Assembly: GCF_000154785.2 (NCBI RefSeq)
Contig: NC_015730.1
Coordinates: 310,001-374,000 of the forward strand
Direction of reading: 5' to 3'
Origin: Roseobacter litoralis Och 149
GTDB taxonomy: Bacteria; Pseudomonadota; Alphaproteobacteria; Rhodobacterales; Rhodobacteraceae
Length of the DNA: 64,000 nt
The notes beneath the pieces are model-generated. The model searched no databases. It was not told the origin of the DNA and worked only from the letters and a program-made list of their open reading frames with translations. Positions 1-64,000 of this stretch are shown piece by piece. The position numbers and the translations under genes were made by a program. Every line of letters starts with the position of its first letter. Position 1 is the first letter of the stretch.

Positions 1-2091
<2,091 letters not shown>

Positions 2092-2614
2092 TGGTTTCTC
2101 CTCACAGTAGTATTTCAACAGGTGAAGCGCAGAGCGGTTAAAAAATATTACTCAGTGCTTTTGTTGAATAACTTCTACGTGAAAATAGAAAATTAGTAAC
2201 TATATAACTGTTTCATAAAGATTATTTTGTAAATAATTTTTACCTGATCTTGGTTAATTGTAAATTTCAAGTGCGACAATCTGCCAAAAGTTAATGACTC
2301 CAATGGATTGTCGGTTAATGTTTGAAAGATTATTGCGCCATGGGGTGTCACCCGTTAGCGCTGACCTCCGCGAGGGATTTTCCATTCATTCGGGCGTGGC
2401 AGGGTTGATGTGGCACTCCATTGCGCGAGAAACCAGATTTTAAGGCGGGTAATGCTATGCGTCGCCGGAACATGTGTGGCGGTACAGTCGGGGCCGCTGA
2501 TACTTCGGATCCGATTGCAAGGTCGGCGCCGTGCTTGAGGCGACGGGAATGCTCAGAAGCTGCGGGATGGAATTATATTTGGTACTATGATGATTATCTG
2601 TAAGGGAGAGGCCA
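2092..2614. other. Intergenic region upstream of acs and the L,D-transpeptidase
   Basis: Divergent promoter region of 523 bp. Roughly 2135-2300 is markedly AT-rich compared with the flanking genes. I see no confident -35/-10 pair, operator or RNA. A 60-codon open frame at 2421-2603 has poor coding character and is not called. Confidence 0.5.
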
Positions 2615-3205
2615 GTGAAACGTCGTGAGTTTCTGCAAAGTTCTGCATTGAGCGTGATTATGGGGGGCGTGGTTGCGGCAGAAGCGGCAGTGCCCGTCAC
2701 GCTGCCCGATTACAACATGCCGGAAGAGTTTTTGCCGCGCGAAGTGCGCCTCAGGAACGATCTTGAACCTTTTGAAATTCATGTCGATCCGGGGCAATAT
2801 GCGCTCTATTGGACGCTTCCTGACAAGAAAGCGATCCGCTATGCGGTCGGCATTGGGCGCACGCAACTTTATGAGCATGGCGAGTTTTTCGTCGGGGCCA
2901 AAAAGGAATGGCCAAGCTGGACGCCAACACCAGAAATGATCGAACGGGATCCGCAAAGCTATGCGCGGTTTGCGGATGGGATGCCGGGTGGGATCAACAA
3001 CCCGCTGGGATCGCGTGGGCTTTATCTGTTTACGCCAAGCCGTGGTGACACGTTTTTGCGCATTCACGGCACCAATGACCCCGAAACCATCGGTCGGCGT
3101 GTGTCGAATGGATGTGCGCGTCTGATCAATGATCAGATGATTGACCTATATGATCGCGTCCCCCTGAAAACACGCGTCGTGCTGTATCCGATCGGGCGCG
3201 GTTAG
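2615..3205 (+). CDS. L,D-transpeptidase (YkuD family), exported
   Basis: 196-aa periplasmic enzyme expected to form or remodel 3-3 peptidoglycan cross-links or to attach proteins to peptidoglycan. The N-terminus MKRREFLQSSALSVIMGG has a twin-arginine-like RR-x-F-L motif and a hydrophobic stretch, so Tat or Sec export is likely. The catalytic YkuD signature is present: H151 in HGT, then S-N-G-C167-A-R with the nucleophilic cysteine. The start is GTG at 2615, supported by GGGAGAGG immediately upstream. The gene stands alone between divergent acs and a rarD-like gene, and its precise substrate cannot be told from sequence. Confidence 0.9.
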   Translation: MKRREFLQSSALSVIMGGVVAAEAAVPVTLPDYNMPEEFLPREVRLRNDLEPFEIHVDPGQYALYWTLPDKKAIRYAVGIGRTQLYEHGEFFVGAKKEWPSWTPTPEMIERDPQSYARFADGMPGGINNPLGSRGLYLFTPSRGDTFLRIHGTNDPETIGRRVSNGCARLINDQMIDLYDRVPLKTRVVLYPIGRG

Positions 3206-3321
3206 GTCCGGAATTGCAGCAACATTATTGGTCGCGAGACAGAGTCAATTGCCTCGCCGGTCAATCCGTGTTTAAGGGCGATGTAATCCCGCAATTCTGC
3301 GTTCTTTGACGGAGGCCTTGT

Positions 3322-4218
3322 TTGAAATCCGCTCATGTTGATACGCCGCAGGGCTTTGCTTTTGCGGTGTCCGCTTACTTTTTGTGGGGGTTCCTGCCGA
3401 TCTACATGAAGTCGCTGGCCGATGTGTCACCCCTTGAGGTGCTGGCGCACCGGGTTGTCTGGTCGATCCCGATTGCCGCAGTTGTGCTCATTGCGCTTGG
3501 TCGCACGAAAGACCTGCGCGCGGCGCTCGCCTCACCGCGCATGCTTGCGATGGGGGCTGTGACTGCGGCGCTGATCTCAGCGAATTGGGGAATTTACATT
3601 TGGTCCATCGTTTCGGGCAATGCGCTTGAGGCCGCTCTTGGATACTACATCAATCCCTTGTTCAGTGTTTTTCTCGGCGCCGTTTTGCTGGGGGAACGGC
3701 TTGATAAAATCAAATGGGCATCCATTGCGCTGGCCTTGTCTGCTGTCGTCATCCTGACGGTTGAAAGCGGTTCCATCCCTATCGTTGCGCTTGCGCTGAC
3801 CGGAACGTGGGGGTTTTATGCATACTTTAAACGGTCGCTCCCGATCGGGCCAAATCAAGGTTTCTTGCTCGAGGTCTTGCTGCTCTCTGTCCCGGCTGCA
3901 GGGTTCATCGCATATCTGGCGTACTCTGGCACGGGGCACTTTATGGTGGGCAATGCGGTTAACAGCTGGCTGCTTGTCGGCTGTGGTGCCGTAACGGCTG
4001 TTCCCCTGATGTTGTATGCAAATGGCGCGAAATTGTTGCGCCTTTCGACGATTGGCATGCTGCAATACATTGCACCCACAATGATCTTTCTGATTGCGGT
4101 CTTTGTCTTTGGTGAGCAATTTGGCCGCGCGCGGATGATCGCCTTTCCCATGATCTGGTGTGCCTTGGCGCTTTACTCATATGCGCTTTGGAAAGAGGCA
4201 GGGCGGGCCCGCGCCTGA
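3322..4218 (+). CDS. rarD: RarD-type EamA family transporter
   Basis: 298-aa inner-membrane protein of the drug/metabolite transporter superfamily. It has about ten hydrophobic segments in two EamA halves. The start resembles RarD proteins (FAVSAYFLWGFLPIYMK, then SPLEVLAHRVVWS, SANWGIYIWS and ALGYYINPL), a pattern I recognise as typical of RarD. The substrate is unknown; E. coli RarD was only linked to chloramphenicol sensitivity. Translation starts at TTG 3322, with GGAGG 6 nt upstream at 3311-3315. It converges with the transglycosylase gene, leaving only 3 nt between the stop codons. Confidence 0.9.
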   Translation: MKSAHVDTPQGFAFAVSAYFLWGFLPIYMKSLADVSPLEVLAHRVVWSIPIAAVVLIALGRTKDLRAALASPRMLAMGAVTAALISANWGIYIWSIVSGNALEAALGYYINPLFSVFLGAVLLGERLDKIKWASIALALSAVVILTVESGSIPIVALALTGTWGFYAYFKRSLPIGPNQGFLLEVLLLSVPAAGFIAYLAYSGTGHFMVGNAVNSWLLVGCGAVTAVPLMLYANGAKLLRLSTIGMLQYIAPTMIFLIAVFVFGEQFGRARMIAFPMIWCALALYSYALWKEAGRARA

Positions 4219-4221
4219 CTA

Positions 4222-5352
4222 TTACAGACCGCTAAGAAGCTGCTGGGACGGGACGCCTGTCACCGGCAAGCCTTGGCTGGCCTGATAGGCACGAATGGCC
4301 GCTTGCGAATTTGGACCGATCACGCCGTCGGACCCTTGGGTGTCAAATCCCCTTGCGGTCAGCCGAGTTTGCAGGGCGATCCGGTCATCCTTTGTCAGGC
4401 CGTTTTCATCGGGCGGGAACGGCGTGACCAACGGCCCACGCCCTGCGATGCGATCAGACAGGTGCCCGACGCCGATGGCATAGGCATCCGAGTTATTGTA
4501 GCGTTTGATGACGCGGAAATTCTGGTTCACCGCAAACCGGGGGCCGTTTTCCTGTGGTTGAATAATTGTACCAGAGGACGCGCCAGTCACTTCGTTGCCC
4601 CACCGTTGACCGCGCACCCATCCGTTGCGTTCAAGGTAGGCGGCGGCAGATGCAAGCGCGTCGCTCGGATCGTCCGACCAGATGTCGCGGCGACCGTCCC
4701 CGGTGAAGTCCACGGCAAAAGCCTGATAAGAGGTCGGGATAAACTGGGTGTGACCCATCGCGCCGGCCCAGCTGCCAACAAGGCGGTCCGCCGTGATGTC
4801 GCCGCTTTGCACAATACGCAGGGCTTCGATGAGTTGCTTTTCGAAGAATGCTCCCCGCCGACCGTCGAACGCCAGCGTGGAGGTGGCCGACACGACCGGT
4901 ACGTTTCCGCGCCGGGCCCCATAAAAACTCTCCAACCCCCAGATGGCCGTGATGATGTTTGCATCCACCCCATAACGCGCTTCAAGTGTTTCCAGAACGC
5001 TGGCGTATTGACGTCGCGCATCGCGACCCTGCGCGACGCGTTCGTCTGACACGGCGATGGACAGATAGTCCTCAAGGGAGCGCTTGAATTCAGTTTGATT
5101 ACGGTCACGGCGCACGACACCGGGCAGATAACCCGTGCCCTGAAAAGCGCGGCGCAGAGTGTCATCCGAGATGCCTGCTGTACGAGCACGTTGCTGAAAG
5201 TTGGCCACCCAGACGTCATAAGCACTGTTCGGAATGGGTCTCAGATCATCGGGCAGGGCAGTGGTCGATGGGCTCAGGGACGGGCTTGCCGCGCAGCCCG
5301 ATATGGCGAGGGCTAACGCGCCAAAGTTGAAATTACGCCGCGTCATAAACAT
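4222..5352 (-). CDS. Lytic murein transglycosylase, lipoprotein, with C-terminal peptidoglycan-binding domain
   Basis: 376-aa MltB-like (SLT_2) enzyme that cleaves the MurNAc-GlcNAc bond to give 1,6-anhydro ends. A lipobox ends at Cys20 (LAISGC), predicting a lipid-anchored periplasmic protein. The catalytic glutamate is E141 in the motif IWGLESFYG, and the SLT_2 motifs GAMGHTQFIPTSYQ and DGRRDIW follow. The last 60 residues form a PG_binding_1 domain (LQTRLTARGFD, DGVIGPNSQAAIRAYQ). GGAG lies 8 nt before the ATG at 5352; an internal ATG two codons later is less well placed. It is not in an operon with its neighbours. Confidence 0.93.
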   Translation of the reverse strand: MFMTRRNFNFGALALAISGCAASPSLSPSTTALPDDLRPIPNSAYDVWVANFQQRARTAGISDDTLRRAFQGTGYLPGVVRRDRNQTEFKRSLEDYLSIAVSDERVAQGRDARRQYASVLETLEARYGVDANIITAIWGLESFYGARRGNVPVVSATSTLAFDGRRGAFFEKQLIEALRIVQSGDITADRLVGSWAGAMGHTQFIPTSYQAFAVDFTGDGRRDIWSDDPSDALASAAAYLERNGWVRGQRWGNEVTGASSGTIIQPQENGPRFAVNQNFRVIKRYNNSDAYAIGVGHLSDRIAGRGPLVTPFPPDENGLTKDDRIALQTRLTARGFDTQGSDGVIGPNSQAAIRAYQASQGLPVTGVPSQQLLSGL

Positions 5353-5844
5353 CGCGTTCTCCTACGCAAATACGCCCAAAGTTGCGCTGGTTTTAAGCGC
5401 TTACCGTGCGGATCAAAAGCGAAAACCCCTCCCTCAAGCAGCGCTCCATAAGTTGGTGTGGTGCCTTGGACGCCAACACGCCAGTCGTATCTGCATATAT
5501 AATCATTTTAGATTAAAGGTTTAGAGGTCTGCCAGACGGTGAATTGCGGCCCTTCCTTACGGCGCGTCAATTTGGTCAGAAATCCTGTTCGCAGCTCTCA
5601 GTTATTTAATTAATTTCTGTGGTCTCTCAGCATGATGCAGGTTAACCACAAACTTTAATTGCATTTTAGTTGTATTGTATTTTGGACCGTTTTCAGGGTA
5701 TTTCTGCACATCGGTCGAGGTATGTGACCGCATGTTATTTGGGCATTCCGCCGGTTGTTCCGGTCAATACCGCCCCAGAGTACGACAGCAAACGGCCATG
5801 TTGGCCCGGCGCGGATTGAGTTTAAACGGTAAGTGGATACTGCA
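5353..5844. other. Divergent promoter region upstream of the giant adhesin
   Basis: About 490 bp without a credible gene. It is AT-rich around 5595-5690 and includes one TTAACCA half-site at 5642, of the kind bound by CtrA in alphaproteobacteria, but a single half-site is weak evidence. No clear promoter hexamers or terminator hairpin were found. Confidence 0.45.
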
Positions 5845-8800
5845 ATGACAGATGCTCCCAAAATCTCATCGATTGCGACGCAACAGGAAGTTGCAGATAT
5901 CGTCGCGAGCTTCAAAGACGGTGCCAGTATCGAAGGGCTCATGTTGCTCGATGCCGCCTCAAAGCTGGATGTCATGGTCGCGGATGGCGCAGAGATTACC
6001 AAACCACTCATTCTGGGCGATGATCTGCTTTTTGTGCAGCCGGACGGTACGATTATCGGCCTGCTCGACGGGGCCAAAGCCAACTTTGCGCTGAGCGCTG
6101 AGGACTTGACGATCTCATCGCAGAATATCGTTGCCGTCGCCTTGCAGCAGGGCGCTTGGACGACGGTTGCTGATGCGGTCGAAGTTGATTTGCAAGTTTT
6201 GAGCACAACAGTGCCCGGTCGTGATGGCGGGTCAGGTGAGCAGGAACAGGTTCTTGCGGGCGATCCGTTAAACGGCCTGCCGATTTCGCCGCTGCTGCCC
6301 CCGACGGAGTATCAGTTTCCCGAATTGCGCGACCGTGAGGTTGGCGCGGATGACGGTGGTTTTGGCGAGCCGGACGTTCAGTTTGGCGGCGCGGGACTTG
6401 TTTCGCTTGTTGAGACGGACAGCGGCCTTGTCATGCGATTTTCGAACTTCGTCGAAGTGATCGCTGGCGGTGCAGATATTGGTGAACAGATCACCAATGT
6501 GACACTGACCTTGCCCGGGCTTCCTGCCGGTACAGTGGCGAACAACGGCTCTTTTTCGTCGAATGGCGCAACACAGACCTTCACCTTCAACGGCACGTTT
6601 GAGCAATATAACGCGCTGGAAATCACGCTGCCGACAGATTTCTCAACCGAAAGCCGGAACGACTTCACGCCCGGTGATCTGACGGGTACGATCACGGCAA
6701 CCTCGAATTTTCTGGGCCAGGCGTCTCTGGATTTTCCGGTTACGGTCGCCGAAGAGGGGGATCTGGATTTTGGTGCCAGCGTTTTGCGCGCGCCGGAGAC
6801 GGATTTGCCCGTTGTTTTCAGGCTGAACGATGGCCTCACGCCGCAGTCAACAGATGCGGATGGATCGGAATCCGTATTGTCCGTTTCTGTGGATTTGAGC
6901 GGCCTGCCTGCGGGTGCACGTGTTTCCACCGATGGGGGTGCAAATTACACCGCCGTTTCGGGCACCTATTCGTTTTCGGGCACATTGGCCGAGTATGAGC
7001 AGATTTTGGTCGAGCTTCCGGCCGACTATTCGACCACCAATCCGGGCAACACGATCACCGCGACGGTGCAGGCGACAACAGATGAGGGCGGCAACGAAAT
7101 CCGCCCGATGAACCTGATTGTGGATGCAACACCGGATATCGTGATTGATCTGCCGCCAACCATCAATGCAGTCGAAGACGGGAATGGTGCCGACGGCGGC
7201 GGTGTGACGATTGACCCGACCCCCAATGCGATCACCGACCGCATCTTTGTCGAGGATATCGACGGCTCGGAAGACGCGACTGTCGTGGAGATTGTCTTTA
7301 TTGACCTGCCCGCGCGTACAGAGAACGAATTCTTCACCGGTTATAACACCGGTCCTATCACCGGTCCTTTCAACGGTTCTTTTGACCCCGCGACATCAAC
7401 CTGGACCGGCACGATGGCGCAGGCAAATGCGCTCACTTTTCATTTGCCGGGCGATTACTCTGGTACCTTCTCTTCGGTGATTACGGCCACCAATCCTGAG
7501 GGCAGCGAGACAGCAACGCAGACTTTCGTTGTGGCCCCGGCGGGTGACGTTGATATCAACGTTTCGCCGATTGTCGCGGCGGAAACGGATGCGCCTGTTG
7601 TCATCAACCCGTCAGACCCGTTGGTGGGTTGGCTGGTTTCGGTGTCGGATACGGATGGGTCCCTGCCTGTTGAAACGCTGCAAACCATTTCACTGACCCT
7701 CGATGATTTGCCCGCCGGGGTGATCGTGCAGAACTTGGCACCGGGAACGTTTACCTACGATGCTGTCGCGGGTGGAACATTCACGTTTACCGGGTCCCCG
7801 AGTGAATACAACCAGCTGCGGCTGGTCTTTCCCGAAGACTATTCGACCGAAAGCTCCCCGCTGGCGAGCGGCGTTATTGAAGGCACAATTTCGGGTGTTT
7901 CGAACGAAGGCAACGCGGGCCCGGTCAACGTCGAACTCAGGATCACCCCGGAAGGTGATGTGCAGATTGACCCGATTGTCATCCCGACCCTGACCGAAGA
8001 AGAATCCCTGCAAAGCTTTACGTTGGGCGATGTGCTGGACCTAAAGGTCACTGACAACGATGGTTCGGAATCTCTGTCGTCCGTCTCGGTCGAGATTACC
8101 GGGCTGCCCGCGATTGATTTCACGCTGGCGAATGTGTCTGGATTCGGATCTAGTGTATCGCTTGCGACATCGCCTGTTGACGGCACGCAAACGCTGACGG
8201 CTGTCTTTGACAGCGGTAATATTCAGGCCGCGTTCGATGCCGCGACCATCAGTCTGCCGATCGATTTTTCAACCGCCAACCGCTCCGATTTGATCGCAGG
8301 CATGACCCAGTCGATTGCGGTCAGCGCGACCGCCCAGACGGACGAAGGCGGGCAAGCCACCGCACAGTCTTTTGTCAACGTGGATTTTGTCGAGGATATC
8401 GACCTCACGCTCGCGCTAGAGATCACTGCCGAAGAAGACGCCGGCGTCCAAAACAGCAGCATTGGCGTGCGGGTCCCGCTGAATATCCTGATCGACATCA
8501 CGGACAATGACGGGTCCGAAACGGATGTGGCGGGCTCCCCCTTCAGCGCTGAGGTAACGATTGAGTTTACCGATCTGCCACCGGGCGCAAGCCTTACCAC
8601 CGGCACATTGACCGGGACAAACTGGACCGGCACGGTCGACGACGCGCGCAACCTTGAAATTGATTTCCCGGGCGATTACGCGGGCACCACATTGGCGAAT
8701 GTTACTGTGACAACGCTGGAAGGCGTCGAAAGCAGCCCGACCGCAATCGTCATCACACCGACACCTGACATCAATATCAGCGGTGAAATCGTTGCCACGG

Positions 8801-11800
8801 AAACCGATAGCCCGGTTTCCGTGCTGTTTTCCGACTTCATCAATCTGACAATCAACCCAGCGAATGAAACCCTGTCTTCACTGGTTTTCACCCTGCCGGA
8901 TTTGCCTGCGGGGATGGTAGCGCTCGATGGCGCAGGCCAGCCTGTTGGCACGTTCACCCCTGACGGGTCCGGGTTATTTACCTTTGTGTTTGATTCAACG
9001 GCCGAACCTCTTGTCGATCCGGCAGACATAACCCTGACCTTTCCTACGGACTTTTCATCAGAAAACCCGAACCTGCCCCTGCAAGCGGAATTGGTAGTGG
9101 TCAGCATCCAGAATGGTATTCTGAACGCCCCGGTCACAGCGTCAATCGACGTCACGATCCAACCCGAAGGCGATGTACAGATTGACCGGATCGGGACGGC
9201 CGATTTTGCTGAAACAGATGCGCCGATTGATTTCAAGCCTTCTGATTATCTTGACCCCATCGCCACGGATGCGGATGGGTCGGAATCCGTTCAACTGGTC
9301 AATGTCACCTTCAATGCGCTGCCCACAGGCACGGAGTTTTCAAGAGATGGCGTGACCTTTCAGACAGCAAGCTTTGATCTGAACTTCGTCGGCACGCTTG
9401 CGGAATATGACGCGCTTGTCATTCGGCTGCCTGCCGATTTCTCAACCCAATCGCCTGCAACGACGCTGACGGGCACCGTCATCGCAACAACGGATGAATT
9501 TGGTTCAGCGAACGAGACATTTGATGTCACCGTCTCCGCCGAGGGCGATTTGCAGCTGATCGGCACGGGGACAGTGACCCTGAGTGAAAACGATGCGCCG
9601 GGTGCGATTGATTTGGACGGGACGGTGCAAACACCGCAGGATGTGCGTTTGGCGGATGTGCTGACGGCCAGCCCAACAGATGCGGACGGGTCAGAAGAAA
9701 TCAGCCGTGTGATCATTACGCTGGCCGACCTGCCAGTGGATTCGCAGATTTCCCTCGATGGCGGGGCCACTTTTGCGCCTTTTGGCACACCGGGTTCTGC
9801 TAATTTCGAGGTCTCGTCTCTAGCTGAATTCGAAGCGGTGGTGTTGCGCCTGCCGGATGATTTCTCGACCCAACGCCCCGAGGGCGCGATTACCGGCACG
9901 CTGAATTTTATCACCGATGAGGCCATTCTGAACGGTGAAACGACGCCTGCACCGGGGACAGGCAATCTAGCGCAGGCAATCACGATCGAGGTCACGCCAG
10001 AGGCGGATGTGTTCATCGCAGGTGTCGATTCCGTTGTGATCGAAGACCTCGGTACGCCGATTGATCTTGGCCTTACGGCGGCGATTACCGATCAGGATGG
10101 GTCCGAAACGCTGACCGCGCTGTCCGTGACTTTCACGGGGCTGCCAACGAATGGCCCCGTCGAATTGTCTGATGGCACGCTTCTGACGGCCACCTCCAAT
10201 GTCTGGACGGGCACCACGTTGAGCGACCTTTCAGGTCTGTCGATTGTGCGTTTTCCAGAGCATTTTTCCGGTGTGATTGACCTGACAACAACGGTTGTGA
10301 CGAATGAAACCGGCCCCGCAGGAGAGAGCGTTTCGACAACCGTTGAGGTCACCCCCGTGGCCGAACCCGAAATTGTCCTGACAGTGGTGCCGGGTGCCTT
10401 TGTCACGGCGATCGGCCCCGATGCGTTTTCTGTCAAGGAAGACGCAGGCGAGGATACGAACAGAACCTCTGACGACGGTTTCCTGTTGCAGATTGATGCC
10501 ACCACCCCGGATCAGGATGGGTCCGAAGCGCTACAGCAAATCGTGATTGAAAACGTGCCAGCCGGATGGCTCACCGCAGGGGATGGTGCCGTCGATGCGT
10601 CGCGTTTTGCATCCGGTGGTGGCGATGTGGCCAGCGCCGATGTGGTGGGCACGACGCTGACGATCACCCTGAACCCGAACGTCGTGGCGTTCAACGCGCA
10701 GCTTCAGATGATCCCGCTCAGCGATCAGGATCAAGATGTGGAAACCCTGACGGGCGGTGATCTTTTGGCCACGGTCACGTCGATTGATACCGCTGCCGGG
10801 CTGCCAAGCGATACCGCCACGGCGCGCGATGGTGTTGATGTCAACCTTGACGCTGTGGTTGACGAGATCAACCTGCAGACGCGGAACCGCAATACAAACG
10901 AAAACCTCGGCAACCGCCGTGTTGTCGATGCGGGTATCACGCGGCTTGAGCTGCAAGATACCGATGGCTCGGAAAGCTTTACCGCCGTCATTTTCACCGT
11001 CACCGTGGATACATTGAGCGATACGTTTGATCCGGCAAGCCTCAGCGATCTGGTGTTGAACTTCCGCGGGCGCGACAGCTTTGTGGACGTGGCCCGCACG
11101 GACCCTGTTCCCGGTGACAATGAAATCAGCATCGCTCTCACCCGACCTGCCGGGGTGAGCGATGCAGACTTTGCCTCGGCCATTACCGGGTTGCGCTATA
11201 GTGTGCCGCAGAAATTCTCCGGTGTTTTGACCACACAAGGCGAAGTCTTCTGGAAAGAGACCGAAACGGGCGACGAAGAGATCGATTTTGTCGACAACTT
11301 CGGCAGCGCGGCGTTCTCGACCGTTGTGACCGTCCGCCCCGTGACCGAAGCCACGCTGGATGCGGGTGTGTTTGTCGTGGATACTGATTTCGTCGTCGCA
11401 GCGGGCACGGATGAAGTTGGCGCCGTGGCCACAAGGGCTAACCCGACGGTTGAGGACACAACGACACTGACCTTGATCGAAAGCACCAACGACAGCACGG
11501 GCGAGGGTCAGGTTCAGGCGTTCCTGCGGCTCAGCGCGCTGACGCCCGACACGGATGGCTCCGAAGAGCTGACCGAAATCGTGGTATCGAACATTCCGTC
11601 GTCCTGGATTGGCGTGGCGGAAACCACGCAGAACGTGACACTGAACCAGTCGATGTTCTTTGACATCACGGGCACTGGTGCAATCGCGCAGGCTGAATTC
11701 GACAAGATCGACACGGCCACCTACAATGCGAATACCGGCGAACTGACCATCGTCTTCTTGCCTGATGTGACCGATTTCGCCGGGTCCGTTGCTGTTTATC

Positions 11801-14800
11801 CAGCACTTTACGAAGATTATGACGTGGATCGTGCCAATGGGGATCCGTTCACGGATGACGGCAACTTCTTTGGCGCTGATCTGAATTTCGCGCTGACCAC
11901 CAGAGATGGAAACACGGTTACGACAAGCGATCTGAATGTTGATGTAACGGTCGATGTTGATGTCGACCCGGTCAACAACGAAGCGTTTGTTTTGGCCTTT
12001 CCTCGCGGAAATGAGGCGGTGATCGATGCCGCAGGCGGCACCTTCGATTTCTCCTTTATCCCCTTCATCGAGGATATGGACGGCTCGGAGACGATCATCT
12101 CTGCCGTGTTGCGCAATATCCCGAACTTCCTGACCGTATATGTGACCGACCCGGCCAACCCAAGCGGGCCAAAAATCCCGGCATTGCTGACCGAGATCAA
12201 CGGCGATGGCACACTGGACTGGAGCCTGAACGAAGATCAGTGGCAAGGCGTTGAACTGCGCGGCGTGCCTGAGCATTTCTCGGGCGATATTCCAATTGCC
12301 GTCGACATTGTGACCCTTGAGGCGAATGGCTCAACCGGTGTGACGAACCTGTCGACCGCCACCATTAGCATTGATCCGGTCGCGGATGGCGGGAACCCCA
12401 GCGAGACGTTCCGTACGCTCGAAGATCAGGCGGTGCGCGTTGTTCTGGATGGCAATATCATCGACCAGACACCGGAATCCCCGGAAATCATCGAAGACGC
12501 CTATACCATTTTCAATGTTCAGGCCGATAGCGAAGGACGTCTGCCGCTGTTTTTTGATGGTGTGCCAAATCAGACGGGCACGACGCCGGCTGGGGGTCCG
12601 ATCTATTCCAACCTGATTTCGCCTGATGCGTCTGGCACCTACAACATTACTGCCGCGCAGTCGCCAAACCTGCATGTCTTGCCCGGGCAGGACAGCAACG
12701 AGGCGGTCGTCTTTCAGGTCGAGGTGACGTATGTCGAATCCAGTGTTTTGCCCGGCACGCCCGGCCCTGCCGAGACGACAACCGGCATTGGCACCGTAAC
12801 GATCAATGTCGAAGGCGTCGCAGATACGCCGGACGTCGATGTTCAGGACGCCGACCCTGCCGCGACACCCGGTGGGATCGACAAAACGACGATCAATGCG
12901 ATCTATGATCCAAGTGGGACAACCGACGGTGTGCCTAATCAGGATCTCGCCTACGCCTACGCCGGGTTCGACGACACGCCGTTCCAACTGATCGAACGCC
13001 TCAGCGATGATGCGCTGCAGCTGGGATTCAATGATCCGGCCGTCACAAATACGTTTGAAGCGGCGGATCCGTTGACGGGCGCGCGTGATGAAATCCTCTT
13101 TACCGATGGCGATCCTGATGGGTCTGAGACGCTGTATTACATCTTCACAGATATTCCGCCCGAAATCCGTTTTGTCGGGGGCACGCCCATAGATGCCAGC
13201 GGCGAGACTTACCTCGTGACCGCAGCGGAACTGGCCACTGTGACCGTGGTGCCGAATGTGGCCGTGAGCGATCCGAGCTATTTCAACCTAACACTGAACG
13301 CCATCGTCACAGAAAACGACGTTGATCTGTCCAGCGTGCGCCAGATTGGTCCGGGTGTCGACGTGCAGGACGTTTTGAACGACATTGACGGGTTGACGGG
13401 GGGCAGCGTGACTTCCTCCGATTTCTCGATCATTGTCCTGCCCAGCGGGAATGCGGTCGGTGGTGGCAGTTGTCCGCCAGGTGACCCCCGGCAGTTGCCG
13501 ATCCCCGAATTGACCTTTGTCGGGGATGCATTCGAAGACACCGGCAATGAGCTGAAAATCCAGCTCACCGAAGTCCCCGGACAGTGGGAGAGCATTGATG
13601 ATCTGAGCGGTCAGCCACTGGGTGTGGATAGCTTGGGTGTGAGTGGTGATTTCGGCGTGGGCCTGACACTGCCACCGGGCGCGACGCTGACGTCCTCAAC
13701 GCCGGGTGCAGTGCTGTTTGATCCGATCACCGGCCAGTACACAATCGATTTTGCCGCCCTTGGAACGGACAGCAGCAACCCGCTTTTGACTGCTGGGACA
13801 GTGACTTACACTCCACCACCGCAAGAATCGAGCCCAAGCAACCCGTTCCCCGTCGGTGATACATTCGGTACGGCTGACCCTTACGATAGCCTGCCCGACA
13901 TTCAGACCACATCGGTTCTGAACAACTTCACCTGCAATAGTTTTTCGAGCCAACCCGGTACAATGCCTGTGTTTGTGCAGCCCGTCGTGGATGGCCCGAC
14001 GATTGCCATCGGCGCACCGGCATCAGCCCTCGAAGACACCGCTTTCTCGGCTGATATTACCCTGTCCAGTGCAGATGAGGGCGAGCGTGCGACAGGCGAT
14101 GTTGTCATCACTCTTGGGGGGGACCCGGACGCCAGATTATTTGACGCCAATGGTGAATTGACACCGGATGCAGGCACCGGGCCGGGGACGGGCAATCCGC
14201 CCACCTTTACTCTCAGCCCGAACGCCGTGGGCACACTTGAAGTCCGCGCTGCCGAGCATTTCAGCGGACCCTTGGAGATCACCGTAACTGCGTCCAGCGA
14301 GGACATTGACGGCAGCGTCGCGTCAAACACGACAACGCAGACGATTGATATCATCCCGGTCGCTGATGCACCCGAGTTCGTCTATAATCCGGATCATACA
14401 GCGACCGAAACCGGGTTGCCACTGGTGACGGATCCGACGGGTACTACGCCCATCGTAACCATCGTTGAGGACAAACCCATCAGCTTTGGCGAAATCTTTC
14501 AAACCGCGCAATCGCCGGATCAGGACGGATCGGAAACAGCCTCTGCCGTCATCGGGCCGTTGCCGGATTACGTGATCCTGTCCGGTGCCAGCGGCATCAT
14601 CGACAATGGGGACGACACGTTCACCGTGCCGGTGTCCCAACTGAATGCGCTGACGATTTCACTGGTGGACGAACACGCGCGCACACCAGACAGCGAAGAC
14701 GCAACCATTCTGCCCGAAATCCCAGTCTCCATCACGATCAACACGCTGGAACTGGCCAACTCGGATCAGAATCAGGGCACGACCGACTTTATCCTGCGGG

Positions 14801-16815
14801 TTCTGCCGGATGCGGATAAACCAACAGTGCAGGCCAGTATCTCCCCGACCGGGGGGGCTGAGGATGACGGGACGCAATATGATATCACCCTTTCCGCTAC
14901 CTCGCCTGATGTACATGAAACGATCAGTTTTGAAGTCACTTTGCCTGCGGGCAGTGAGCTGTTCGTCGGCGGGACGCCAGTAACAGTACCGGCCAGCGGC
15001 ATCGTCGTCATTCCGGGTATCCCGGATCCGAGCTTTAGCGGGCCGGGCATCGGGTTCATTCCAGCCGGTCAGGTGTCCTTTGTGCCACCTGCTGATTTCG
15101 CAGGGGATGTGTCGATTGATGTTGTGGCCATCACAACGGATGAGAGCACCACCTACAGCTACACGGACACCGAATTGTCGGATGTGGCAAACCTGAACCT
15201 CGCGATCACCGCGACGCCTGATCTGACGGTGACGGTGACGGACCCTGTGGTGACCTTGCCTGAAACAGATGCGCAGGTGACGTTTACGCCTTCGTCAAAC
15301 GTTGCCCTAGATGTCACCGATACCGACGGGTCAGAGAGCATTGATTCCGTCACCTTCGAGATGTCAGGCGTGCCTGCTGGCACCACCTATTCCTTCGGTG
15401 CAGGCGATATCGCGGCGAGCGGGTCGCTTGTCTTTACCGGCACCGAGGCAGAATTTAACGCGTTGGTCATCACCTTCCCGACCGACTTTGCCACGAACGG
15501 CACGCCGCTTACGTCCACCGTGACAGCCACCACGAATGAAGGCGGCAACGTGAGCGAGAGCTTTGATCTCGATATCACTGGCGAGTTGGATGTCAATGTC
15601 AGTGTGACGAACACTGACCTTGCGCAGCAGGAAGGCGTGGATTTGCTGGTCGCGCTGGGGATTGACGCGCAGATCACGGATATTCAATCGACGCCATCCG
15701 AAACACTCGAAACGGTGGTAGTGACCTTTGATCAGCCGCTGCCTGCGGGCACATTGGCATCAGATGGCGCGCTCTCCGCGACCCGTTTCACGCTGACCTT
15801 CGCACGCGGCGCTTTGTCGCCTGCCGATTTTACGCTGGCGATTGCGGCGCTTTCCCTGACGGTGCCTGCCAGCTTTGCGGGCGATATCACGGGCACGGTT
15901 TCGGTCACGACCAATCATGGCACCGCACCGGATGTGCCCTTGGCAATCAATATTAATGCGCGCCCGGATATTGTCGCACCGGTCGATGTCACGCCGACGT
16001 TTGACCAGTCACAGGTCGTAACTTTTGCGGACCTACTGGCCAATGCAACGGATACATCGGCCATGACGGTGGAAAACATCACCTCACCCGACCCGTTGGT
16101 TCAGATCAGCGTCGTGGGGACAGATGTGACCATCACGGTGCCGCCGGGATACGTCGGCACACCTGTATTGGAATACGAAGTGGTCGATAGCGCCCCGGTT
16201 CCTGCACGCTCATCAGCAACGGCAAATCTGGATATTGATACGTTGCAAATGCAGGACAGCGGGTCCGTTGTTACGGGTCCGGACGGTGTTGTGCGCAGCC
16301 TGATGACGGATGTCACCGGTGATGCAACGCTCGGCGGGACCGTCGCAAAAGGCACGGACAATGATGATGCCGTGGATTGGCTGGCCACGCAGCGCGAATA
16401 CGCCGGGATCACCGAGTTCCAGTTGATGGGTGGGTCTGACTTCATCGACCTCAGCGGGGCGGCGGGCGGCTTCACGATTGACGGTGGTGCGAGCAATGAC
16501 ATCCTGCAGGGATCCGACGGGCGTGATACGCTGCTTGGCGGTGCGGGCGATGACATCTTTGTGCTGGCCTCCGGCCCTGTCACAATCGCGGATGAGATCG
16601 GTGATTATGGCGCAGGCGATCAGATTGACCTGAGCGAAGTTGTGAATGGTGTAAACAGCGTCGGTGGCCGCGTGTCTTATGACAACACCACGGGCGTCTT
16701 GCAGGTCGATGGCAGCAATGCCTTCGAGGTTGCATCGACAGGTGGCGGTATCCCCGCGCAGGTCGAAGTGATCTTTGAAGACAGCGCGGGTGCCGCGCAA
16801 ACGGCCATCGTCTAG
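5845..16815 (+). CDS. Giant type I-secreted repeat adhesin (LapA/RTX-like), 3656 aa
   Basis: The largest gene in the window. There is no N-terminal signal peptide, as expected for type I secretion. Residues 1-120 form a separate domain (GDDLLFVQPDGTIIGLLDG) that may hold the protein in the secretion pore, as in LapA-type adhesins (inference). Residues about 330-3170 are Ig/cadherin-like modules of 130-150 residues, each marked by D-x-DGSE and LPxDFS-type motifs. The end carries RTX nonapeptide-like calcium-binding repeats (GGSDFIDLSG near residue 3529, then LLGGAGDDIF) before the C-terminal secretion signal. The GTG at 5833 gives four more residues; ATG at 5845 is chosen because the GTG has no ribosome site. 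Its stop codon overlaps that of the opposing hlyD-like gene. The likely role is surface attachment or biofilm formation. No lapD/lapG-like genes are in the window. Confidence 0.9.
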   Translation: MTDAPKISSIATQQEVADIVASFKDGASIEGLMLLDAASKLDVMVADGAEITKPLILGDDLLFVQPDGTIIGLLDGAKANFALSAEDLTISSQNIVAVALQQGAWTTVADAVEVDLQVLSTTVPGRDGGSGEQEQVLAGDPLNGLPISPLLPPTEYQFPELRDREVGADDGGFGEPDVQFGGAGLVSLVETDSGLVMRFSNFVEVIAGGADIGEQITNVTLTLPGLPAGTVANNGSFSSNGATQTFTFNGTFEQYNALEITLPTDFSTESRNDFTPGDLTGTITATSNFLGQASLDFPVTVAEEGDLDFGASVLRAPETDLPVVFRLNDGLTPQSTDADGSESVLSVSVDLSGLPAGARVSTDGGANYTAVSGTYSFSGTLAEYEQILVELPADYSTTNPGNTITATVQATTDEGGNEIRPMNLIVDATPDIVIDLPPTINAVEDGNGADGGGVTIDPTPNAITDRIFVEDIDGSEDATVVEIVFIDLPARTENEFFTGYNTGPITGPFNGSFDPATSTWTGTMAQANALTFHLPGDYSGTFSSVITATNPEGSETATQTFVVAPAGDVDINVSPIVAAETDAPVVINPSDPLVGWLVSVSDTDGSLPVETLQTISLTLDDLPAGVIVQNLAPGTFTYDAVAGGTFTFTGSPSEYNQLRLVFPEDYSTESSPLASGVIEGTISGVSNEGNAGPVNVELRITPEGDVQIDPIVIPTLTEEESLQSFTLGDVLDLKVTDNDGSESLSSVSVEITGLPAIDFTLANVSGFGSSVSLATSPVDGTQTLTAVFDSGNIQAAFDAATISLPIDFSTANRSDLIAGMTQSIAVSATAQTDEGGQATAQSFVNVDFVEDIDLTLALEITAEEDAGVQNSSIGVRVPLNILIDITDNDGSETDVAGSPFSAEVTIEFTDLPPGASLTTGTLTGTNWTGTVDDARNLEIDFPGDYAGTTLANVTVTTLEGVESSPTAIVITPTPDINISGEIVATETDSPVSVLFSDFINLTINPANETLSSLVFTLPDLPAGMVALDGAGQPVGTFTPDGSGLFTFVFDSTAEPLVDPADITLTFPTDFSSENPNLPLQAELVVVSIQNGILNAPVTASIDVTIQPEGDVQIDRIGTADFAETDAPIDFKPSDYLDPIATDADGSESVQLVNVTFNALPTGTEFSRDGVTFQTASFDLNFVGTLAEYDALVIRLPADFSTQSPATTLTGTVIATTDEFGSANETFDVTVSAEGDLQLIGTGTVTLSENDAPGAIDLDGTVQTPQDVRLADVLTASPTDADGSEEISRVIITLADLPVDSQISLDGGATFAPFGTPGSANFEVSSLAEFEAVVLRLPDDFSTQRPEGAITGTLNFITDEAILNGETTPAPGTGNLAQAITIEVTPEADVFIAGVDSVVIEDLGTPIDLGLTAAITDQDGSETLTALSVTFTGLPTNGPVELSDGTLLTATSNVWTGTTLSDLSGLSIVRFPEHFSGVIDLTTTVVTNETGPAGESVSTTVEVTPVAEPEIVLTVVPGAFVTAIGPDAFSVKEDAGEDTNRTSDDGFLLQIDATTPDQDGSEALQQIVIENVPAGWLTAGDGAVDASRFASGGGDVASADVVGTTLTITLNPNVVAFNAQLQMIPLSDQDQDVETLTGGDLLATVTSIDTAAGLPSDTATARDGVDVNLDAVVDEINLQTRNRNTNENLGNRRVVDAGITRLELQDTDGSESFTAVIFTVTVDTLSDTFDPASLSDLVLNFRGRDSFVDVARTDPVPGDNEISIALTRPAGVSDADFASAITGLRYSVPQKFSGVLTTQGEVFWKETETGDEEIDFVDNFGSAAFSTVVTVRPVTEATLDAGVFVVDTDFVVAAGTDEVGAVATRANPTVEDTTTLTLIESTNDSTGEGQVQAFLRLSALTPDTDGSEELTEIVVSNIPSSWIGVAETTQNVTLNQSMFFDITGTGAIAQAEFDKIDTATYNANTGELTIVFLPDVTDFAGSVAVYPALYEDYDVDRANGDPFTDDGNFFGADLNFALTTRDGNTVTTSDLNVDVTVDVDVDPVNNEAFVLAFPRGNEAVIDAAGGTFDFSFIPFIEDMDGSETIISAVLRNIPNFLTVYVTDPANPSGPKIPALLTEINGDGTLDWSLNEDQWQGVELRGVPEHFSGDIPIAVDIVTLEANGSTGVTNLSTATISIDPVADGGNPSETFRTLEDQAVRVVLDGNIIDQTPESPEIIEDAYTIFNVQADSEGRLPLFFDGVPNQTGTTPAGGPIYSNLISPDASGTYNITAAQSPNLHVLPGQDSNEAVVFQVEVTYVESSVLPGTPGPAETTTGIGTVTINVEGVADTPDVDVQDADPAATPGGIDKTTINAIYDPSGTTDGVPNQDLAYAYAGFDDTPFQLIERLSDDALQLGFNDPAVTNTFEAADPLTGARDEILFTDGDPDGSETLYYIFTDIPPEIRFVGGTPIDASGETYLVTAAELATVTVVPNVAVSDPSYFNLTLNAIVTENDVDLSSVRQIGPGVDVQDVLNDIDGLTGGSVTSSDFSIIVLPSGNAVGGGSCPPGDPRQLPIPELTFVGDAFEDTGNELKIQLTEVPGQWESIDDLSGQPLGVDSLGVSGDFGVGLTLPPGATLTSSTPGAVLFDPITGQYTIDFAALGTDSSNPLLTAGTVTYTPPPQESSPSNPFPVGDTFGTADPYDSLPDIQTTSVLNNFTCNSFSSQPGTMPVFVQPVVDGPTIAIGAPASALEDTAFSADITLSSADEGERATGDVVITLGGDPDARLFDANGELTPDAGTGPGTGNPPTFTLSPNAVGTLEVRAAEHFSGPLEITVTASSEDIDGSVASNTTTQTIDIIPVADAPEFVYNPDHTATETGLPLVTDPTGTTPIVTIVEDKPISFGEIFQTAQSPDQDGSETASAVIGPLPDYVILSGASGIIDNGDDTFTVPVSQLNALTISLVDEHARTPDSEDATILPEIPVSITINTLELANSDQNQGTTDFILRVLPDADKPTVQASISPTGGAEDDGTQYDITLSATSPDVHETISFEVTLPAGSELFVGGTPVTVPASGIVVIPGIPDPSFSGPGIGFIPAGQVSFVPPADFAGDVSIDVVAITTDESTTYSYTDTELSDVANLNLAITATPDLTVTVTDPVVTLPETDAQVTFTPSSNVALDVTDTDGSESIDSVTFEMSGVPAGTTYSFGAGDIAASGSLVFTGTEAEFNALVITFPTDFATNGTPLTSTVTATTNEGGNVSESFDLDITGELDVNVSVTNTDLAQQEGVDLLVALGIDAQITDIQSTPSETLETVVVTFDQPLPAGTLASDGALSATRFTLTFARGALSPADFTLAIAALSLTVPASFAGDITGTVSVTTNHGTAPDVPLAININARPDIVAPVDVTPTFDQSQVVTFADLLANATDTSAMTVENITSPDPLVQISVVGTDVTITVPPGYVGTPVLEYEVVDSAPVPARSSATANLDIDTLQMQDSGSVVTGPDGVVRSLMTDVTGDATLGGTVAKGTDNDDAVDWLATQREYAGITEFQLMGGSDFIDLSGAAGGFTIDGGASNDILQGSDGRDTLLGGAGDDIFVLASGPVTIADEIGDYGAGDQIDLSEVVNGVNSVGGRVSYDNTTGVLQVDGSNAFEVASTGGGIPAQVEVIFEDSAGAAQTAIV
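6845..15345 (+). repeat. Coding repeats: DGSE-marked Ig/cadherin-like modules
   Basis: The motif D-x-DGSE (or a close variant) recurs about every 390-450 bp in the first half, near 6851, 7250, 7645, 8050, 8500, 9265, 9677, 10087, 10507 and 10960. It then becomes less regular (11547, 12070, 13111, 14300, 14515, 15316). Most early modules also carry a LPxDFST-like strand about 80-100 residues after it. The repeats are conserved at protein level but clearly diverged in DNA, so this is an old array rather than a recent duplication. Confidence 0.85.
16429..16560 (+). repeat. RTX nonapeptide-like calcium-binding repeats of the adhesin
   Basis: The protein reads GGSDFIDLSG, then GGASNDILQGSDGRDTLLGG, then AGDDIFVL. 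These are degenerate GGxGxDxxx repeats, about four units, placed about 80 residues before the C-terminus. That is the usual place for the calcium-folding region ahead of a type I secretion signal. Confidence 0.85.
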
Positions 16816-18119
16816 CGCTCGCGCAGGGCCTCAAGGCGCGCTTTGCGCAGTGGCTTGAGCAGGTAATCCAGCACCGTCCGTTCCCCGGTCAGAATATCGA
16901 CCGAGGCGATCATGCCGGTGCGGATTTCGTGGGTTTCACCGTTGCGCGACAGTGCATTCGAGTCCGTGCGCACGATGATGGGGAAATATGTCTCGCCGGT
17001 TGTTTCATCGCGCTCCGCATCGGCGCCAATGCGCACGACGCGACCTTCCAGCGCACCGTAGATGGTGAAGTCAAAGGACGTGAGTTTGACCTTGGCGGGC
17101 AGATCAAGTCGGATGAATGCGATGTCTTCGGGCCGCACGCGCGCTTCGACTTCGAGATTGTCATCGGCGGGCACAATGCGTGCGACCTCTTCACCCGGTG
17201 CGATAACGGACCCCAGCGTATTGACGTTCAGGACCGACACGATGCCCTCGACCGGCGCGCGCAGGCTGGTGCGGTTCAGGATATCAGAAGCGCGTTTCAG
17301 GGTTTCGTCCAGCACGCTGAGTTCATTCAACGTATCTGAGCGCTCGGTGTTGATCTCTGCGCGCCGGTTCAGGTTCAATTCCTTGACGCGTGCTTCAGCT
17401 TCGCCCAGTGCTGTGACGGCCTGACGGCTGCGGCTGAGGACGGAGTCGCGTTCCTGCCGTTTTCTGGTCCGCTCACGCTCAATCGGGATGATCTGGGCGC
17501 GCGGCACGACGCCGGAGGCTGTGCGCAACGCGATTTCCTCGTCGAGCAATTCGAGGCTTTCGTCGATGCGGGCCAATGCACTTCCAAGCTCTTCGATCTC
17601 CTGAGAGCGTTGTTCCACCTGCGAGACAAGAACCGTGCGCTGGGACAGATCAGCCGCCTGACGGCTGTCGAAAAGCGCCATTTCGCGCAGGGCGAGCGGG
17701 TGGTCGTCCGCCAGCCCAAGGTTGGAAAAATCCGGGGCGTCCTCGCCCAGCAATTCCGCTTCGAGCCGCAGGGCCTTGGTCAGCATTGCATCGCGACGCG
17801 CGGTGATTTCGCCAAGGGTCGACGCGGCCCCGATATCATCAATGCGGATCAACACCTGACCTTGTGTTACGGCATCGCCTTCGGAAATCAGAATGTCGCG
17901 CACGATGCCGCCCTCAAGGCTTTCTACATTGCGGGCACGACCTGAGGGGACGACAACGCCCTGCGCGCGGGCCATCACCTCAATGCGCGCCCAAGATGCC
18001 CAGGACACGGCCCCCACCAGCAAGCCAACAAGGACCAACAGAAAAACCAGCGTCAAGATCCCGCGACCAGCCGACCGGGGGCGGCGCGACGCCTCAAAAT
18101 CCCATTCGGTGCCGCTCAT
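16812..18119 (-). CDS. HlyD-family type I secretion membrane fusion protein
   Basis: 435-aa periplasmic adaptor that links the ABC exporter to the outer-membrane channel. One N-terminal transmembrane segment (about residues 20-40: LTLVFLLVLVGLLVGAVSW) is followed by a lipoyl half-motif (ARAQGVVVPSGRARNVESLE), a long coiled-coil hairpin (about 130-270), and the second lipoyl/beta-barrel part (LRAPVEGIVSVLNVNTLGSV). The order of domains and the length fit HlyD/LapC proteins. It is the last gene of the operon tolC-lapB-hlyD and overlaps the ABC gene by 4 nt (ATGA). Its stop shares CTAG with the adhesin stop on the other strand. It very probably serves export of that adhesin. Confidence 0.95.
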   Translation of the reverse strand: MSGTEWDFEASRRPRSAGRGILTLVFLLVLVGLLVGAVSWASWARIEVMARAQGVVVPSGRARNVESLEGGIVRDILISEGDAVTQGQVLIRIDDIGAASTLGEITARRDAMLTKALRLEAELLGEDAPDFSNLGLADDHPLALREMALFDSRQAADLSQRTVLVSQVEQRSQEIEELGSALARIDESLELLDEEIALRTASGVVPRAQIIPIERERTRKRQERDSVLSRSRQAVTALGEAEARVKELNLNRRAEINTERSDTLNELSVLDETLKRASDILNRTSLRAPVEGIVSVLNVNTLGSVIAPGEEVARIVPADDNLEVEARVRPEDIAFIRLDLPAKVKLTSFDFTIYGALEGRVVRIGADAERDETTGETYFPIIVRTDSNALSRNGETHEIRTGMIASVDILTGERTVLDYLLKPLRKARLEALRER

Positions 18120-20386
18120 GACGGCGCGCCTTTGCCAGCTTCTTTCAACGACGATAACACCTCATCGCGGGGTCCATAGCTGCGCAAGGTGCCGCTGGTC
18201 ATGACGGCCACATGCGTGACAAGCCGCATCAGCGCCATGCGATGTGTCGAGACCACAAGGGTCATGGGTTTGCGTGCAAGTGCGCGTTCGACGCCGTCAA
18301 TGAACAGCATCTCCGATTGCATATCCATTGCAGAAGTTGGTTCGTCCAGTATCAGCACGCGCGGCTGCGGCAGCAATGCGCGGGCCAGCGCGATCATCTG
18401 GCGTTGCCCGCCCGACAGATTGCGCCCGCGTTCGGTGATCTGCATGCCAAACCCATCCGGGTGGCTGGCGGCGATCCGATCTACGCCCGCGTCACGCGCG
18501 GCACGCAGGATATCCTCGTCTCGTGCACCGGGAACACCAAAGGCGATGTTCTCGGCAAGGGTGCCGGTGAAAAGCACCGCTTCCTGCGGGACCAGTTGCA
18601 CAAAGCGGCGGAGCGTCTCGGGGGCAATTTGCCGGGTATTCAACCCATCCAGCAGGATCAGCCCATCCGTGGGTGGCCACAGCCCGGCCATCACCCGCGT
18701 CAACGACGTTTTGCCTGCTCCGATCGGTCCGATAATGCCAATGTGGCTGCCGGCGGGTACCTTGAGGGAGACGTTTTTCAAGGCCGGAACCACCGCGCCC
18801 TGATAGTTCAGCGAGACGTCTTTCAATTCTATCTCACCGGAACGATCGGTCGTGTTGATCGTGCGCCCCCGACCATCCGCATCAGAGCGTTGGTTCATGA
18901 GTTTGCCCAGAGACTGCAAGGTCGAGATCGCGAAGCTCCCCCGCACAAAAAGCCCCGTGACCGCCGCCGTGGGGGCCAATGCACGCCCTGACAAGATCAT
19001 CGCGGCAATGACCGCACCCATGGTGATCTGCCCTTCCAGCGCGAGATAGACGCCGATCACCACGATCCCGATGGAGGAGGCCTGCGTGGCCAGCGCCGTC
19101 AGTGTCGTGGCGAGTGTCGCGAGGCGGCGGCTTTTGGCTTGGGTCATCGCGGCGTCCGCACTTTGCCGTTCCCAGCGTGATTGCATGCGATTGTGCCCGG
19201 CCACGGCCTTCAGGGTTTCGAGTTCTGACACAGCCTCCGAGGCCACGAGAGTTTTCGCCCCGCCGGTTGCGCGGTTGTGCTCTGACGCGCCGCGCAGAGG
19301 GCGCAGGATGATCAGGCCCATCAGCATGACAAACCCGAGCGCAAGGGCAGGGGGATAGGCCAGCGGCCCACCAATGTAATAGATCAGCGCGATAAAAAGC
19401 ACCGCAAAGGCCAGATCAATCAGATGCGACAGCGTCTGGGATGAAAAGAAATCAGCAACCTGTTCGTAATCTTTGAGCGTGTTCATCAGGCTGCCGGATG
19501 GCGGCACATCTTCGTCCAGCCGCAGGTTTGAGACATGTCGGAACACGCTGGATGAAACCGAGGCATCGACCTTGCGCCCGATCCGGTCAATAATCCCGGA
19601 GCGCAGAAGCTTGAGCAGCGCATCAAAGCCAAGCGCCAATCCAACACCGGCAACAAGCGACCAAAGCGTGATGATGGCCGCATTGGGAAAGACGCGGTCA
19701 TAGACATTCATGGTAAACAGCGGTACCGCGAGGGCTAGAAAATTGATCAGCACCGAGGCCAGCACGACCTGCATGTATTCCGGCCAAAACGGACGCAACG
19801 CCCCCCACAACCAATGGCCAGAGGACGTGGCCAGCTTGGTATCCCCCAACGTTTCGGCCTGACGCTGCAGCAGGATCACATGGCCGGCATAAACATCCAG
19901 CAGGGCCTTTTGTGTGATCTTCAACGTGTCTGACGCTTGTGAGGGGCGCAAAACCGAATAGGTTTCATCCTCGTTTCGGGCGGTCAAAACGCAAGCGTCA
20001 CGTCCGCGTAACAGCAAGACAACGGGGTATTCTCCGGGATCAATATCACTCAACCGGCGCCGTTCAAGCCGCGCGCGCATGCCGTGCCGCTCAGCCGCGG
20101 ATACGGCCAGTTCGGGTGACAGACGCCCATCGGCAGGCAGACCAAGGCCTCCGGTCAGGACTTCGACGGCGATGTCGGTTCCGCTGATGCGCATCGCTTC
20201 GACCACCGATGCCGCCAAGGGATCGACCGGACTTGCCTGCAGTGCCCAATCCAGATTGGATCGGGTGACTTTTGCAACTATTTCCTGTGCTTTTGCCTCT
20301 GCGCCGCTGCCTGTGGTGATACGCGCGACCCGCGATTTGGCTGGTTTATCAGGTGTGGAGATGTGAGCCCTCCGATCTGCGGTCAC
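18116..20386 (-). CDS. Type I secretion ABC transporter (LapB-like permease/ATPase)
   Basis: 756-aa inner-membrane exporter. The N-terminal 160 residues resemble a C39-peptidase-like domain but lack the catalytic cysteine, as in RTX exporters that do not cleave their substrate. Residues about 190-480 hold the six-helix membrane domain. The ATPase domain has Walker A GPIGAGKTSL (about 547-556), signature LSGGQRQ (about 659) and Walker B VLILDEPT (about 679), followed by a switch histidine in STHRMAL. It overlaps tolC upstream and hlyD downstream by 4 nt each. The facing adhesin gene is the obvious substrate; the RTX metalloprotease at 50.6-54.5 kb may be another (inference). Confidence 0.95.
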   Translation of the reverse strand: MTADRRAHISTPDKPAKSRVARITTGSGAEAKAQEIVAKVTRSNLDWALQASPVDPLAASVVEAMRISGTDIAVEVLTGGLGLPADGRLSPELAVSAAERHGMRARLERRRLSDIDPGEYPVVLLLRGRDACVLTARNEDETYSVLRPSQASDTLKITQKALLDVYAGHVILLQRQAETLGDTKLATSSGHWLWGALRPFWPEYMQVVLASVLINFLALAVPLFTMNVYDRVFPNAAIITLWSLVAGVGLALGFDALLKLLRSGIIDRIGRKVDASVSSSVFRHVSNLRLDEDVPPSGSLMNTLKDYEQVADFFSSQTLSHLIDLAFAVLFIALIYYIGGPLAYPPALALGFVMLMGLIILRPLRGASEHNRATGGAKTLVASEAVSELETLKAVAGHNRMQSRWERQSADAAMTQAKSRRLATLATTLTALATQASSIGIVVIGVYLALEGQITMGAVIAAMILSGRALAPTAAVTGLFVRGSFAISTLQSLGKLMNQRSDADGRGRTINTTDRSGEIELKDVSLNYQGAVVPALKNVSLKVPAGSHIGIIGPIGAGKTSLTRVMAGLWPPTDGLILLDGLNTRQIAPETLRRFVQLVPQEAVLFTGTLAENIAFGVPGARDEDILRAARDAGVDRIAASHPDGFGMQITERGRNLSGGQRQMIALARALLPQPRVLILDEPTSAMDMQSEMLFIDGVERALARKPMTLVVSTHRMALMRLVTHVAVMTSGTLRSYGPRDEVLSSLKEAGKGAPS

Positions 20387-21819
20387 TCAGACTTTACGCT
20401 TTTGCGCCAATCGCTAAAGCCACGTGCGTCGTCCCGCAGTTTTACGGGTTCGGAGCTGACGCCGGGTGCCCCTTCGGCGCTGGCGGCATATGCATTGCTG
20501 TCTTCAGGCGGCTCAATTCCAAGCGATGGTAACAGGATCCCTGCAGCCGCCAGCAGACGGTATTTCAGGAATACTTCCAAAGCCCTAGCATTTCGTAAAT
20601 TCACGTCTGCCTGAAAAAGCGCGTTTTGCGTGTTCAAAACGTCCAGCAACGAACGGTTGCCAACGTCAAATTCTTGCGTGTAGCTCTCCAACAACTCGCG
20701 CGAAAGGGTGGCCTGACGCTCAAGGATATCGGCGCGGCGCAGGGCTGACTGCAGGTTCGCCCAGGATTGGCGCACTTCACGTTCAACCAGACGGGTCTGT
20801 GTCAAAAGCCGGGCGCGTTGCTCTCCCACACGGCGCACTTGTTCTTCGCGCTCTCCGCGCTTGCGGTTGCCTTGAAATTCATACCGTAGAACAAGGCCAA
20901 CGGATGCATCGCGCACTTCTCCTTCGAACCCGCGCATGTCATCGCCGTAGCGCGTAACAGCTTCCAGATCGAGGGTGGGTGCCTTGTTGGCGTTTGCCGT
21001 GCGCGACAAGGCCTCAGCGGCCCCGACGTCGGATTGGAAAAACAGGATTGTCGGGTTGCGACGCCATGCCGTGGCTAACGTTTCTTCGACCGTTGCGGGC
21101 AGGCGCGCGGCAGGACTTGGCACCGCGTTCAATCCATCAGGTGTGACGCCAACGGTTTCCAGAAACAGGGCGCGCGTGTCCATTTCGTTCAGTTCGAATT
21201 GAAGCAAGGTGTCTTCGGCGAGAAACAGGCGTTCTTCGGCCTGTTGCAGATCACCAATGCCCAGAATACCGTTGTCAAACCCGCTGCGAATTTGTGCGAG
21301 GATGTCGCGGTGATAGGTCAGGTTTTCGCGGGCCAGTTGTGTCACTCGTTGCGTGCGCAAAACGTCGCTGTAGACCCGAATGGCCTCAAGCGACAAAAAC
21401 TCAGCGCGCTCAAGCACGCGATAGGCCGCCGCATCGATCCGGTAAGCTTGACGCTCAACCTCAGACCTTGTGGCTTTGCCATCGTAAAGCCGCTGGGTCA
21501 CCCGGCCAGTGACTTCATAGCCGAAAATCGCATCATCAGAGGAGGTCAGATCATTTGTGCGCGTGCCATCGTTGATGCTGCCCTCGGCGCGGGATTCAAG
21601 TTCGACGCGCGGGGCAAAAAAGCTTCTCGCCTGATCAAGCTCGAATTCGATCGCCTGTTTGTTGGCTTCGGCGGCTTTGATCTCGGGGTTGGTCTCCAAT
21701 ACAAACAGGATCGCGTCTTCCAGCGTCAGCGACGATGCACTGTGGGAGACGCACAGCCCCAATGCAAAAGCCAGAATGCTGGTTTTCGTTTTCTTGCGTG
21801 CCTGTTTCGACAAAATCAT
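20383..21819 (-). CDS. TolC-family outer-membrane channel protein
   Basis: 478-aa protein from the chosen start, with a signal peptide (KKTKTSILAFALGLCVSHSASS) followed by TLEDAILFVLETNPEIKAAEANK, the usual start of mature TolC/LapE-type channels. Two OEP repeats of long helices follow, with NPTILFFQSDVGAAEAL and EFDVGNRSLLDVLNTQNALFQA as recognisable motifs. It is the outer-membrane exit of the type I system and the first gene of the operon. The frame also opens 16 codons upstream (TTG at 21867), but the ATG at 21819 puts the signal peptide directly at the N-terminus. No strong ribosome site supports either start. Confidence 0.93.
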   Translation of the reverse strand: MILSKQARKKTKTSILAFALGLCVSHSASSLTLEDAILFVLETNPEIKAAEANKQAIEFELDQARSFFAPRVELESRAEGSINDGTRTNDLTSSDDAIFGYEVTGRVTQRLYDGKATRSEVERQAYRIDAAAYRVLERAEFLSLEAIRVYSDVLRTQRVTQLARENLTYHRDILAQIRSGFDNGILGIGDLQQAEERLFLAEDTLLQFELNEMDTRALFLETVGVTPDGLNAVPSPAARLPATVEETLATAWRRNPTILFFQSDVGAAEALSRTANANKAPTLDLEAVTRYGDDMRGFEGEVRDASVGLVLRYEFQGNRKRGEREEQVRRVGEQRARLLTQTRLVEREVRQSWANLQSALRRADILERQATLSRELLESYTQEFDVGNRSLLDVLNTQNALFQADVNLRNARALEVFLKYRLLAAAGILLPSLGIEPPEDSNAYAASAEGAPGVSSEPVKLRDDARGFSDWRKSVKSE

Positions 21820-21884
21820 ACTTTGCAACTCACACTGTTTTTCTTCTGCTCTTTTACCACGCATCAAATAGTTTCCACTGGGAA

Positions 21885-21926
21885 TTGTACAGAAGATGCC
21901 TCATTTTTGTTCTCTTGTTGTACAGA
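21885..21926. promoter_or_regulatory. Direct repeat TTGTACAGA x2 in the tolC/ompA divergent promoter
   Basis: TTGTACAGA occurs at 21885-21893 and again at 21918-21926, start to start 33 bp, close to three helical turns. Each copy contains the palindromic core TGTACA. The pair lies between the secretion operon and the OmpA-like gene, where a shared regulator would be expected to bind. The identity of that regulator is unknown. Confidence 0.5.
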
Positions 21927-21981
21927 GTGTGACAGTGGGGTATCACTTTCATCAACCTTAGATTAGCTGTTTGGATCCAAC

Positions 21982-22647
21982 GTGTTGTTCAGAATGCTCT
22001 TGGCGATTTGCCTTTTTATGCCCGTTTCGCTCTCCGCACAGGATATCGGGACGATCAATTTCGCCTTCGATTCTGCCGAACTTGATGCGGAGGCTCAGGC
22101 CAAGATCGTTGAGATCGCCGAGCGTTTAAAGGAAAACCCATCGTATAAACCCACTGTGCTGATTGGCTTTACGGATGCTGTCGGTGGTTTGGGCTACAAT
22201 GACCGACTGGGACTGCGCCGCGCGAATGCGGTTTCCGCCGCGTTGCTGGAACAGGGTGTGAGTGTTGACAGAATTGGCGGGGTCTCAAGCCGCGGCGAAC
22301 GTGAGTTGCTTGTGAGTGTCGCCGGACCTGAACGGCAGAACCGGCGCGTAACCGTGACGCTGGGCGAGATGCTTGCGGCCTGTAGAACATATCGCGAAAT
22401 TCCGCTCACCGTGTCGTCGGTCGGTGCAGAATTGCAGACCGACCTTGAGACGCGCCTCTCGGAAGCCGAGAGCTTTTTTGCGCAACTCGCTGCAGCGCGC
22501 CGCAGCGGTGCCGCCTTCCAGATGGCCGGTGCCGCGCGTGAAGACTGCAACATCGCCGTCGGATATGACGCGTCCGCCCTTCGCAAGGTTGAGTATTCCC
22601 AAAGGTGTTTTTGCAGTTCGGCACGGATGCGCGTCGCTCTGAACTGA
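21982..22647 (+). CDS. OmpA-family peptidoglycan-binding protein
   Basis: 221-aa exported protein with a short signal peptide (MLLAICLFMPVSLSAQ). Residues about 22-115 form an OmpA C-terminal-like domain: INFAFDSAELD, GFTDAVGGLGYNDRLGLRRANAV and RQNRRVTV, containing the aspartate and arginine that bind diaminopimelate. About 95 further residues with four cysteines are not recognised. The start is GTG at 21982, with GGATC 6 nt upstream; an ATG at 21994 is the alternative. The gene is divergent from the type I secretion operon, with 162 bp between starts, so it may anchor the secretion apparatus or the adhesin to the cell wall (inference). Confidence 0.88.
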   Translation: MLFRMLLAICLFMPVSLSAQDIGTINFAFDSAELDAEAQAKIVEIAERLKENPSYKPTVLIGFTDAVGGLGYNDRLGLRRANAVSAALLEQGVSVDRIGGVSSRGERELLVSVAGPERQNRRVTVTLGEMLAACRTYREIPLTVSSVGAELQTDLETRLSEAESFFAQLAAARRSGAAFQMAGAAREDCNIAVGYDASALRKVEYSQRCFCSSARMRVALN

Positions 22648-22678
22648 TCCACTTGCGGGATAGCTCGAAAGGGGAACC

Positions 22679-23236
22679 ATGATCTGGTCAGTTGCATCAA
22701 AGCTCGTCACCAACCTTGCCGATAGCGCAAAGAAAAAAGGCGCGGATGGCGACAATATCCTGAAAAAGACGTTTGGTCTTTCCAGTGAAGGCATCCCGAT
22801 TGGCCGCGAAGATGAACCTGTCGGCTACGTGCGCTGGAAGGCGCAAAATAATGATGCGTCCTCGCAGGGGGTTCTGAAAGAGGGAACCGACGGCGAATTG
22901 CGCTGGCGTGAGTATCTGTGGACAGGGCCCGCAACGATAGACGAATGTGATTGGGGGGCTGTGCGCTGGCGCTTTTACAGCAACGGTCTTGTGTGTTTCG
23001 ATGCGCGCATGTCCAACACGAGCGGCACACTGGATTATGGCGATATTCAGGGTCACCGGATTGAATTGCGCGAAAAGAACGGGCTGCTACTGGGCGTCTG
23101 GATTGCCGGTTTCTTTGTGCGCAGATCGCTCCCGCAGCGCGGGTTTGCCTCGTCATTTATTGATGAGCATGAACCCTTGAAAATACACTTTTCGGATATT
23201 GATGACAGCCATCTTGGAGCGTGGGTCTGTCTGTGA
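22679..23236 (+). CDS. Hypothetical protein, 185 aa
   Basis: I do not recognise this protein. It starts with a short helical stretch (WSVASKLVTNLADSAKKKG), has no signal peptide or membrane segment, and continues as an apparently beta-rich domain (GYVRWKAQ, GELRWREYLWTGPA, DWGAVRWRFYSNGLVCFDARM, GHRIELREKNGLLLGVW) with many tryptophans. It begins 31 nt after the OmpA-like gene, with GAAAGGGG ahead of the ATG, so the two are probably co-transcribed. This places it with the adhesin/secretion locus. A cytoplasmic accessory or immunity-type role is possible but unsupported. Confidence 0.75.
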   Translation: MIWSVASKLVTNLADSAKKKGADGDNILKKTFGLSSEGIPIGREDEPVGYVRWKAQNNDASSQGVLKEGTDGELRWREYLWTGPATIDECDWGAVRWRFYSNGLVCFDARMSNTSGTLDYGDIQGHRIELREKNGLLLGVWIAGFFVRRSLPQRGFASSFIDEHEPLKIHFSDIDDSHLGAWVCL

Positions 23237-23349
23237 TCTGATTGGTCTTCATTTTCAAATGAAACCGAAAGGTGTTGTTGCTTTATTCGGTCTGGTGAGA
23301 GAGTGAACCGTTGCCGATACTGCACCGGCTAACCCTCAAAGGAGTTGCT

Positions 23350-24192
23350 ATGTCCGCGCAATATTTCGCCCCGAAAGGGGGGCATCCGGATCAGAATACC
23401 CTGCTGACGGACCGTGCCATTTTCACACCTGCCTACGCTGTGATCCCCAAGGGGACGATGCGGGACATTGTGACGAGCTTTCTGCCCTTTTGGACGGGCA
23501 CCCGTCTGTGGGTTCTGGCGCGTCCGATGACCGGATTTGCGGAGACATTTTCCCATTACATCATGGAAGTATCGCCCGGTGGCGGGTCTGATCGCACTGA
23601 GACTGACCCGCAGGCGCAGGCGGTCCTTTTTGTGCTCGAAGGTCAGGCCACGCTGACGGTTGATGGAAATACACATGTTCTGGAGCCGGGGGGCTACGCC
23701 TATCTGCCCCCATCAAGCGACTGGACGCTGCACAACAAGGGGTCGGACCCGGTTGTGTTCCACTGGTTCCGCAAGGCCTATGAGGCTGTGCCGGGTCTTG
23801 AGCATCCTGACGTGATCGTCACAAACGAAAAAGACATCGCACCCACGGTCATGCCTGACACGGATGGTGCATGGGCCACGACGCGTTTCGTTGATCCGAG
23901 CGACATGCGCCACGACATGCATGTGACCGTTGTCAGCTTCAAGCCGGGCGGGGTGATCCCCTTCCTTGAAACCCATGTTATGGAGCATGGATTATATGTT
24001 CTGGAAGGCAAAGCCGTCTATCGGCTGAACAACGACTGGGTCGAGGTCGAAGCGGGCGATTACATGTGGCTGCGCGCCTTCTGCCCACAAGCATGTTATG
24101 CAGGCGGCCCCGGTAACTTCCGGTATTTGCTGTATAAAGACGTGAACCGGCACATGGGGCTGCGGCCTCTTCACCGCGATGGCGTCGCTTAA
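23350..24192 (+). CDS. allE: (S)-ureidoglycine aminohydrolase
   Basis: 280-aa bicupin that converts (S)-ureidoglycine to (S)-ureidoglycolate and ammonia in the allantoin branch of purine breakdown. Two cupin domains are visible: VLFVLEGQATLTVDGN with LEPGGYAYLPP in the N-terminal half, and HVMEHGLYVLEGKAVYRL with EVEAGDYMWLRAFCPQ in the C-terminal half, which supplies the metal-binding residues. The frame opens at 23311, but AAGGAG sits 6 nt before the ATG at 23350, and proteins of this family start close to MSAQYFAPKGG. It converges with the NCS2 permease gene across two strong terminators. Confidence 0.92.
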   Translation: MSAQYFAPKGGHPDQNTLLTDRAIFTPAYAVIPKGTMRDIVTSFLPFWTGTRLWVLARPMTGFAETFSHYIMEVSPGGGSDRTETDPQAQAVLFVLEGQATLTVDGNTHVLEPGGYAYLPPSSDWTLHNKGSDPVVFHWFRKAYEAVPGLEHPDVIVTNEKDIAPTVMPDTDGAWATTRFVDPSDMRHDMHVTVVSFKPGGVIPFLETHVMEHGLYVLEGKAVYRLNNDWVEVEAGDYMWLRAFCPQACYAGGPGNFRYLLYKDVNRHMGLRPLHRDGVA

Positions 24193-24220
24193 ACCGCAGG
24201 CCCTGTAGTTCCATGTTCTG

Positions 24221-24244
24221 ATGGCCGCTTCGGCGGCCATCTTT
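24221..24244. terminator. Terminator hairpin after allE
   Basis: ATGGCCGC pairs with GCGGCCAT (24221-24228 with 24233-24240) around a TTCG tetraloop, followed by CTTT. The 8-bp GC-rich stem with a stable UUCG-type loop, 28 bp after the allE stop, is a convincing intrinsic terminator. Confidence 0.8.
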
Positions 24245-24300
24245 CGTGCAGGCTGTTCTGGGTTCACGCACGATGGATAGCGACAACAAATCGAGGATAA

Positions 24301-24340
24301 GCAAAAGGCCCGATCATCCGACCGGGCCTTTTGCGTTTTA
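24301..24340. terminator. Bidirectional terminator between allE and the NCS2 permease gene
   Basis: A perfect 12-bp stem, GCAAAAGGCCCG (24301-24312) with CGGGCCTTTTGC (24323-24334), has a 10-nt loop and T-rich flanks on both strands. It lies between convergent genes and can stop transcription from either side. Confidence 0.85.
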
Positions 24341-24420
24341 TCCGGCGCACTCCTATCGCACGGCACATTCGAGCGACGGGAAAGGCAGCGCTGTGCGTTT
24401 CAAATCAAACGCAACGTGCT

Positions 24421-25839
24421 TCAGTCGCTTTTTGGCAGGGACCCTGATCCGTGACCGGCCATGCCACCGGAGACTTCTTCTGTCGCTTCGCCCGTCAGTT
24501 CTTCGGGCAGTACCAGATTGAGTACGATTGCGATCAACGCGGCAGGCAATATGCCTGAGGTTGCCAAAACACGCATCGTATCAGGCAAATGCTGCAAGGC
24601 ACCGGGTTCAAGCTGCAGGCCAAGCCCAAGGCTGAGCGCGATTGCAAAGATCACCATGTTGCGGCGGTTCCAGTTTACGTCAGACAGCATGGAAATCCCT
24701 GCAGCCACAACCATGCCGAACATCACGATCACACCACCGCCGAGGACTTCAATCGGGATGGACGAGATCACGGCACCGATTTTCGGGATCAGCCCACATA
24801 GGATCAAAAACAGTGCGCCGATCGTCACAACACCCCGGCTCATCACACCCGTCATCGCGATCAATCCCACATTCTGGCTGAAAGAGGTATTCGGCAAGGC
24901 GCCGAAAAAGCCTGAGATGGCTGTGCCCACACCGTCCGCATAGGTCGCGCCCTCGATCTCGCGGTCTGTCGCTTCGCGCCCGGCGCCGCCTTTGGTAATG
25001 CCGGAAACGTCGCCCACGGTCTCAACCGCTGAAACAAAGGACATCAAGCAAAAGCCGATCACGGCGGCAACCGTGAATTCCATCCCGAAATGCAGCGGGT
25101 TGGGCAGGGCAAAGGAGGCCGCACGCCCGACGTTGCTGAGGGACACTTCACCAAGCAGAAAGGCAAAGGCGTAGCCTGCCAGCAATCCGATCAGCACAGC
25201 CGATACTGACAGCATGCCGCGTGCAAAGAACTTCAGCCCGAGTGTGACGAAAATCACCAGAAGCGCCATGCTCCAGTTGATCAGCGATCCGTATTCGGGT
25301 GTCCCAATCGCCGGAACACCGCCCGCCGCGTATTGGACACCGACCTTGACCAGCGCCAGACCGATCATCGTCACAACCAAGCCGGTCACAAGCGGCGGCA
25401 GCGCAAAACGCAGCCTGCCGATGAACAGGCCGAGAAACGCGTGGAACAAACCGCCAGCCACAATACCACCCATCAGTACGGCAATGGCATCCACGCCTTT
25501 GCCAGCAACAAGCGGGATCATGATCGGAATGAACGCAAAGGACGTGCCCTGTACGATGGGCAGGCGCGCGCCGATGGGACCCAGACCGATGGTCTGAAAC
25601 AGCGTCGCGATGCCCGCAAAAAACATTGACATCTGGATCATATAGATCATCTGCGGAAAATCCGGGCTGTTGGAGCCAAAGCCAAACCCCGCCGCCCCGC
25701 AAACGATAATCGCGGGTGTAACGTTTGAGACGAACATGGCCAGCACATGCTGAATGCCCAAGGGGACGGCTTTTACAAGCGGTGGCGTGTAATTGGGATC
25801 GCGCAGCTGTTCTGCCGTACCGATAGCTGTATCTGACAT
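24421..25839 (-). CDS. NCS2-family xanthine/uracil (probably urate or xanthine) permease
   Basis: 472-aa inner-membrane symporter with 12-14 hydrophobic segments. Family motifs are visible: QHVLAMFVSNVTPAIIV at the start, PIVQGTSFAFIPIM, and the NCS2 signature region SFVSAVETVGDVSGITKGG followed by NTSFSQNVGLIAMTGV. The start ATG at 25839 opens the C-most gene of the operon puuE-uraD, allA, permease; the gap from allA is 45 nt. The context argues for import of urate, xanthine or allantoin-type compounds feeding the surrounding pathway, but the exact substrate cannot be read from sequence. Confidence 0.92.
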   Translation of the reverse strand: MSDTAIGTAEQLRDPNYTPPLVKAVPLGIQHVLAMFVSNVTPAIIVCGAAGFGFGSNSPDFPQMIYMIQMSMFFAGIATLFQTIGLGPIGARLPIVQGTSFAFIPIMIPLVAGKGVDAIAVLMGGIVAGGLFHAFLGLFIGRLRFALPPLVTGLVVTMIGLALVKVGVQYAAGGVPAIGTPEYGSLINWSMALLVIFVTLGLKFFARGMLSVSAVLIGLLAGYAFAFLLGEVSLSNVGRAASFALPNPLHFGMEFTVAAVIGFCLMSFVSAVETVGDVSGITKGGAGREATDREIEGATYADGVGTAISGFFGALPNTSFSQNVGLIAMTGVMSRGVVTIGALFLILCGLIPKIGAVISSIPIEVLGGGVIVMFGMVVAAGISMLSDVNWNRRNMVIFAIALSLGLGLQLEPGALQHLPDTMRVLATSGILPAALIAIVLNLVLPEELTGEATEEVSGGMAGHGSGSLPKSD

Positions 25840-25884
25840 CAGTTAAGTATCCTCTGTTGGATGTTCCGGCCTGCTGGCCAGTTT

Positions 25885-26376
25885 TTATTTTGGTTTGTCG
25901 ATCGTTAACGGGTGGTCGAACCAGTATTCTTCAAGGTTTGATCCCGGTCCGATGCGATCCACGACCGCAAAAAGACCGGGCGCATGCAGCGGCGTCAGCA
26001 CGCCATGCCACGTGCCTTTATGGTAATTCACGCCCTGACCCGGCGCGGATAGGAAAGCACGTATGTTCTTTGGGTGTCCCTCGATGTCTTGCGCGACGAC
26101 GACAACGAACGGGTTAAGCGCCATGGGGATGAACGCCTGACTGCCGTCCGGGTGTCGTTCCACCATCTCAAGCTTCAGCGGCAACTGGCCCGGCTCGGCC
26201 GAGAACAGGCTGATGCCAGCGCGACCTTGCGTGAAATCCATCAGGGCAAGATCATGAAAGCGGCCACAAAGCCCTTGGTTGATCATCTTGTCGGGTGTGC
26301 CTGTGGCCTCCAACACATCGCCAAAGGGCGCAAAATCCAGCGCGGTCAGCGGTTCGAGGTGCACGGTATCGCTCAT
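25885..26376 (-). CDS. allA: Ureidoglycolate lyase
   Basis: 163-aa cytoplasmic enzyme that splits (S)-ureidoglycolate into glyoxylate and urea, the last step of allantoin degradation. Family features include LTALDFAPFGDVLE at the N-terminus, ERHPDGSQAFIPM, and NYHKGTWHGVLTPL with DRIGPGSNLEEYWF near the C-terminus. Length matches AllA (about 160-170 aa). It overlaps the upstream puuE-uraD gene by 4 nt (ATGA), showing translational coupling, and is followed by the permease gene. Confidence 0.93.
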   Translation of the reverse strand: MSDTVHLEPLTALDFAPFGDVLEATGTPDKMINQGLCGRFHDLALMDFTQGRAGISLFSAEPGQLPLKLEMVERHPDGSQAFIPMALNPFVVVVAQDIEGHPKNIRAFLSAPGQGVNYHKGTWHGVLTPLHAPGLFAVVDRIGPGSNLEEYWFDHPLTIDKPK

Positions 26377-27791
26377 GCGCCGAACTTCTCAAACAGGCGC
26401 AGCGCGGCGATGCGTTCGACCTGCGTGCAGGCTGCGTCAAGCTCTGTCGTGGGGTTGTTGTCCAGCCGTTTGTGAAATGCACTCAGGATGCTGGCTTTGG
26501 TGTTGTCCCGCACTGCGATGATGAACGGAAAGCCGAATTTCGCAGTATAGGTGTCGTTCAGCTTCGTGAATTCCGCGCGCTCGGCGTCCGTCAACTGGTC
26601 CAGACCGACGGAGGCTTGCTCGGCGGTGGATTCCGTCGTCAGACGTTTAGCGGCGGCAAGCTTGCCTGCCAGATCGGGGTGCGCGTTTAGAACGGCCAGC
26701 TTTTGGTCTGTGCTGGCGGCGCGAAAGACACGGGCCAGCGCCTGATGTATCCCATGGGCCGTGTCATGCGTAGGCCCCAGTTCAAACGCATGTGCGGCTT
26801 CGGCGATCCATGGGCTATGTTCGAAAACCCCGCCAAATTCAGCCACAAAGGTCTCCTTGTCCATGTCAGACGGGGCGGCCGTGTCGACTGGCGGATGTGT
26901 CTTGGCCCAATGCTCGGCAATCTCAAGCCTTGTGGCAAACCACACGCCATCGTGGGATTTGAAGTACTCAATCGCGCGTTTCAGCGCGGCGGCGCGACCG
27001 GGGCGCCCGATCAGGCGGCAATGCAACCCGATGGACAGCATCTTGGGCTGACCGGCCATACCTTCTTCGTAGAGCACATCAAAGCTGTCTTTGAGGTAGC
27101 TTTCAAACTGATCGCCAGTGCTGAAACCGGCCTGAATGGCAAAACGCATGTCGTTGCAGTCCAGCGTATAGGGCACGATCAGCTGGTCGCGTGCGCCCTC
27201 CCTGATCCAATAGGGCAGATCATCGGCATAGCTGTCCGCTACATAGTCAAACTGACCGGTCTGGGCGACCAGACGCACGGTGTTGTTTGAGCAGCGCCCG
27301 GTGTACCAGCCGCGCGGCGGTGTGCCGACAACTTCATGGTGCAGTTTGATGGCCGCCTCAATCTGCGCGCGCTCTTCTTCTTGGGGCATGTCTTTGTGCT
27401 CGACCCACTTTAGCCCATGGCTTGCAATCTCCCAGTCTGCGGCTTTCATCGCTGCGACCTGTTCGGGAGCCCGCGCAAGGGCTGTTGCCACACCGTAAAC
27501 GGTCAGCGGCACGTCTTTCAGCAGGCGATGCACCCGCCAGAAACCTGCACGCGCGCCGTATTCATAGATCGATTCCATGTTCCAGTGCCGCTGACCGGGC
27601 CAAGGCTGCGCGCCGGTTATCTCTGACAGGAACGCCTCCGAGGCGGCATCGCCATGCAGGACGTTGTTCTCTCCACCTTCTTCGTAGTTCAGAACGATCT
27701 GCACGGCGATCTTTGCGCCGTTTGGCCATTTTGCATTCGGAGGGGTCTCGCCGTATCCGGACATATTTCGGGGATAACGCTTCACAGTCAT
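26373..27791 (-). CDS. puuE: Fused allantoinase (PuuE) - OHCU decarboxylase (UraD)
   Basis: 472-aa bifunctional protein of urate catabolism. Residues 1 to about 300 are a polysaccharide-deacetylase-like PuuE allantoinase (YPRNMSGYGETPPNAKWPNGA, VQIVLNYEEGGE, WEIASHGLKW, GWYTGRCSNNTV, SIGLHCRLIGRPGR). Residues about 310-472 are a UraD domain (FVAEFGGVFEHSPWIAE, NAHPDLAGKLA with the catalytic histidine, then KFGFPFIIAV), which decarboxylates 2-oxo-4-hydroxy-4-carboxy-5-ureidoimidazoline to S-allantoin. The fusion joins two consecutive reactions. It heads the operon that continues with allA and the permease, and is divergent from uraH. Confidence 0.93.
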   Translation of the reverse strand: MTVKRYPRNMSGYGETPPNAKWPNGAKIAVQIVLNYEEGGENNVLHGDAASEAFLSEITGAQPWPGQRHWNMESIYEYGARAGFWRVHRLLKDVPLTVYGVATALARAPEQVAAMKAADWEIASHGLKWVEHKDMPQEEERAQIEAAIKLHHEVVGTPPRGWYTGRCSNNTVRLVAQTGQFDYVADSYADDLPYWIREGARDQLIVPYTLDCNDMRFAIQAGFSTGDQFESYLKDSFDVLYEEGMAGQPKMLSIGLHCRLIGRPGRAAALKRAIEYFKSHDGVWFATRLEIAEHWAKTHPPVDTAAPSDMDKETFVAEFGGVFEHSPWIAEAAHAFELGPTHDTAHGIHQALARVFRAASTDQKLAVLNAHPDLAGKLAAAKRLTTESTAEQASVGLDQLTDAERAEFTKLNDTYTAKFGFPFIIAVRDNTKASILSAFHKRLDNNPTTELDAACTQVERIAALRLFEKFGA

Positions 27792-27932
27792 ATCCTTTTT
27801 GTGTGATCAACGTATAAATCAAAACAATCCAATCCTTTTTCAAAAAAAATGCGAAGCAGCCTCTTGTGAAGGTTTCTTTGCTGATTGAAGTGAACTCTGC
27901 ATATAAATCAGTCAAAGCAATGCGAGGAAAGT

Positions 27933-28286
27933 ATGACCGGTTATTTGACGACACATGTGCTCGATACAGCACGCGGCTGCCCTGCCAAGGGCATCAGGAT
28001 CGAACTGTTCCGGTTGCAGGGGGATTCGCGACAGCATCTTGTCTCGCTGGTTACGAATGATGACGGGCGGACAGATCAGCAGATTTTGCCAGAGGATGCG
28101 TTTGAACCCGGCACCTATGAACTCGTTTTTCATGCGGGTGAGTATCTCGATGCAATCGGTGTCGCGCCCGAGACCCCCCGTTTTCTGGATGTCATTCCGA
28201 TCCGTTTCGGGATGTCAGAGGCCACGCATTACCATGTGCCGCTGTTGCTGTCGCCTTTCGGGTATTCCACCTATCGCGGCAGCTGA
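27933..28286 (+). CDS. uraH: 5-hydroxyisourate hydrolase (transthyretin-like)
   Basis: 117-aa protein with the hallmarks of HIU hydrolase: LTTHVLDTARGCPAKGI at the N-terminus with the first catalytic histidine, TNDDGRTD, and the diagnostic C-terminal YRGS. It hydrolyses 5-hydroxyisourate, the product of PuuD, to OHCU, the substrate of the UraD domain encoded divergently 141 bp away. GAGGAAAGT precedes the ATG. No signal peptide is present, so it acts in the cytoplasm. Confidence 0.95.
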   Translation: MTGYLTTHVLDTARGCPAKGIRIELFRLQGDSRQHLVSLVTNDDGRTDQQILPEDAFEPGTYELVFHAGEYLDAIGVAPETPRFLDVIPIRFGMSEATHYHVPLLLSPFGYSTYRGS

Positions 28287-28340
28287 AACGTCATGCGAAA
28301 GACCTGAAGAATCCGCCGCTGTCTGAAATCAGATATTTCG

Positions 28341-29270
28341 TCAGACGCTATAGGTCGGATCAGAGCCGTCGCGCACGGATGCGGCGATGCGTTCAATCAC
28401 GAAATCCATGAACAGACGTGTTTTTGGGTCCTGCCCCTTTCTGTGTGTGAAAAGGCAGGCCATCTGGCTGGGTTCGGGCGGGGTTTTCGCCGCCACTGGC
28501 ACCAGCCGCCCGGCCTTGAGGTGGTCACTGATTTCAAACACAGGCTTGAGCGTAATGCCGTGCCCGGCCAGCGCCCAGTCTGTCAGAACATCCCCGTCAT
28601 CAGATTCGTACCGCCCCGTGACACGGTATTTTTTCAAACCCTCCTCCGTCCTGAGCCGCCACTGAAACTCTGTCGCGCCGGGAAACCGCAAGTTGAGGCA
28701 TTCGTGCCGGTCCGCAACCAGTTCATCACCAGACGTTGGGTTGCCGCGCGCCGCGATATAACTGGGGGCCGCACAAAGAATGCGCGGCACATCCGCGATT
28801 TTTCGGATGCGCAGGGTGCTGTCCGCAGGCTGGCCGAGGAAAAACGCGAGATCCAGCCCTTCGGTGGTCAGATCAACCTTGCGGTCGGTCAGGCGCAAAC
28901 GGATGCTGACCTCCGGGTAGGCCGCCAGAAACGCAGGCACCTGCGGCGCGATCAGGCGTCGCCCCAAACCAAGCGGTGCCGCAACATAAAGCGCGCCCTT
29001 GGGGTTTTCGGTGATATCAACGACTTGTGCTTCGGCATTTTCGACCGAGCTGAGAATTTCGCAGGCCCCGCCATAAAACGCCTTGCCCTGTTCGGTCGGG
29101 GTCAGGCTGCGTGTGGTGCGCTGAAACAAACGCACGCTGAGGTGGTCCTCAAGTTGCGAGATGCGCGATGACGTCACTGCGGGCGAAATACGCAGATCGC
29201 GCCCGGCGGCGGACATACTGCCTAATTCGTAGACACGGACAAAGGTGCGAATGTTATCCAGATACGACAT
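28341..29270 (-). CDS. LysR-family regulator, likely of puuD/urate catabolism
   Basis: 309-aa transcription factor. The N-terminal helix-turn-helix reads MSYLDNIRTFVRVYELGSMSAAGRDL, then SPAVTSSRISQLEDHL, and a LysR substrate domain follows. It is divergent from puuD (100 bp between starts), the typical position for a LysR regulator and its target. Within that gap GCACC (29326-29330) and GGTGC (29341-29345) form an inverted repeat that may be part of its operator. Its inducer, perhaps a purine breakdown product, is inferred only from position. Confidence 0.9.
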   Translation of the reverse strand: MSYLDNIRTFVRVYELGSMSAAGRDLRISPAVTSSRISQLEDHLSVRLFQRTTRSLTPTEQGKAFYGGACEILSSVENAEAQVVDITENPKGALYVAAPLGLGRRLIAPQVPAFLAAYPEVSIRLRLTDRKVDLTTEGLDLAFFLGQPADSTLRIRKIADVPRILCAAPSYIAARGNPTSGDELVADRHECLNLRFPGATEFQWRLRTEEGLKKYRVTGRYESDDGDVLTDWALAGHGITLKPVFEISDHLKAGRLVPVAAKTPPEPSQMACLFTHRKGQDPKTRLFMDFVIERIAASVRDGSDPTYSV

Positions 29271-29370
29271 TGTTTTGTTTTTTTTGATGCTCTTTGGTCT
29301 TTTGTGTCAATAGCAGAATAATCGAGCACCGCATAGACTGGGTGCATCTCGTCAACACAGGAGAGAAACC

Positions 29371-30603
29371 ATGTACGATCTGGCAATCATTTGGGACTGG
29401 ATCGCCTTTTCGGTCCGGTGGCTGCATGTCATCACCGCGATGGCGTGGATCGGTGCATCGTTTTATTTCATCGCGCTTGATCTGGGGTTGCGCAAGGCGG
29501 CGCAGATGCCTGCCGGATGCCACGGTGAGGAATGGCAGGTGCATGGTGGCGGGTTTTACCACATTCAAAAGTACCTCGTCGCGCCTGAAAACATGCCGGA
29601 ACACCTGATCTGGCATAAATGGCAGAGTTACTTCACCTGGATTTCCGGTGCCGCCCTCCTGATGATCGTCTATTGGGTCGGGGGGGAGCTTTACCTGCTG
29701 GACCCGACAAAGGCTGAGCTGTCCTTGTGGCAGGGTATCGCGATTTCCGGCGGCTCACTGGCGATTGGCTGGCTGTGTTATGACTTTTTGTGTCGCTCCA
29801 AGCTGGGCGAGAGGCCAACCGTGTTGATGCTGCTGTTGTTTGTCATCCTTGTGGTGATGTCATGGGGCTACAATCAGATATTCACCGGGCGTGCCGCGCT
29901 GTTGCATCTGGGGGCTTTCACCGCAACGATCATGACCGCGAATGTGTTTTTCATCATCATGCCCAACCAGCGGATCGTGGTCAAAGACCTCAAGGAGGGG
30001 CGCATACCGGATGCGAAATACGGAAAGATTGCCAAATTGCGCTCCACGCATAACAACTACCTGACGCTGCCTGTGATCTTTTTGATGCTCAGCAACCATT
30101 ACCCGCTGTCCTTTGGCACGCAATATGCGTGGATCATCGCCAGTCTGATCTTTTTGACCGGGGTTACGATCCGGCATTATTTCAACACGATGCACGCCAC
30201 CGGCAAGGGGCCGCATTGGACATGGGCCGTCACCGTCCTGTTGATGATGGTCATCGCCTGGCTCTCTACAGTGCCTGGTCACGAAACATGGGAAGAAGCA
30301 GAAGCGCGTCCGCTGACCGCCTATGAGCAGCGGTTTGCCTCGGCTGAAGGTTTTGAGGCGGCTTATGACACAGTCGTTGGCAATTGTTCCATGTGCCACG
30401 CGCGCGAACCCGTTTGGGGGCGCATGCAATGGGCGCCCAAAGGCGTTTATCTGGAAACCGAAGCGGATGTGGCACGCCATGCCGGTCAGATTTACCTGCA
30501 GGCCGGGATCAGCCACGCGATGCCGCCACCGAATGCCTTGCAGATGGATGCCGAAGCGCGCGAAACGCTTGTGGCTTGGGTACGCGCGGCGCGCAGCCAG
30601 TAG
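29371..30603 (+). CDS. puuD: Membrane urate hydroxylase with C-terminal cytochrome c domain
   Basis: 410-aa PuuD-type enzyme that oxidises urate to 5-hydroxyisourate and passes electrons to the respiratory chain rather than to oxygen directly. It starts WDWIAFSVRWLHVITAMAWIGASFYFI, has about eight transmembrane segments, and ends with a c-type haem-binding domain: C339-S-M-C342-H343, with a methionine in SHAMPPPNAL as likely axial ligand. Length and fusion match PuuD proteins of alphaproteobacteria. GGAGAGAAACC precedes the ATG at 29371. It is divergent from a LysR regulator. Confidence 0.94.
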   Translation: MYDLAIIWDWIAFSVRWLHVITAMAWIGASFYFIALDLGLRKAAQMPAGCHGEEWQVHGGGFYHIQKYLVAPENMPEHLIWHKWQSYFTWISGAALLMIVYWVGGELYLLDPTKAELSLWQGIAISGGSLAIGWLCYDFLCRSKLGERPTVLMLLLFVILVVMSWGYNQIFTGRAALLHLGAFTATIMTANVFFIIMPNQRIVVKDLKEGRIPDAKYGKIAKLRSTHNNYLTLPVIFLMLSNHYPLSFGTQYAWIIASLIFLTGVTIRHYFNTMHATGKGPHWTWAVTVLLMMVIAWLSTVPGHETWEEAEARPLTAYEQRFASAEGFEAAYDTVVGNCSMCHAREPVWGRMQWAPKGVYLETEADVARHAGQIYLQAGISHAMPPPNALQMDAEARETLVAWVRAARSQ

Positions 30604-30840
30604 TCGTTTTCCCGGATGTGCGCTCGTGCGAACAGCTGATCTTTCTGCGGTCTGGGGCCCTAAGAGCGGGTGAGACGACACGCTTTTCCCTTGTAAACCT
30701 GACGAAACGCCATCCAAAGTAACCGACCTCTGCCGTCGCAGATGTGTACTGCCGTGCAGGTTGTATTTTGATTTTTCACCATTTCGGCTTAAGGTTGAGC
30801 ATCTTTTAGATATTTTTATTCATATTTTCAGAGGTGCATT
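30604..30840. other. Intergenic region puuD to amidase
   Basis: 237 bp, AT-rich in the last 80 bp before the amidase gene. No gene, convincing terminator or promoter was identified. Confidence 0.4.
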
Positions 30841-31785
30841 ATGCTTTCTATTTCCGATGATTTTGCCGATGGTGCGAAGAGAATTACGAGTTTGGGGGCC
30901 GGTAACCCGATGACGCCAACGCGCATCGTTGTGCATTACACTGCCGGTTCCAGCCTGTCAGGGGCCGTTAACGCGCTCAAATCCCGCGGTCTTTCCTATA
31001 ATGTGCTGGTCGATCTGGATGGCAGCCTGCATCAGGCGCGTGCGTTCAACCGGCGTGCAGGTCACGCGGGGCGCAGTAATTTCAAAGCGACATCCGGCCT
31101 AAAGAACCAATCGTCCCTGAATGGGTCAACCATTGCGATCAGTCTCGTCAATCTGGGCTTTCATGAACATTTTTCCGGGGGGCACTGGTGGTATGCCAGA
31201 TCCAGCGGCAAGCTGCGCGGGCCAAAAGTGGTGGATGTCGAGGCCAACAAGATGTCGTCGATCTATAATCCGGGGCTGGTGATGCATTGGGTGCCTTACA
31301 CGGACGCGCAGGTGGCGTCTTGTGAGGCGCTGATCGAGGCGCTGGTGGCCAAATACCCGAGCATCACCGAAATCGTCGGCCATGATGATGTGTCGATCAA
31401 CGCCAAACTTGATCCCGGCCCCGCCTTGCCGACCCAAGCGTGGCGCGAAAAGTTCAACATGCAGGGCGACCTCGGGCTTGAGGCGGCGGTGAATTCTCCC
31501 GATGGGACGCTGAATATGCGCGACCGGCCCGCGTACCTTGGCGGGCGCGTGGTCAAGGTGCTGTCGCAGGGGGACAAGGTTCATATCCGCTCTGTTGCAT
31601 ATTCGAGCGGGCGCAGCAGTGCGGCGCTGATCAATTCATCCGGGCGGGCACTGACCGGTTGGGCGTCCATTGATGTGGAGGGCGACAATAAACACCATGG
31701 GTTCGTGTACATGGGCTATCTGACGAAAACGCCTTTGCACGCTGACTATGCGCGCAAGCTTCTGGAAGGCGCCGCTGTTTTCTAA
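30841..31785 (+). CDS. N-acetylmuramoyl-L-alanine amidase (PGRP/T7-lysozyme type) with SH3-like C-terminus
   Basis: 314-aa zinc amidase that would cut the bond between MurNAc and the stem peptide. Residues about 27-195 are an Amidase_2 domain: IVVHYTAGSS with the first zinc histidine, SYNVLVDLDGSLHQ, GHAGRSN, and VGHDDVSINAKLDPGPA with the second histidine. Residues about 220-280 look like a bacterial SH3 domain (GTLNMRDRP, VVKVLSQGDKVHI, LTGWASIDVEG). No signal peptide is visible. Export by another route, a phage-derived endolysin origin or a cytoplasmic recycling role are all possible. The neighbours give no functional hint. Confidence 0.85.
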   Translation: MLSISDDFADGAKRITSLGAGNPMTPTRIVVHYTAGSSLSGAVNALKSRGLSYNVLVDLDGSLHQARAFNRRAGHAGRSNFKATSGLKNQSSLNGSTIAISLVNLGFHEHFSGGHWWYARSSGKLRGPKVVDVEANKMSSIYNPGLVMHWVPYTDAQVASCEALIEALVAKYPSITEIVGHDDVSINAKLDPGPALPTQAWREKFNMQGDLGLEAAVNSPDGTLNMRDRPAYLGGRVVKVLSQGDKVHIRSVAYSSGRSSAALINSSGRALTGWASIDVEGDNKHHGFVYMGYLTKTPLHADYARKLLEGAAVF

Positions 31786-31853
31786 AGACGCCCTTCAAAA
31801 GATGTAGGATGATGTACTGCTGAACAGCACATGTTGCGTATGGGAGGAATGCC

Positions 31854-32738
31854 TCAAAGCGCGCGGCTTTTCAGCAGGTCGCTCAAGATCGGATTGGGAA
31901 AGCGGCGCGTGATCGTGACCGCGTAAAAGGTCTCACCAATATCGGGCAGCTGGCCCACTTCGATCAGCCGACCGCTGTTCAGCTCATCCTGCACGACAAT
32001 CGGCGGCAGAACTGCGAGGCCAACGCCCTCGCGCGCGAGCAGCCGCATCATGGCCATATCGTCGACCTCTGCGGCGATCTGGGGTCTGATGCCCAAACGT
32101 TCCGTCCACGCATCGAACCCGATCCGAATACCGGTGTCTGCAATGGGCAGAATGACCGGCTCTGTGCTCAGCAGTTCGGGCAGGCTGCGGTTCCCGGTCA
32201 GCCGCGCGGGCGTGCCCACAAGGCTGACGGGCTGTTCGGACAAACGGTGCGATACGAATGGGGTCACCGCATCGCGCGCCGGGGGCTGGTTGATCAGCAC
32301 GATATCTAGGTTCAACGCCTCAAGCGCGCGCAACAGATCGGCGCTGGTGCCAGAGCGCAGGATGATATCCACATCCGACCGGTCCAGAATTGGGCGCAGA
32401 AACTCCATCTGAAAATTGCGCGACAGGGTTGCGAGGGACCCGATGCGGATCGCCTGCCGCTCGCGTCCTTGTTCCTCCAGCGTGCCCACCAATTCGCGTC
32501 CGGCCGAAAAAATCGCATCCGCATGATCCAGCGCGATCCGGCCCGCTTCGGTCAGGATCAACTGGCGCCCCCGCCGTTCAAACAGCGCATGGCCAAGCTG
32601 CGCCTCAAGCTGCTTGATCTGGATGGAAACGGCGGATTGCGACAGGTTGAGCCGTTCTGCCGTGCGGGTCAGATTGCCGTCATGGGCCACCGCCCAGAAG
32701 TATCGCAAGTGGTGATAATTGAATTCAGACATATGCAT
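31854..32738 (-). CDS. LysR-family regulator divergent from dabBA
   Basis: 294-aa LysR protein similar to the NhaR-type group: FNYHHLRYFWAVAHDGNLTRTAERLNLSQSAVS at the N-terminus, then the substrate-binding domain with IRIGSLATLSRNFQMEFLRP. It is divergent from dabB with only 102 bp between starts, so it most likely controls the inorganic-carbon pump genes. The intervening DNA is strongly AT-rich and contains AATAAA-N8-TTTATT at 32760-32779. The start may be two codons later (ATG 32732); neither has a ribosome site. Confidence 0.9.
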   Translation of the reverse strand: MHMSEFNYHHLRYFWAVAHDGNLTRTAERLNLSQSAVSIQIKQLEAQLGHALFERRGRQLILTEAGRIALDHADAIFSAGRELVGTLEEQGRERQAIRIGSLATLSRNFQMEFLRPILDRSDVDIILRSGTSADLLRALEALNLDIVLINQPPARDAVTPFVSHRLSEQPVSLVGTPARLTGNRSLPELLSTEPVILPIADTGIRIGFDAWTERLGIRPQIAAEVDDMAMMRLLAREGVGLAVLPPIVVQDELNSGRLIEVGQLPDIGETFYAVTITRRFPNPILSDLLKSRAL

Positions 32739-32840
32739 TTATAAAACAGAACGAAATAGAATAAACAATGAATTTTATTTATATCAGTCATCAGACTACC
32801 TCTTGACCTGAGCATCCGCCCGCGAGAAGGAGTCTTCGCT

Positions 32841-34400
32841 TTGTTACACGCTGTCCTGCCGTTTCTGGCACCCCTTGCCCTGATCTTTGCCGCCGTCCTC
32901 GCCTTTCGTGGACAGCAGTTACGACCTGTTCAGACGTTGCGCGGTGTTGAGGCTGCGTCGCTCGCCGCTTTGGCCGTTGCGGTTGTTTCCGGTGTGTTAC
33001 TTATCCTGAATGGTCCGATAACCAGCGGGCTTATTGGTCTTTCGGGTCTGGGCTTTTCCATCCGGCTTGATGCGGTGAGCGCGGTCATGCTGCTGCTTGT
33101 CACCTTTGTGGGCTGGGTCGTGGTGCGTTTTGCCGCGACCTACATGGATGGCGAGCCGCTGCAAGGGCCATTTACCGGCTGGCTCTGTGCCACCTTGGGG
33201 GCTGTGATGCTCCTGGTGATTGCGGGCAATATCGTGCAGCTGACGCTCGCGTGGGTTGCAACGAGCATCTTCCTGCACAAGCTGCTGCTGCATTATCCCG
33301 ACCGGGTTGCTGCACAGCGGGCCGCACGCAAGAAATGGGTCACTGCGCGGGCTGGGGATGTGGCACTGCTGGTCGCGGCTGTTCTGCTCTATCGTCAGTA
33401 TGGCACCGGTGACATCGCGGATATCCTCGCAGCCGCCAGAGCGGGGGAGGGGCTGGACACCGCCGTCTACATCGCAGGTGCGCTGATGCTGGCGGCGATC
33501 CTCAAATCGGCACAGTTTCCCATGCATGGCTGGCTGACCGAAGTCATGGAAACCCCAACCCCAGTGTCGGCGCTGCTGCATGCAGGTGTGATCAATGCAG
33601 GGGGATTTTTGCTGATCCGGTTTGCGGATGTGATGATCCTGTCGCCAGCCGTTCTGGCGGTCCTGATCATCATCGGTGGCTTTACCGCGCTGTTCGGCGG
33701 TCTAGTGATGCTGACGCAGTCGGCGGTCAAGACGTCACTGGCGTGGTCCACCGTGGCGCAGATGGGGTTCATGATGCTGCAATGCGGTCTGGCGCTGTTC
33801 CCGCTCGCGCTGCTGCATATTGTGGCCCACTCGCTTTATAAGGCGCATGCCTTTCTGGCCTCTGGCATGGCGGTGGATGGGGTTGCCTCCATTCGTCGTC
33901 CCGGGCCTGTCGCCATCCCGAATGGCAAGGCGGTCGGGCGTGCCTTTGTGATTGCGCTGGCGATCTATGCGGTCGTCGGGTTCATCTTTGGTGTCGCCGG
34001 AAAGTCGCCGCAGGCCATCGTGCTGGGGGCCATCCTGATTTTCGGCGTGGCTTACCTGTTGGCGCAGGGGCTGGCGGATGCCGCCCCAAAGGTTCTGACA
34101 CAGCGCACCGCCGCCTATTCGGTCGCCGCCGCATTCGGGTATTTCGCGCTACAAACCGCGGCGGAGTGGCTGATGTTTGGCACATTGCCCGCCACACCGG
34201 CACCGGGCCCGCTGGAATGGGCGCTGATCGTTCTGGCCCTGCTCAGCTTTGGCATCGTTGCGATTGCGCAGGCGATGTTCCCGCTCTGGGCCTATCACCC
34301 TGCCGCCGCCGGATTACGGGTGCATCTGTCCAACGGGCTTTATGCCAATGCCGTCTTCGACAAGCTGCTGCGCAGCTGGTCAACCAAACGTGCTTCCTGA
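32841..34400 (+). CDS. dabB: DabB-type proton-conducting subunit of an inorganic-carbon pump
   Basis: 519-aa inner-membrane protein of the NuoL/MrpA family (proton-conducting NADH dehydrogenase-like). It has about 13-14 transmembrane segments and motifs such as SAQFPMHGWLTEVMETPTPVSALLHAGVINAGG and AWSTVAQMGFMMLQCG. The gene is directly followed by dabA, 21 nt apart. In DAB systems this pair couples ion flow to conversion of CO2 to bicarbonate. Translation begins at TTG 32841 with AAGGAG 8 nt upstream. Without the dabA neighbour it would be mistaken for a complex I or Mrp subunit. Confidence 0.92.
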   Translation: MLHAVLPFLAPLALIFAAVLAFRGQQLRPVQTLRGVEAASLAALAVAVVSGVLLILNGPITSGLIGLSGLGFSIRLDAVSAVMLLLVTFVGWVVVRFAATYMDGEPLQGPFTGWLCATLGAVMLLVIAGNIVQLTLAWVATSIFLHKLLLHYPDRVAAQRAARKKWVTARAGDVALLVAAVLLYRQYGTGDIADILAAARAGEGLDTAVYIAGALMLAAILKSAQFPMHGWLTEVMETPTPVSALLHAGVINAGGFLLIRFADVMILSPAVLAVLIIIGGFTALFGGLVMLTQSAVKTSLAWSTVAQMGFMMLQCGLALFPLALLHIVAHSLYKAHAFLASGMAVDGVASIRRPGPVAIPNGKAVGRAFVIALAIYAVVGFIFGVAGKSPQAIVLGAILIFGVAYLLAQGLADAAPKVLTQRTAAYSVAAAFGYFALQTAAEWLMFGTLPATPAPGPLEWALIVLALLSFGIVAIAQAMFPLWAYHPAAAGLRVHLSNGLYANAVFDKLLRSWSTKRAS

Positions 34401-34421
34401 ACGCAGCAAAGGATCAAGATC

Positions 34422-36824
34422 ATGAATACCAATTCCGAACTTTCGCTTGAAAACCTCAATGCTGCCGGTGATGCCGCCGCGCGTGCGATCCCGCCGCTCT
34501 GGCCACTCGCGTCCTCTGTCGCGGTCAACCCCTACCTCGGTCAGACCGCTGAAACGCTGGCGCAGGCAGGGGCGCGGCTGGGCCGTGTCGGGGGCGTGTC
34601 GGTCACGATGCCGCGCGCGTGGTATGCCGCGCGGATCGCGGATGGCACGATTACAGATGCGGACCTGTCGGCGGCTCTGGCCGTGAACCCGACAGCGGCG
34701 GCTGATCCGGAAGCCCTGAAAGCACGTGCCGAACAGCCCGAGAGCGCGCAGAAACCTTTGCCAACGCTGGCTGACCTTGCCGCCGAAGCATCCGGCATCG
34801 ACTGGCCCGGCATCCTCGCGGATCGCATTGGTCTCTGGGCGGCGGGGTATTTTGATCAGGGTCAGGCGCTTTGGGCTGCGCCGCACAGGCGCGGGGCCTA
34901 TGATGCATGGCGCCAATACGCGACCCATGACCTGACGCCCGAAATCGCCGGGCTGAGCGGTTTTGCGCAATTTGTCAGCGAAACGCCCGATACGGCGGAT
35001 CAGGCAAGCACGCGGGCGGCAAACCGTTTGGGTCTGAGCGATGCCGCGCTTGAGACCTACCTGCATCAGCTGTTGTTCACGCTGGGCGGTTGGGGGCAAG
35101 TAGCGCGCTACCGGCTGTGGCAGGCAGAGCTTGCCGGCAAGAGCGATGCGACAATCACGGATATGCTGACGATCCGGCTGCTCTGGGAAGAAGCGCTTTT
35201 CACCCAATACGAAGAAGAGATCGGTGCCGAGTGGCAAAAGGTCGTGGCTGCACATGCCGCTCCCGTCTTGTCGGATGCGGATTTGCAGGTGAACGCGGTG
35301 CTGCAAGAGGCGTGGGAGCGGGCAGGTCAAAGAGATCTGGCCGAGACGTTTTCCATGCCCGCGCCCAAGGCTGACGACACGCGCCCTGCGCTGCAGGCAG
35401 CCTTTTGCATCGACGTGCGTTCAGAGGTCTTCAGGCGCGCGCTCGAAAGCCTGACGCCTGAAATCAAGACCCTTGGCTTTGCGGGTTTCTTTGGTTTGAC
35501 GCCCGCGCATAAGGGTTTTGCCTCGGATGTGGATGAGTTGCGCCTGCCGGTTCTGCTCAACCCCGGTCTGACGTCCACGTCGCAGGGCGATGATGCAGAG
35601 GCGGATCAGACGGCCCGTTTCAAGGCCCGCGCCAGCCGGGCATGGGGCCGGTTCAAACTGGCGGCGGTTTCCTCTTTCGCCTTTGTGGAGGCGACGGGAC
35701 CAATCTATGCGGGCAAACTGGTGCGCGATGCGCTCAACATGGCCCCGAATGACGTGCCGGGCGGGCCGATGCCCCGGCTGGACCCGTCGGTTGATCTGGC
35801 CGCGCAAACGGATGCGGCGGAAACCATTCTGCGGGCCATGTCGTTTACCGACAACTTTGCGCGTCTCGTCGTTCTGGCGGGACATGGGGCCAATGTGGTC
35901 AATAACCCTTTTGCAAGCGGGCTGCATTGCGGGGCCTGTGGCGGGTATTCGGGTGAGGTGAACGCGCGTCTGCTGGCCGGTTTGCTGAACAATGTGGACG
36001 TGCGCAGCGGGTTGGTTGAACGTGGGATTACGATCCCCGAAGATACGATCTTTGTCGGCGCGTTGCATGACACGACCACCGATGCGGTCACGCTTTATGA
36101 GGCGGATCATCCGTCAAAGGCGCATGCCGCTGACCTCAAACAGGCCAAGGCGTGGTTCCTGTCCGCAGGGTCCGTCACCCGCGCGGAACGTGCGCTGCGC
36201 TTGCCGCGGGCGGATGGGACTGACGATATCGCCCTGCGTTCCAGAGACTGGGCGGAAACCCGGCCGGAATGGGCCTTGGCCGGATGCAAGGCCTTTGTCG
36301 CGGCCCCGCGCCAGCGGACAGCGGGCAGGAGCCTTGAGGGGCGGGCGTTTCTGCATGACTACGATTGGCAGCAGGACAAGGGGTTCGGCGTGCTGGAATT
36401 GATCATGACCGCCCCCGTCGTTGTCGCCAGCTGGATCAGCCTGCAATATTATGGCTCGACCGTGTCGCCCGATGTGTTCGGCTCCGGCAACAAGCTTTTG
36501 CACAATGTCACAGGCGGCATCGGCGTCGTTGAGGGCAACGGCGGGACGCTGCGCACGGGCCTGCCATGGCAATCCGTGCATGAGGGTGAAGATTTCGCCC
36601 ATGAGCCTTTGCGCCTGTCGGTTTGCATCGAAGCGCCGCGCGAAGCGATGAGTGATATTCTCAAGCGTCATGACGGGGTGCGGGCCTTGTTTGACAACCG
36701 CTGGCTGCATTTGTTCGCGCTGGATGAAAATGGCCAGATGGCGTGGCGCTATGAGGGCGACCTTGAATGGTCGCAGATGCCAGTCGCTTCTGAGGCCATG
36801 CCCGAAACCGAGGTGGCTGCGTAA
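34422..36824 (+). CDS. dabA: DabA-type inorganic-carbon pump subunit (DUF2309)
   Basis: 800-aa membrane-associated protein with a beta-carbonic-anhydrase-like zinc site. The expected ligands are all visible: C329 and D331 in FCIDVRSE, H488 in GHGAN and C503 in GLHCGACGG. The 15-residue H-C spacing is the same as I recall for the characterised DabA. It opens with [17 protein letters not shown], typical of the family. Together with DabB it is expected to hydrate cytoplasmic CO2 irreversibly, trapping bicarbonate. No RuBisCO or carboxysome gene is in the window, so the bicarbonate may feed anaplerotic carboxylases (inference). Confidence 0.94.
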
Positions 36825-36891
36825 AGCCATTGACTTTGCCGCGCGGTCCGTATCGGGCTGCGTGGCCAAAGGATGCAACTGCGCGGCTGTC

Positions 36892-38040
36892 TTAGCCGGT
36901 CAGATCCTGCAGCACACGCGTCATCATTGCATCGCATTGATCAAGTTGCGCAAGGTCGAGACCCTCATCCGCTTTATGCCCGTCGCGCGCCATATCGCCC
37001 GGCCCAATCACCAGCGTGTTCAATCCAAGTTCGGCGAAAAAACCGGCCTCGGTGCCAAAGGCAACCTTGGTCGTCTCTCCCCCTTGGGTTATCTTGCGGG
37101 CCCAATCAATCGCCGGGGCATCCGGTGCAACGCACAATCCCGGATAGCTGGTGCGCTGCTTTATCGTCACTGCGCCGCCCGGGGCGAAGGCTTGTGTGCT
37201 GCGCGTGGCGGCGGCGTTGATCTCGGCCAGAATGTCGCCGGGTGATGCATCGGCAAGATGCCGGAATTCCATGCTCAGCGTCACAAGGTCTGGCACGATG
37301 TTCAGCGCTTGCCCGCCGGAAATCTGCCCGACATGGATCGTGGAATAGGGGATGTCATAGGCATCGTCTTTGACTCCCTCGGCCAGTCTGGCCTGAAGTG
37401 CTTGCAATTCGGTCACGAAATGGGACGCCACATGGATCGCATTGACGAATTGCGGGGCCAGCGCGCTGTGACCTGCCTGCCCGTGGCATGTGATGTCCAA
37501 CGCTGATTTGCCCTTGTGCCCGATGGCGATCTGCATGGCGGTCGGCTCGCCGACGATTACGACATCGGGTCTCGCGATAAGGGGCTTCAGCTCTGGCAGC
37601 ATCTCGCGCAGCCCGACGCAGCCGATCTCTTCATCATAGGACAAAACGAGGCTGAGCGGGGCTTTCAGGCATCTCGACTGTGCATGTTCCGCCATGGCGA
37701 GGGCAGAGGCCAGAAACCCCTTCATATCCGTCGCCCCGCGCCCAAAAACGCGCCCCCCCTCTTGCGTGAGCTTGAAGGCTGGGCGGGTCCAGTTTTGCCC
37801 CTCGACAGGCACAACATCGGTATGACCTGACAGGCAGATGCCCCCGTCGATCCGAGGTCCGATCCGCGCAAAAAGCCCTGCCTTGTCGCGCGCCGGTGAC
37901 CAGATCCGCGTCACCTCAAAGCCGCACCCGCTCAGCAGCGCCTCGGCCCAGTCGATCAGATCGAGGTTGCTGTCACGGCTGACCGTCGGAAAGGCCACCA
38001 ATCTGTCGAGCAACGCCAGAGTGCGGGTGGGGTGCGGCAT
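36892..38040 (-). CDS. M20-family deacylase, acetylornithine deacetylase-like (ArgE-like)
   Basis: 382-aa zinc hydrolase. Motifs are SGHTDVVPVEGQNW (metal ligand His and catalytic Asp), GRGATDMKGFLA (bridging Asp) and SYDEEIGCVG (catalytic Glu-Glu), with the dimerisation domain in between. It would normally be named argE, which removes the acetyl group from N-acetylornithine. Here it starts 12 nt after the trimethylamine-dehydrogenase-like gene and is surely co-transcribed with it. A role in deacylating a catabolic amine intermediate is therefore as likely as arginine synthesis, so no symbol is assigned. Confidence 0.9.
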   Translation of the reverse strand: MPHPTRTLALLDRLVAFPTVSRDSNLDLIDWAEALLSGCGFEVTRIWSPARDKAGLFARIGPRIDGGICLSGHTDVVPVEGQNWTRPAFKLTQEGGRVFGRGATDMKGFLASALAMAEHAQSRCLKAPLSLVLSYDEEIGCVGLREMLPELKPLIARPDVVIVGEPTAMQIAIGHKGKSALDITCHGQAGHSALAPQFVNAIHVASHFVTELQALQARLAEGVKDDAYDIPYSTIHVGQISGGQALNIVPDLVTLSMEFRHLADASPGDILAEINAAATRSTQAFAPGGAVTIKQRTSYPGLCVAPDAPAIDWARKITQGGETTKVAFGTEAGFFAELGLNTLVIGPGDMARDGHKADEGLDLAQLDQCDAMMTRVLQDLTG

Positions 38041-38052
38041 GAAGGCTCCGGT

Positions 38053-40122
38053 TTAATCTCGTGCTAGCTCGGTTATTTCACGGCGAAAGGGAAGGGCATC
38101 CCCGATGTCGTCCCCGTCGAGTTCGCGCGCATATCTGTGACCTGCGTAAGTGGCCCACGCGATAGGGCCGGGCGCGTTGGCATCGCCGATCAGCTTCACC
38201 GACTTTATGCCCGCATCCGCCCACTCATCCTCGCGGGACTTGAGGTCCAGATAAACGCCGTTGTTCTCGTGTTTTGAGGCGACCATCACGACGGCTTCGC
38301 AGGCGTAATTGCGGATCGTATCCGTGTAAACGCAGTTGGCTTTGACATGATCCTGCGCAATTTCAGCAACACCATGGTTGAGGATGATTTCCACGCCCAG
38401 ACCAGCCAGTTTCTTGTGGATCGCATGTTGTTCAAGCGTATTCACCGTCCAGTCCGACAGATAGGCAGAGGGCGTGACGATCGTGACATCGCAGCCCTCC
38501 TGAACCAATAGTTCAGCCAGAACGCCGCCCATGTAATAGTGATCATCATCATAGATCACGACCTTGCCGGCGGGTTTTGTGCCCCCCATGATGTCGTCGG
38601 GTGTATAGAGCGGCATCTTGGCATCCAGCGGCATCGGGACCACGTGCTGTCGGCTCACCCCATCGCGACGCCACTGCGCCCCCGTTGCGATACAGACGTT
38701 TTCAAACCCGAATTCGAGGATGCTGCCCGCGTCCAGTTCGCTGTCAAAATAGGTTTCGACGTTGGGTTTCTGGCTGATCTGGTATTCGCGATAATCCACG
38801 ACGCGGCCCCATGCGCTCAGCCCCGGTAATTGCCGCTCGCGGGTGACGCGGCCGCCTAAAACGGTGCTTGCTTCGGCAAGGGCCACTTCATATCCGCGTT
38901 CAGACAGGGCGCGTGCGGCCTCCAGACCCGCCGGGCCAGACCCCACGATCAGTACGTTTTCGCTGGCGCCTTTGGCGTTCATCTGTTCAGGGTGCCAGCC
39001 TTTGCGCCATTCTTCCATGAAGGTGGGGTTCTGCGTGCAGCGGCTGATCGACATGGTCATATCCCCCGTTATGCAGATGTTGCAGCCAATGCACTCGCGG
39101 ATATCCTCGATCCGCCCTTCTTCGATCTTTTTGGGTAGGAAGGGGTCGGCGATGGATGGGCGTGCGCAGCCGATGAAGTCAAGCGTGCCCGAACGGATCA
39201 TCTTGGCCATTACGTCGGGCGAGGTAAACCGCCCCACGCCTACAATCGGCTTGTCCGTTAACTCGTGAATGCCGCGAACCAGTTGCTCTTGTGCTGCTTC
39301 TTCTTTGAACCGTGAGGGGCCGGAGCAATCCTCCCAAGTGCCCTGAGCCAGATCCCAAAGGTCCGGCAGATCGCGGTTCATCTCGATAAAGTCGCGCACC
39401 TCGGCGTTTGAAAACCCCAGATCACCGATTGTCTCATCCAGCGAGACACGCAGCGTGATGCCCATCGTGTCCCCGACGGCCTCCTTTATCTCGGTAATGA
39501 CCTCATTGACGAACCTTGCGCGGTTCTCAAGGCTGCCGCCATATTCGTCGCTGCGTTGATTGGTGGCGCGGCTCAGAAAGTGCTGGAAAATGCCAAAGCC
39601 ATGCGCGCCATAAAGGCAGATCAGATCAAACCCTGCCGCCTTGGATCGCTTGGCCGCGTTCACGAACCACCGCCGCAGATCGCGAATGTCGGATTTGTCC
39701 AGCGCACGCGCCTGAACCGGGTCATTGGTAAAGGTGCGGATCGGCATGGCAGACACGGCCAGCGGGACCTCTTTGGTATAAAGGTTCGGACCATTTATCC
39801 CTGAATAGGCAAGCTGGATACCCGCCAAGGCACCGTATTCCTTCATCTTTTCCGACATTTTGCGCAGCTGCGGGATGTCTTTATCTTCCCAGAGGCGCAA
39901 TTCGATGAACGGCGTGATTTCGGAGGTGTGGTGCATTTCGCATTGCTCGGTAAACACAACGCCCCATCCACCCTGCGATTTGATGCCCCGCATGGCGGCG
40001 GCAGCTGACGGGTCACGATACCCCCCGCCATTGCAATGGGGCACCTGATAAAACCGGTTCTTCGCGGTGACGGGCCCGATCTGCATCGGCTCAAACAGAA
40101 TATCGTAGCGTGGATCGCGCAC
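38053..40122 (-). CDS. FMN/FAD/4Fe-4S amine dehydrogenase, trimethylamine dehydrogenase-like
   Basis: 689-aa flavoprotein of the old-yellow-enzyme/TMADH family. The N-terminal half is a TIM barrel starting YDILFEPMQIGP and containing RFYQVPHC with Cys30, the residue that binds FMN covalently in TMADH. The 4Fe-4S cluster ligands are C344, C347, C350 and C362. A pyridine-nucleotide-disulphide-type domain with NVLIVGSGPAGLEAARAL follows. Related proteins demethylate trimethylamine, dimethylamine, dimethylglycine or N-methylproline, giving an imine and formaldehyde. The substrate here is unresolved. It is the first gene of an operon with the M20 deacylase, and the TTAGG-N5-CCTAA operator lies 80 bp upstream. 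Confidence 0.92.
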   Translation of the reverse strand: MRDPRYDILFEPMQIGPVTAKNRFYQVPHCNGGGYRDPSAAAAMRGIKSQGGWGVVFTEQCEMHHTSEITPFIELRLWEDKDIPQLRKMSEKMKEYGALAGIQLAYSGINGPNLYTKEVPLAVSAMPIRTFTNDPVQARALDKSDIRDLRRWFVNAAKRSKAAGFDLICLYGAHGFGIFQHFLSRATNQRSDEYGGSLENRARFVNEVITEIKEAVGDTMGITLRVSLDETIGDLGFSNAEVRDFIEMNRDLPDLWDLAQGTWEDCSGPSRFKEEAAQEQLVRGIHELTDKPIVGVGRFTSPDVMAKMIRSGTLDFIGCARPSIADPFLPKKIEEGRIEDIRECIGCNICITGDMTMSISRCTQNPTFMEEWRKGWHPEQMNAKGASENVLIVGSGPAGLEAARALSERGYEVALAEASTVLGGRVTRERQLPGLSAWGRVVDYREYQISQKPNVETYFDSELDAGSILEFGFENVCIATGAQWRRDGVSRQHVVPMPLDAKMPLYTPDDIMGGTKPAGKVVIYDDDHYYMGGVLAELLVQEGCDVTIVTPSAYLSDWTVNTLEQHAIHKKLAGLGVEIILNHGVAEIAQDHVKANCVYTDTIRNYACEAVVMVASKHENNGVYLDLKSREDEWADAGIKSVKLIGDANAPGPIAWATYAGHRYARELDGDDIGDALPFRREITELARD

Positions 40123-40201
40123 TCTTATCTCCTACAGCTGCCTTTGCGGCAGTCTACCCGGCTCCCTGTGACCTCAACAGTCGGGCTTGCAAAAGCGTTG
40201 A

Positions 40202-40216
40202 TTAGGACGGCCCTAA
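40202..40216. promoter_or_regulatory. Palindromic operator TTAGG-N5-CCTAA, copy 1
   Basis: TTAGG ACGGC CCTAA lies in the 105-bp gap between the LysR gene and the amine dehydrogenase gene, 80 bp before the dehydrogenase start. The inner bases fit T-N11-A, the general LysR box. The same 15-bp design occurs at 42622-42636 and 49145-49159. Confidence 0.7.
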
Positions 40217-40227
40217 GGCTTGGTGCT

Positions 40228-41163
40228 TCAAAGGTCCCGGATCAGGTTTAATCCGGGTACATGCCCGTCTTTATGCTCGTTCCTGCAGTGTTCGATAAAG
40301 GTGCGGATGACATTGACGCTTTCCGCCTCGGATGAGGTCAACAGTCCCAGCTTCATCGGGCGCATGTCGCCTTCCAGGGGGATGAAACGCAGCGGTTTAC
40401 CGTCGGGGGACAGATCATTCAGAGGGCGCACATTCACGATCGAAAACCCGAAACCGTTTGCAACAAGGCTGCGCATCACGGCCATATCGCGGGTCCTTTC
40501 AGCGATCTGCGGCTTCAGGCCGGTGGCACCAAAGAACGACAGAAAGTATTCGGAACTGAAGGGCAGGTCGAGCAGCACCATCGGGAAGCCCAGCAAATCG
40601 GTGACGCTGATGCTGGCTCGTCCTGCCAGAGGGTGATCTTCGCATAAAATCGCGTAAGGGGGCAGTGTCGCAATCGGTTGAAATTTCAGATCACTCGGCA
40701 AATCAAGATCATACGTCAGGGCAACGTCAATTTCACTGCGCCTGAGCATCGAGAAGATCTGCGCCTGATCCAGTTCATGCTGTGTTACGCGGACGTCTGG
40801 ATAGAGCTTTTCGAAACTTGCCCTGAGGGCGGGGACCACCACCTGCGCAAACGTCAAAAGCCCGCCAATTGACAAAGGGCCCTGCACGTTGCCGGAAATA
40901 TCTGCGGCCAGATCAACCAGACCTTCAGCGTTTTGCAACACCAGCTTGGCTTGTTTGAGCATCTCGCGGCCCGCGAGGGTCGGCGACAGCCCTTGCGCAT
41001 GCTGACGCACGAACAGCGGCAGGCCGAATTCCTTTTCCAGCTGATTGATCGCCGCAGAAATTGACGGCGAGGACACGTTCACCTTTTCGGCCGCCAGTGC
41101 AATGCTGCCCATCTCGCCGACCGCGACGAAGTATTCCAACTGACGTAGGGTGAACCTTAGCAT
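40228..41163 (-). CDS. LysR-family regulator of the amine cluster
   Basis: 311-aa LysR protein: LRFTLRQLEYFVAVGEMGSIALAAEKVNVSSPSISAAINQLEKEF is its helix-turn-helix, followed by a substrate domain (GPLSIGGLLTFAQVVVPAL). It lies upstream of, and in the same direction as, the amine dehydrogenase and deacylase genes, with an operator-like palindrome in the gap. It is the only regulator gene between 36.9 and 50.4 kb and is thus the prime candidate for binding all four palindromes. Activation by an amine or its oxidation product is an inference. Confidence 0.9.
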   Translation of the reverse strand: MLRFTLRQLEYFVAVGEMGSIALAAEKVNVSSPSISAAINQLEKEFGLPLFVRQHAQGLSPTLAGREMLKQAKLVLQNAEGLVDLAADISGNVQGPLSIGGLLTFAQVVVPALRASFEKLYPDVRVTQHELDQAQIFSMLRRSEIDVALTYDLDLPSDLKFQPIATLPPYAILCEDHPLAGRASISVTDLLGFPMVLLDLPFSSEYFLSFFGATGLKPQIAERTRDMAVMRSLVANGFGFSIVNVRPLNDLSPDGKPLRFIPLEGDMRPMKLGLLTSSEAESVNVIRTFIEHCRNEHKDGHVPGLNLIRDL

Positions 41164-41370
41164 GTGTTTTGCCGTTCGATCTGGGTCACGCTTTGTTTTT
41201 ATCCATCCGGGGAGTCATGCCGCGTTACATACCCTATGCATGCACCGAAAGATCAGGTTCAGGCCAGAGCGTTTCATCGCGCGGGCTGAAAAATGTGCCA
41301 CTGGTAGGGTTGCAGGGTCAGTTCAAAGGCAAAACAGGCGCTGGGTCGTCTTTCGCCAAAGGCGTAACCG

Positions 41371-42045
41371 TCAGGCGTCGCCCGGAACGCCATATGAGGG
41401 CGCCTCGCGCGGATCGAGGGCGCGTTGGACGTAAGCCTCCAGTTGCGGTTTGTAGACGTCCCACGCGGTCGCGACGTTTTCAATCGGGCACTCGGTCGTC
41501 CAGTCGCAGCGCAAATCCGCAACGGGCCAGCTGACTTTGTCGACAATCATCATCCCCGCTGAATGAACCGGTCCGGCTTCTCCGCCCGCTGCAAGCGCCG
41601 CGCGCAGGGCTGAGATCAAACGATCACCGATATGGCCTTCGCTGCGCAAAAAACCGTCCAGCATCGCCTGTGGGACACCATCATTGTCCAACAGGTTCCC
41701 GCCAGAGGCTGCGTTTTGCGCCGTCGCCTGTGTCCAGATGCCCAGTGAGTTCGGACCGGAATGAATGGCGGTGCGCCCTGCGGCGTCAACGGCCAGCACC
41801 TGACGATATTCAATGTGCTTGCCCCGTGCGCGCACCTGTTCGATTGCCTGCGCCGCGTCCAGACCCTGCGCCATCAGATCCAGCGCCAGCGGCCCCAGAC
41901 TGGGGTCGGTGATGTTTTGTGAGGCAACCGCGCCAATTCCGGCACGGGCATAGGAACAGCGGGCGGCAACGGCTGGTGAGGAGGAGGAGATTGCAACGCC
42001 GAACATGGCCGTGTCAGCGCAGCGGGCGACAATGGAAAAGGTCAT
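41371..42045 (-). CDS. DUF1028 family protein (Ntn-hydrolase-like)
   Basis: 224-aa protein that starts MTFSIVARCADTAMFGVAISSSSPAVAARCSYARAGIGAVASQN, the clear DUF1028 signature. Members have an Ntn-hydrolase-like fold and no settled biochemical role; some are fused to peptidoglycan-binding domains, which this one is not. It overlaps ridA by 4 nt (ATGA) and is the second gene of that operon. Linkage to RidA and a flavin monooxygenase suggests hydrolysis of an amide or amine-derived intermediate (inference). The 207 bp downstream, to the LysR gene, hold no recognisable feature. Confidence 0.88.
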   Translation of the reverse strand: MTFSIVARCADTAMFGVAISSSSPAVAARCSYARAGIGAVASQNITDPSLGPLALDLMAQGLDAAQAIEQVRARGKHIEYRQVLAVDAAGRTAIHSGPNSLGIWTQATAQNAASGGNLLDNDGVPQAMLDGFLRSEGHIGDRLISALRAALAAGGEAGPVHSAGMMIVDKVSWPVADLRCDWTTECPIENVATAWDVYKPQLEAYVQRALDPREAPSYGVPGDA

Positions 42046-42458
42046 TCCGGGATCACCGCCGTGCCATCAATCTCAACCAGCCATTCGGGGCGGGCAAGCG
42101 CCTGCACCACAAGACCCGTTGAGACAGGATGCACGCCTTTGATGTATGCGCCCATGGTGCGATAGACGGCCTCGCGGTGGCGCACATCGGTGATGTAGAC
42201 GACAACCTTGACCAGATGCTCCATCCCGCCGCCTGCTTCTTCAATGAGTTGTTTGATGTTCTGCATGACCTTATGGGTCTGTGCGACTGGGTCATGGCTG
42301 TCAAGATTGACCGCGTCATCCAGATTTTGCGGGCATTGGCCGCGCAGCCAGACGGTTTTGCCGCCCTGCGTGACCACGGCCTGACACAGGTCATTATCGA
42401 GGTTCTGCTCTGGATAGGTGTCGGATGTGTTGAATTTCCGGATACGGGTATGCGCCAT
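42042..42458 (-). CDS. RidA-family enamine/imine deaminase
   Basis: 138-aa member of the YjgF/YER057c/UK114 family. Typical features are WLRGQCPQNLDD, QTHKVMQNIKQLIEEAGGGMEHLVKVVVYITD, and the C-terminal catalytic-arginine region GLVVQALARPEWLVEIDGTAVI. Such proteins hydrolyse reactive enamines or imines to carbonyl compounds and ammonia. The ATG at 42458 has AGGG about 8 nt upstream and is preferred to the one at 42464. It leads the operon ridA-DUF1028. Its promoter is shared, divergently, with the flavin monooxygenase gene and carries two palindromic operators. Confidence 0.92.
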   Translation of the reverse strand: MAHTRIRKFNTSDTYPEQNLDNDLCQAVVTQGGKTVWLRGQCPQNLDDAVNLDSHDPVAQTHKVMQNIKQLIEEAGGGMEHLVKVVVYITDVRHREAVYRTMGAYIKGVHPVSTGLVVQALARPEWLVEIDGTAVIPE

Positions 42459-42583
42459 TCTCATTTCCCTTTGTGCCAGTCGTAGCCGCGCGCGCGGCCA
42501 GATTGCGCCGGAGCGTGCCGCAAATCACGGGCAGAGTCATGGGCTTTTGCGCCAACACAACGCACGGTCTCCCTCACTGGTGG

Positions 42584-42598
42584 TTAGCCTGTGGCTAA
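42584..42598. promoter_or_regulatory. Variant operator TTAGC-N5-GCTAA
   Basis: TTAGCCTGTGGCTAA is a 15-bp palindrome with a 3-bp centre. It has the same size and T-N11-A form as the TTAGG-type sites and lies 38 bp (centre to centre) from the copy at 42622. LysR proteins often use a strong recognition site plus a weaker activation site, which this pair could be. Confidence 0.55.
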
Positions 42599-42621
42599 GG
42601 GCGCGCCTGAGACGTGGTACT

Positions 42622-42636
42622 TTAGGTTCAGCCTAA
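42622..42636. promoter_or_regulatory. Palindromic operator TTAGG-N5-CCTAA, copy 2
   Basis: TTAGG TTCAG CCTAA lies 98 bp before the flavin monooxygenase start and 164 bp before ridA, in their divergent promoter region. A G follows CCTAA in all three exact copies. Confidence 0.7.
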
Positions 42637-42733
42637 GCAGTGCTGAATGATTTACTGTTTTCGCAGGCCAGATGTGCGGCCTAGGTTGCCTGATCAAGAC
42701 CTGCACCGTCGAAACCTGTGAAAGGATCAAACC

Positions 42734-44029
42734 ATGCCTGCTGAAAAAACAGATACGTTGGTTGTCGGTGCCGGTCAGGCCGGTATCGCCATGAGCGAGC
42801 ATCTGAGCGCGCATGGTATTGCGCATGTTGTGCTGGAGCGCGACCGGATCGCGGAGCGTTGGCGCACGTCGCGCTGGGATTCGCTGGTCGCCAATGGTCC
42901 GGCCTGGCACGACCGCTTTCCGAACCGTGATTATGATGACCCCGATCATGATGCTTTTATCCCTAAGGAGGCTGTTGCCGACTACTTCGTCGATTACGTA
43001 GGCCAGATCAACGCGCCGGTGCGCTGCGGGGTCGAGGTGGAACAGGTCACGCGGCGCAGGGCGGGTGGCGGTTTCGATGTCAAAACAACCGGTGGTGACT
43101 TTGAGGTCCAGCATATCGTTGCGGCAACCGGCGCGTTTCAAGATCCTGTCACGCCCGCTCTGGTGCCGCCTGCTGATGGCCTTATGCAAATTCATTCCAA
43201 CGCCTACCGCAACCCCGCGCAATTGCCAAAAGGGGCGGTGATGGTCGTCGGGGCCGGGTCATCCGGTGCGCAGATCGCCGAAGAACTGATGAATGCAGGC
43301 AGGCAGGTCTATCTGTCGGTCGGCCCACATGACCGCCCGCCACGCGCCTACCGGGGGCGTGATTTCTGCTGGTGGCTGGGTGTTCTGGGAAAATGGGACA
43401 TGCAAACCCCCGGACCGGGGACCGAACATGTGACCATTGCCGTCAGCGGTGCAAATGGCGGGCGGACCGTTGATTTCAGGCGGTTTGCTGCGCAGGGCAT
43501 GCAGCTTGTGGGCCGAACGCAGGCGTTCCGGGAGGGCCAGTTGCATTTTGCGGATGACCTGCGCGCGAACATCGCGAAGGGGGATGCAAATCACCGATCT
43601 TTGTTAGATGAGGCGGACGCCTATATCGAGCGTTTGGGCCTCGATCTGCCGCCGGACCCGGAGGAGCGCAAGCGCTGGCCCGACCCCGCCTGTCTGACGC
43701 AGCCGATCCGCACGCTTGATCTGGCTGAGGCGGGGGTGACGTCGATCATCTGGGCCACCGGGTTTTCCTGCGACTACAGTTGGCTGCAGGTCGATACCTT
43801 TGATGCAAACGGCAAGCCGATCCACGCGCGCGGTGTTTCAAAAGAGTCGGGGATCTATTTCCTCGGACTGCCATGGCAGTCGCGGCGCGGCTCCTCGTTT
43901 ATCTGGGGCGTGTGGCATGATGCGAAATTTGTGGCGGATCACATTGCTACGCAGCATAGCTATCTGACCTATCGCCCATCGCAGCAGTCACAAAGCGAAG
44001 ACACCGTGAACAAGGTCGCCACTGGCTGA
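42734..44029 (+). CDS. Flavin-containing monooxygenase (CzcO/FMO-like)
   Basis: 431-aa FAD/NADPH protein. The FAD-binding GAGQAG motif is at residues about 10-15 (LVVGAGQAGIAMSEHL), WDSLVANGPAWHDRFP follows, and the NADPH motif VVGAGSSGAQIAEEL lies near residue 172, preceded by an IHSNAYRNP stretch resembling the FMO fingerprint. It ends with a typical IWATGFSCDYSW motif. Enzymes of this group oxygenate nitrogen, sulphur or ketone carbons. It is not close to trimethylamine monooxygenase Tmm by its N-terminal motifs. Two operator palindromes precede it, tying it to the amine regulon; N-oxygenation of an amine is a reasonable guess only. Confidence 0.87.
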   Translation: MPAEKTDTLVVGAGQAGIAMSEHLSAHGIAHVVLERDRIAERWRTSRWDSLVANGPAWHDRFPNRDYDDPDHDAFIPKEAVADYFVDYVGQINAPVRCGVEVEQVTRRRAGGGFDVKTTGGDFEVQHIVAATGAFQDPVTPALVPPADGLMQIHSNAYRNPAQLPKGAVMVVGAGSSGAQIAEELMNAGRQVYLSVGPHDRPPRAYRGRDFCWWLGVLGKWDMQTPGPGTEHVTIAVSGANGGRTVDFRRFAAQGMQLVGRTQAFREGQLHFADDLRANIAKGDANHRSLLDEADAYIERLGLDLPPDPEERKRWPDPACLTQPIRTLDLAEAGVTSIIWATGFSCDYSWLQVDTFDANGKPIHARGVSKESGIYFLGLPWQSRRGSSFIWGVWHDAKFVADHIATQHSYLTYRPSQQSQSEDTVNKVATG

Positions 44030-44034
44030 GTGGC

Positions 44035-44066
44035 GCCGGATCAATACGCGCATGCGCTGATCCGGC
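44035..44066. terminator. Hairpin between convergent monooxygenase and deacetylase genes
   Basis: GCCGGATCA (44035-44043) pairs with TGATCCGGC (44058-44066). The 14-nt loop itself contains the palindrome GCGCATGCGC. It lies 6 nt after the monooxygenase stop and 9 nt from the convergent gene's stop, and could terminate both. It has no long T tract. Confidence 0.5.
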
Positions 44067-44074
44067 CCAATCGT

Positions 44075-45112
44075 TTATGGGGCATTCGCGCGTTCGAATC
44101 CTTGCAGAACGTTGACCGCATTGACGCCGATCTCATCGACGTCATAGCCCCCTTCCATGATGAAATGGGTTGGCAGCCCTGCACTGGCGATATCGGCACC
44201 CATGGTCAGGAAATCATCACTTTTCAGTTTGAAAAAACTGATCGGGTCGGTTTCGAACGTATCAACGCCAAGTGAAATAATCAGCACGTCGGGTTTATAT
44301 TCAGCGATGCGCGCAAGCCCTTTGTGCAAGGCTGCCTGCCAGACATCAAACGGTGTATCGGGTGGCATTGGGAAGTTGAGGTTAAAGCCTGTCCCGGCAC
44401 CGCTGCCTGTCTCTTCGGCGTGCCCAAGGTGATAGGGGAAGGTCTCCAGCGGGTCGCCATGCAACGAGATAAAAAACACATCGCTGCGGTCATAGAAGAT
44501 ATCCTGCGTGCCGTTCCCGTGGTGAAAATCAACATCGAGGATCGCAACGCGTTTGGCCCCTTGATCAAGGAAATGCTGCGCGCTGATCGCGGCGTTGTTG
44601 AAGAAGCAATAGCCGCCATACATATCCGCCGTCGCGTGATGGCCCGGTGGACGGCAAAGCGAAAAGACAGCCCCCGCACCGGCACGAATACGGGCCGCCC
44701 CTGTCAGTGCGACCTGCGCACTGGCGTAGGCGGCCTCCCATGTGCCTTCCGTCAGGCTCGTTTCACCGGCAAGCGCGTAGTAGCCCAACTGGCCTTCGAC
44801 ATGGTTTGGCCGGATATGTGACATGCGCCGCCCGACCCATGTTGTGGGGATCGCCTCACCGTTAAACCCCGCCTCTTTCCAGCGCGCGGGGGCCGTTTTC
44901 AGAAAGGCGACGAACTCGGTATCATGGATGGCAAGGATCGGGTCCATGCCGAAATCATCGGGATCGCTGACCGGGCCCAGATCGGTTTCGCGGACGCGAT
45001 CCAGCACGTATTCGGCGCGGCTGGGCCGCTCGAAAGGTTCGACCAGCTCACCGCCGCAGAGCTCCGTCTTGGCGTCGCGGAGCTTGTGTTTTTCCGTATA
45101 GATGGTTTCCAT
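44075..45112 (-). CDS. Histone-deacetylase-family protein, probable acetylpolyamine amidohydrolase
   Basis: 345-aa zinc amidohydrolase of the HDAC superfamily. The active-site motifs are CRPPGHHAT with H158-H159, DVDFHHGNGTQDIFY with the zinc-binding Asp and His, and LGVDTFETDP. Bacterial relatives such as AphA and AphB of Pseudomonas remove acetyl groups from acetylputrescine or acetylcadaverine and sit beside polyamine transporters. Here it follows a PotF-like binding-protein gene by 66 nt at the end of a five-gene transport operon, which strongly supports that role. A hairpin in the 66-nt gap may lower its expression relative to the binding protein. Confidence 0.88.
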   Translation of the reverse strand: METIYTEKHKLRDAKTELCGGELVEPFERPSRAEYVLDRVRETDLGPVSDPDDFGMDPILAIHDTEFVAFLKTAPARWKEAGFNGEAIPTTWVGRRMSHIRPNHVEGQLGYYALAGETSLTEGTWEAAYASAQVALTGAARIRAGAGAVFSLCRPPGHHATADMYGGYCFFNNAAISAQHFLDQGAKRVAILDVDFHHGNGTQDIFYDRSDVFFISLHGDPLETFPYHLGHAEETGSGAGTGFNLNFPMPPDTPFDVWQAALHKGLARIAEYKPDVLIISLGVDTFETDPISFFKLKSDDFLTMGADIASAGLPTHFIMEGGYDVDEIGVNAVNVLQGFERANAP

Positions 45113-45135
45113 CGGGGGTCTTTCTCAGGCATTGG

Positions 45136-45172
45136 TGGCACCGGGCGGTGCAGCCTGCAGCGCCCGGTGCCA
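45136..45172 (-). terminator. Attenuator-type hairpin after the binding-protein gene
   Basis: A perfect 12-bp stem, TGGCACCGGGCG (45136-45147) with CGCCCGGTGCCA (45161-45172), lies 6 bp after the binding-protein stop, inside the operon and before the deacetylase gene. No T tract follows, so it more likely stabilises the upstream mRNA or attenuates than ends transcription completely. Confidence 0.65.
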
Positions 45173-45178
45173 GTGTCC

Positions 45179-46213
45179 CTATTTCTTGAGGTTGGTCCAG
45201 ATGCGGTCATAGACGGCCTGAACTTCCTGCGTGCATGTTTCGACAAACACGCCCTCAATACCCGCCGGTGGGTTGCCTTCGGGTTCCAGCGCCAAGGTTG
45301 GATCGTGAAAGGCCTCGCTGCCTTCGATCGCATCACGATAGCGGGCGTAGTTCGTCACGGCGGCGATGTTTTCAGGTTCCAGCAGGAAATCCATGAACAA
45401 TATCGCATTTTCCGGGTTTGGTGCGTCTTTGAGCAAGACGACGCTGTCCATCCAATTCACCCAACCCTGTTTGGGAAAGGCATATTGAAGGCTCGCGCGC
45501 GCCTCACGGGCTTTGGCGCCAAAACCGTTAAAAATCATGCCCGCAGCCACATCGCCGGCCTCCAGCACTTCCTTGGCGGTATCGGAGTTGAAAGAGGCCC
45601 AATGTGGTTTTGCCGCCTGTAGCATTGCATCCAGCGCCTTGAGCTGTTCACGGTCGGTTGAACACTGCGGGATGCCCATATGTACAGCGGCGAGTGCGAG
45701 AACTTCGCCCTGACTGTCGATCATATTGATCTTGCCCTGCAATTCCGCGGGCGGGTTAAAGATAATGTCGGTGGTGTTTATCTCACCGGAATAAGCCGCC
45801 GTATCCACCGAAAAGCTGGTCGTGCCCCCTTGATAGGGGATCGAATGGCGCAGGCCGGGATCATAGGCGGGGTCGCGGAACTCGGCTTTGATGTTGGCCA
45901 TATTTTTGCGCGCACCCTCGGGGATCTCACCCGCCATGCCTTCCGCAATCAGGATAGAGACCATGTAATCTGTCGGAACCACTACGTCATAGCTGCCCAA
46001 GGCCCCGGCTTTCAGCGTGGCCAGCATCGCTTCGTTGGAGTCGTAGGTGTCCATGACCACTTCGACATCGTGTTCTGCCGCGAATTTGTCGAGCAATTCC
46101 TGCGGGATATACTCAAACCAATGATAGATGGAGAGCTTTCCCTCGGCCTGTGCGCCGCCCGTTGCCAAAATGAGTGCCGCGATGGCGGCTGTTGGTCTGA
46201 GTAGTGGTTTCAT
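45179..46213 (-). CDS. Polyamine-type ABC transporter substrate-binding protein (PotF-like) 1
   Basis: 344-aa periplasmic protein with a signal peptide (LRPTAAIAALILATGGAQAEG). The mature part starts KLSIYHWFEYIPQELLDKF; the aromatic pair in YHWFEY is of the sort that cages polyamine ligands in PotD/PotF, and VVPTDYMVSILI and NYARYRDAI are typical of the family. It is co-transcribed with the permeases and ATPase. It is strongly similar to the protein encoded at 49413-50441 but differs around the likely pocket (YQGGTTSFSV and MIFNGFG here, YQWGSTAFAV and MIYDGFS there). The two may therefore bind different amines. Confidence 0.92.
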   Translation of the reverse strand: MKPLLRPTAAIAALILATGGAQAEGKLSIYHWFEYIPQELLDKFAAEHDVEVVMDTYDSNEAMLATLKAGALGSYDVVVPTDYMVSILIAEGMAGEIPEGARKNMANIKAEFRDPAYDPGLRHSIPYQGGTTSFSVDTAAYSGEINTTDIIFNPPAELQGKINMIDSQGEVLALAAVHMGIPQCSTDREQLKALDAMLQAAKPHWASFNSDTAKEVLEAGDVAAGMIFNGFGAKAREARASLQYAFPKQGWVNWMDSVVLLKDAPNPENAILFMDFLLEPENIAAVTNYARYRDAIEGSEAFHDPTLALEPEGNPPAGIEGVFVETCTQEVQAVYDRIWTNLKK

Positions 46214-46230
46214 TGGTTTTCCCCGTTGGT

Positions 46231-47040
46231 TTATTTCTTGTCGCCGGATTTACTGACGAAATATGAGATCGTGACCATCACGATCGAGAATGCCAACAAC
46301 ATGGTCGAAATGGCCATGATATTGGGTTTGATGCCCTGTTTGACCGCCCCGAAAATCGCCGTCGGCAACGTTTCCACGCCCGCGCCTTTTACGAAATTCG
46401 TGATGATGAAATCATCCAGCGAAATGATGAAGGCGAGCAGAAACCCCGAAATGATACCGGGCATCATCAGCGGAAGCAGGATCTTGGTGAACGCCTGCCG
46501 CTTGGTGGCATAAAGGTCCATGGCGGCTTGTTCATATGTGTCCTCGATACCCTGCATGCGCGCGGCAATGGGCAGATAGGCAAAGGGAATGCAAAAGGCG
46601 ATATGTGCCAGCAGAATGGTCAAAAGACCCCGGTCAAAGCCAATGGAGTTGAAGAAAATCAGCGTCGCAACGGCGGTGACGATCTCCGGCACCATCAGCG
46701 GCAATGAAATCAGCCCCAGCGACACAAGGCGCAGTCGAAAACGCCCGCCCCGGATCATGGCCGTTGCCGCAAAGGTCGCGATCGTCGTGGACACCGTGGC
46801 GGCGATGATGGCGATGACAAAGCTGTTGCGTGCCGCGACTTTGAACTTGGCACTTTCCGGTCCGACAAAGACGTCTTTGTACCATCTGAGGGAAAACCCT
46901 TCCCAGACCACGATGGATGCGGATGCGTTGAAGCTGTAGATCATGACCACCATCAGCGGCACATAGAGGATCAGCAGGCACAGCACTGTGATCTGGGCGA
47001 AGCCGGGATAGGCTTTGACGTCGAATTTGCGTGCGGCCAT
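46231..47040 (-). CDS. ABC transporter permease, PotI/PotC-like
   Basis: 269-aa inner-membrane permease with six hydrophobic segments. The cytoplasmic EAA loop is represented by [28 protein letters not shown], and [28 protein letters not shown] near the end is a strong PotC/PotI signature. It pairs with the adjacent PotH-like permease, starting 3 nt after it, and is followed 17 nt later by the binding-protein gene. The transporter imports polyamine-like compounds. Confidence 0.93.
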
Positions 47041-47043
47041 GGC

Positions 47044-47970
47044 TTAACCGCTCCCGCGATTGGCGCGTGCCTGCTGGCGCGCGTAAAAGAGCAGGATCAG
47101 CAACACGAGGGTCAGCAGGATCATGGAGGCCGCCGCCCCAAAGGGCCAGTTGCCTGCGTTGCCCTTGAACTGCTCTTCGATCAGTGAGCCGATCATGAAA
47201 TTCTTGGCCCCGCCCAGCAGGTCGGGGGCGAGAAACGCGCCCAAAGAGGGTACGAACACCAGAATGCAGCCCGCGATGACGCCCGGTTTGATCGAAGGCA
47301 GAATGATCCGCCGCAGCGTCGTCCATTTGGAGGCATAAAGATCCGATGCCGCCTCGCTGAGGGAAAAGTTGTAGCGTTCAACGGCGGCGTAGATCGGCAG
47401 GACCATGAAGGGCAGGTAGGAATAGAACAGACCGATCTGCACTGCGAAATTGGTGTTGATCATCTGCAGGGGGCTGTCGATCAGGCCGCTCCACATCAGG
47501 GTGTTGTTGATCGGCCCTTCCTCGCGCAGCATGAACCGCATGGAGACCGTGCGGATCAAAAGGTTGACCCAATAGGGAATGGTGATCAGGAACACCCAGA
47601 GCGGGCGCACATTTGCAGGGCGCGTGGCGATGAAATAGGCGGTCGGAAAGCCGATCAGCAGGCTGAGGATGGTCGCCAGCCCGGCCTGCCATATAGAGCG
47701 CCAGAAGATTGTGATATATGTCCATTCGATGGCGCAGGGTTCATCATCGAAAAGGCCCCGGTCGCAGAAAAACTGTTCGTAAGCTGCGAACGAGAACTCC
47801 CAGATGACGCCACCGCGAAACTCCTTGGTCAGGAAAGAATAGACCAGCATCAGCGATACAGGCAGCAGGACAAGCACGATCAGCGTGACCCAGGCGGGCA
47901 TCAAAAGCCACGTGCGTGCTTCCTTGTAAGTATCGCCCTGTGTGCCGCCGCTGGCAGTGCCGCCCGCCAT
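47044..47970 (-). CDS. ABC transporter permease, PotH/PotB-like
   Basis: 308-aa inner-membrane permease. It has an N-terminal transmembrane segment (WLLMPAWVTLIVLVLLPVSLML), then TMVYS-like PotB/PotH features (PYWVNLLIRTVSMRFML), and an EAA-type loop (LSEAASDLYASKWTTLRRIILPSIKPGV). Its ATG overlaps the TGA of the ATPase gene by one base (TGATG), which implies translational coupling. It forms the membrane channel together with the PotI-like subunit. Confidence 0.93.
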   Translation of the reverse strand: MAGGTASGGTQGDTYKEARTWLLMPAWVTLIVLVLLPVSLMLVYSFLTKEFRGGVIWEFSFAAYEQFFCDRGLFDDEPCAIEWTYITIFWRSIWQAGLATILSLLIGFPTAYFIATRPANVRPLWVFLITIPYWVNLLIRTVSMRFMLREEGPINNTLMWSGLIDSPLQMINTNFAVQIGLFYSYLPFMVLPIYAAVERYNFSLSEAASDLYASKWTTLRRIILPSIKPGVIAGCILVFVPSLGAFLAPDLLGGAKNFMIGSLIEEQFKGNAGNWPFGAAASMILLTLVLLILLFYARQQARANRGSG

Positions 47971-49061
47971 CAGTTCGCCAGCAACCGGGCAGAGCCGAAT
48001 TCGACATCGACGAAAACCTCCGCGCCGGGTTCAAAGGTCATCGTCCTGCCTGTTTCGGAGTTCTGCGTGCGCACGGCCAACTGCATCCCGCCCTGCAGAT
48101 GCACAATGGTCTGCACATCTGTTCCGGCATAGATATTTTCAACGACTTGTCCCTGAAAGTTCTCTGTTTCAACTTTGGTGCTGCGCAGCTTTATCCGTTC
48201 AGGGCGGATGGACATATGCACCCTGTCGCCGACGTTTATACCCTCCACCGCGTCGCAGGTCAGGGTGAGGCCATTTGAAAACGCACAAAGCACACGGGTC
48301 GCGTCGCGCGATTTGATCGTAACCTCGATCAGGTTGGTCTCCCCGATGAAATCAGCGACAAACCGGTTTGCGGGCTTTTCATAAATGTCGCGGGCATCGC
48401 CGAGTTGCTGTAATTCGCCTGCGGACATCACCGCGATCCGGTCCGACATCGTCAACGCCTCGTCCTGATCATGGGTCACAAAGATGAACGTGATGCCTGT
48501 CTCGCGTTGCAAATGCTTTAGCTCCAGCTGCATCGCTTTGCGCAGTTTCAGATCGAGGGCCGACAGTGGCTCATCCAGCAACAAGACCTTTGGTTGCGGG
48601 GCCAGCGCGCGGGCCAGCGCCACACGTTGCTGCTGGCCGCCAGACAGTTGCGAAGGCTTGCGATTGGCGAATTGCGATAACTGCACAAGTTCCAGAATTT
48701 CGCCCGCCCGCGCGCGTGCCTGCGCCTTGGGTTTACCCAGCATCTCCAGCCCGAAACTCACGTTTTCCATCACGTCCATATGCGGAAAAAGCGCGTAATT
48801 CTGAAAGACCGTGTTGACCGGGCGCTTGTTGGGCGGCAAATCCTCAATCTCTTCGCCATAGAGGAATATCTCGCCTTCGGTCACGTCTTCGAAACCGGCG
48901 ATCATCCGCAGAAGCGTTGTTTTCCCACAGCCGGACGGGCCAAGCAGCGTGAAAAATTCATTATCTCTGATCGACAGTGAGATCGTTTTGAGAGCGGTGA
49001 AATCACCATAGCGCTTTACGGCATTTCGCACATCAATCGCGTTTGGAACCTCTTGAGACAC
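47970..49061 (-). CDS. ABC transporter ATP-binding protein, PotA/PotG-like
   Basis: 363-aa ATPase: Walker A GPSGCGKTTL near residue 40, Q-loop QNYALFPHMDV, signature LSGGQQQR, Walker B LLLDEPLSALD and the switch histidine in VTHDQDEAL. The C-terminal part is the TOBE-like regulatory domain usual in PotA. It is the first gene of the operon potA-potH-potI-potF-aphA. The palindromic operator at 49145-49159 lies 84 bp before its start, the same distance class as at the amine dehydrogenase gene. Confidence 0.94.
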   Translation of the reverse strand: MSQEVPNAIDVRNAVKRYGDFTALKTISLSIRDNEFFTLLGPSGCGKTTLLRMIAGFEDVTEGEIFLYGEEIEDLPPNKRPVNTVFQNYALFPHMDVMENVSFGLEMLGKPKAQARARAGEILELVQLSQFANRKPSQLSGGQQQRVALARALAPQPKVLLLDEPLSALDLKLRKAMQLELKHLQRETGITFIFVTHDQDEALTMSDRIAVMSAGELQQLGDARDIYEKPANRFVADFIGETNLIEVTIKSRDATRVLCAFSNGLTLTCDAVEGINVGDRVHMSIRPERIKLRSTKVETENFQGQVVENIYAGTDVQTIVHLQGGMQLAVRTQNSETGRTMTFEPGAEVFVDVEFGSARLLAN

Positions 49062-49144
49062 CGGCTCTCCCCAAAGTCGTCAGAATTTAACAAAACATAT
49101 TGAGCGGTCTTGTACCACGTAAGCATTCTCTGCCTCAGCCTGTA

Positions 49145-49159
49145 TTAGGCACAGCCTAA
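49145..49159. promoter_or_regulatory. Palindromic operator TTAGG-N5-CCTAA, copy 3
   Basis: TTAGG CACAG CCTAA lies in the 351-bp divergent region between the transporter ATPase gene (84 bp from its start) and the second binding-protein gene (254 bp away). The right half and preceding bases, CAGCCTAAG, are identical to copy 2. Confidence 0.7.
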
Positions 49160-49357
49160 GGGGATCGTTCTTTTTCTACATTAATCAGACCATTTTTTGA
49201 TCAACCCGCACAGACAGGGGGCAGTCGCGCAAGTCTTTCTACCTGTGGTTTAGGCGTCTTCCGGGGGTCGGGGCTGCAGACCGTGCAACACCGCTCAGGA
49301 TCATAGCACAGCGATCCGTGATTTTGTCATTGATGGTCGCAAACGTTGCGATTTTCT

Positions 49358-49377
49358 GCTTTGTTTCAACGCAAAGC
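49358..49377. promoter_or_regulatory. Inverted repeat GCTTTG-N8-CAAAGC before the second binding-protein gene
   Basis: A 20-bp inverted repeat 36 bp upstream of the start codon, in the leader of the gene at 49413. It may act as an operator or as a short mRNA hairpin. The rest of 49160-49357 shows no further feature I can support. Confidence 0.4.
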
Positions 49378-49412
49378 GATAAAAAAGCAAACGACAACTC
49401 GGAGAGAAAAAC

Positions 49413-50441
49413 ATGAAGCTACTGAATTCCACCGCCCTGGCCACCGCATTATTCGCCACCAGCGTTGCTGCCGAGGGCGAGTTGGTTCTGTATCACTGGT
49501 TTGAGTATATGCCGCAGGAATTGCTGGAAAAGTTCACCGCTGAAACCGGCGTAAACGTCACCATGGATACATATGATTCAAACGAAGCCATGCTGGCGTC
49601 GCTCAAGGCCGGTGGTATGGGCACCTATGACCTCGCCGTGCCGGGCGACTATATGGTTGAGATCATGGCGGGCGAAGGTTTGCTGGACACGATTGCGGAA
49701 GGTGAACTGTCCAACAAGGGCAATATCGCAGCGGAATGGGCGGACCCCAGCTTTGACCCCGGACGCAAGCATTCAATCCCCTATCAATGGGGTTCTACCG
49801 CTTTTGCCGTTGATACCGACGCGTTCAGCGGGGCCATCAACACGACGGATATTCTGTTTAACCCGCCTGCCGAACTGTCGGGAAAAATCAACATGCTGGA
49901 TAGTCAGGGTGAAGTTCTGGCCATGGCGTCCCTGCATATGGGCATCCCGCAGTGTTCAACGGATCGTGCGCAACTCAGCGCTTTGAACGATATGCTACAG
50001 GAGGCCAAAACGCATTGGGCGTCTTTCAACTCTGACACCGCCAAAGAGGTTCTTGTGTCCGGTGATGTGGATGTTGGCATGATCTATGACGGCTTCAGCG
50101 CCAAGGCCCGTGCGGAAAAAGCGTCGATCACATATGCTTTCCCGGCCGAAGGGTACGTTGTCTGGATGGACAATGTGGTTTTGTTGAACGACGCGCCAAA
50201 CCGGGACAACGCCATCAAATTCATGGATTTCCTGCTGGAACCCGAAAACATCGCGGTAGTGTCGAATTATGCCCGCTATGGCAATGGCGTGACGGGCACC
50301 GGTGAATTCCTTGACCCGGAACTGGCGACTTTGCCTGAATCAAACCCGCCAGCAGATGCGGGTGCGGGTGCCTTTATTCAGGTTTGCGATGAGGCGACAC
50401 AGGCGGTGTACGATCAGATTTGGGTCAATCTGAAAAAGTAG
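49413..50441 (+). CDS. Polyamine-type ABC transporter substrate-binding protein (PotF-like) 2
   Basis: 342-aa periplasmic binding protein with a signal peptide (MKLLNSTALATALFATSVAAEG). It is a close paralogue of the binding protein at 45179-46213: YHWFEYMPQELLEKF, MDTYDSNEAMLA, NTTDILFNPPAELSGKINMLDSQGE and HWASFNSDTAKEVL are shared almost unchanged. It has no permease or ATPase genes of its own and is divergent from the transporter operon, so it probably feeds the same channel with another ligand. GGAGAGAAAAAC precedes the ATG. A strong hairpin follows the stop codon. Confidence 0.92.
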   Translation: MKLLNSTALATALFATSVAAEGELVLYHWFEYMPQELLEKFTAETGVNVTMDTYDSNEAMLASLKAGGMGTYDLAVPGDYMVEIMAGEGLLDTIAEGELSNKGNIAAEWADPSFDPGRKHSIPYQWGSTAFAVDTDAFSGAINTTDILFNPPAELSGKINMLDSQGEVLAMASLHMGIPQCSTDRAQLSALNDMLQEAKTHWASFNSDTAKEVLVSGDVDVGMIYDGFSAKARAEKASITYAFPAEGYVVWMDNVVLLNDAPNRDNAIKFMDFLLEPENIAVVSNYARYGNGVTGTGEFLDPELATLPESNPPADAGAGAFIQVCDEATQAVYDQIWVNLKK

Positions 50442-50455
50442 TCCGGCGATAGCAT

Positions 50456-50486
50456 GGATCCGGCGGGTTTACGCACCGCCGGATCC
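50456..50486 (+). terminator. GC-rich hairpin after the second binding-protein gene
   Basis: A perfect 11-bp stem, GGATCCGGCGG (50456-50466) with CCGCCGGATCC (50476-50486), has a 9-nt loop and begins 15 nt after the stop codon. It lies between convergent genes. It lacks a T tract, so it may protect the mRNA end or cooperate with Rho. Confidence 0.6.
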
Positions 50487-50576
50487 CGGAGCCAAAGACG
50501 ATGGCCTCTGCCACGCACAGATGTCCCGCGGCGCAGGCTGGCGCAAAAATCTCTCCCACAGGTAAAAGCCACCGGA

Positions 50577-53500
50577 TCAGGCCATGAAACTATCCAGATA
50601 GATCAACCCGTCTTGCAGGGCGAGATACCCGGCAACCTCGTTTGTGTGGTCCACTTCAGTGTCCGCAGACCGCTCTTCCTGCACAAACATCGAGACGCCG
50701 TTTGCGTCGATCTCGCTCAGGCGCAGCGTGGCCGTATCAACGCCGTCTGTCGTTTGCATGTCTGCAATAAAGACGGGCGTGTCGGTAAAGGGTTGCGTGA
50801 ATACAAAGCTGTCGGCGCGTTCATCAAGCTGATCGCCTGTGCGCACGGCTTCCAACCCGCCGCTGCCGCCGGTTTCAATGGCGATCCAGGAGACGGTCTC
50901 GGCGACATGGGCGCCGCCGGCTTCTTCCTCTTCGATCTGAACCTCGAACCCTTGGTCGGTGACGCTGCGGATGCGCGTGGCAAGGGCTGCAGCGTCGTTC
51001 ACCGTGGTGGTCTCCGCAAAGACAATGGCATCGTCCAGCGTTTCCCCAAAGGCGACAGCGGCGAACCCAACGCCAACAGACGCCGTTGATGCGACGATGG
51101 TCTGGCCGCTGTTTAGGGTGTGTGAGCCTTCGGCGATGGCCAGCCATCCGATATCCTCGACGCCATGGACCCCATCCAGATAATCCCATTCGTCGATCTG
51201 GAACTCGAAACCGTTGTCGGTGACATTTCGCACACGCGTGGTCAATTCTTGCGCGTCGTTACTTGTGACGGGACCCAGCACCACGACTGCGTTTTCGATT
51301 TGCGTGTCAAACGCCACGCTATGCCATTGATCTGGTCCCGTTTGACCTACCGAAGCGACCCCACCTTGTCCGATAGCATCCGTCAGCAGCGGTTCGTCCA
51401 ACCCGTTGATGGTCACTGTCACGGAGGCGCTGGATATGGCGCCATCCGCATCCGTGACGGAATAAACAAACTGATCTGTCGCGGTCTGCCCTGTACTCAA
51501 TGCATCGAATGCACCGTTCTGATCATAGGTGAGGGTCTGGTCGGTATCCCATTTGACGCGCGCGCCCGAAGCAAGCGTGACCGTCTGACCGATGGTAACT
51601 GGCTGACCCTCGATGCCGGACAAAGACAACACATCACCGTCTGCATCCACATCATTCGCCAGAACATCCAGCGACAGCGCCACGTCCTCGGTCACGGTTG
51701 CGGTATCGTTCTGCGCCACCGGTGCGGTGTTTGGCTGGTCATTGACAAAGATCAGGCCACCTTTGAGCGCCACGACACCAAGGGTTTCATCCGTATGGCC
51801 AATTTCGGTGTCTTGAGATTGCTCTTCCTCGACAAAGAGAGAGACGCCCGTGGCGTCAACAGCGGCGAGGCGCGTGGTTGATGTGTCTGCGCCATCAGTG
51901 GATTGCATGTCGGCCAGCACCACCGGCGCGGTCACAAAGTTGGCGTTGAAATCATAGCGCGACGCTGTCTCGTTCACCTCATCCGGGGTGATGAACGCTT
52001 CGAAAATCGCGTTTTGACCGGTTTCAATCGCGATCCACGACACGGTTTCATCCACATGCGCGCCGCCTGCTTCTTCTTCGGTGATCTGCGTCTGAAAGCC
52101 CTGATCGGTGACGTTGCGGATGCGGGTGGTCACGGCACTGGCCTCATTGAGTGATGTAACCTCAGCCAAAACCACGGCGTTGCTCAGCGTTTCACCAAAG
52201 CTGAGCGTTTCAAGGCCGGTGCCAACGGATGCGGTCGCGGCAACAATCGTCTCGCCGCTGCTGAGCGTATGGGATCCCTCGGACACGGCCAGCCAGCCGA
52301 TACTCTCGCTTGTGTGGACTCCATCCAGATAATCCCATTCGTCGATCTGGAACTCGAAACCTGTGTCCGTGACATTGCGCACCCGTGTGCTGAGCGGGGC
52401 ATCGTCAAAGTCACTTGCCGGGCCCATCACGACGACAGCGTCTGCAATTGCCGTTGCAAAGCTGACCGTGTGCCATTGACCAGGGCCGGCTTGCGACACG
52501 GTGGCCACGCCACTTTGCCCGACGGGTGCCGCCGAAGGGCTATCATCCACGCCGTTCACCGTGATCGTCACAGTAGCCGTGTTCGATTGGTCACTGTCAT
52601 CGGTTGCGGTATAGGTGAAACTGTCGGTAGCTGATTGCCCCTCGTTAAGGGCATCGAACGCGCCGTTGGGGTCATAATCGAACGTCCCATTCGGATCGAC
52701 CGTCAGCAATGCGCCGGAGGCGAGGGCAATCTGACTGCCGACATTCGCGGCTTCGTTGTTCACGGTGGCGACGCTGAGCGGGTCGCCATCGCCATCGGTG
52801 TCATTGGCCAGAATACTGGCCGCTGCAAGCGGGCTGGCCTCATCGGTTGCAAAGGCATCGTCGCTCGCAACGGGTGCCGCATTGCTTCCCAGCCCATCCA
52901 GAATGTTCTGAAAGCTGAAGGTCTGATCATCAAAGCTGAGGAATTCAACAGTGTTTTCTACAAGGTTCATCGCGACATTGATCACAGAAAGGAACGTGCC
53001 GCTGATGCTGAAGGAATAGTTTGAAAACAGACCGAGAAAATCGACCGTGTCGGTGCCGGAGCCGCCGTAATAGGTGTCATCCCCAAGGCTGTCGTTAAAG
53101 GTGTCGTTGCCACCATTGCCCCTGAAAACATTCGAGGCATCATTGCCAAAAAACGTATCCGATCCCGAACCGCCAATGGCGTTCTCGATGATCGTGCCTT
53201 CAGCGAGCGTCAGATTGCCCGTCAGACCGCCGATGTTGGAGATAGACGGTGCCGTCGCGAACTGGCTGGTGGGGGTCAGGTTGATCAGTTGGTTTGCGGA
53301 ATATCCACTGAAATCAAGCGTGTCGATGCCGGCTGCATCCACAATCGTCGAGGCGGTTCTGTTTGCATAGGTTGCAAACTCAGCCCAGATATTCGACGTG
53401 TTGGCGGAGATATTGGTGTTGAACCCATAGACCGTATCGCCCAGAAACGCGTTGCTGATGCCAAAATTCGTGCCGCCAGAGCTCTGATCGCCGTACATGT

Positions 53501-54482
53501 CCTGCAAGGCGATCCAATCCACGGCCATGGGTGTCTGGAGAAAGGCAAAGCTGGCCGGGATCGTGGTGTTTTCGTTCTGGCTGAAATACGACATCATCGT
53601 CGCCTGCCAGCTGTCATTGTCAAAATCGGCATCACTCGGAAATGAACCGCTGCCATTGTAGAGACCCTGATGACCCAAGCCCAATGCATGGCCGACTTCG
53701 TGGAAAATCGTCTGCAGCGTGTAGTCGTTGTAGGTCGATGTACCCCCGGACCAGTCTTGTCCAATGTTGATCCATGAATATTGCACGCCTGCTGAAAACC
53801 CTGTTGAGTTCGCATAGGCACGACCTGCGTCGGTATCCTTGAAGAAAATATCCGTGAAATCGGCGTTCGAGGAACTCGTCTCAACGAATGAGATACCGAG
53901 CACCTCGCCAAAGACATCCATGACATCGCGGACCAGATCAGCACGCGGCGCGGTCAGCCCATTTGTGTCCGTGCCAGCGCGGTTCACGTTTGAAAAACCG
54001 CTTACATTATAATGCAGTACACCGCTTTTTGGATTGAGGCCCGAATCCGTCAGGTTGAATTGTCGTGGGACGGTGCCAAAGGCTGTCCAGAAATCTGTCG
54101 TCAGAAAACCAGCCAGATCGCTGAGCTGTGAGGGGGCGGACAAGTTGACTGCCCCAAGCTCGTTGTCCGGATCATTCGCGACGATGGCTCTGGTGAGAAC
54201 GAGGTCTTCGGGGGGCATGCCGCCGCAGCCGATACAACAGCACCCGGTCAGGTGGTTGATCTCGACAAAAGGGATATCGTCTTGCGTTTCATCAGCGCCA
54301 AAAAGACCGGGTGTGAAAGAAACGATGGGTTTGGCACCACCTGAAAGGTTGTCCGCGGCTGTGGTGTTCGCATCCGAAAGAGACTGCGCCAGCCGGGAGG
54401 TCTGGCCATACGTGCCCAGACTGTTTTCAAAGGCCAGAACGCTTTGGCCCGAGCCACTGGTTGTTTTGATATTTCCACTCAT
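50577..54482 (-). CDS. Secreted RTX metzincin (M10-like) with lectin-like modules, 1301 aa
   Basis: There is no signal peptide; RTX repeats point to type I secretion. Residues about 110-330 are a metzincin protease domain with H261-E-x-x-H265-ALGLG-H271 and a Met-turn in TMMSYF. RTX repeats follow (about 436-480: GSGSDTFFGND, GNGGNDTF, GGSGTDTVDF), then two Ig/cadherin-like domains (ILANDTDGDGDPLSV near 560 and VLANDVDADGDVLSL near 950), each followed by a 250-residue module of three H-type-lectin-like units. A cysteine knot C81-C82-C83-I-G-C86 lies before the protease. No exporter genes are adjacent, so the system at 16.8-21.8 kb may secrete it. GGTGG precedes the ATG. It would digest protein or glycoprotein at carbohydrate surfaces (inference). 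Confidence 0.88.
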   Translation of the reverse strand: MSGNIKTTSGSGQSVLAFENSLGTYGQTSRLAQSLSDANTTAADNLSGGAKPIVSFTPGLFGADETQDDIPFVEINHLTGCCCIGCGGMPPEDLVLTRAIVANDPDNELGAVNLSAPSQLSDLAGFLTTDFWTAFGTVPRQFNLTDSGLNPKSGVLHYNVSGFSNVNRAGTDTNGLTAPRADLVRDVMDVFGEVLGISFVETSSSNADFTDIFFKDTDAGRAYANSTGFSAGVQYSWINIGQDWSGGTSTYNDYTLQTIFHEVGHALGLGHQGLYNGSGSFPSDADFDNDSWQATMMSYFSQNENTTIPASFAFLQTPMAVDWIALQDMYGDQSSGGTNFGISNAFLGDTVYGFNTNISANTSNIWAEFATYANRTASTIVDAAGIDTLDFSGYSANQLINLTPTSQFATAPSISNIGGLTGNLTLAEGTIIENAIGGSGSDTFFGNDASNVFRGNGGNDTFNDSLGDDTYYGGSGTDTVDFLGLFSNYSFSISGTFLSVINVAMNLVENTVEFLSFDDQTFSFQNILDGLGSNAAPVASDDAFATDEASPLAAASILANDTDGDGDPLSVATVNNEAANVGSQIALASGALLTVDPNGTFDYDPNGAFDALNEGQSATDSFTYTATDDSDQSNTATVTITVNGVDDSPSAAPVGQSGVATVSQAGPGQWHTVSFATAIADAVVVMGPASDFDDAPLSTRVRNVTDTGFEFQIDEWDYLDGVHTSESIGWLAVSEGSHTLSSGETIVAATASVGTGLETLSFGETLSNAVVLAEVTSLNEASAVTTRIRNVTDQGFQTQITEEEAGGAHVDETVSWIAIETGQNAIFEAFITPDEVNETASRYDFNANFVTAPVVLADMQSTDGADTSTTRLAAVDATGVSLFVEEEQSQDTEIGHTDETLGVVALKGGLIFVNDQPNTAPVAQNDTATVTEDVALSLDVLANDVDADGDVLSLSGIEGQPVTIGQTVTLASGARVKWDTDQTLTYDQNGAFDALSTGQTATDQFVYSVTDADGAISSASVTVTINGLDEPLLTDAIGQGGVASVGQTGPDQWHSVAFDTQIENAVVVLGPVTSNDAQELTTRVRNVTDNGFEFQIDEWDYLDGVHGVEDIGWLAIAEGSHTLNSGQTIVASTASVGVGFAAVAFGETLDDAIVFAETTTVNDAAALATRIRSVTDQGFEVQIEEEEAGGAHVAETVSWIAIETGGSGGLEAVRTGDQLDERADSFVFTQPFTDTPVFIADMQTTDGVDTATLRLSEIDANGVSMFVQEERSADTEVDHTNEVAGYLALQDGLIYLDSFMA
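50580..52510 (-). repeat. Two duplicated H-type-lectin-like modules in the metzincin gene
   Basis: The module beginning GQWHTVSFATAIADAVVV (about 52500 down to 51740) and the one beginning DQWHSVAFDTQIENAVVV (about 51370 to 50580) are highly similar over about 250 residues. Each holds three units built as W/Y-x-V-x-F ... A-V-V ... TTRVRNVTDTGFEFQI ... IGWLAV. This is the pattern of H-type lectin domains (R-x-x-N-V-T-x-x-G-F followed by a tryptophan strand). An Ig-like domain separates the two copies. Confidence 0.75.
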
Positions 54483-54830
54483 GAAAGGGCCACCGATTGG
54501 TCACTCATCTTACGGTCCATTCTAATTGATATTAAAGTTTAAATACTTCGTATCGTCCCGAAATTTGTAAAAGAAAACGGACGATTACTGCAATGTTTCA
54601 ATTGGCCGCTATCGTTTTCGGCAGTGTTTCGCGGCTTTTGGTCATACTTTAATTAAATGAGGCGGGTTGGTGCGTGTCCAAATCGACGTAAAGTGGTGGG
54701 ATAATGAATGTTCTGTAAAAGCCGTATTTCGCGCGCAAACCTGTTGGTTTTTCTTTTTTGCTGAACGTCTCCTTTTTGCGGGTCAAGGCCTCAGATTTGA
54801 GCATGTGAACACATTTTTTTGAGGCGTCCA

Positions 54831-54871
54831 TTAACCATAGTACAGAGCGAATAAGGTTAATCTTTTGTTAA
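54831..54871. promoter_or_regulatory. Possible CtrA-binding motifs
   Basis: TTAACCAT at 54831-54838 matches a CtrA half-site, and TTAA-TCTTTTG-TTAA at 54857-54871 matches the full TTAA-N7-TTAA spacing. They lie about 350-390 bp upstream of the metzincin start. An 8-base match is expected about once by chance in a window of this size, so the paired occurrence is suggestive only. Confidence 0.35.
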
Positions 54872-55083
54872 TGCCCGCATGCAGCAAGAAACCAATGCAG
54901 GTGCTATTTCGCGACGGTGAACGGCCCGGATCATGCGTGCATGCACGCTTTTCTTTTGAGGCGCTGATAGGGTGCTACCACAGTAACAGTGCGCGCCGGA
55001 AAGACTCGCATCAAAGGTCTGTCGAGTTGAGCGGAGTATTGCCAGTCATAAATAGTCAAATAAAAACAGTGGTATGAATATCT

Positions 55084-55103
55084 ACTAAATATTTAGTTTG
55101 ACA
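55084..55103 (+). promoter_or_regulatory. Perfect 14-bp palindrome abutting a TTGACA -35 element, glpV promoter
   Basis: ACTAAATATTTAGT (55084-55097) is a perfect palindrome directly followed by TTGACA (55098-55103), 75 bp before the glpV start. No good -10 hexamer is seen at 17 bp, so the promoter may depend on an activator or the palindrome may be a repressor site covering the -35. Confidence 0.55.
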
Positions 55104-55177
55104 GAATTGTGCAGATAACAGTAGCGTGATCCCGCTGGCACAGGCTGGCGACTTTAAAAAATTTGGGAGGAGAAAAG

Positions 55178-56911
<1,734 letters not shown>

Positions 56912-56921
56912 GCCAACCTGC

Positions 56922-56980
56922 GGCCCGGCAGTCGTGTCGGGCCACTGAACACAGCCGGAGCATCCGATGCGATGCTCCGG
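56922..56980 (+). terminator. Two hairpins between glpV and glpS
   Basis: GGCCCG (56922-56927) pairs with CGGGCC (56938-56943). A second, stronger stem is CCGGAGCATC (56955-56964) with GATGCTCCGG (56971-56980) around a 6-nt loop, followed by TTTC. They sit in the 98-nt gap after the binding-protein gene and probably act as partial terminators or mRNA stabilisers. Confidence 0.7.
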
Positions 56981-57009
56981 TTTCAAGGACCGAGGGCGCA
57001 AGGTACAAG

Positions 57010-58074
57010 ATGAGCATCGAACTGATAGACGCCACCAAGGTGGTCCGGGGGATCACCCATATCAAACCCACATCACTGGTTTTGCACACAGGGCACTTCA
57101 ACGTGCTCTTGGGGCAGACAGGAGCAGGCAAGACATCCCTGATCAAATTGATGGCGGGCCTTGATCCGCTGGCGTCCGGCAAAATTATGATGGATGGGCA
57201 GGACGTATCGAAACTCTCGACACAAAAGCGCAACATCGGCCTCGTGCATCAGTTTTTCGTAAACTACCCCCATATGACCGTTTACGATAATATCGCCTCG
57301 CCGCTGAAAGTGGCCGGGATGGCCAAGTCAGAGATCGCAGGACGGGTGGAGGAGGCGGCAGACATTTTGCAACTGCGCCCGATGCTACACCGCCGCCCGC
57401 AGGAATTGAGCGGCGGGCAACAGCAGCGCTGCGCCCTTGCGCGCGCCATTGCCAAAGAAAGTCGCGCGGTGTTTCTGGATGAGCCGCTGGCCAATCTGGA
57501 TTACAAACTGCGCGAAGAACTGCGCGAGCAATTGCCGGAGCTTTTCGCCGGGCGCGGAACGGTTGTGGTTTATGCCACGTCAGAACCCGAAGAGGCGTTG
57601 ATGTTGGGAGGGCAAACGGCCCTCATGGATGACGGTTTGGTTACTCAATTCGGCACGACCGCCGAGATTTATCGCAAACCCGCGACGCTGACGGCGGCAC
57701 GGGTGTTTTCCGACCCGCCGATCAATGCCGCACAGATCACCAAGACGGGCGGCATGGCATCGCTGGACACTGGCGTGACATGGCCACTGTCAGGTCCTGT
57801 CGCTGATCTGGCGGATGGCAGCTATACGGTTGCTGTGCGGCCCCACCATGTCACCCCGTTTTCAGCCTCGCAAAATGAGGTGGAACTGAACGGCGTGGTG
57901 CAGGTGACCGAGCTTTCGGGGTCGGAATCCAGCGCGCATTTCCAAATGGGGAATGAGGGTTGGGTGTCATTGGCACATGGCGTGCATCCCTATCAAATCG
58001 GCGAGGAGCATCGCTTTTTCATGGACATCAGCAAAGCCTTTTACTTTGCCCCGGACGGGAGCCTCGTTGCCTGA
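57010..58074 (+). CDS. glpS: Glycerol ABC transporter ATP-binding protein 1
   Basis: 354-aa ATPase with Walker A GQTGAGKTSL near residue 36, signature LSGGQQQR, Walker B FLDEPLANLD and a TOBE domain (VAVRPHHVTPF). It is one of two unlike ATPases of the GlpSTPQUV transporter, which take up glycerol together as a heterodimer. The H-loop reads YATSEPEEAL, so the usual switch histidine is replaced by a serine, seen directly in the sequence. The next ATPase gene overlaps its stop by one base. Confidence 0.92.
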   Translation: MSIELIDATKVVRGITHIKPTSLVLHTGHFNVLLGQTGAGKTSLIKLMAGLDPLASGKIMMDGQDVSKLSTQKRNIGLVHQFFVNYPHMTVYDNIASPLKVAGMAKSEIAGRVEEAADILQLRPMLHRRPQELSGGQQQRCALARAIAKESRAVFLDEPLANLDYKLREELREQLPELFAGRGTVVVYATSEPEEALMLGGQTALMDDGLVTQFGTTAEIYRKPATLTAARVFSDPPINAAQITKTGGMASLDTGVTWPLSGPVADLADGSYTVAVRPHHVTPFSASQNEVELNGVVQVTELSGSESSAHFQMGNEGWVSLAHGVHPYQIGEEHRFFMDISKAFYFAPDGSLVA

Positions 58075-59147
58075 TGGCTAAGATCACGCTTTCAAACCTG
58101 CGCCATTCCTATTTCCCAAATCCGTCGGGACCTGAGGACTATGCGCTTAAAGCAATCGACCTCGATTGGCAGGACGGGGGCGCCTATGCGCTTTTGGGGC
58201 CATCAGGGTGCGGTAAATCCACCTTGCTGAACATCATTTCGGGGCTGCTGGTTCCGTCGGAGGGGCGCATCCTGTTTGACGGCAAGGACGTCACCGACCT
58301 GCCACCCGATCAACGCAACATCGCGCAGGTATTCCAGTTCCCGGTGATTTACGACACAATGACGGTGCGCAATAACCTTGCGTTCCCGTTGCGCAACCGT
58401 GGTGTGCCCGAAGCAAAGATCGCAGAGCGCGTGGCCGAGATTGCGGGCATGCTTGATGTGGAAGACATGCTTGATACACGCGCCGCGCATCTGTCGCCGG
58501 ACAACAAGCAAAAGATCTCAATGGGGCGCGGATTGGTGCGCGATGATGTGAATGTGGTAATGTTCGATGAGCCACTCACCGTCATTGACCCGCATTTGAA
58601 ATGGAAGCTGCGTTCCAAGCTGAAAGAGCTGCACCAAAGGGTGCGAGCCACCATGATTTACGTCACCCACGACCAGACCGAAGCGCTGACCTTTGCGGAT
58701 CAGGTGGTCGTCATGCAGGACGGCGAGGTGGTGCAGATCGGCACGCCGGTTGAACTGTTTGACCGACCGCAGCACACATTTGTCGGCCATTTCATCGGTT
58801 CGCCAGGCATGAATGTGCTGCCGGTGGTCGAAAACGGTGGTGCGGTGCACTTTGAAGGCCACCCTGTCGCGCTCGAGGGATCAATCGCGGGCGAGGGCGG
58901 CAAGACCGCCATCGGCATCCGCCCCGAATTCGTCACGCTCTCCGATGCGGGCTTGCCTGCGCGGGTGCGCAAAGTGTCCGATGTGGGCCGCCATTCTGTC
59001 GTTGAGGCGATGGTGGGCGACACACCCGTCAAAGCGGTCGTCGAAGGCGATGTGCCCGAGCAGGGCGCGCCCGTGCATCTGGCGTTCCGGCAGGATCAGA
59101 CACGCCTTTACCGAAACGACTGGATCGCGACGGAGGCCGCATCATGA
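58074..59147 (+). CDS. glpT: Glycerol ABC transporter ATP-binding protein 2
   Basis: 357-aa ATPase: Walker A GPSGCGKSTLL near residue 42, Walker B VVMFDEPLTVID, and a normal switch histidine in VTHDQTEAL. The signature loop LSPDNKQKISMGRG is degenerate and lacks the LSGGQ core, whereas GlpS has a canonical LSGGQ but lacks the H-loop histidine. The two could thus form one competent and one degenerate ATP site. The ATG at 58074 overlaps the glpS TGA; a longer open frame upstream is an artefact of overlap. It is not the E. coli glycerol-3-phosphate antiporter of the same name. Confidence 0.92.
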   Translation: MAKITLSNLRHSYFPNPSGPEDYALKAIDLDWQDGGAYALLGPSGCGKSTLLNIISGLLVPSEGRILFDGKDVTDLPPDQRNIAQVFQFPVIYDTMTVRNNLAFPLRNRGVPEAKIAERVAEIAGMLDVEDMLDTRAAHLSPDNKQKISMGRGLVRDDVNVVMFDEPLTVIDPHLKWKLRSKLKELHQRVRATMIYVTHDQTEALTFADQVVVMQDGEVVQIGTPVELFDRPQHTFVGHFIGSPGMNVLPVVENGGAVHFEGHPVALEGSIAGEGGKTAIGIRPEFVTLSDAGLPARVRKVSDVGRHSVVEAMVGDTPVKAVVEGDVPEQGAPVHLAFRQDQTRLYRNDWIATEAAS

Positions 59148-60007
59148 AAACCGAAAACCAAAAAGCATGGTTCTTTGTGCTGCCAGTGCTCTTCCTTGTG
59201 GCGTTCAACGCACTTGTCCCGATCATGACGGTGGTGAATTATTCCGTGCAGGAGACGTTTGGCAACAACCTGTTTTTCTGGCAGGGGTTGGACTGGTTCG
59301 AACAAATCCTGCGTTCTGAGCGGTTTCACGCAGCGCTAGGTCGCCAGTTTCTCTTTACCGGCCTGATCCTCGCAATCGAGATACCACTGGGCATTATCAT
59401 TGCCCTCTCCATGCCGAAACGTGGCATCTGGGTGCCGGTGTGTCTTGTGCTGATGGCCTTGCCGATGCTGATCCCGTGGAACGTGGTGGGTGCGATGTGG
59501 AACATCTTTACCCTGCCAAAGATCGGGATGATGGGGTACTTTATCAATGACGTGCTGGGCGTGCGCTATGACATGACGCAGGACCCGCTGGCCGCATGGA
59601 TCACGATCATCGTGATGGATGTGTGGCACTGGACTTCATTGGTGGTGCTGCTGTGTTATGCGGGCCTCGTGTCGATCCCGGATGCCTATTATCAGGCGGC
59701 CAAGATCGACGGCGCGTCCCCTTGGAAGGTGTTTCGCTACATCCAGCTGCCCAAGATGAAAACCGTTCTGACCATCGCGATACTGCTGCGGTTCATGGAT
59801 AGCTTCAACATCTACACCGAACCCTTTGTGCTGACCGGTGGGGGGCCGGGTAATTCGACGACGCTGTTGTCGATTGATCTGGTGAAAATCGCGCTGGGCC
59901 AATTCGATCTGGGGCCTGCGGCGGCCATGTCGCTGATCTACTTTGCGATCACATTGCTGGTGTCGTGGCTGTTTTACACATTGATGACCAAGGATGACGA
60001 CAAATGA
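59144..60007 (+). CDS. glpP: Glycerol ABC transporter permease 1
   Basis: 287-aa inner-membrane permease of the sugar-type (MalF/UgpA-like) group with six hydrophobic segments. It begins NQKAWFFVLPVLFLVAFNALVPIM, and its EAA loop reads YYQAAKIDGASPWKVFRYIQLPKM. It overlaps glpT by 4 nt (ATGA) and glpQ by 4 nt. It forms the transport channel together with GlpQ. Confidence 0.93.
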   Translation: MKTENQKAWFFVLPVLFLVAFNALVPIMTVVNYSVQETFGNNLFFWQGLDWFEQILRSERFHAALGRQFLFTGLILAIEIPLGIIIALSMPKRGIWVPVCLVLMALPMLIPWNVVGAMWNIFTLPKIGMMGYFINDVLGVRYDMTQDPLAAWITIIVMDVWHWTSLVVLLCYAGLVSIPDAYYQAAKIDGASPWKVFRYIQLPKMKTVLTIAILLRFMDSFNIYTEPFVLTGGGPGNSTTLLSIDLVKIALGQFDLGPAAAMSLIYFAITLLVSWLFYTLMTKDDDK

Positions 60008-60801
60008 GAAAACGCTCCCTCATCCCCATTTTCTATATCATCTTTCTAATGCTGCCGATCTATTGGCTCGTCACGATGAGCTTCAAGACCACCAATGACA
60101 TCCTCTCGGGCTTCAGCCTCTTTCCCGAGACATTCACGCTGGACAACTACCGGGTCATTTTCACGGACCCGACATGGTACTGGGGGTATTTCAATTCGAT
60201 CATCTACGTGTCGATGAATACCGTGATTTCGATCTGTGTGGCCCTGCCCGCGGCCTACGCGTTCTCGCGCTACCGCTTTCTGGGGGACAAGCAGCTGTTC
60301 TTTTGGCTGCTGACGAACCGGATGGCCCCTGCGGCGGTGTTCGCGCTGCCGTTCTTTCAGCTTTATTCATCCGTTGGCTTGTTCGACACGCATCTCGCGG
60401 TGGCTTTGGCGCATTGCCTGTTCAACATCCCGCTTGCGGTCTGGATCCTTGAGGGGTTCATGGGCGGTGTGCCCAAGGAACTGGATGAGACGGCCTATGT
60501 GGATGGCTATTCCTTCCCGCGCTTTTTCGTCACGATTTTCCTGCCGACAATCAAGGCGGGCGTCGGCGTTGCAGCCTTCTTTTGTTTCATGTTCTCGTGG
60601 GTTGAGCTTTTGCTCGCCAAAACCCTGACGGCGGTTGCAGCAAAGCCAATCGCCGCCACTATGACCAAAACGGCATCCTCTGCGGGATACGAGCTGGGGC
60701 TGCTGGCAGCGGCAGGCACCTTGACCATCATTCCGGGCGCTATCGTGATCTACTTTGTACGCAACTATATCGCGAAGGGCTTTGCCCTGGGGAGGGTGTG
60801 A
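60004..60801 (+). CDS. glpQ: Glycerol ABC transporter permease 2
   Basis: 265-aa inner-membrane permease (MalG/UgpE-like): IPIFYIIFLMLPIYWLVTMSFKT at the N-terminus, ELDETAYVDGYSFPRFFVTIFLP as EAA loop, and IAKGFALGRV, a typical last stretch of this family, at the end. It overlaps glpP by 4 nt and glpU by one base. The symbol follows the Rhizobium glycerol transporter and does not mean a glycerophosphodiesterase. Confidence 0.93.
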   Translation: MRKRSLIPIFYIIFLMLPIYWLVTMSFKTTNDILSGFSLFPETFTLDNYRVIFTDPTWYWGYFNSIIYVSMNTVISICVALPAAYAFSRYRFLGDKQLFFWLLTNRMAPAAVFALPFFQLYSSVGLFDTHLAVALAHCLFNIPLAVWILEGFMGGVPKELDETAYVDGYSFPRFFVTIFLPTIKAGVGVAAFFCFMFSWVELLLAKTLTAVAAKPIAATMTKTASSAGYELGLLAAAGTLTIIPGAIVIYFVRNYIAKGFALGRV

Positions 60802-61199
60802 TGAAACGGCTGACAGTCTTATTGACATTTCTTCTGGCAAGCCCAGTCCTCGCCCAAGGCTGGGGAAACGTCGCCCAACAGGAGGAAGAGACGGGGTTTT
60901 CGTGGACCGAGCCGCTCTGGCCGGAGTTCTGGATGGCCTGGACGCCCGCAACGTTCCTGCTGTTTTGCGGTATATTCAGTGCCATGGCGATCCTCACCAT
61001 TCTTGAAATACGCAGGCCGGGCGGGGACGAACGGCGCGGTATCCTCGGGCTGACCACCACGCGGGGCGACAGGCTGTTTATTTCCCTTTTGGGGACGTCT
61101 TACATCTTTCTTGCGTGGCTCGGTCTGGTGGGCCAGCCCGTCTGGTGGCCGGTGGGCATATCCATCGTCTGGGCCATATTTTGTTTTCGAAAGGTATGA
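60801..61199 (+). CDS. glpU: Glycerol transporter small membrane protein (DUF2160)
   Basis: 132-aa membrane protein. The region FWMAWTPATFLLF ... ERRGILGLTTTRGDRLFISLLGTSYIFLAWLGL ... VWWPVGISIVWA is the DUF2160/GlpU signature, a small subunit of unknown mechanism in this glycerol transporter. It carries about 40 extra N-terminal residues with a signal-peptide-like start (LTVLLTFLLASPVLAQG), longer than the roughly 90-aa proteins I know. GGAGGG precedes the ATG at 60801, which overlaps the glpQ TGA. The operon appears to end here. Confidence 0.9.
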   Translation: MKRLTVLLTFLLASPVLAQGWGNVAQQEEETGFSWTEPLWPEFWMAWTPATFLLFCGIFSAMAILTILEIRRPGGDERRGILGLTTTRGDRLFISLLGTSYIFLAWLGLVGQPVWWPVGISIVWAIFCFRKV

Positions 61200-61207
61200 G
61201 AAATCTC

Positions 61208-61236
61208 TTTGGAATACGAAAATCATAGTATTTACT
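61208..61236 (+). promoter_or_regulatory. Putative promoter and operator of the BlaI-type gene
   Basis: TTTGGA (61208-61213) and TTTACT (61231-61236) are 17 bp apart, a weak -35/-10 pair. The inverted repeat AGTA-TT-TACT (61227-61236) overlaps the -10, 44 bp before the start codon, where a BlaI/CopY-type repressor would be expected to bind its own promoter. Confidence 0.35.
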
Positions 61237-61279
61237 TACAGGCGTTCTGGCATGAGCAGCGCCAAGGGATGGCTTTTTC

Positions 61280-61678
61280 ATGAGAGAACGCAAAAAAAGT
61301 GAGCTTCTGACTGAGGTGGAGTTGGAATTCATGAACGAGCTGTGGGCCTTGGGGGAGGGGACCGTGCGCGATGTGTTAAGTCAATTGCCCAAAGAACGTG
61401 ACCTTGCCTATACGTCCGGCGCGACCATTCTGCGAATCCTCGAGCAGAAAGAGTTCGTGACCAGCCGCAAGGTGGGCAAACAGCTTGTCTATAAGCCTGA
61501 GTTGGAGAAAGACGTCTATCAATCCCGCTCACTTAAGGATCTGTCGCGCAAACTCTTTGACGACACCCCGGAATCCCTTGTGGCGCGATTGGTCAACGAC
61601 GACGAATTGACCGAAGAAGCCCTTGGCGAAATCCGCGCACTTGTAGACCGGAGGTTGAAAAATGATACCGGCGGATAA
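61280..61678 (+). CDS. BlaI/MecI/CopY-family transcriptional repressor
   Basis: 132-aa winged-helix regulator: LTEVELEFMNELWALGEGTVRDVLSQLP, then LAYTSGATILRILEQKEFVTSRKVGKQLVYKP, and a C-terminal dimerisation region (SRKLFDDTPESLVARLVNDDELT). Such repressors are inactivated by cleavage when a partner M56 protease is triggered. The partner gene overlaps by 17 nt downstream. No beta-lactamase or copper gene is nearby, so the regulated genes are unknown. Confidence 0.92.
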   Translation: MRERKKSELLTEVELEFMNELWALGEGTVRDVLSQLPKERDLAYTSGATILRILEQKEFVTSRKVGKQLVYKPELEKDVYQSRSLKDLSRKLFDDTPESLVARLVNDDELTEEALGEIRALVDRRLKNDTGG

Positions 61679-62801
61679 GCTGCTAGACGCCTATGTGAAT
61701 GCCAATATCCTTTTTGTCTGTGCGTACGTTTTCTGGGTGTTGGTGCGCGGGCGGCTCAGCCTTTTTGGTCTGGAGCGCGCCTATGGGACGCAATTGCGGT
61801 TGCTCAACAGTATTTTCCTGACGATCTTGCTGGCGCCTCTGATCGCGATGGGTTTCGGGCTGCTGCAACAGACCGGGCTTGCACAGGGTGTGACGCTGAA
61901 CCTGTCTGATATGGTGGTTTCCTACTACCTGAACGGCGGTCTGCAGATGCGCGCAACAGAGTTTGAGGCGCTGGTGACGCTGCGCAACACGGTCACGCTG
62001 AACATCGTGTCCGGCGTGGGGTGGTTTGCCTGGCTGACCATGGCTGTGCTGGGTATGGGCTTTGTCATAGGGGTGATGCGTTTGGTGGTGTCCGTGATGT
62101 GCTTGCGACGGATTGTGCGGGGCAGCTATGCTTGGCGTCGTTTTGGCAGGGTGCATTTGCGATTGTCAGACCAATCGCTTGTCCCGTTCTCCACGCGTGG
62201 TTTTTACAACTATTACGTGGTGATCCCATCTCACATGCTGGCGGAGGCACATGAGCTTAAGGTGTCTTTGGCGCATGAGTTTCAGCATATCCGGCAGGGT
62301 GATCTTGAATGGGAAATCCTGATCGAGGCGCTCAAGCCGGTCTTTTTCCTCAACCCGGTTTATCACGCATGGAAGCGGCAGGTCGAAAACCTGCGTGAAC
62401 TGAATTGCGACAGCGAGGTTTTGTCGCGCGGTCGTATCGATATGCGCGAGTATTGCGATACGCTTTTGTCGGTGTGTCAAAAAACCCTCAGCCGCGACCG
62501 TGACTTTGTCATCGCCGTGCCAAAGGTGACGCTGGTGAGCGCTGACAGACCCACATTACGGCAGGGCGGCAAGAGCTTTCTGGAAGCGCGCATTCTGTCG
62601 CTCACGAACTTGCGGGATGCCAAGCAATCGCGGCTCGCCGTTGTGGCATTGGTTTTGCCTTTCGTTGCGGCAGTAGCGCTGCTGTCGCTGGCGATCCAAA
62701 CCCCGCCAGATTGGAGCCAGGATCGCTTGATGCTCTCCACGGTCGTTAACCTCGAACGGCTTGATGAAATAAACCGCTTGTCCGCATTTGGCCGTAACTA
62801 A
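61662..62801 (+). CDS. M56-family membrane metallopeptidase (BlaR1-like, without sensor domain)
   Basis: 379-aa protein with about four transmembrane segments (roughly 12-30, 45-68, 115-145 and 325-345). The zinc-protease motif is H205-E-F-Q-H209 in ALAHEFQHIRQGD, followed by LRELNCDSEVL with the third ligand region. In BlaR1 a penicillin-binding sensor domain follows the last membrane helix; here only about 35 residues remain, so signal input must come by another route. GGAGG precedes the ATG at 61662. It forms a coupled pair with the BlaI-type repressor. Confidence 0.9.
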   Translation: MIPADKLLDAYVNANILFVCAYVFWVLVRGRLSLFGLERAYGTQLRLLNSIFLTILLAPLIAMGFGLLQQTGLAQGVTLNLSDMVVSYYLNGGLQMRATEFEALVTLRNTVTLNIVSGVGWFAWLTMAVLGMGFVIGVMRLVVSVMCLRRIVRGSYAWRRFGRVHLRLSDQSLVPFSTRGFYNYYVVIPSHMLAEAHELKVSLAHEFQHIRQGDLEWEILIEALKPVFFLNPVYHAWKRQVENLRELNCDSEVLSRGRIDMREYCDTLLSVCQKTLSRDRDFVIAVPKVTLVSADRPTLRQGGKSFLEARILSLTNLRDAKQSRLAVVALVLPFVAAVALLSLAIQTPPDWSQDRLMLSTVVNLERLDEINRLSAFGRN

Positions 62802-62818
62802 GCGAGCGTCAGACCCGG

Positions 62819-64000
62819 TTAAACCGCAGCAGGGTCAGCACCGATAACCTGTTCAAGGGCTGTCGCCAGCTTGCCGATCAATTCATCGATCTGGTTGTCT
62901 TCGATGATGAAAGGCGGCGCCAGAAGCACGTGATCGCCCGCCCGTCCGTCGCGCGTGCCCGCCATTGGATAACAGATCAGCCCTGCGTCGAAGGCTGCTG
63001 TTTTGATTTTCGCGGCATATCCCTTTGCAGGGTCAAAGGGTGTTTTAGTTTCCCTGTCCTCAACGATTTCGATGCCCTGAAACAGCCCTCTGCCGCGGAT
63101 ATCGCCCACATGTGGATGTTGACCGAATTGGTCATGCAGCGCTTTTGACAGCACCTCGCCTTGCCGCCGGGCCCGATCGCATAGTCCGTCGCCAACAATC
63201 TTGCTCACAACCGCCAGCCCGGCAGCGGCGGCAACCGGATGGCCGAGATAGGTGTGACCATGCTGAAAAAAGCCTGTTCCGTTCTTTATCGTTTCGTAGA
63301 TTTCGCCTGTGCACAGCATCGCACCAATGGGTTGATAGCCCGCGCCAAGCCCCTTGGCGATGCACAGGATATCAGGCGCGATCCCATCTGCATCGCAGGC
63401 AAACAGATGGCCCGTCCGACCCATGCCGCACATCACTTCATCAAGGATCAGAAGCACGTCGTAGGTGTCGCAAATCTCACGGATGCGCTTGAAATACCCT
63501 TCAACAGCGGGAACAGCACCGAGTGTCGCACCCACCACAGGTTCGGCCATAAAGGCCATGACGGTTTCAGGCCCAAGGCGCAAAATCTCGTCTTCCAGCT
63601 CCTGCGCGGCACGAAGACCATAAGCGGCGGCACTTTCACCCTCTTCACGCAGCACATATTCGTAACAGGGTGCGATATGATGAACGTCAAACAGCAAAGG
63701 CGCAAATTGCTGCCGCCGCCATTCGTTCCCGCCTGCCGCCAATGCGCCAAGCGTATTGCCATGATAGCTTTGCCGCCGCGCAATCAGGCGCCGTTTTTCT
63801 GGCTGACCCTTTTCGATAAAATACTGCCGCGCAAGTTTGATCGCGGCCTCCGTCGCCTCGGAACCGCCAGAGACGAAATAAACACGTTCTATGTCAGCGG
63901 GTGCATGTTCAATCAACAGATCGGCGAGCGCTTCGGCTGGTTCAGACGTCAAAAACCCGGTATGCGCAAAGGCAAGGTCAGCGACCTGTTTCTGTATGGC
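62819..64000 (-). CDS. Class III PLP-dependent aminotransferase, C-terminal part (cut by window edge)
   Basis: About 393 residues of a cytoplasmic aminotransferase; the frame stays open to the window edge, so the N-terminus is missing. Visible features are FVSGGSEATEAAIKLARQY (phosphate-binding loop), YHGNTLGALA, LILDEVMCGMGRTG with the PLP-ring aspartate, and IAKGLGAGYQPIGA with the Schiff-base lysine. Members use omega-amino acids, polyamines or taurine-type amines with pyruvate or 2-oxoglutarate; the substrate cannot be assigned. It converges with the M56 gene 17 nt away. Confidence 0.9.
   Translation of the reverse strand, partial: AIQKQVADLAFAHTGFLTSEPAEALADLLIEHAPADIERVYFVSGGSEATEAAIKLARQYFIEKGQPEKRRLIARRQSYHGNTLGALAAGGNEWRRQQFAPLLFDVHHIAPCYEYVLREEGESAAAYGLRAAQELEDEILRLGPETVMAFMAEPVVGATLGAVPAVEGYFKRIREICDTYDVLLILDEVMCGMGRTGHLFACDADGIAPDILCIAKGLGAGYQPIGAMLCTGEIYETIKNGTGFFQHGHTYLGHPVAAAAGLAVVSKIVGDGLCDRARRQGEVLSKALHDQFGQHPHVGDIRGRGLFQGIEIVEDRETKTPFDPAKGYAAKIKTAAFDAGLICYPMAGTRDGRAGDHVLLAPPFIIEDNQIDELIGKLATALEQVIGADPAAV

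Follow-up and report, generated by a model that had tools for sequence, protein, structure and literature searches.

The palindrome TTAG-N7-CTAA, present at four places in a 9-kb gene cluster of Roseobacter litoralis Och 149, is most probably bound as a recognition site by the LysR-type protein that 40228–41163 encodes, and would mark a LysR-activated histamine-catabolism regulon of four units. Coordinates refer to the window, i.e., the whole 64,000-nucleotide stretch that was analyzed. The four units are presumed to be histamine dehydrogenase–deacylase, RidA–DUF1028–LysR, flavin monooxygenase, and potABC–binding protein–amidohydrolase. The features are as follows:

36892–38040, minus strand: M20 deacylase, proposed to be HinG-like (acetylornithine-deacetylase family, above the NCBIfam cut-off)
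38053–40122, minus strand: histamine dehydrogenase-type FMN enzyme, 689 aa (homology to 6de6)
40177–40196, minus strand: positions 21–40 after operator 1, presumed activation block overlapping the -35 (logo of 77 sites)
40202–40216, minus strand: operator 1 (putative LysR recognition site), exact palindrome, 80 bp from the start codon of the histamine dehydrogenase-like gene
40228–41163, minus strand: LysR-type regulator, 311 aa, presumed operator binder (HTH_1 and LysR_substrate domains; co-occurrence with the site)
41371–42045, minus strand: DUF1028 protein, proposed to be HinH-like (gene order)
42042–42464, minus strand: RidA-family protein, proposed to be HinL-like (gene order)
42559–42578, minus strand: positions 21–40 after operator 2b (A29, T35, T39, and T40 kept; G21, C22, and T38 absent)
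42584–42598, minus strand: operator 2b, TTAGC-N5-GCTAA, facing RidA–DUF1028–LysR at a distance of 120 bp from the RidA gene
42622–42636, plus strand: operator 2a, exact palindrome, 98 bp from the start codon of the flavin monooxygenase gene
42642–42661, plus strand: positions 21–40 after operator 2a (read from the window letters)
42734–44029, plus strand: flavin monooxygenase-like enzyme, proposed to be HinF-like (gene order)
44075–45112, minus strand: acetylpolyamine amidohydrolase family protein with an HDAC fold, presumed to be the final pot-operon gene
45179–46213, minus strand: polyamine-type (PotD-like) solute-binding protein (homology)
46231–47040, minus strand: PotC-like permease (binding-protein-dependent transport domain; named from operon position)
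47044–47970, minus strand: PotB-like permease (open reading frame only; named from operon position)
47970–49061, minus strand: PotA-like ATPase, first gene behind operator 3
49120–49139, minus strand: positions 21–40 after operator 3 (read from the window letters)
49145–49159, minus strand: operator 3, exact palindrome, 84 bp upstream of potA

The original prediction had placed three exact copies of TTAGG-N5-CCTAA (operators 1, 2a, and 3) in intergenic positions 80–98 bp upstream of three genes. An exact string search agreed, with measured distances to the start codons of 80 bp (dehydrogenase), 98 bp (flavin monooxygenase), and 84 bp (PotA). The statement that the window holds no further exact copy extends to the whole 4.75-Mb genome, where the total is three, all inside the 9-kb cluster and none elsewhere, genic or not. 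Allowing one mismatch added 11 places, every one outside the window. The core TTAG-N7-CTAA was found at 10 places in the genome, four of them in the cluster; relatives are less constant at position 5 (G in 66%) and position 11 (C in 68%). The core has the T-N11-A form of LysR-type promoters, as T2-N11-A14. The predicted fourth site, TTAGC-N5-GCTAA at 42584–42598, is present, but calling it a variant understates it, as it faces the RidA–DUF1028–LysR genes. It had also been noted that G follows the right half of each site. This is true on the plus strand only. Apart from operator 2a, the sites point at genes on the minus strand, and when all four are read toward their genes the following base is T, C, G, and T.

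Judged by the sequences of characterized enzymes, the "amine dehydrogenase" of the original prediction is histamine dehydrogenase-like. It is 86% identical over 412 residues to PDB 6de6, which we take to be the histamine dehydrogenase from a Rhizobium, and scored 1253 bits to 6de6, 812 to 3k30, and 542 to trimethylamine dehydrogenase. Of 33 cluster dehydrogenases compared, the window's included, 31 were 80–88% identical to 6de6 over ~412 residues. Homarine or methylamine catabolism, the first guess at the role of the cluster, was dropped because the dehydrogenase proved to be histamine-type. The deacylase gene begins 12 bp past the dehydrogenase gene. The LysR protein carries an N-terminal HTH_1 domain (68.5 bits) and a C-terminal LysR_substrate domain (120.3 bits), both above the Pfam cut-off. 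The closest solved regulators are PDB 3fzv and 6m5f, presumably HinK, and the window protein is ~35% identical to 3fzv (tblastn).

In the open-licence literature searched, no paper on the regulon was found. To that extent the cluster is an unrecognized regulon, but a comparable histamine regulator, HinK, has been published for Pseudomonas. HinK is reported to be a LysR-type protein that governs histamine degradation as well as its own expression and responds to imidazole-4-acetate; a T-N11-A box is stated for its targets pvdS and pqsA. The two systems share a LysR-type regulator, a T-N11-A box, and several separate operons, and would also have in common the regulator's control of histamine-degrading genes and of its own gene. 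The four genes hinFLHG apparently correspond, in the same order, to monooxygenase–RidA–DUF1028–deacylase. The systems differ in uptake (a Pot-type ABC transporter in the window cluster, the HinA permease in Pseudomonas) and in the first step (histamine dehydrogenase versus HinC and HinD). The pot transporter and the acetylpolyamine amidohydrolase suit polyamines equally well.

No pathway was named in the original prediction; homology suggests histamine, perhaps with related amines, as the substrate. A rather unlikely alternative is that LysR does bind the sites, while the pathway serves general polyamine catabolism (putrescine, acetylpolyamine, agmatine) with a polyamine-derived inducer. In favor of it, the cluster encodes a Pot-type transporter, an acetylpolyamine amidohydrolase that scored 458.6 bits to 6phr, and a pair of PotD-like binding proteins. 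Against it, the dehydrogenase is by far nearest to histamine dehydrogenase (1253 bits versus 542 for trimethylamine dehydrogenase), and monooxygenase–RidA–DUF1028–deacylase recurs without an adjoining pot operon at five loci (L130–L133, L140), at two of which (L133, L140) the four genes adjoin a regulator 58–59% identical to 3fzv.

We assessed conservation of the site by mapping 13 window proteins onto related loci. Matches by tblastn covering ≤60% of the query were discarded, and promoters were taken only for matches starting within 20 residues of the protein start. The 149 Rhodobacteraceae genomes searched contain 54 exact copies, and 20 of these lay ≤10 kb from the LysR orthologue, with ~0.08 expected (binomial, with a mean genome size of 3.85 Mb set by eye). 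Among 4352 dyads ranked over 152 cluster promoters, TTAG-N7-CTAA came top by far (80/152; the next unrelated dyad reached 12); here one site in a divergent promoter may count for two genes, while the locus tally counted distinct sites separately. Ranking and tally were based on 87 loci and later scoring on 98 (11 added; L137 and L169 overlap). The core was found ≤250 bp from a cluster gene at 44 of 54 loci with a LysR ≥52% identical and at none of 16 loci below 52%, a line chosen after viewing the data because L112 and L117 (LysR 53.8%) carry the site yet fell in the low group (2/18) under an earlier 54% line. The predicted promoter conservation and the candidacy of LysR are thus supported, site presence following the LysR orthologue. 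At 58 loci, 78 of 91 sites lay ≤250 bp from a cluster gene, and the site-to-gene distance was 74–120 bp in 75 of 93. In another family of the class (f10), the operator lies 97–150 bp before the dehydrogenase gene (L142, L145, L146, L148, L149).

At 10 of the 54 loci with LysR ≥52% identical, the exact core was not found ≤250 bp from four gene types; three of these (L091, L108, L113) carry it elsewhere in the locus, and the remaining seven have only sites with one or two mismatches (profile 18.7–30.7). In L018 and L098 the LysR protein is present and neither site nor cluster genes were found. In G573 (LysR 67%, dehydrogenase 82–83%), a site precedes potA and none the dehydrogenase gene. Of 34 distant exact copies in the Rhodobacteraceae genomes, 30 appeared unrelated, including eight of 12 in LysR-bearing genomes; the palindrome alone is therefore insufficient. 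The four trans copies in LysR-bearing genomes, three just before a monooxygenase gene and one ~1.4 kb before RidA, have the same downstream block. They were left out of profile building and, with the loci lacking the exact core, form the independent part of the profile scoring, which otherwise reuses many training loci.

The block in question is a second conserved stretch at positions 21–40 from the start of the site (+13 to +32 from the palindrome center), overlapping the -35. The eight core bases in the logo were fixed by selection, so the evidence comes from the other columns only: A29 (92%), T38 (89%), T39 (84%), T23 (77%), A62 (61%), and T66 (67%). A29, T38, and T39 are kept in 56 sites outside the closest relatives, and the 20 bases preceding the site gave only background values (0.00–0.14 bits). 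Downstream-block scores of several cluster sites were poor, down to -24.4. From the conserved -35 (38–40) and -10 (61–66) columns, transcription is predicted to start at about position 73; with the palindrome center at position 8, this would put the palindrome near -65. Operator 1 is followed by GCT at 21–23, A29, and TGT at 38–40, without T35 and T39. At positions 61–66, TAnnnT is found in three of the four window sites (TAGACT at 40151–40156 for operator 1, TAGGTT at 42682–42687 for 2a, and TATGTT at 49094–49099 for 3), operator 2b having a poor -10 (GACTCT). Promoters activated by LysR-type proteins have a recognition site near -65 and an activation site near -35. The arrangement resembles these canonical promoters in its T-N11-A palindrome near the predicted -65, its second block at -35, and its frequent location between divergent genes; the one difference seen is that the window activation block contains no obvious copy of the palindrome.

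It is improbable that another, unlinked regulator binds the palindrome and that the LysR gene is a mere neighbor. The operator nearest upstream of lysR is the one that precedes the RidA unit, with none immediately in front of lysR itself, and regulators were looked for only among the 13 window proteins compared across loci; however, site presence tracks LysR identity sharply (44/54 versus 0/16), and the T-N11-A form and predicted place near -65 are traits of LysR sites. The palindrome can hardly act as RNA, in a terminator or attenuator hairpin: it is an inverted repeat in an untranslated region, but its stem is 5 bp with no T-run, and a position ~65 bp ahead of the predicted start would keep it out of transcripts made from these promoters. 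Chance or shared ancestry of a functionless repeat is next to negligible, since, although the palindromes are short and, of the family's 54 exact copies, 30 show no tie to the cluster, none of 100 dinucleotide shuffles of the window contained the exact palindrome, 20 copies lie near LysR against 0.08 expected, and conservation falls on the downstream block, with the 20 bases before the site at background.

Several candidate sites were rejected. The genome's remaining six TTAG-N7-CTAA copies were dismissed as extra targets, as the flanks of all six lacked the downstream block by eye; of the three whose neighboring reading frames were listed, one falls within the end of an slt-like frame, one within a cheR-like one, and the third is 22 bp short of the start listed for a ppx-like one. 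Three copies were taken as chance: one in L188 (score 17.8), where the genome lacks the LysR protein and the copy has GntR-like and transposase-like reading frames nearby but no cluster gene; the next below it, in L196 (7.0); and one at the very start of the dehydrogenase gene in L210, whose genome gave no LysR match at 1e-60. At the loci with a 3fzv-like regulator (L133, L140, L141), TTAG-N7-CTAA was not found before the genes, with one unplaced copy in L133. A search for 5-bp dyads before the monooxygenase (FMO), RidA, and LysR genes of 16 loci with low or no LysR identity yielded none recurrent in these three loci. An ATAG-N7-CTAT operator for LysR relatives of ~36–44% identity was discarded as weak (five copies in 20 loci versus four in the high group, which has three times the bases); the hint came from one site each in L135, L140, L171, and L209, the last lying before the dehydrogenase gene (profile 11.7).

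At intermediate identities, the operator may drift with its own LysR lineage, distinct from HinK, within a widespread alphaproteobacterial histamine regulon; we offer this tentatively, as a reading about as apt to fail as to hold, or slightly more so. The operator would be TTAG-N7-CTAA at ≥52% identity and WTCGG-N5-CCGAA or mixed forms at 45–50%. Such sites (L119, L121, L122, L138; LysR 45–50% identical) have the same downstream block, and alongside the operator VSSPSIS in the recognition helix gives way to SQPS or SPPS. Against this pattern, the best site in L165 (LysR 49%, SAPS) is still TTAG-like.

Under LysR control of histamine catabolism, a LysR tetramer would bridge the palindrome and the second block. 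LysR would be shifted on the activation block by an amine-derived inducer, which the analogy with HinK suggests to be imidazole-4-acetate, and the shifted protein would recruit RNA polymerase. Uptake and breakdown of histamine, and perhaps of related amines, would be switched on, and through the RidA unit LysR would switch on its own gene.

Starting from a bare palindrome, the analysis arrives at a testable circuit that comprises a named regulator, four promoters, predicted starts, and a candidate substrate, and provides a sequence rule for spotting the regulon in new genomes. Histamine is a signal in animals and a product of seafood spoilage. Our results suggest that Roseobacter-type and other alphaproteobacteria use it as a regulated nutrient; if the operator-drift reading is true, many marine bacteria would regulate its use.

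The palindrome TTAGG-N5-CCTAA occurs three times in the window, at 40202-40216 (presumed operator 1), 42622-42636 (operator 2a) and 49145-49159 (operator 3), and pattern search recovered all three copies of the original prediction. None occurred in 100 dinucleotide shuffles of the window. The whole-genome search proposed with the prediction (4,745,450 bases, four contigs; the window is C3:310001-374000) returned no exact copy beyond these three, with four for the reversed control pattern. Permitting one mismatch added 11 places across the genome (14 in total; control, 136). The core TTAG-N7-CTAA was found at 10 places (control, 47), four of them inside a 9-kb stretch of the window. The site at 42584-42598 (operator 2b), originally described as a variant, is present and is not just a variant: it matches this core exactly. 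Elsewhere in the genome, the identical perfect palindrome TTAGAACGGTTCTAA was detected at two places far apart (G000:C3:1905085, L158; C3:3117491, L159), with the related TTAGAATAATTCTAA at C3:3800438; these are perhaps the operator of another regulator.

The genes around the operators are arranged as follows, with operons suggested by spacing and strand:

Strand -: RidA, DUF1028, LysR (40228-41163); 689-aa dehydrogenase, M20 deacylase
Strand +: flavin monooxygenase
Strand -: PotA, PotB, PotC, binding protein (45179-46213), HDAC-fold amidohydrolase
Strand +: second binding protein (49413-50441), beyond the pot genes

The distances from site to start codon were 80 (dehydrogenase), 120 (RidA), 98 (monooxygenase) and 84 bp (PotA), so that all four presumed transcription units have an operator of their own. 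The LysR gene comes after RidA and DUF1028, downstream of the 42584 copy, and is directly preceded by a gap of about 200 bp. The two binding proteins, both PotD-like, lie at opposite ends of the pot genes in different presumed operons, and only 45179-46213 is behind operator 3.

Two genes at 32841-36824 resemble a DabB/DabA-type inorganic carbon uptake pair, with a LysR-like gene (31854-32738) divergent from them. The genes of 24421-30603 resemble those of purine/urate breakdown: a permease, a ureidoglycolate lyase-like protein, a LysR-like regulator, a 472-aa polysaccharide-deacetylase and OHCU-decarboxylase-like fusion, and a membrane protein whose end is similar to cytochrome c. A 1301-aa protein (50577-54482) carries HEVGHALGLGH, presumably a zinc-protease motif, and repeated stretches that appear cadherin-like.

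Conservation was assessed relative to the 311-aa LysR protein, the presumed binder, to which all percent identities refer unless stated otherwise. Its search of genome contigs yielded 20 loci; 16 were used (61-85% identical, L004-L019) and the last four (23-25%) were left out. The palindrome proved to be conserved in relatives: in most of the 16, it or its one-mismatch form stood upstream of genes for the dehydrogenase, PotA, the monooxygenase or RidA, with neither form found in L012 and L018. The protein was detected in 40 of 149 family genomes, at 42 places (E 1e-80 or better), and 54 distinct exact palindromes were spread over 32 of the 149. Twenty of the 54 palindromes, from 15 genomes, were at most 10 kb away from the LysR gene (about 0.08 expected); with the window's own genome removed, the number was 17 of 51. 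The remaining 34 comprised 12 copies in LysR-bearing genomes and 22 in genomes lacking the protein. Among the 12, three stood ~85-97 bp ahead of where a monooxygenase match starts, and a fourth ~1.4 kb upstream of RidA-DUF1028; these four carried the downstream block (positions 21-40 from the first palindrome base towards the gene; scores 10.7-13.8), and the other eight scored below zero. Among the 22, L188 scored 17.8, L196 7.0 and the other 20 below zero; no cluster genes (dehydrogenase, RidA, monooxygenase, PotA) were found near L188 or L196.

We tested 4352 dyads in the 250-bp promoters of the four gene types, 152 promoters in all, using 56 loci whose LysR protein is at least 54% identical. 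The top dyad was TTAG-N7-CTAA, present in 80 promoters (monooxygenase, 32/47; dehydrogenase, 20/30; PotA, 18/26; RidA, 10/49). TAGG-N5-CCTA (40), CTTA-N9-TAAG (16), ATTA-N9-TAAT (15) and GCTT-N11-AAGC (12) all lie within this palindrome or lengthen it; the best unrelated dyad reached 12 of 152. Among loci having at least one cluster gene, a promoter site was present in 9/9 at LysR identities of at least 70%, 18/22 at 60-70% and 17/23 at 52-60%, and in 0/6 at 45-52%, 0/7 at 30-45% and 0/3 below 30%, the 52% line having been drawn after seeing the data. A 40-column profile, built from many of the loci it scores, gave at least 20 in 56 of 61 loci of at least 52% identity and 17-20 in three more; L018 and L098, in this group, had neither site nor cluster genes. 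Scores of at least 20 were obtained in 3/9 (45-52%), 1/13 (30-45%) and 0/15 (<30%) of the lower loci.

A logo of 77 sites, oriented towards the gene, showed only background upstream of the palindrome. Downstream, C17 (72%), G21 (72%), C22 (67%), T23 (77%), A29 (92%), T35 (70%), T38 (89%), T39 (84%) and T40 (66%) stood out, followed in the -10 region by A62 (61%; T 32%) and T66 (67%). With loci of the closest relatives excluded, 56 sites showed ~1.6 bits at each of A29, T38 and T39 and 0.83 at A62, with T66 down to 0.41. A -35 element at 38-43, a 17-bp spacer and a -10 element at 61-66 would put the palindrome centre near -65, with transcription starting near position 73. Operators 1 (TAGACT), 2a (TAGGTT) and 3 (TATGTT) of the window have TAnnnT at 61-66, and 2b has GACTCT there instead; A29 is kept in all four. 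LysR-type regulators use a recognition site near -65 and an activation site at -35, and the layout predicted from these sequences is this textbook one.

Four loci with a LysR protein of 45-50% identity had profile matches: TTCGGAAATTCCGAA (L119), ATCGGAATTTCCGAA (L138), ATCGGATTTGCCGAA (L122) and ATAGGTTTTGCCGAA (L121, 102 bp upstream of the monooxygenase). These sites keep the family's TTT at 38-40. At the recognition helix, the four LysR proteins carry SQPS or SPPS in place of the SSPS of the window's protein. Four of nine loci in the same identity band had no profile match above 10. Co-variation of regulator and operator is suggestive only: the cases were selected post hoc, and shared descent is a confounder. 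Five loci of f10, another family of the same class, have an SPPS helix yet keep the TTAG operator, and L165 (49%, SAPS helix) has a TTAG-like site with one mismatch (profile 24.4); both, together with the four loci lacking a match, count against a simple helix-operator rule. TTCGG/ATCGG-N5-CCGAA occurs before an ORF at L119 5545 and L138 7117, the L119 ORF resembling a 4-hydroxyphenylacetate 3-monooxygenase. Both loci hold RidA and DUF1028 genes, together with a LysR protein sharing ~50% identity with that of the window, and are perhaps a sister regulon with an altered operator.

The window's dehydrogenase scored 1253 bits against histamine dehydrogenase 6de6 and 812 against 3k30, versus 542 against trimethylamine dehydrogenase. 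Over the 412 residues compared, it shares 86% identity with 6de6; for the 33 cluster dehydrogenases compared, itself among them, the range is 73-88%. Room is left for polyamines as substrates of the predicted regulon, with which the pot transporter and acetylpolyamine amidohydrolase are compatible. Literature searches aimed at this regulon covered open-licence papers only, and yielded either nothing or a single paper on methionine regulation; with that coverage, the original label 'unrecognised' is not proven. The nearest solved relatives of the LysR protein are 3fzv and 6m5f (183 bits), titled only 'probable transcriptional regulator', which may be HinK, the Pseudomonas histamine regulator. 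Genes for monooxygenase-RidA-DUF1028-deacylase lie next to a regulator with 58-59% identity to 3fzv in L133, L140 and L141; the palindrome is absent before these genes. According to a review of bacterial histamine biology (PMC8231116), HinK is a self-regulating protein of the LysR type that responds to imidazole-4-acetate and binds the hinD and hinF promoters at a conserved motif. The review lists PA5393-PA5390 as hinFLHG and calls hinG a 'probable peptidic bond hydrolase'. In a later paper (PMC10912698), the HinK box at the pvdS and pqsA promoters is T-N11-A. The gene set of the three loci is like hinFLHG in order and kind, and we infer that the monooxygenase-RidA-DUF1028-deacylase operon is the same as hinFLHG.
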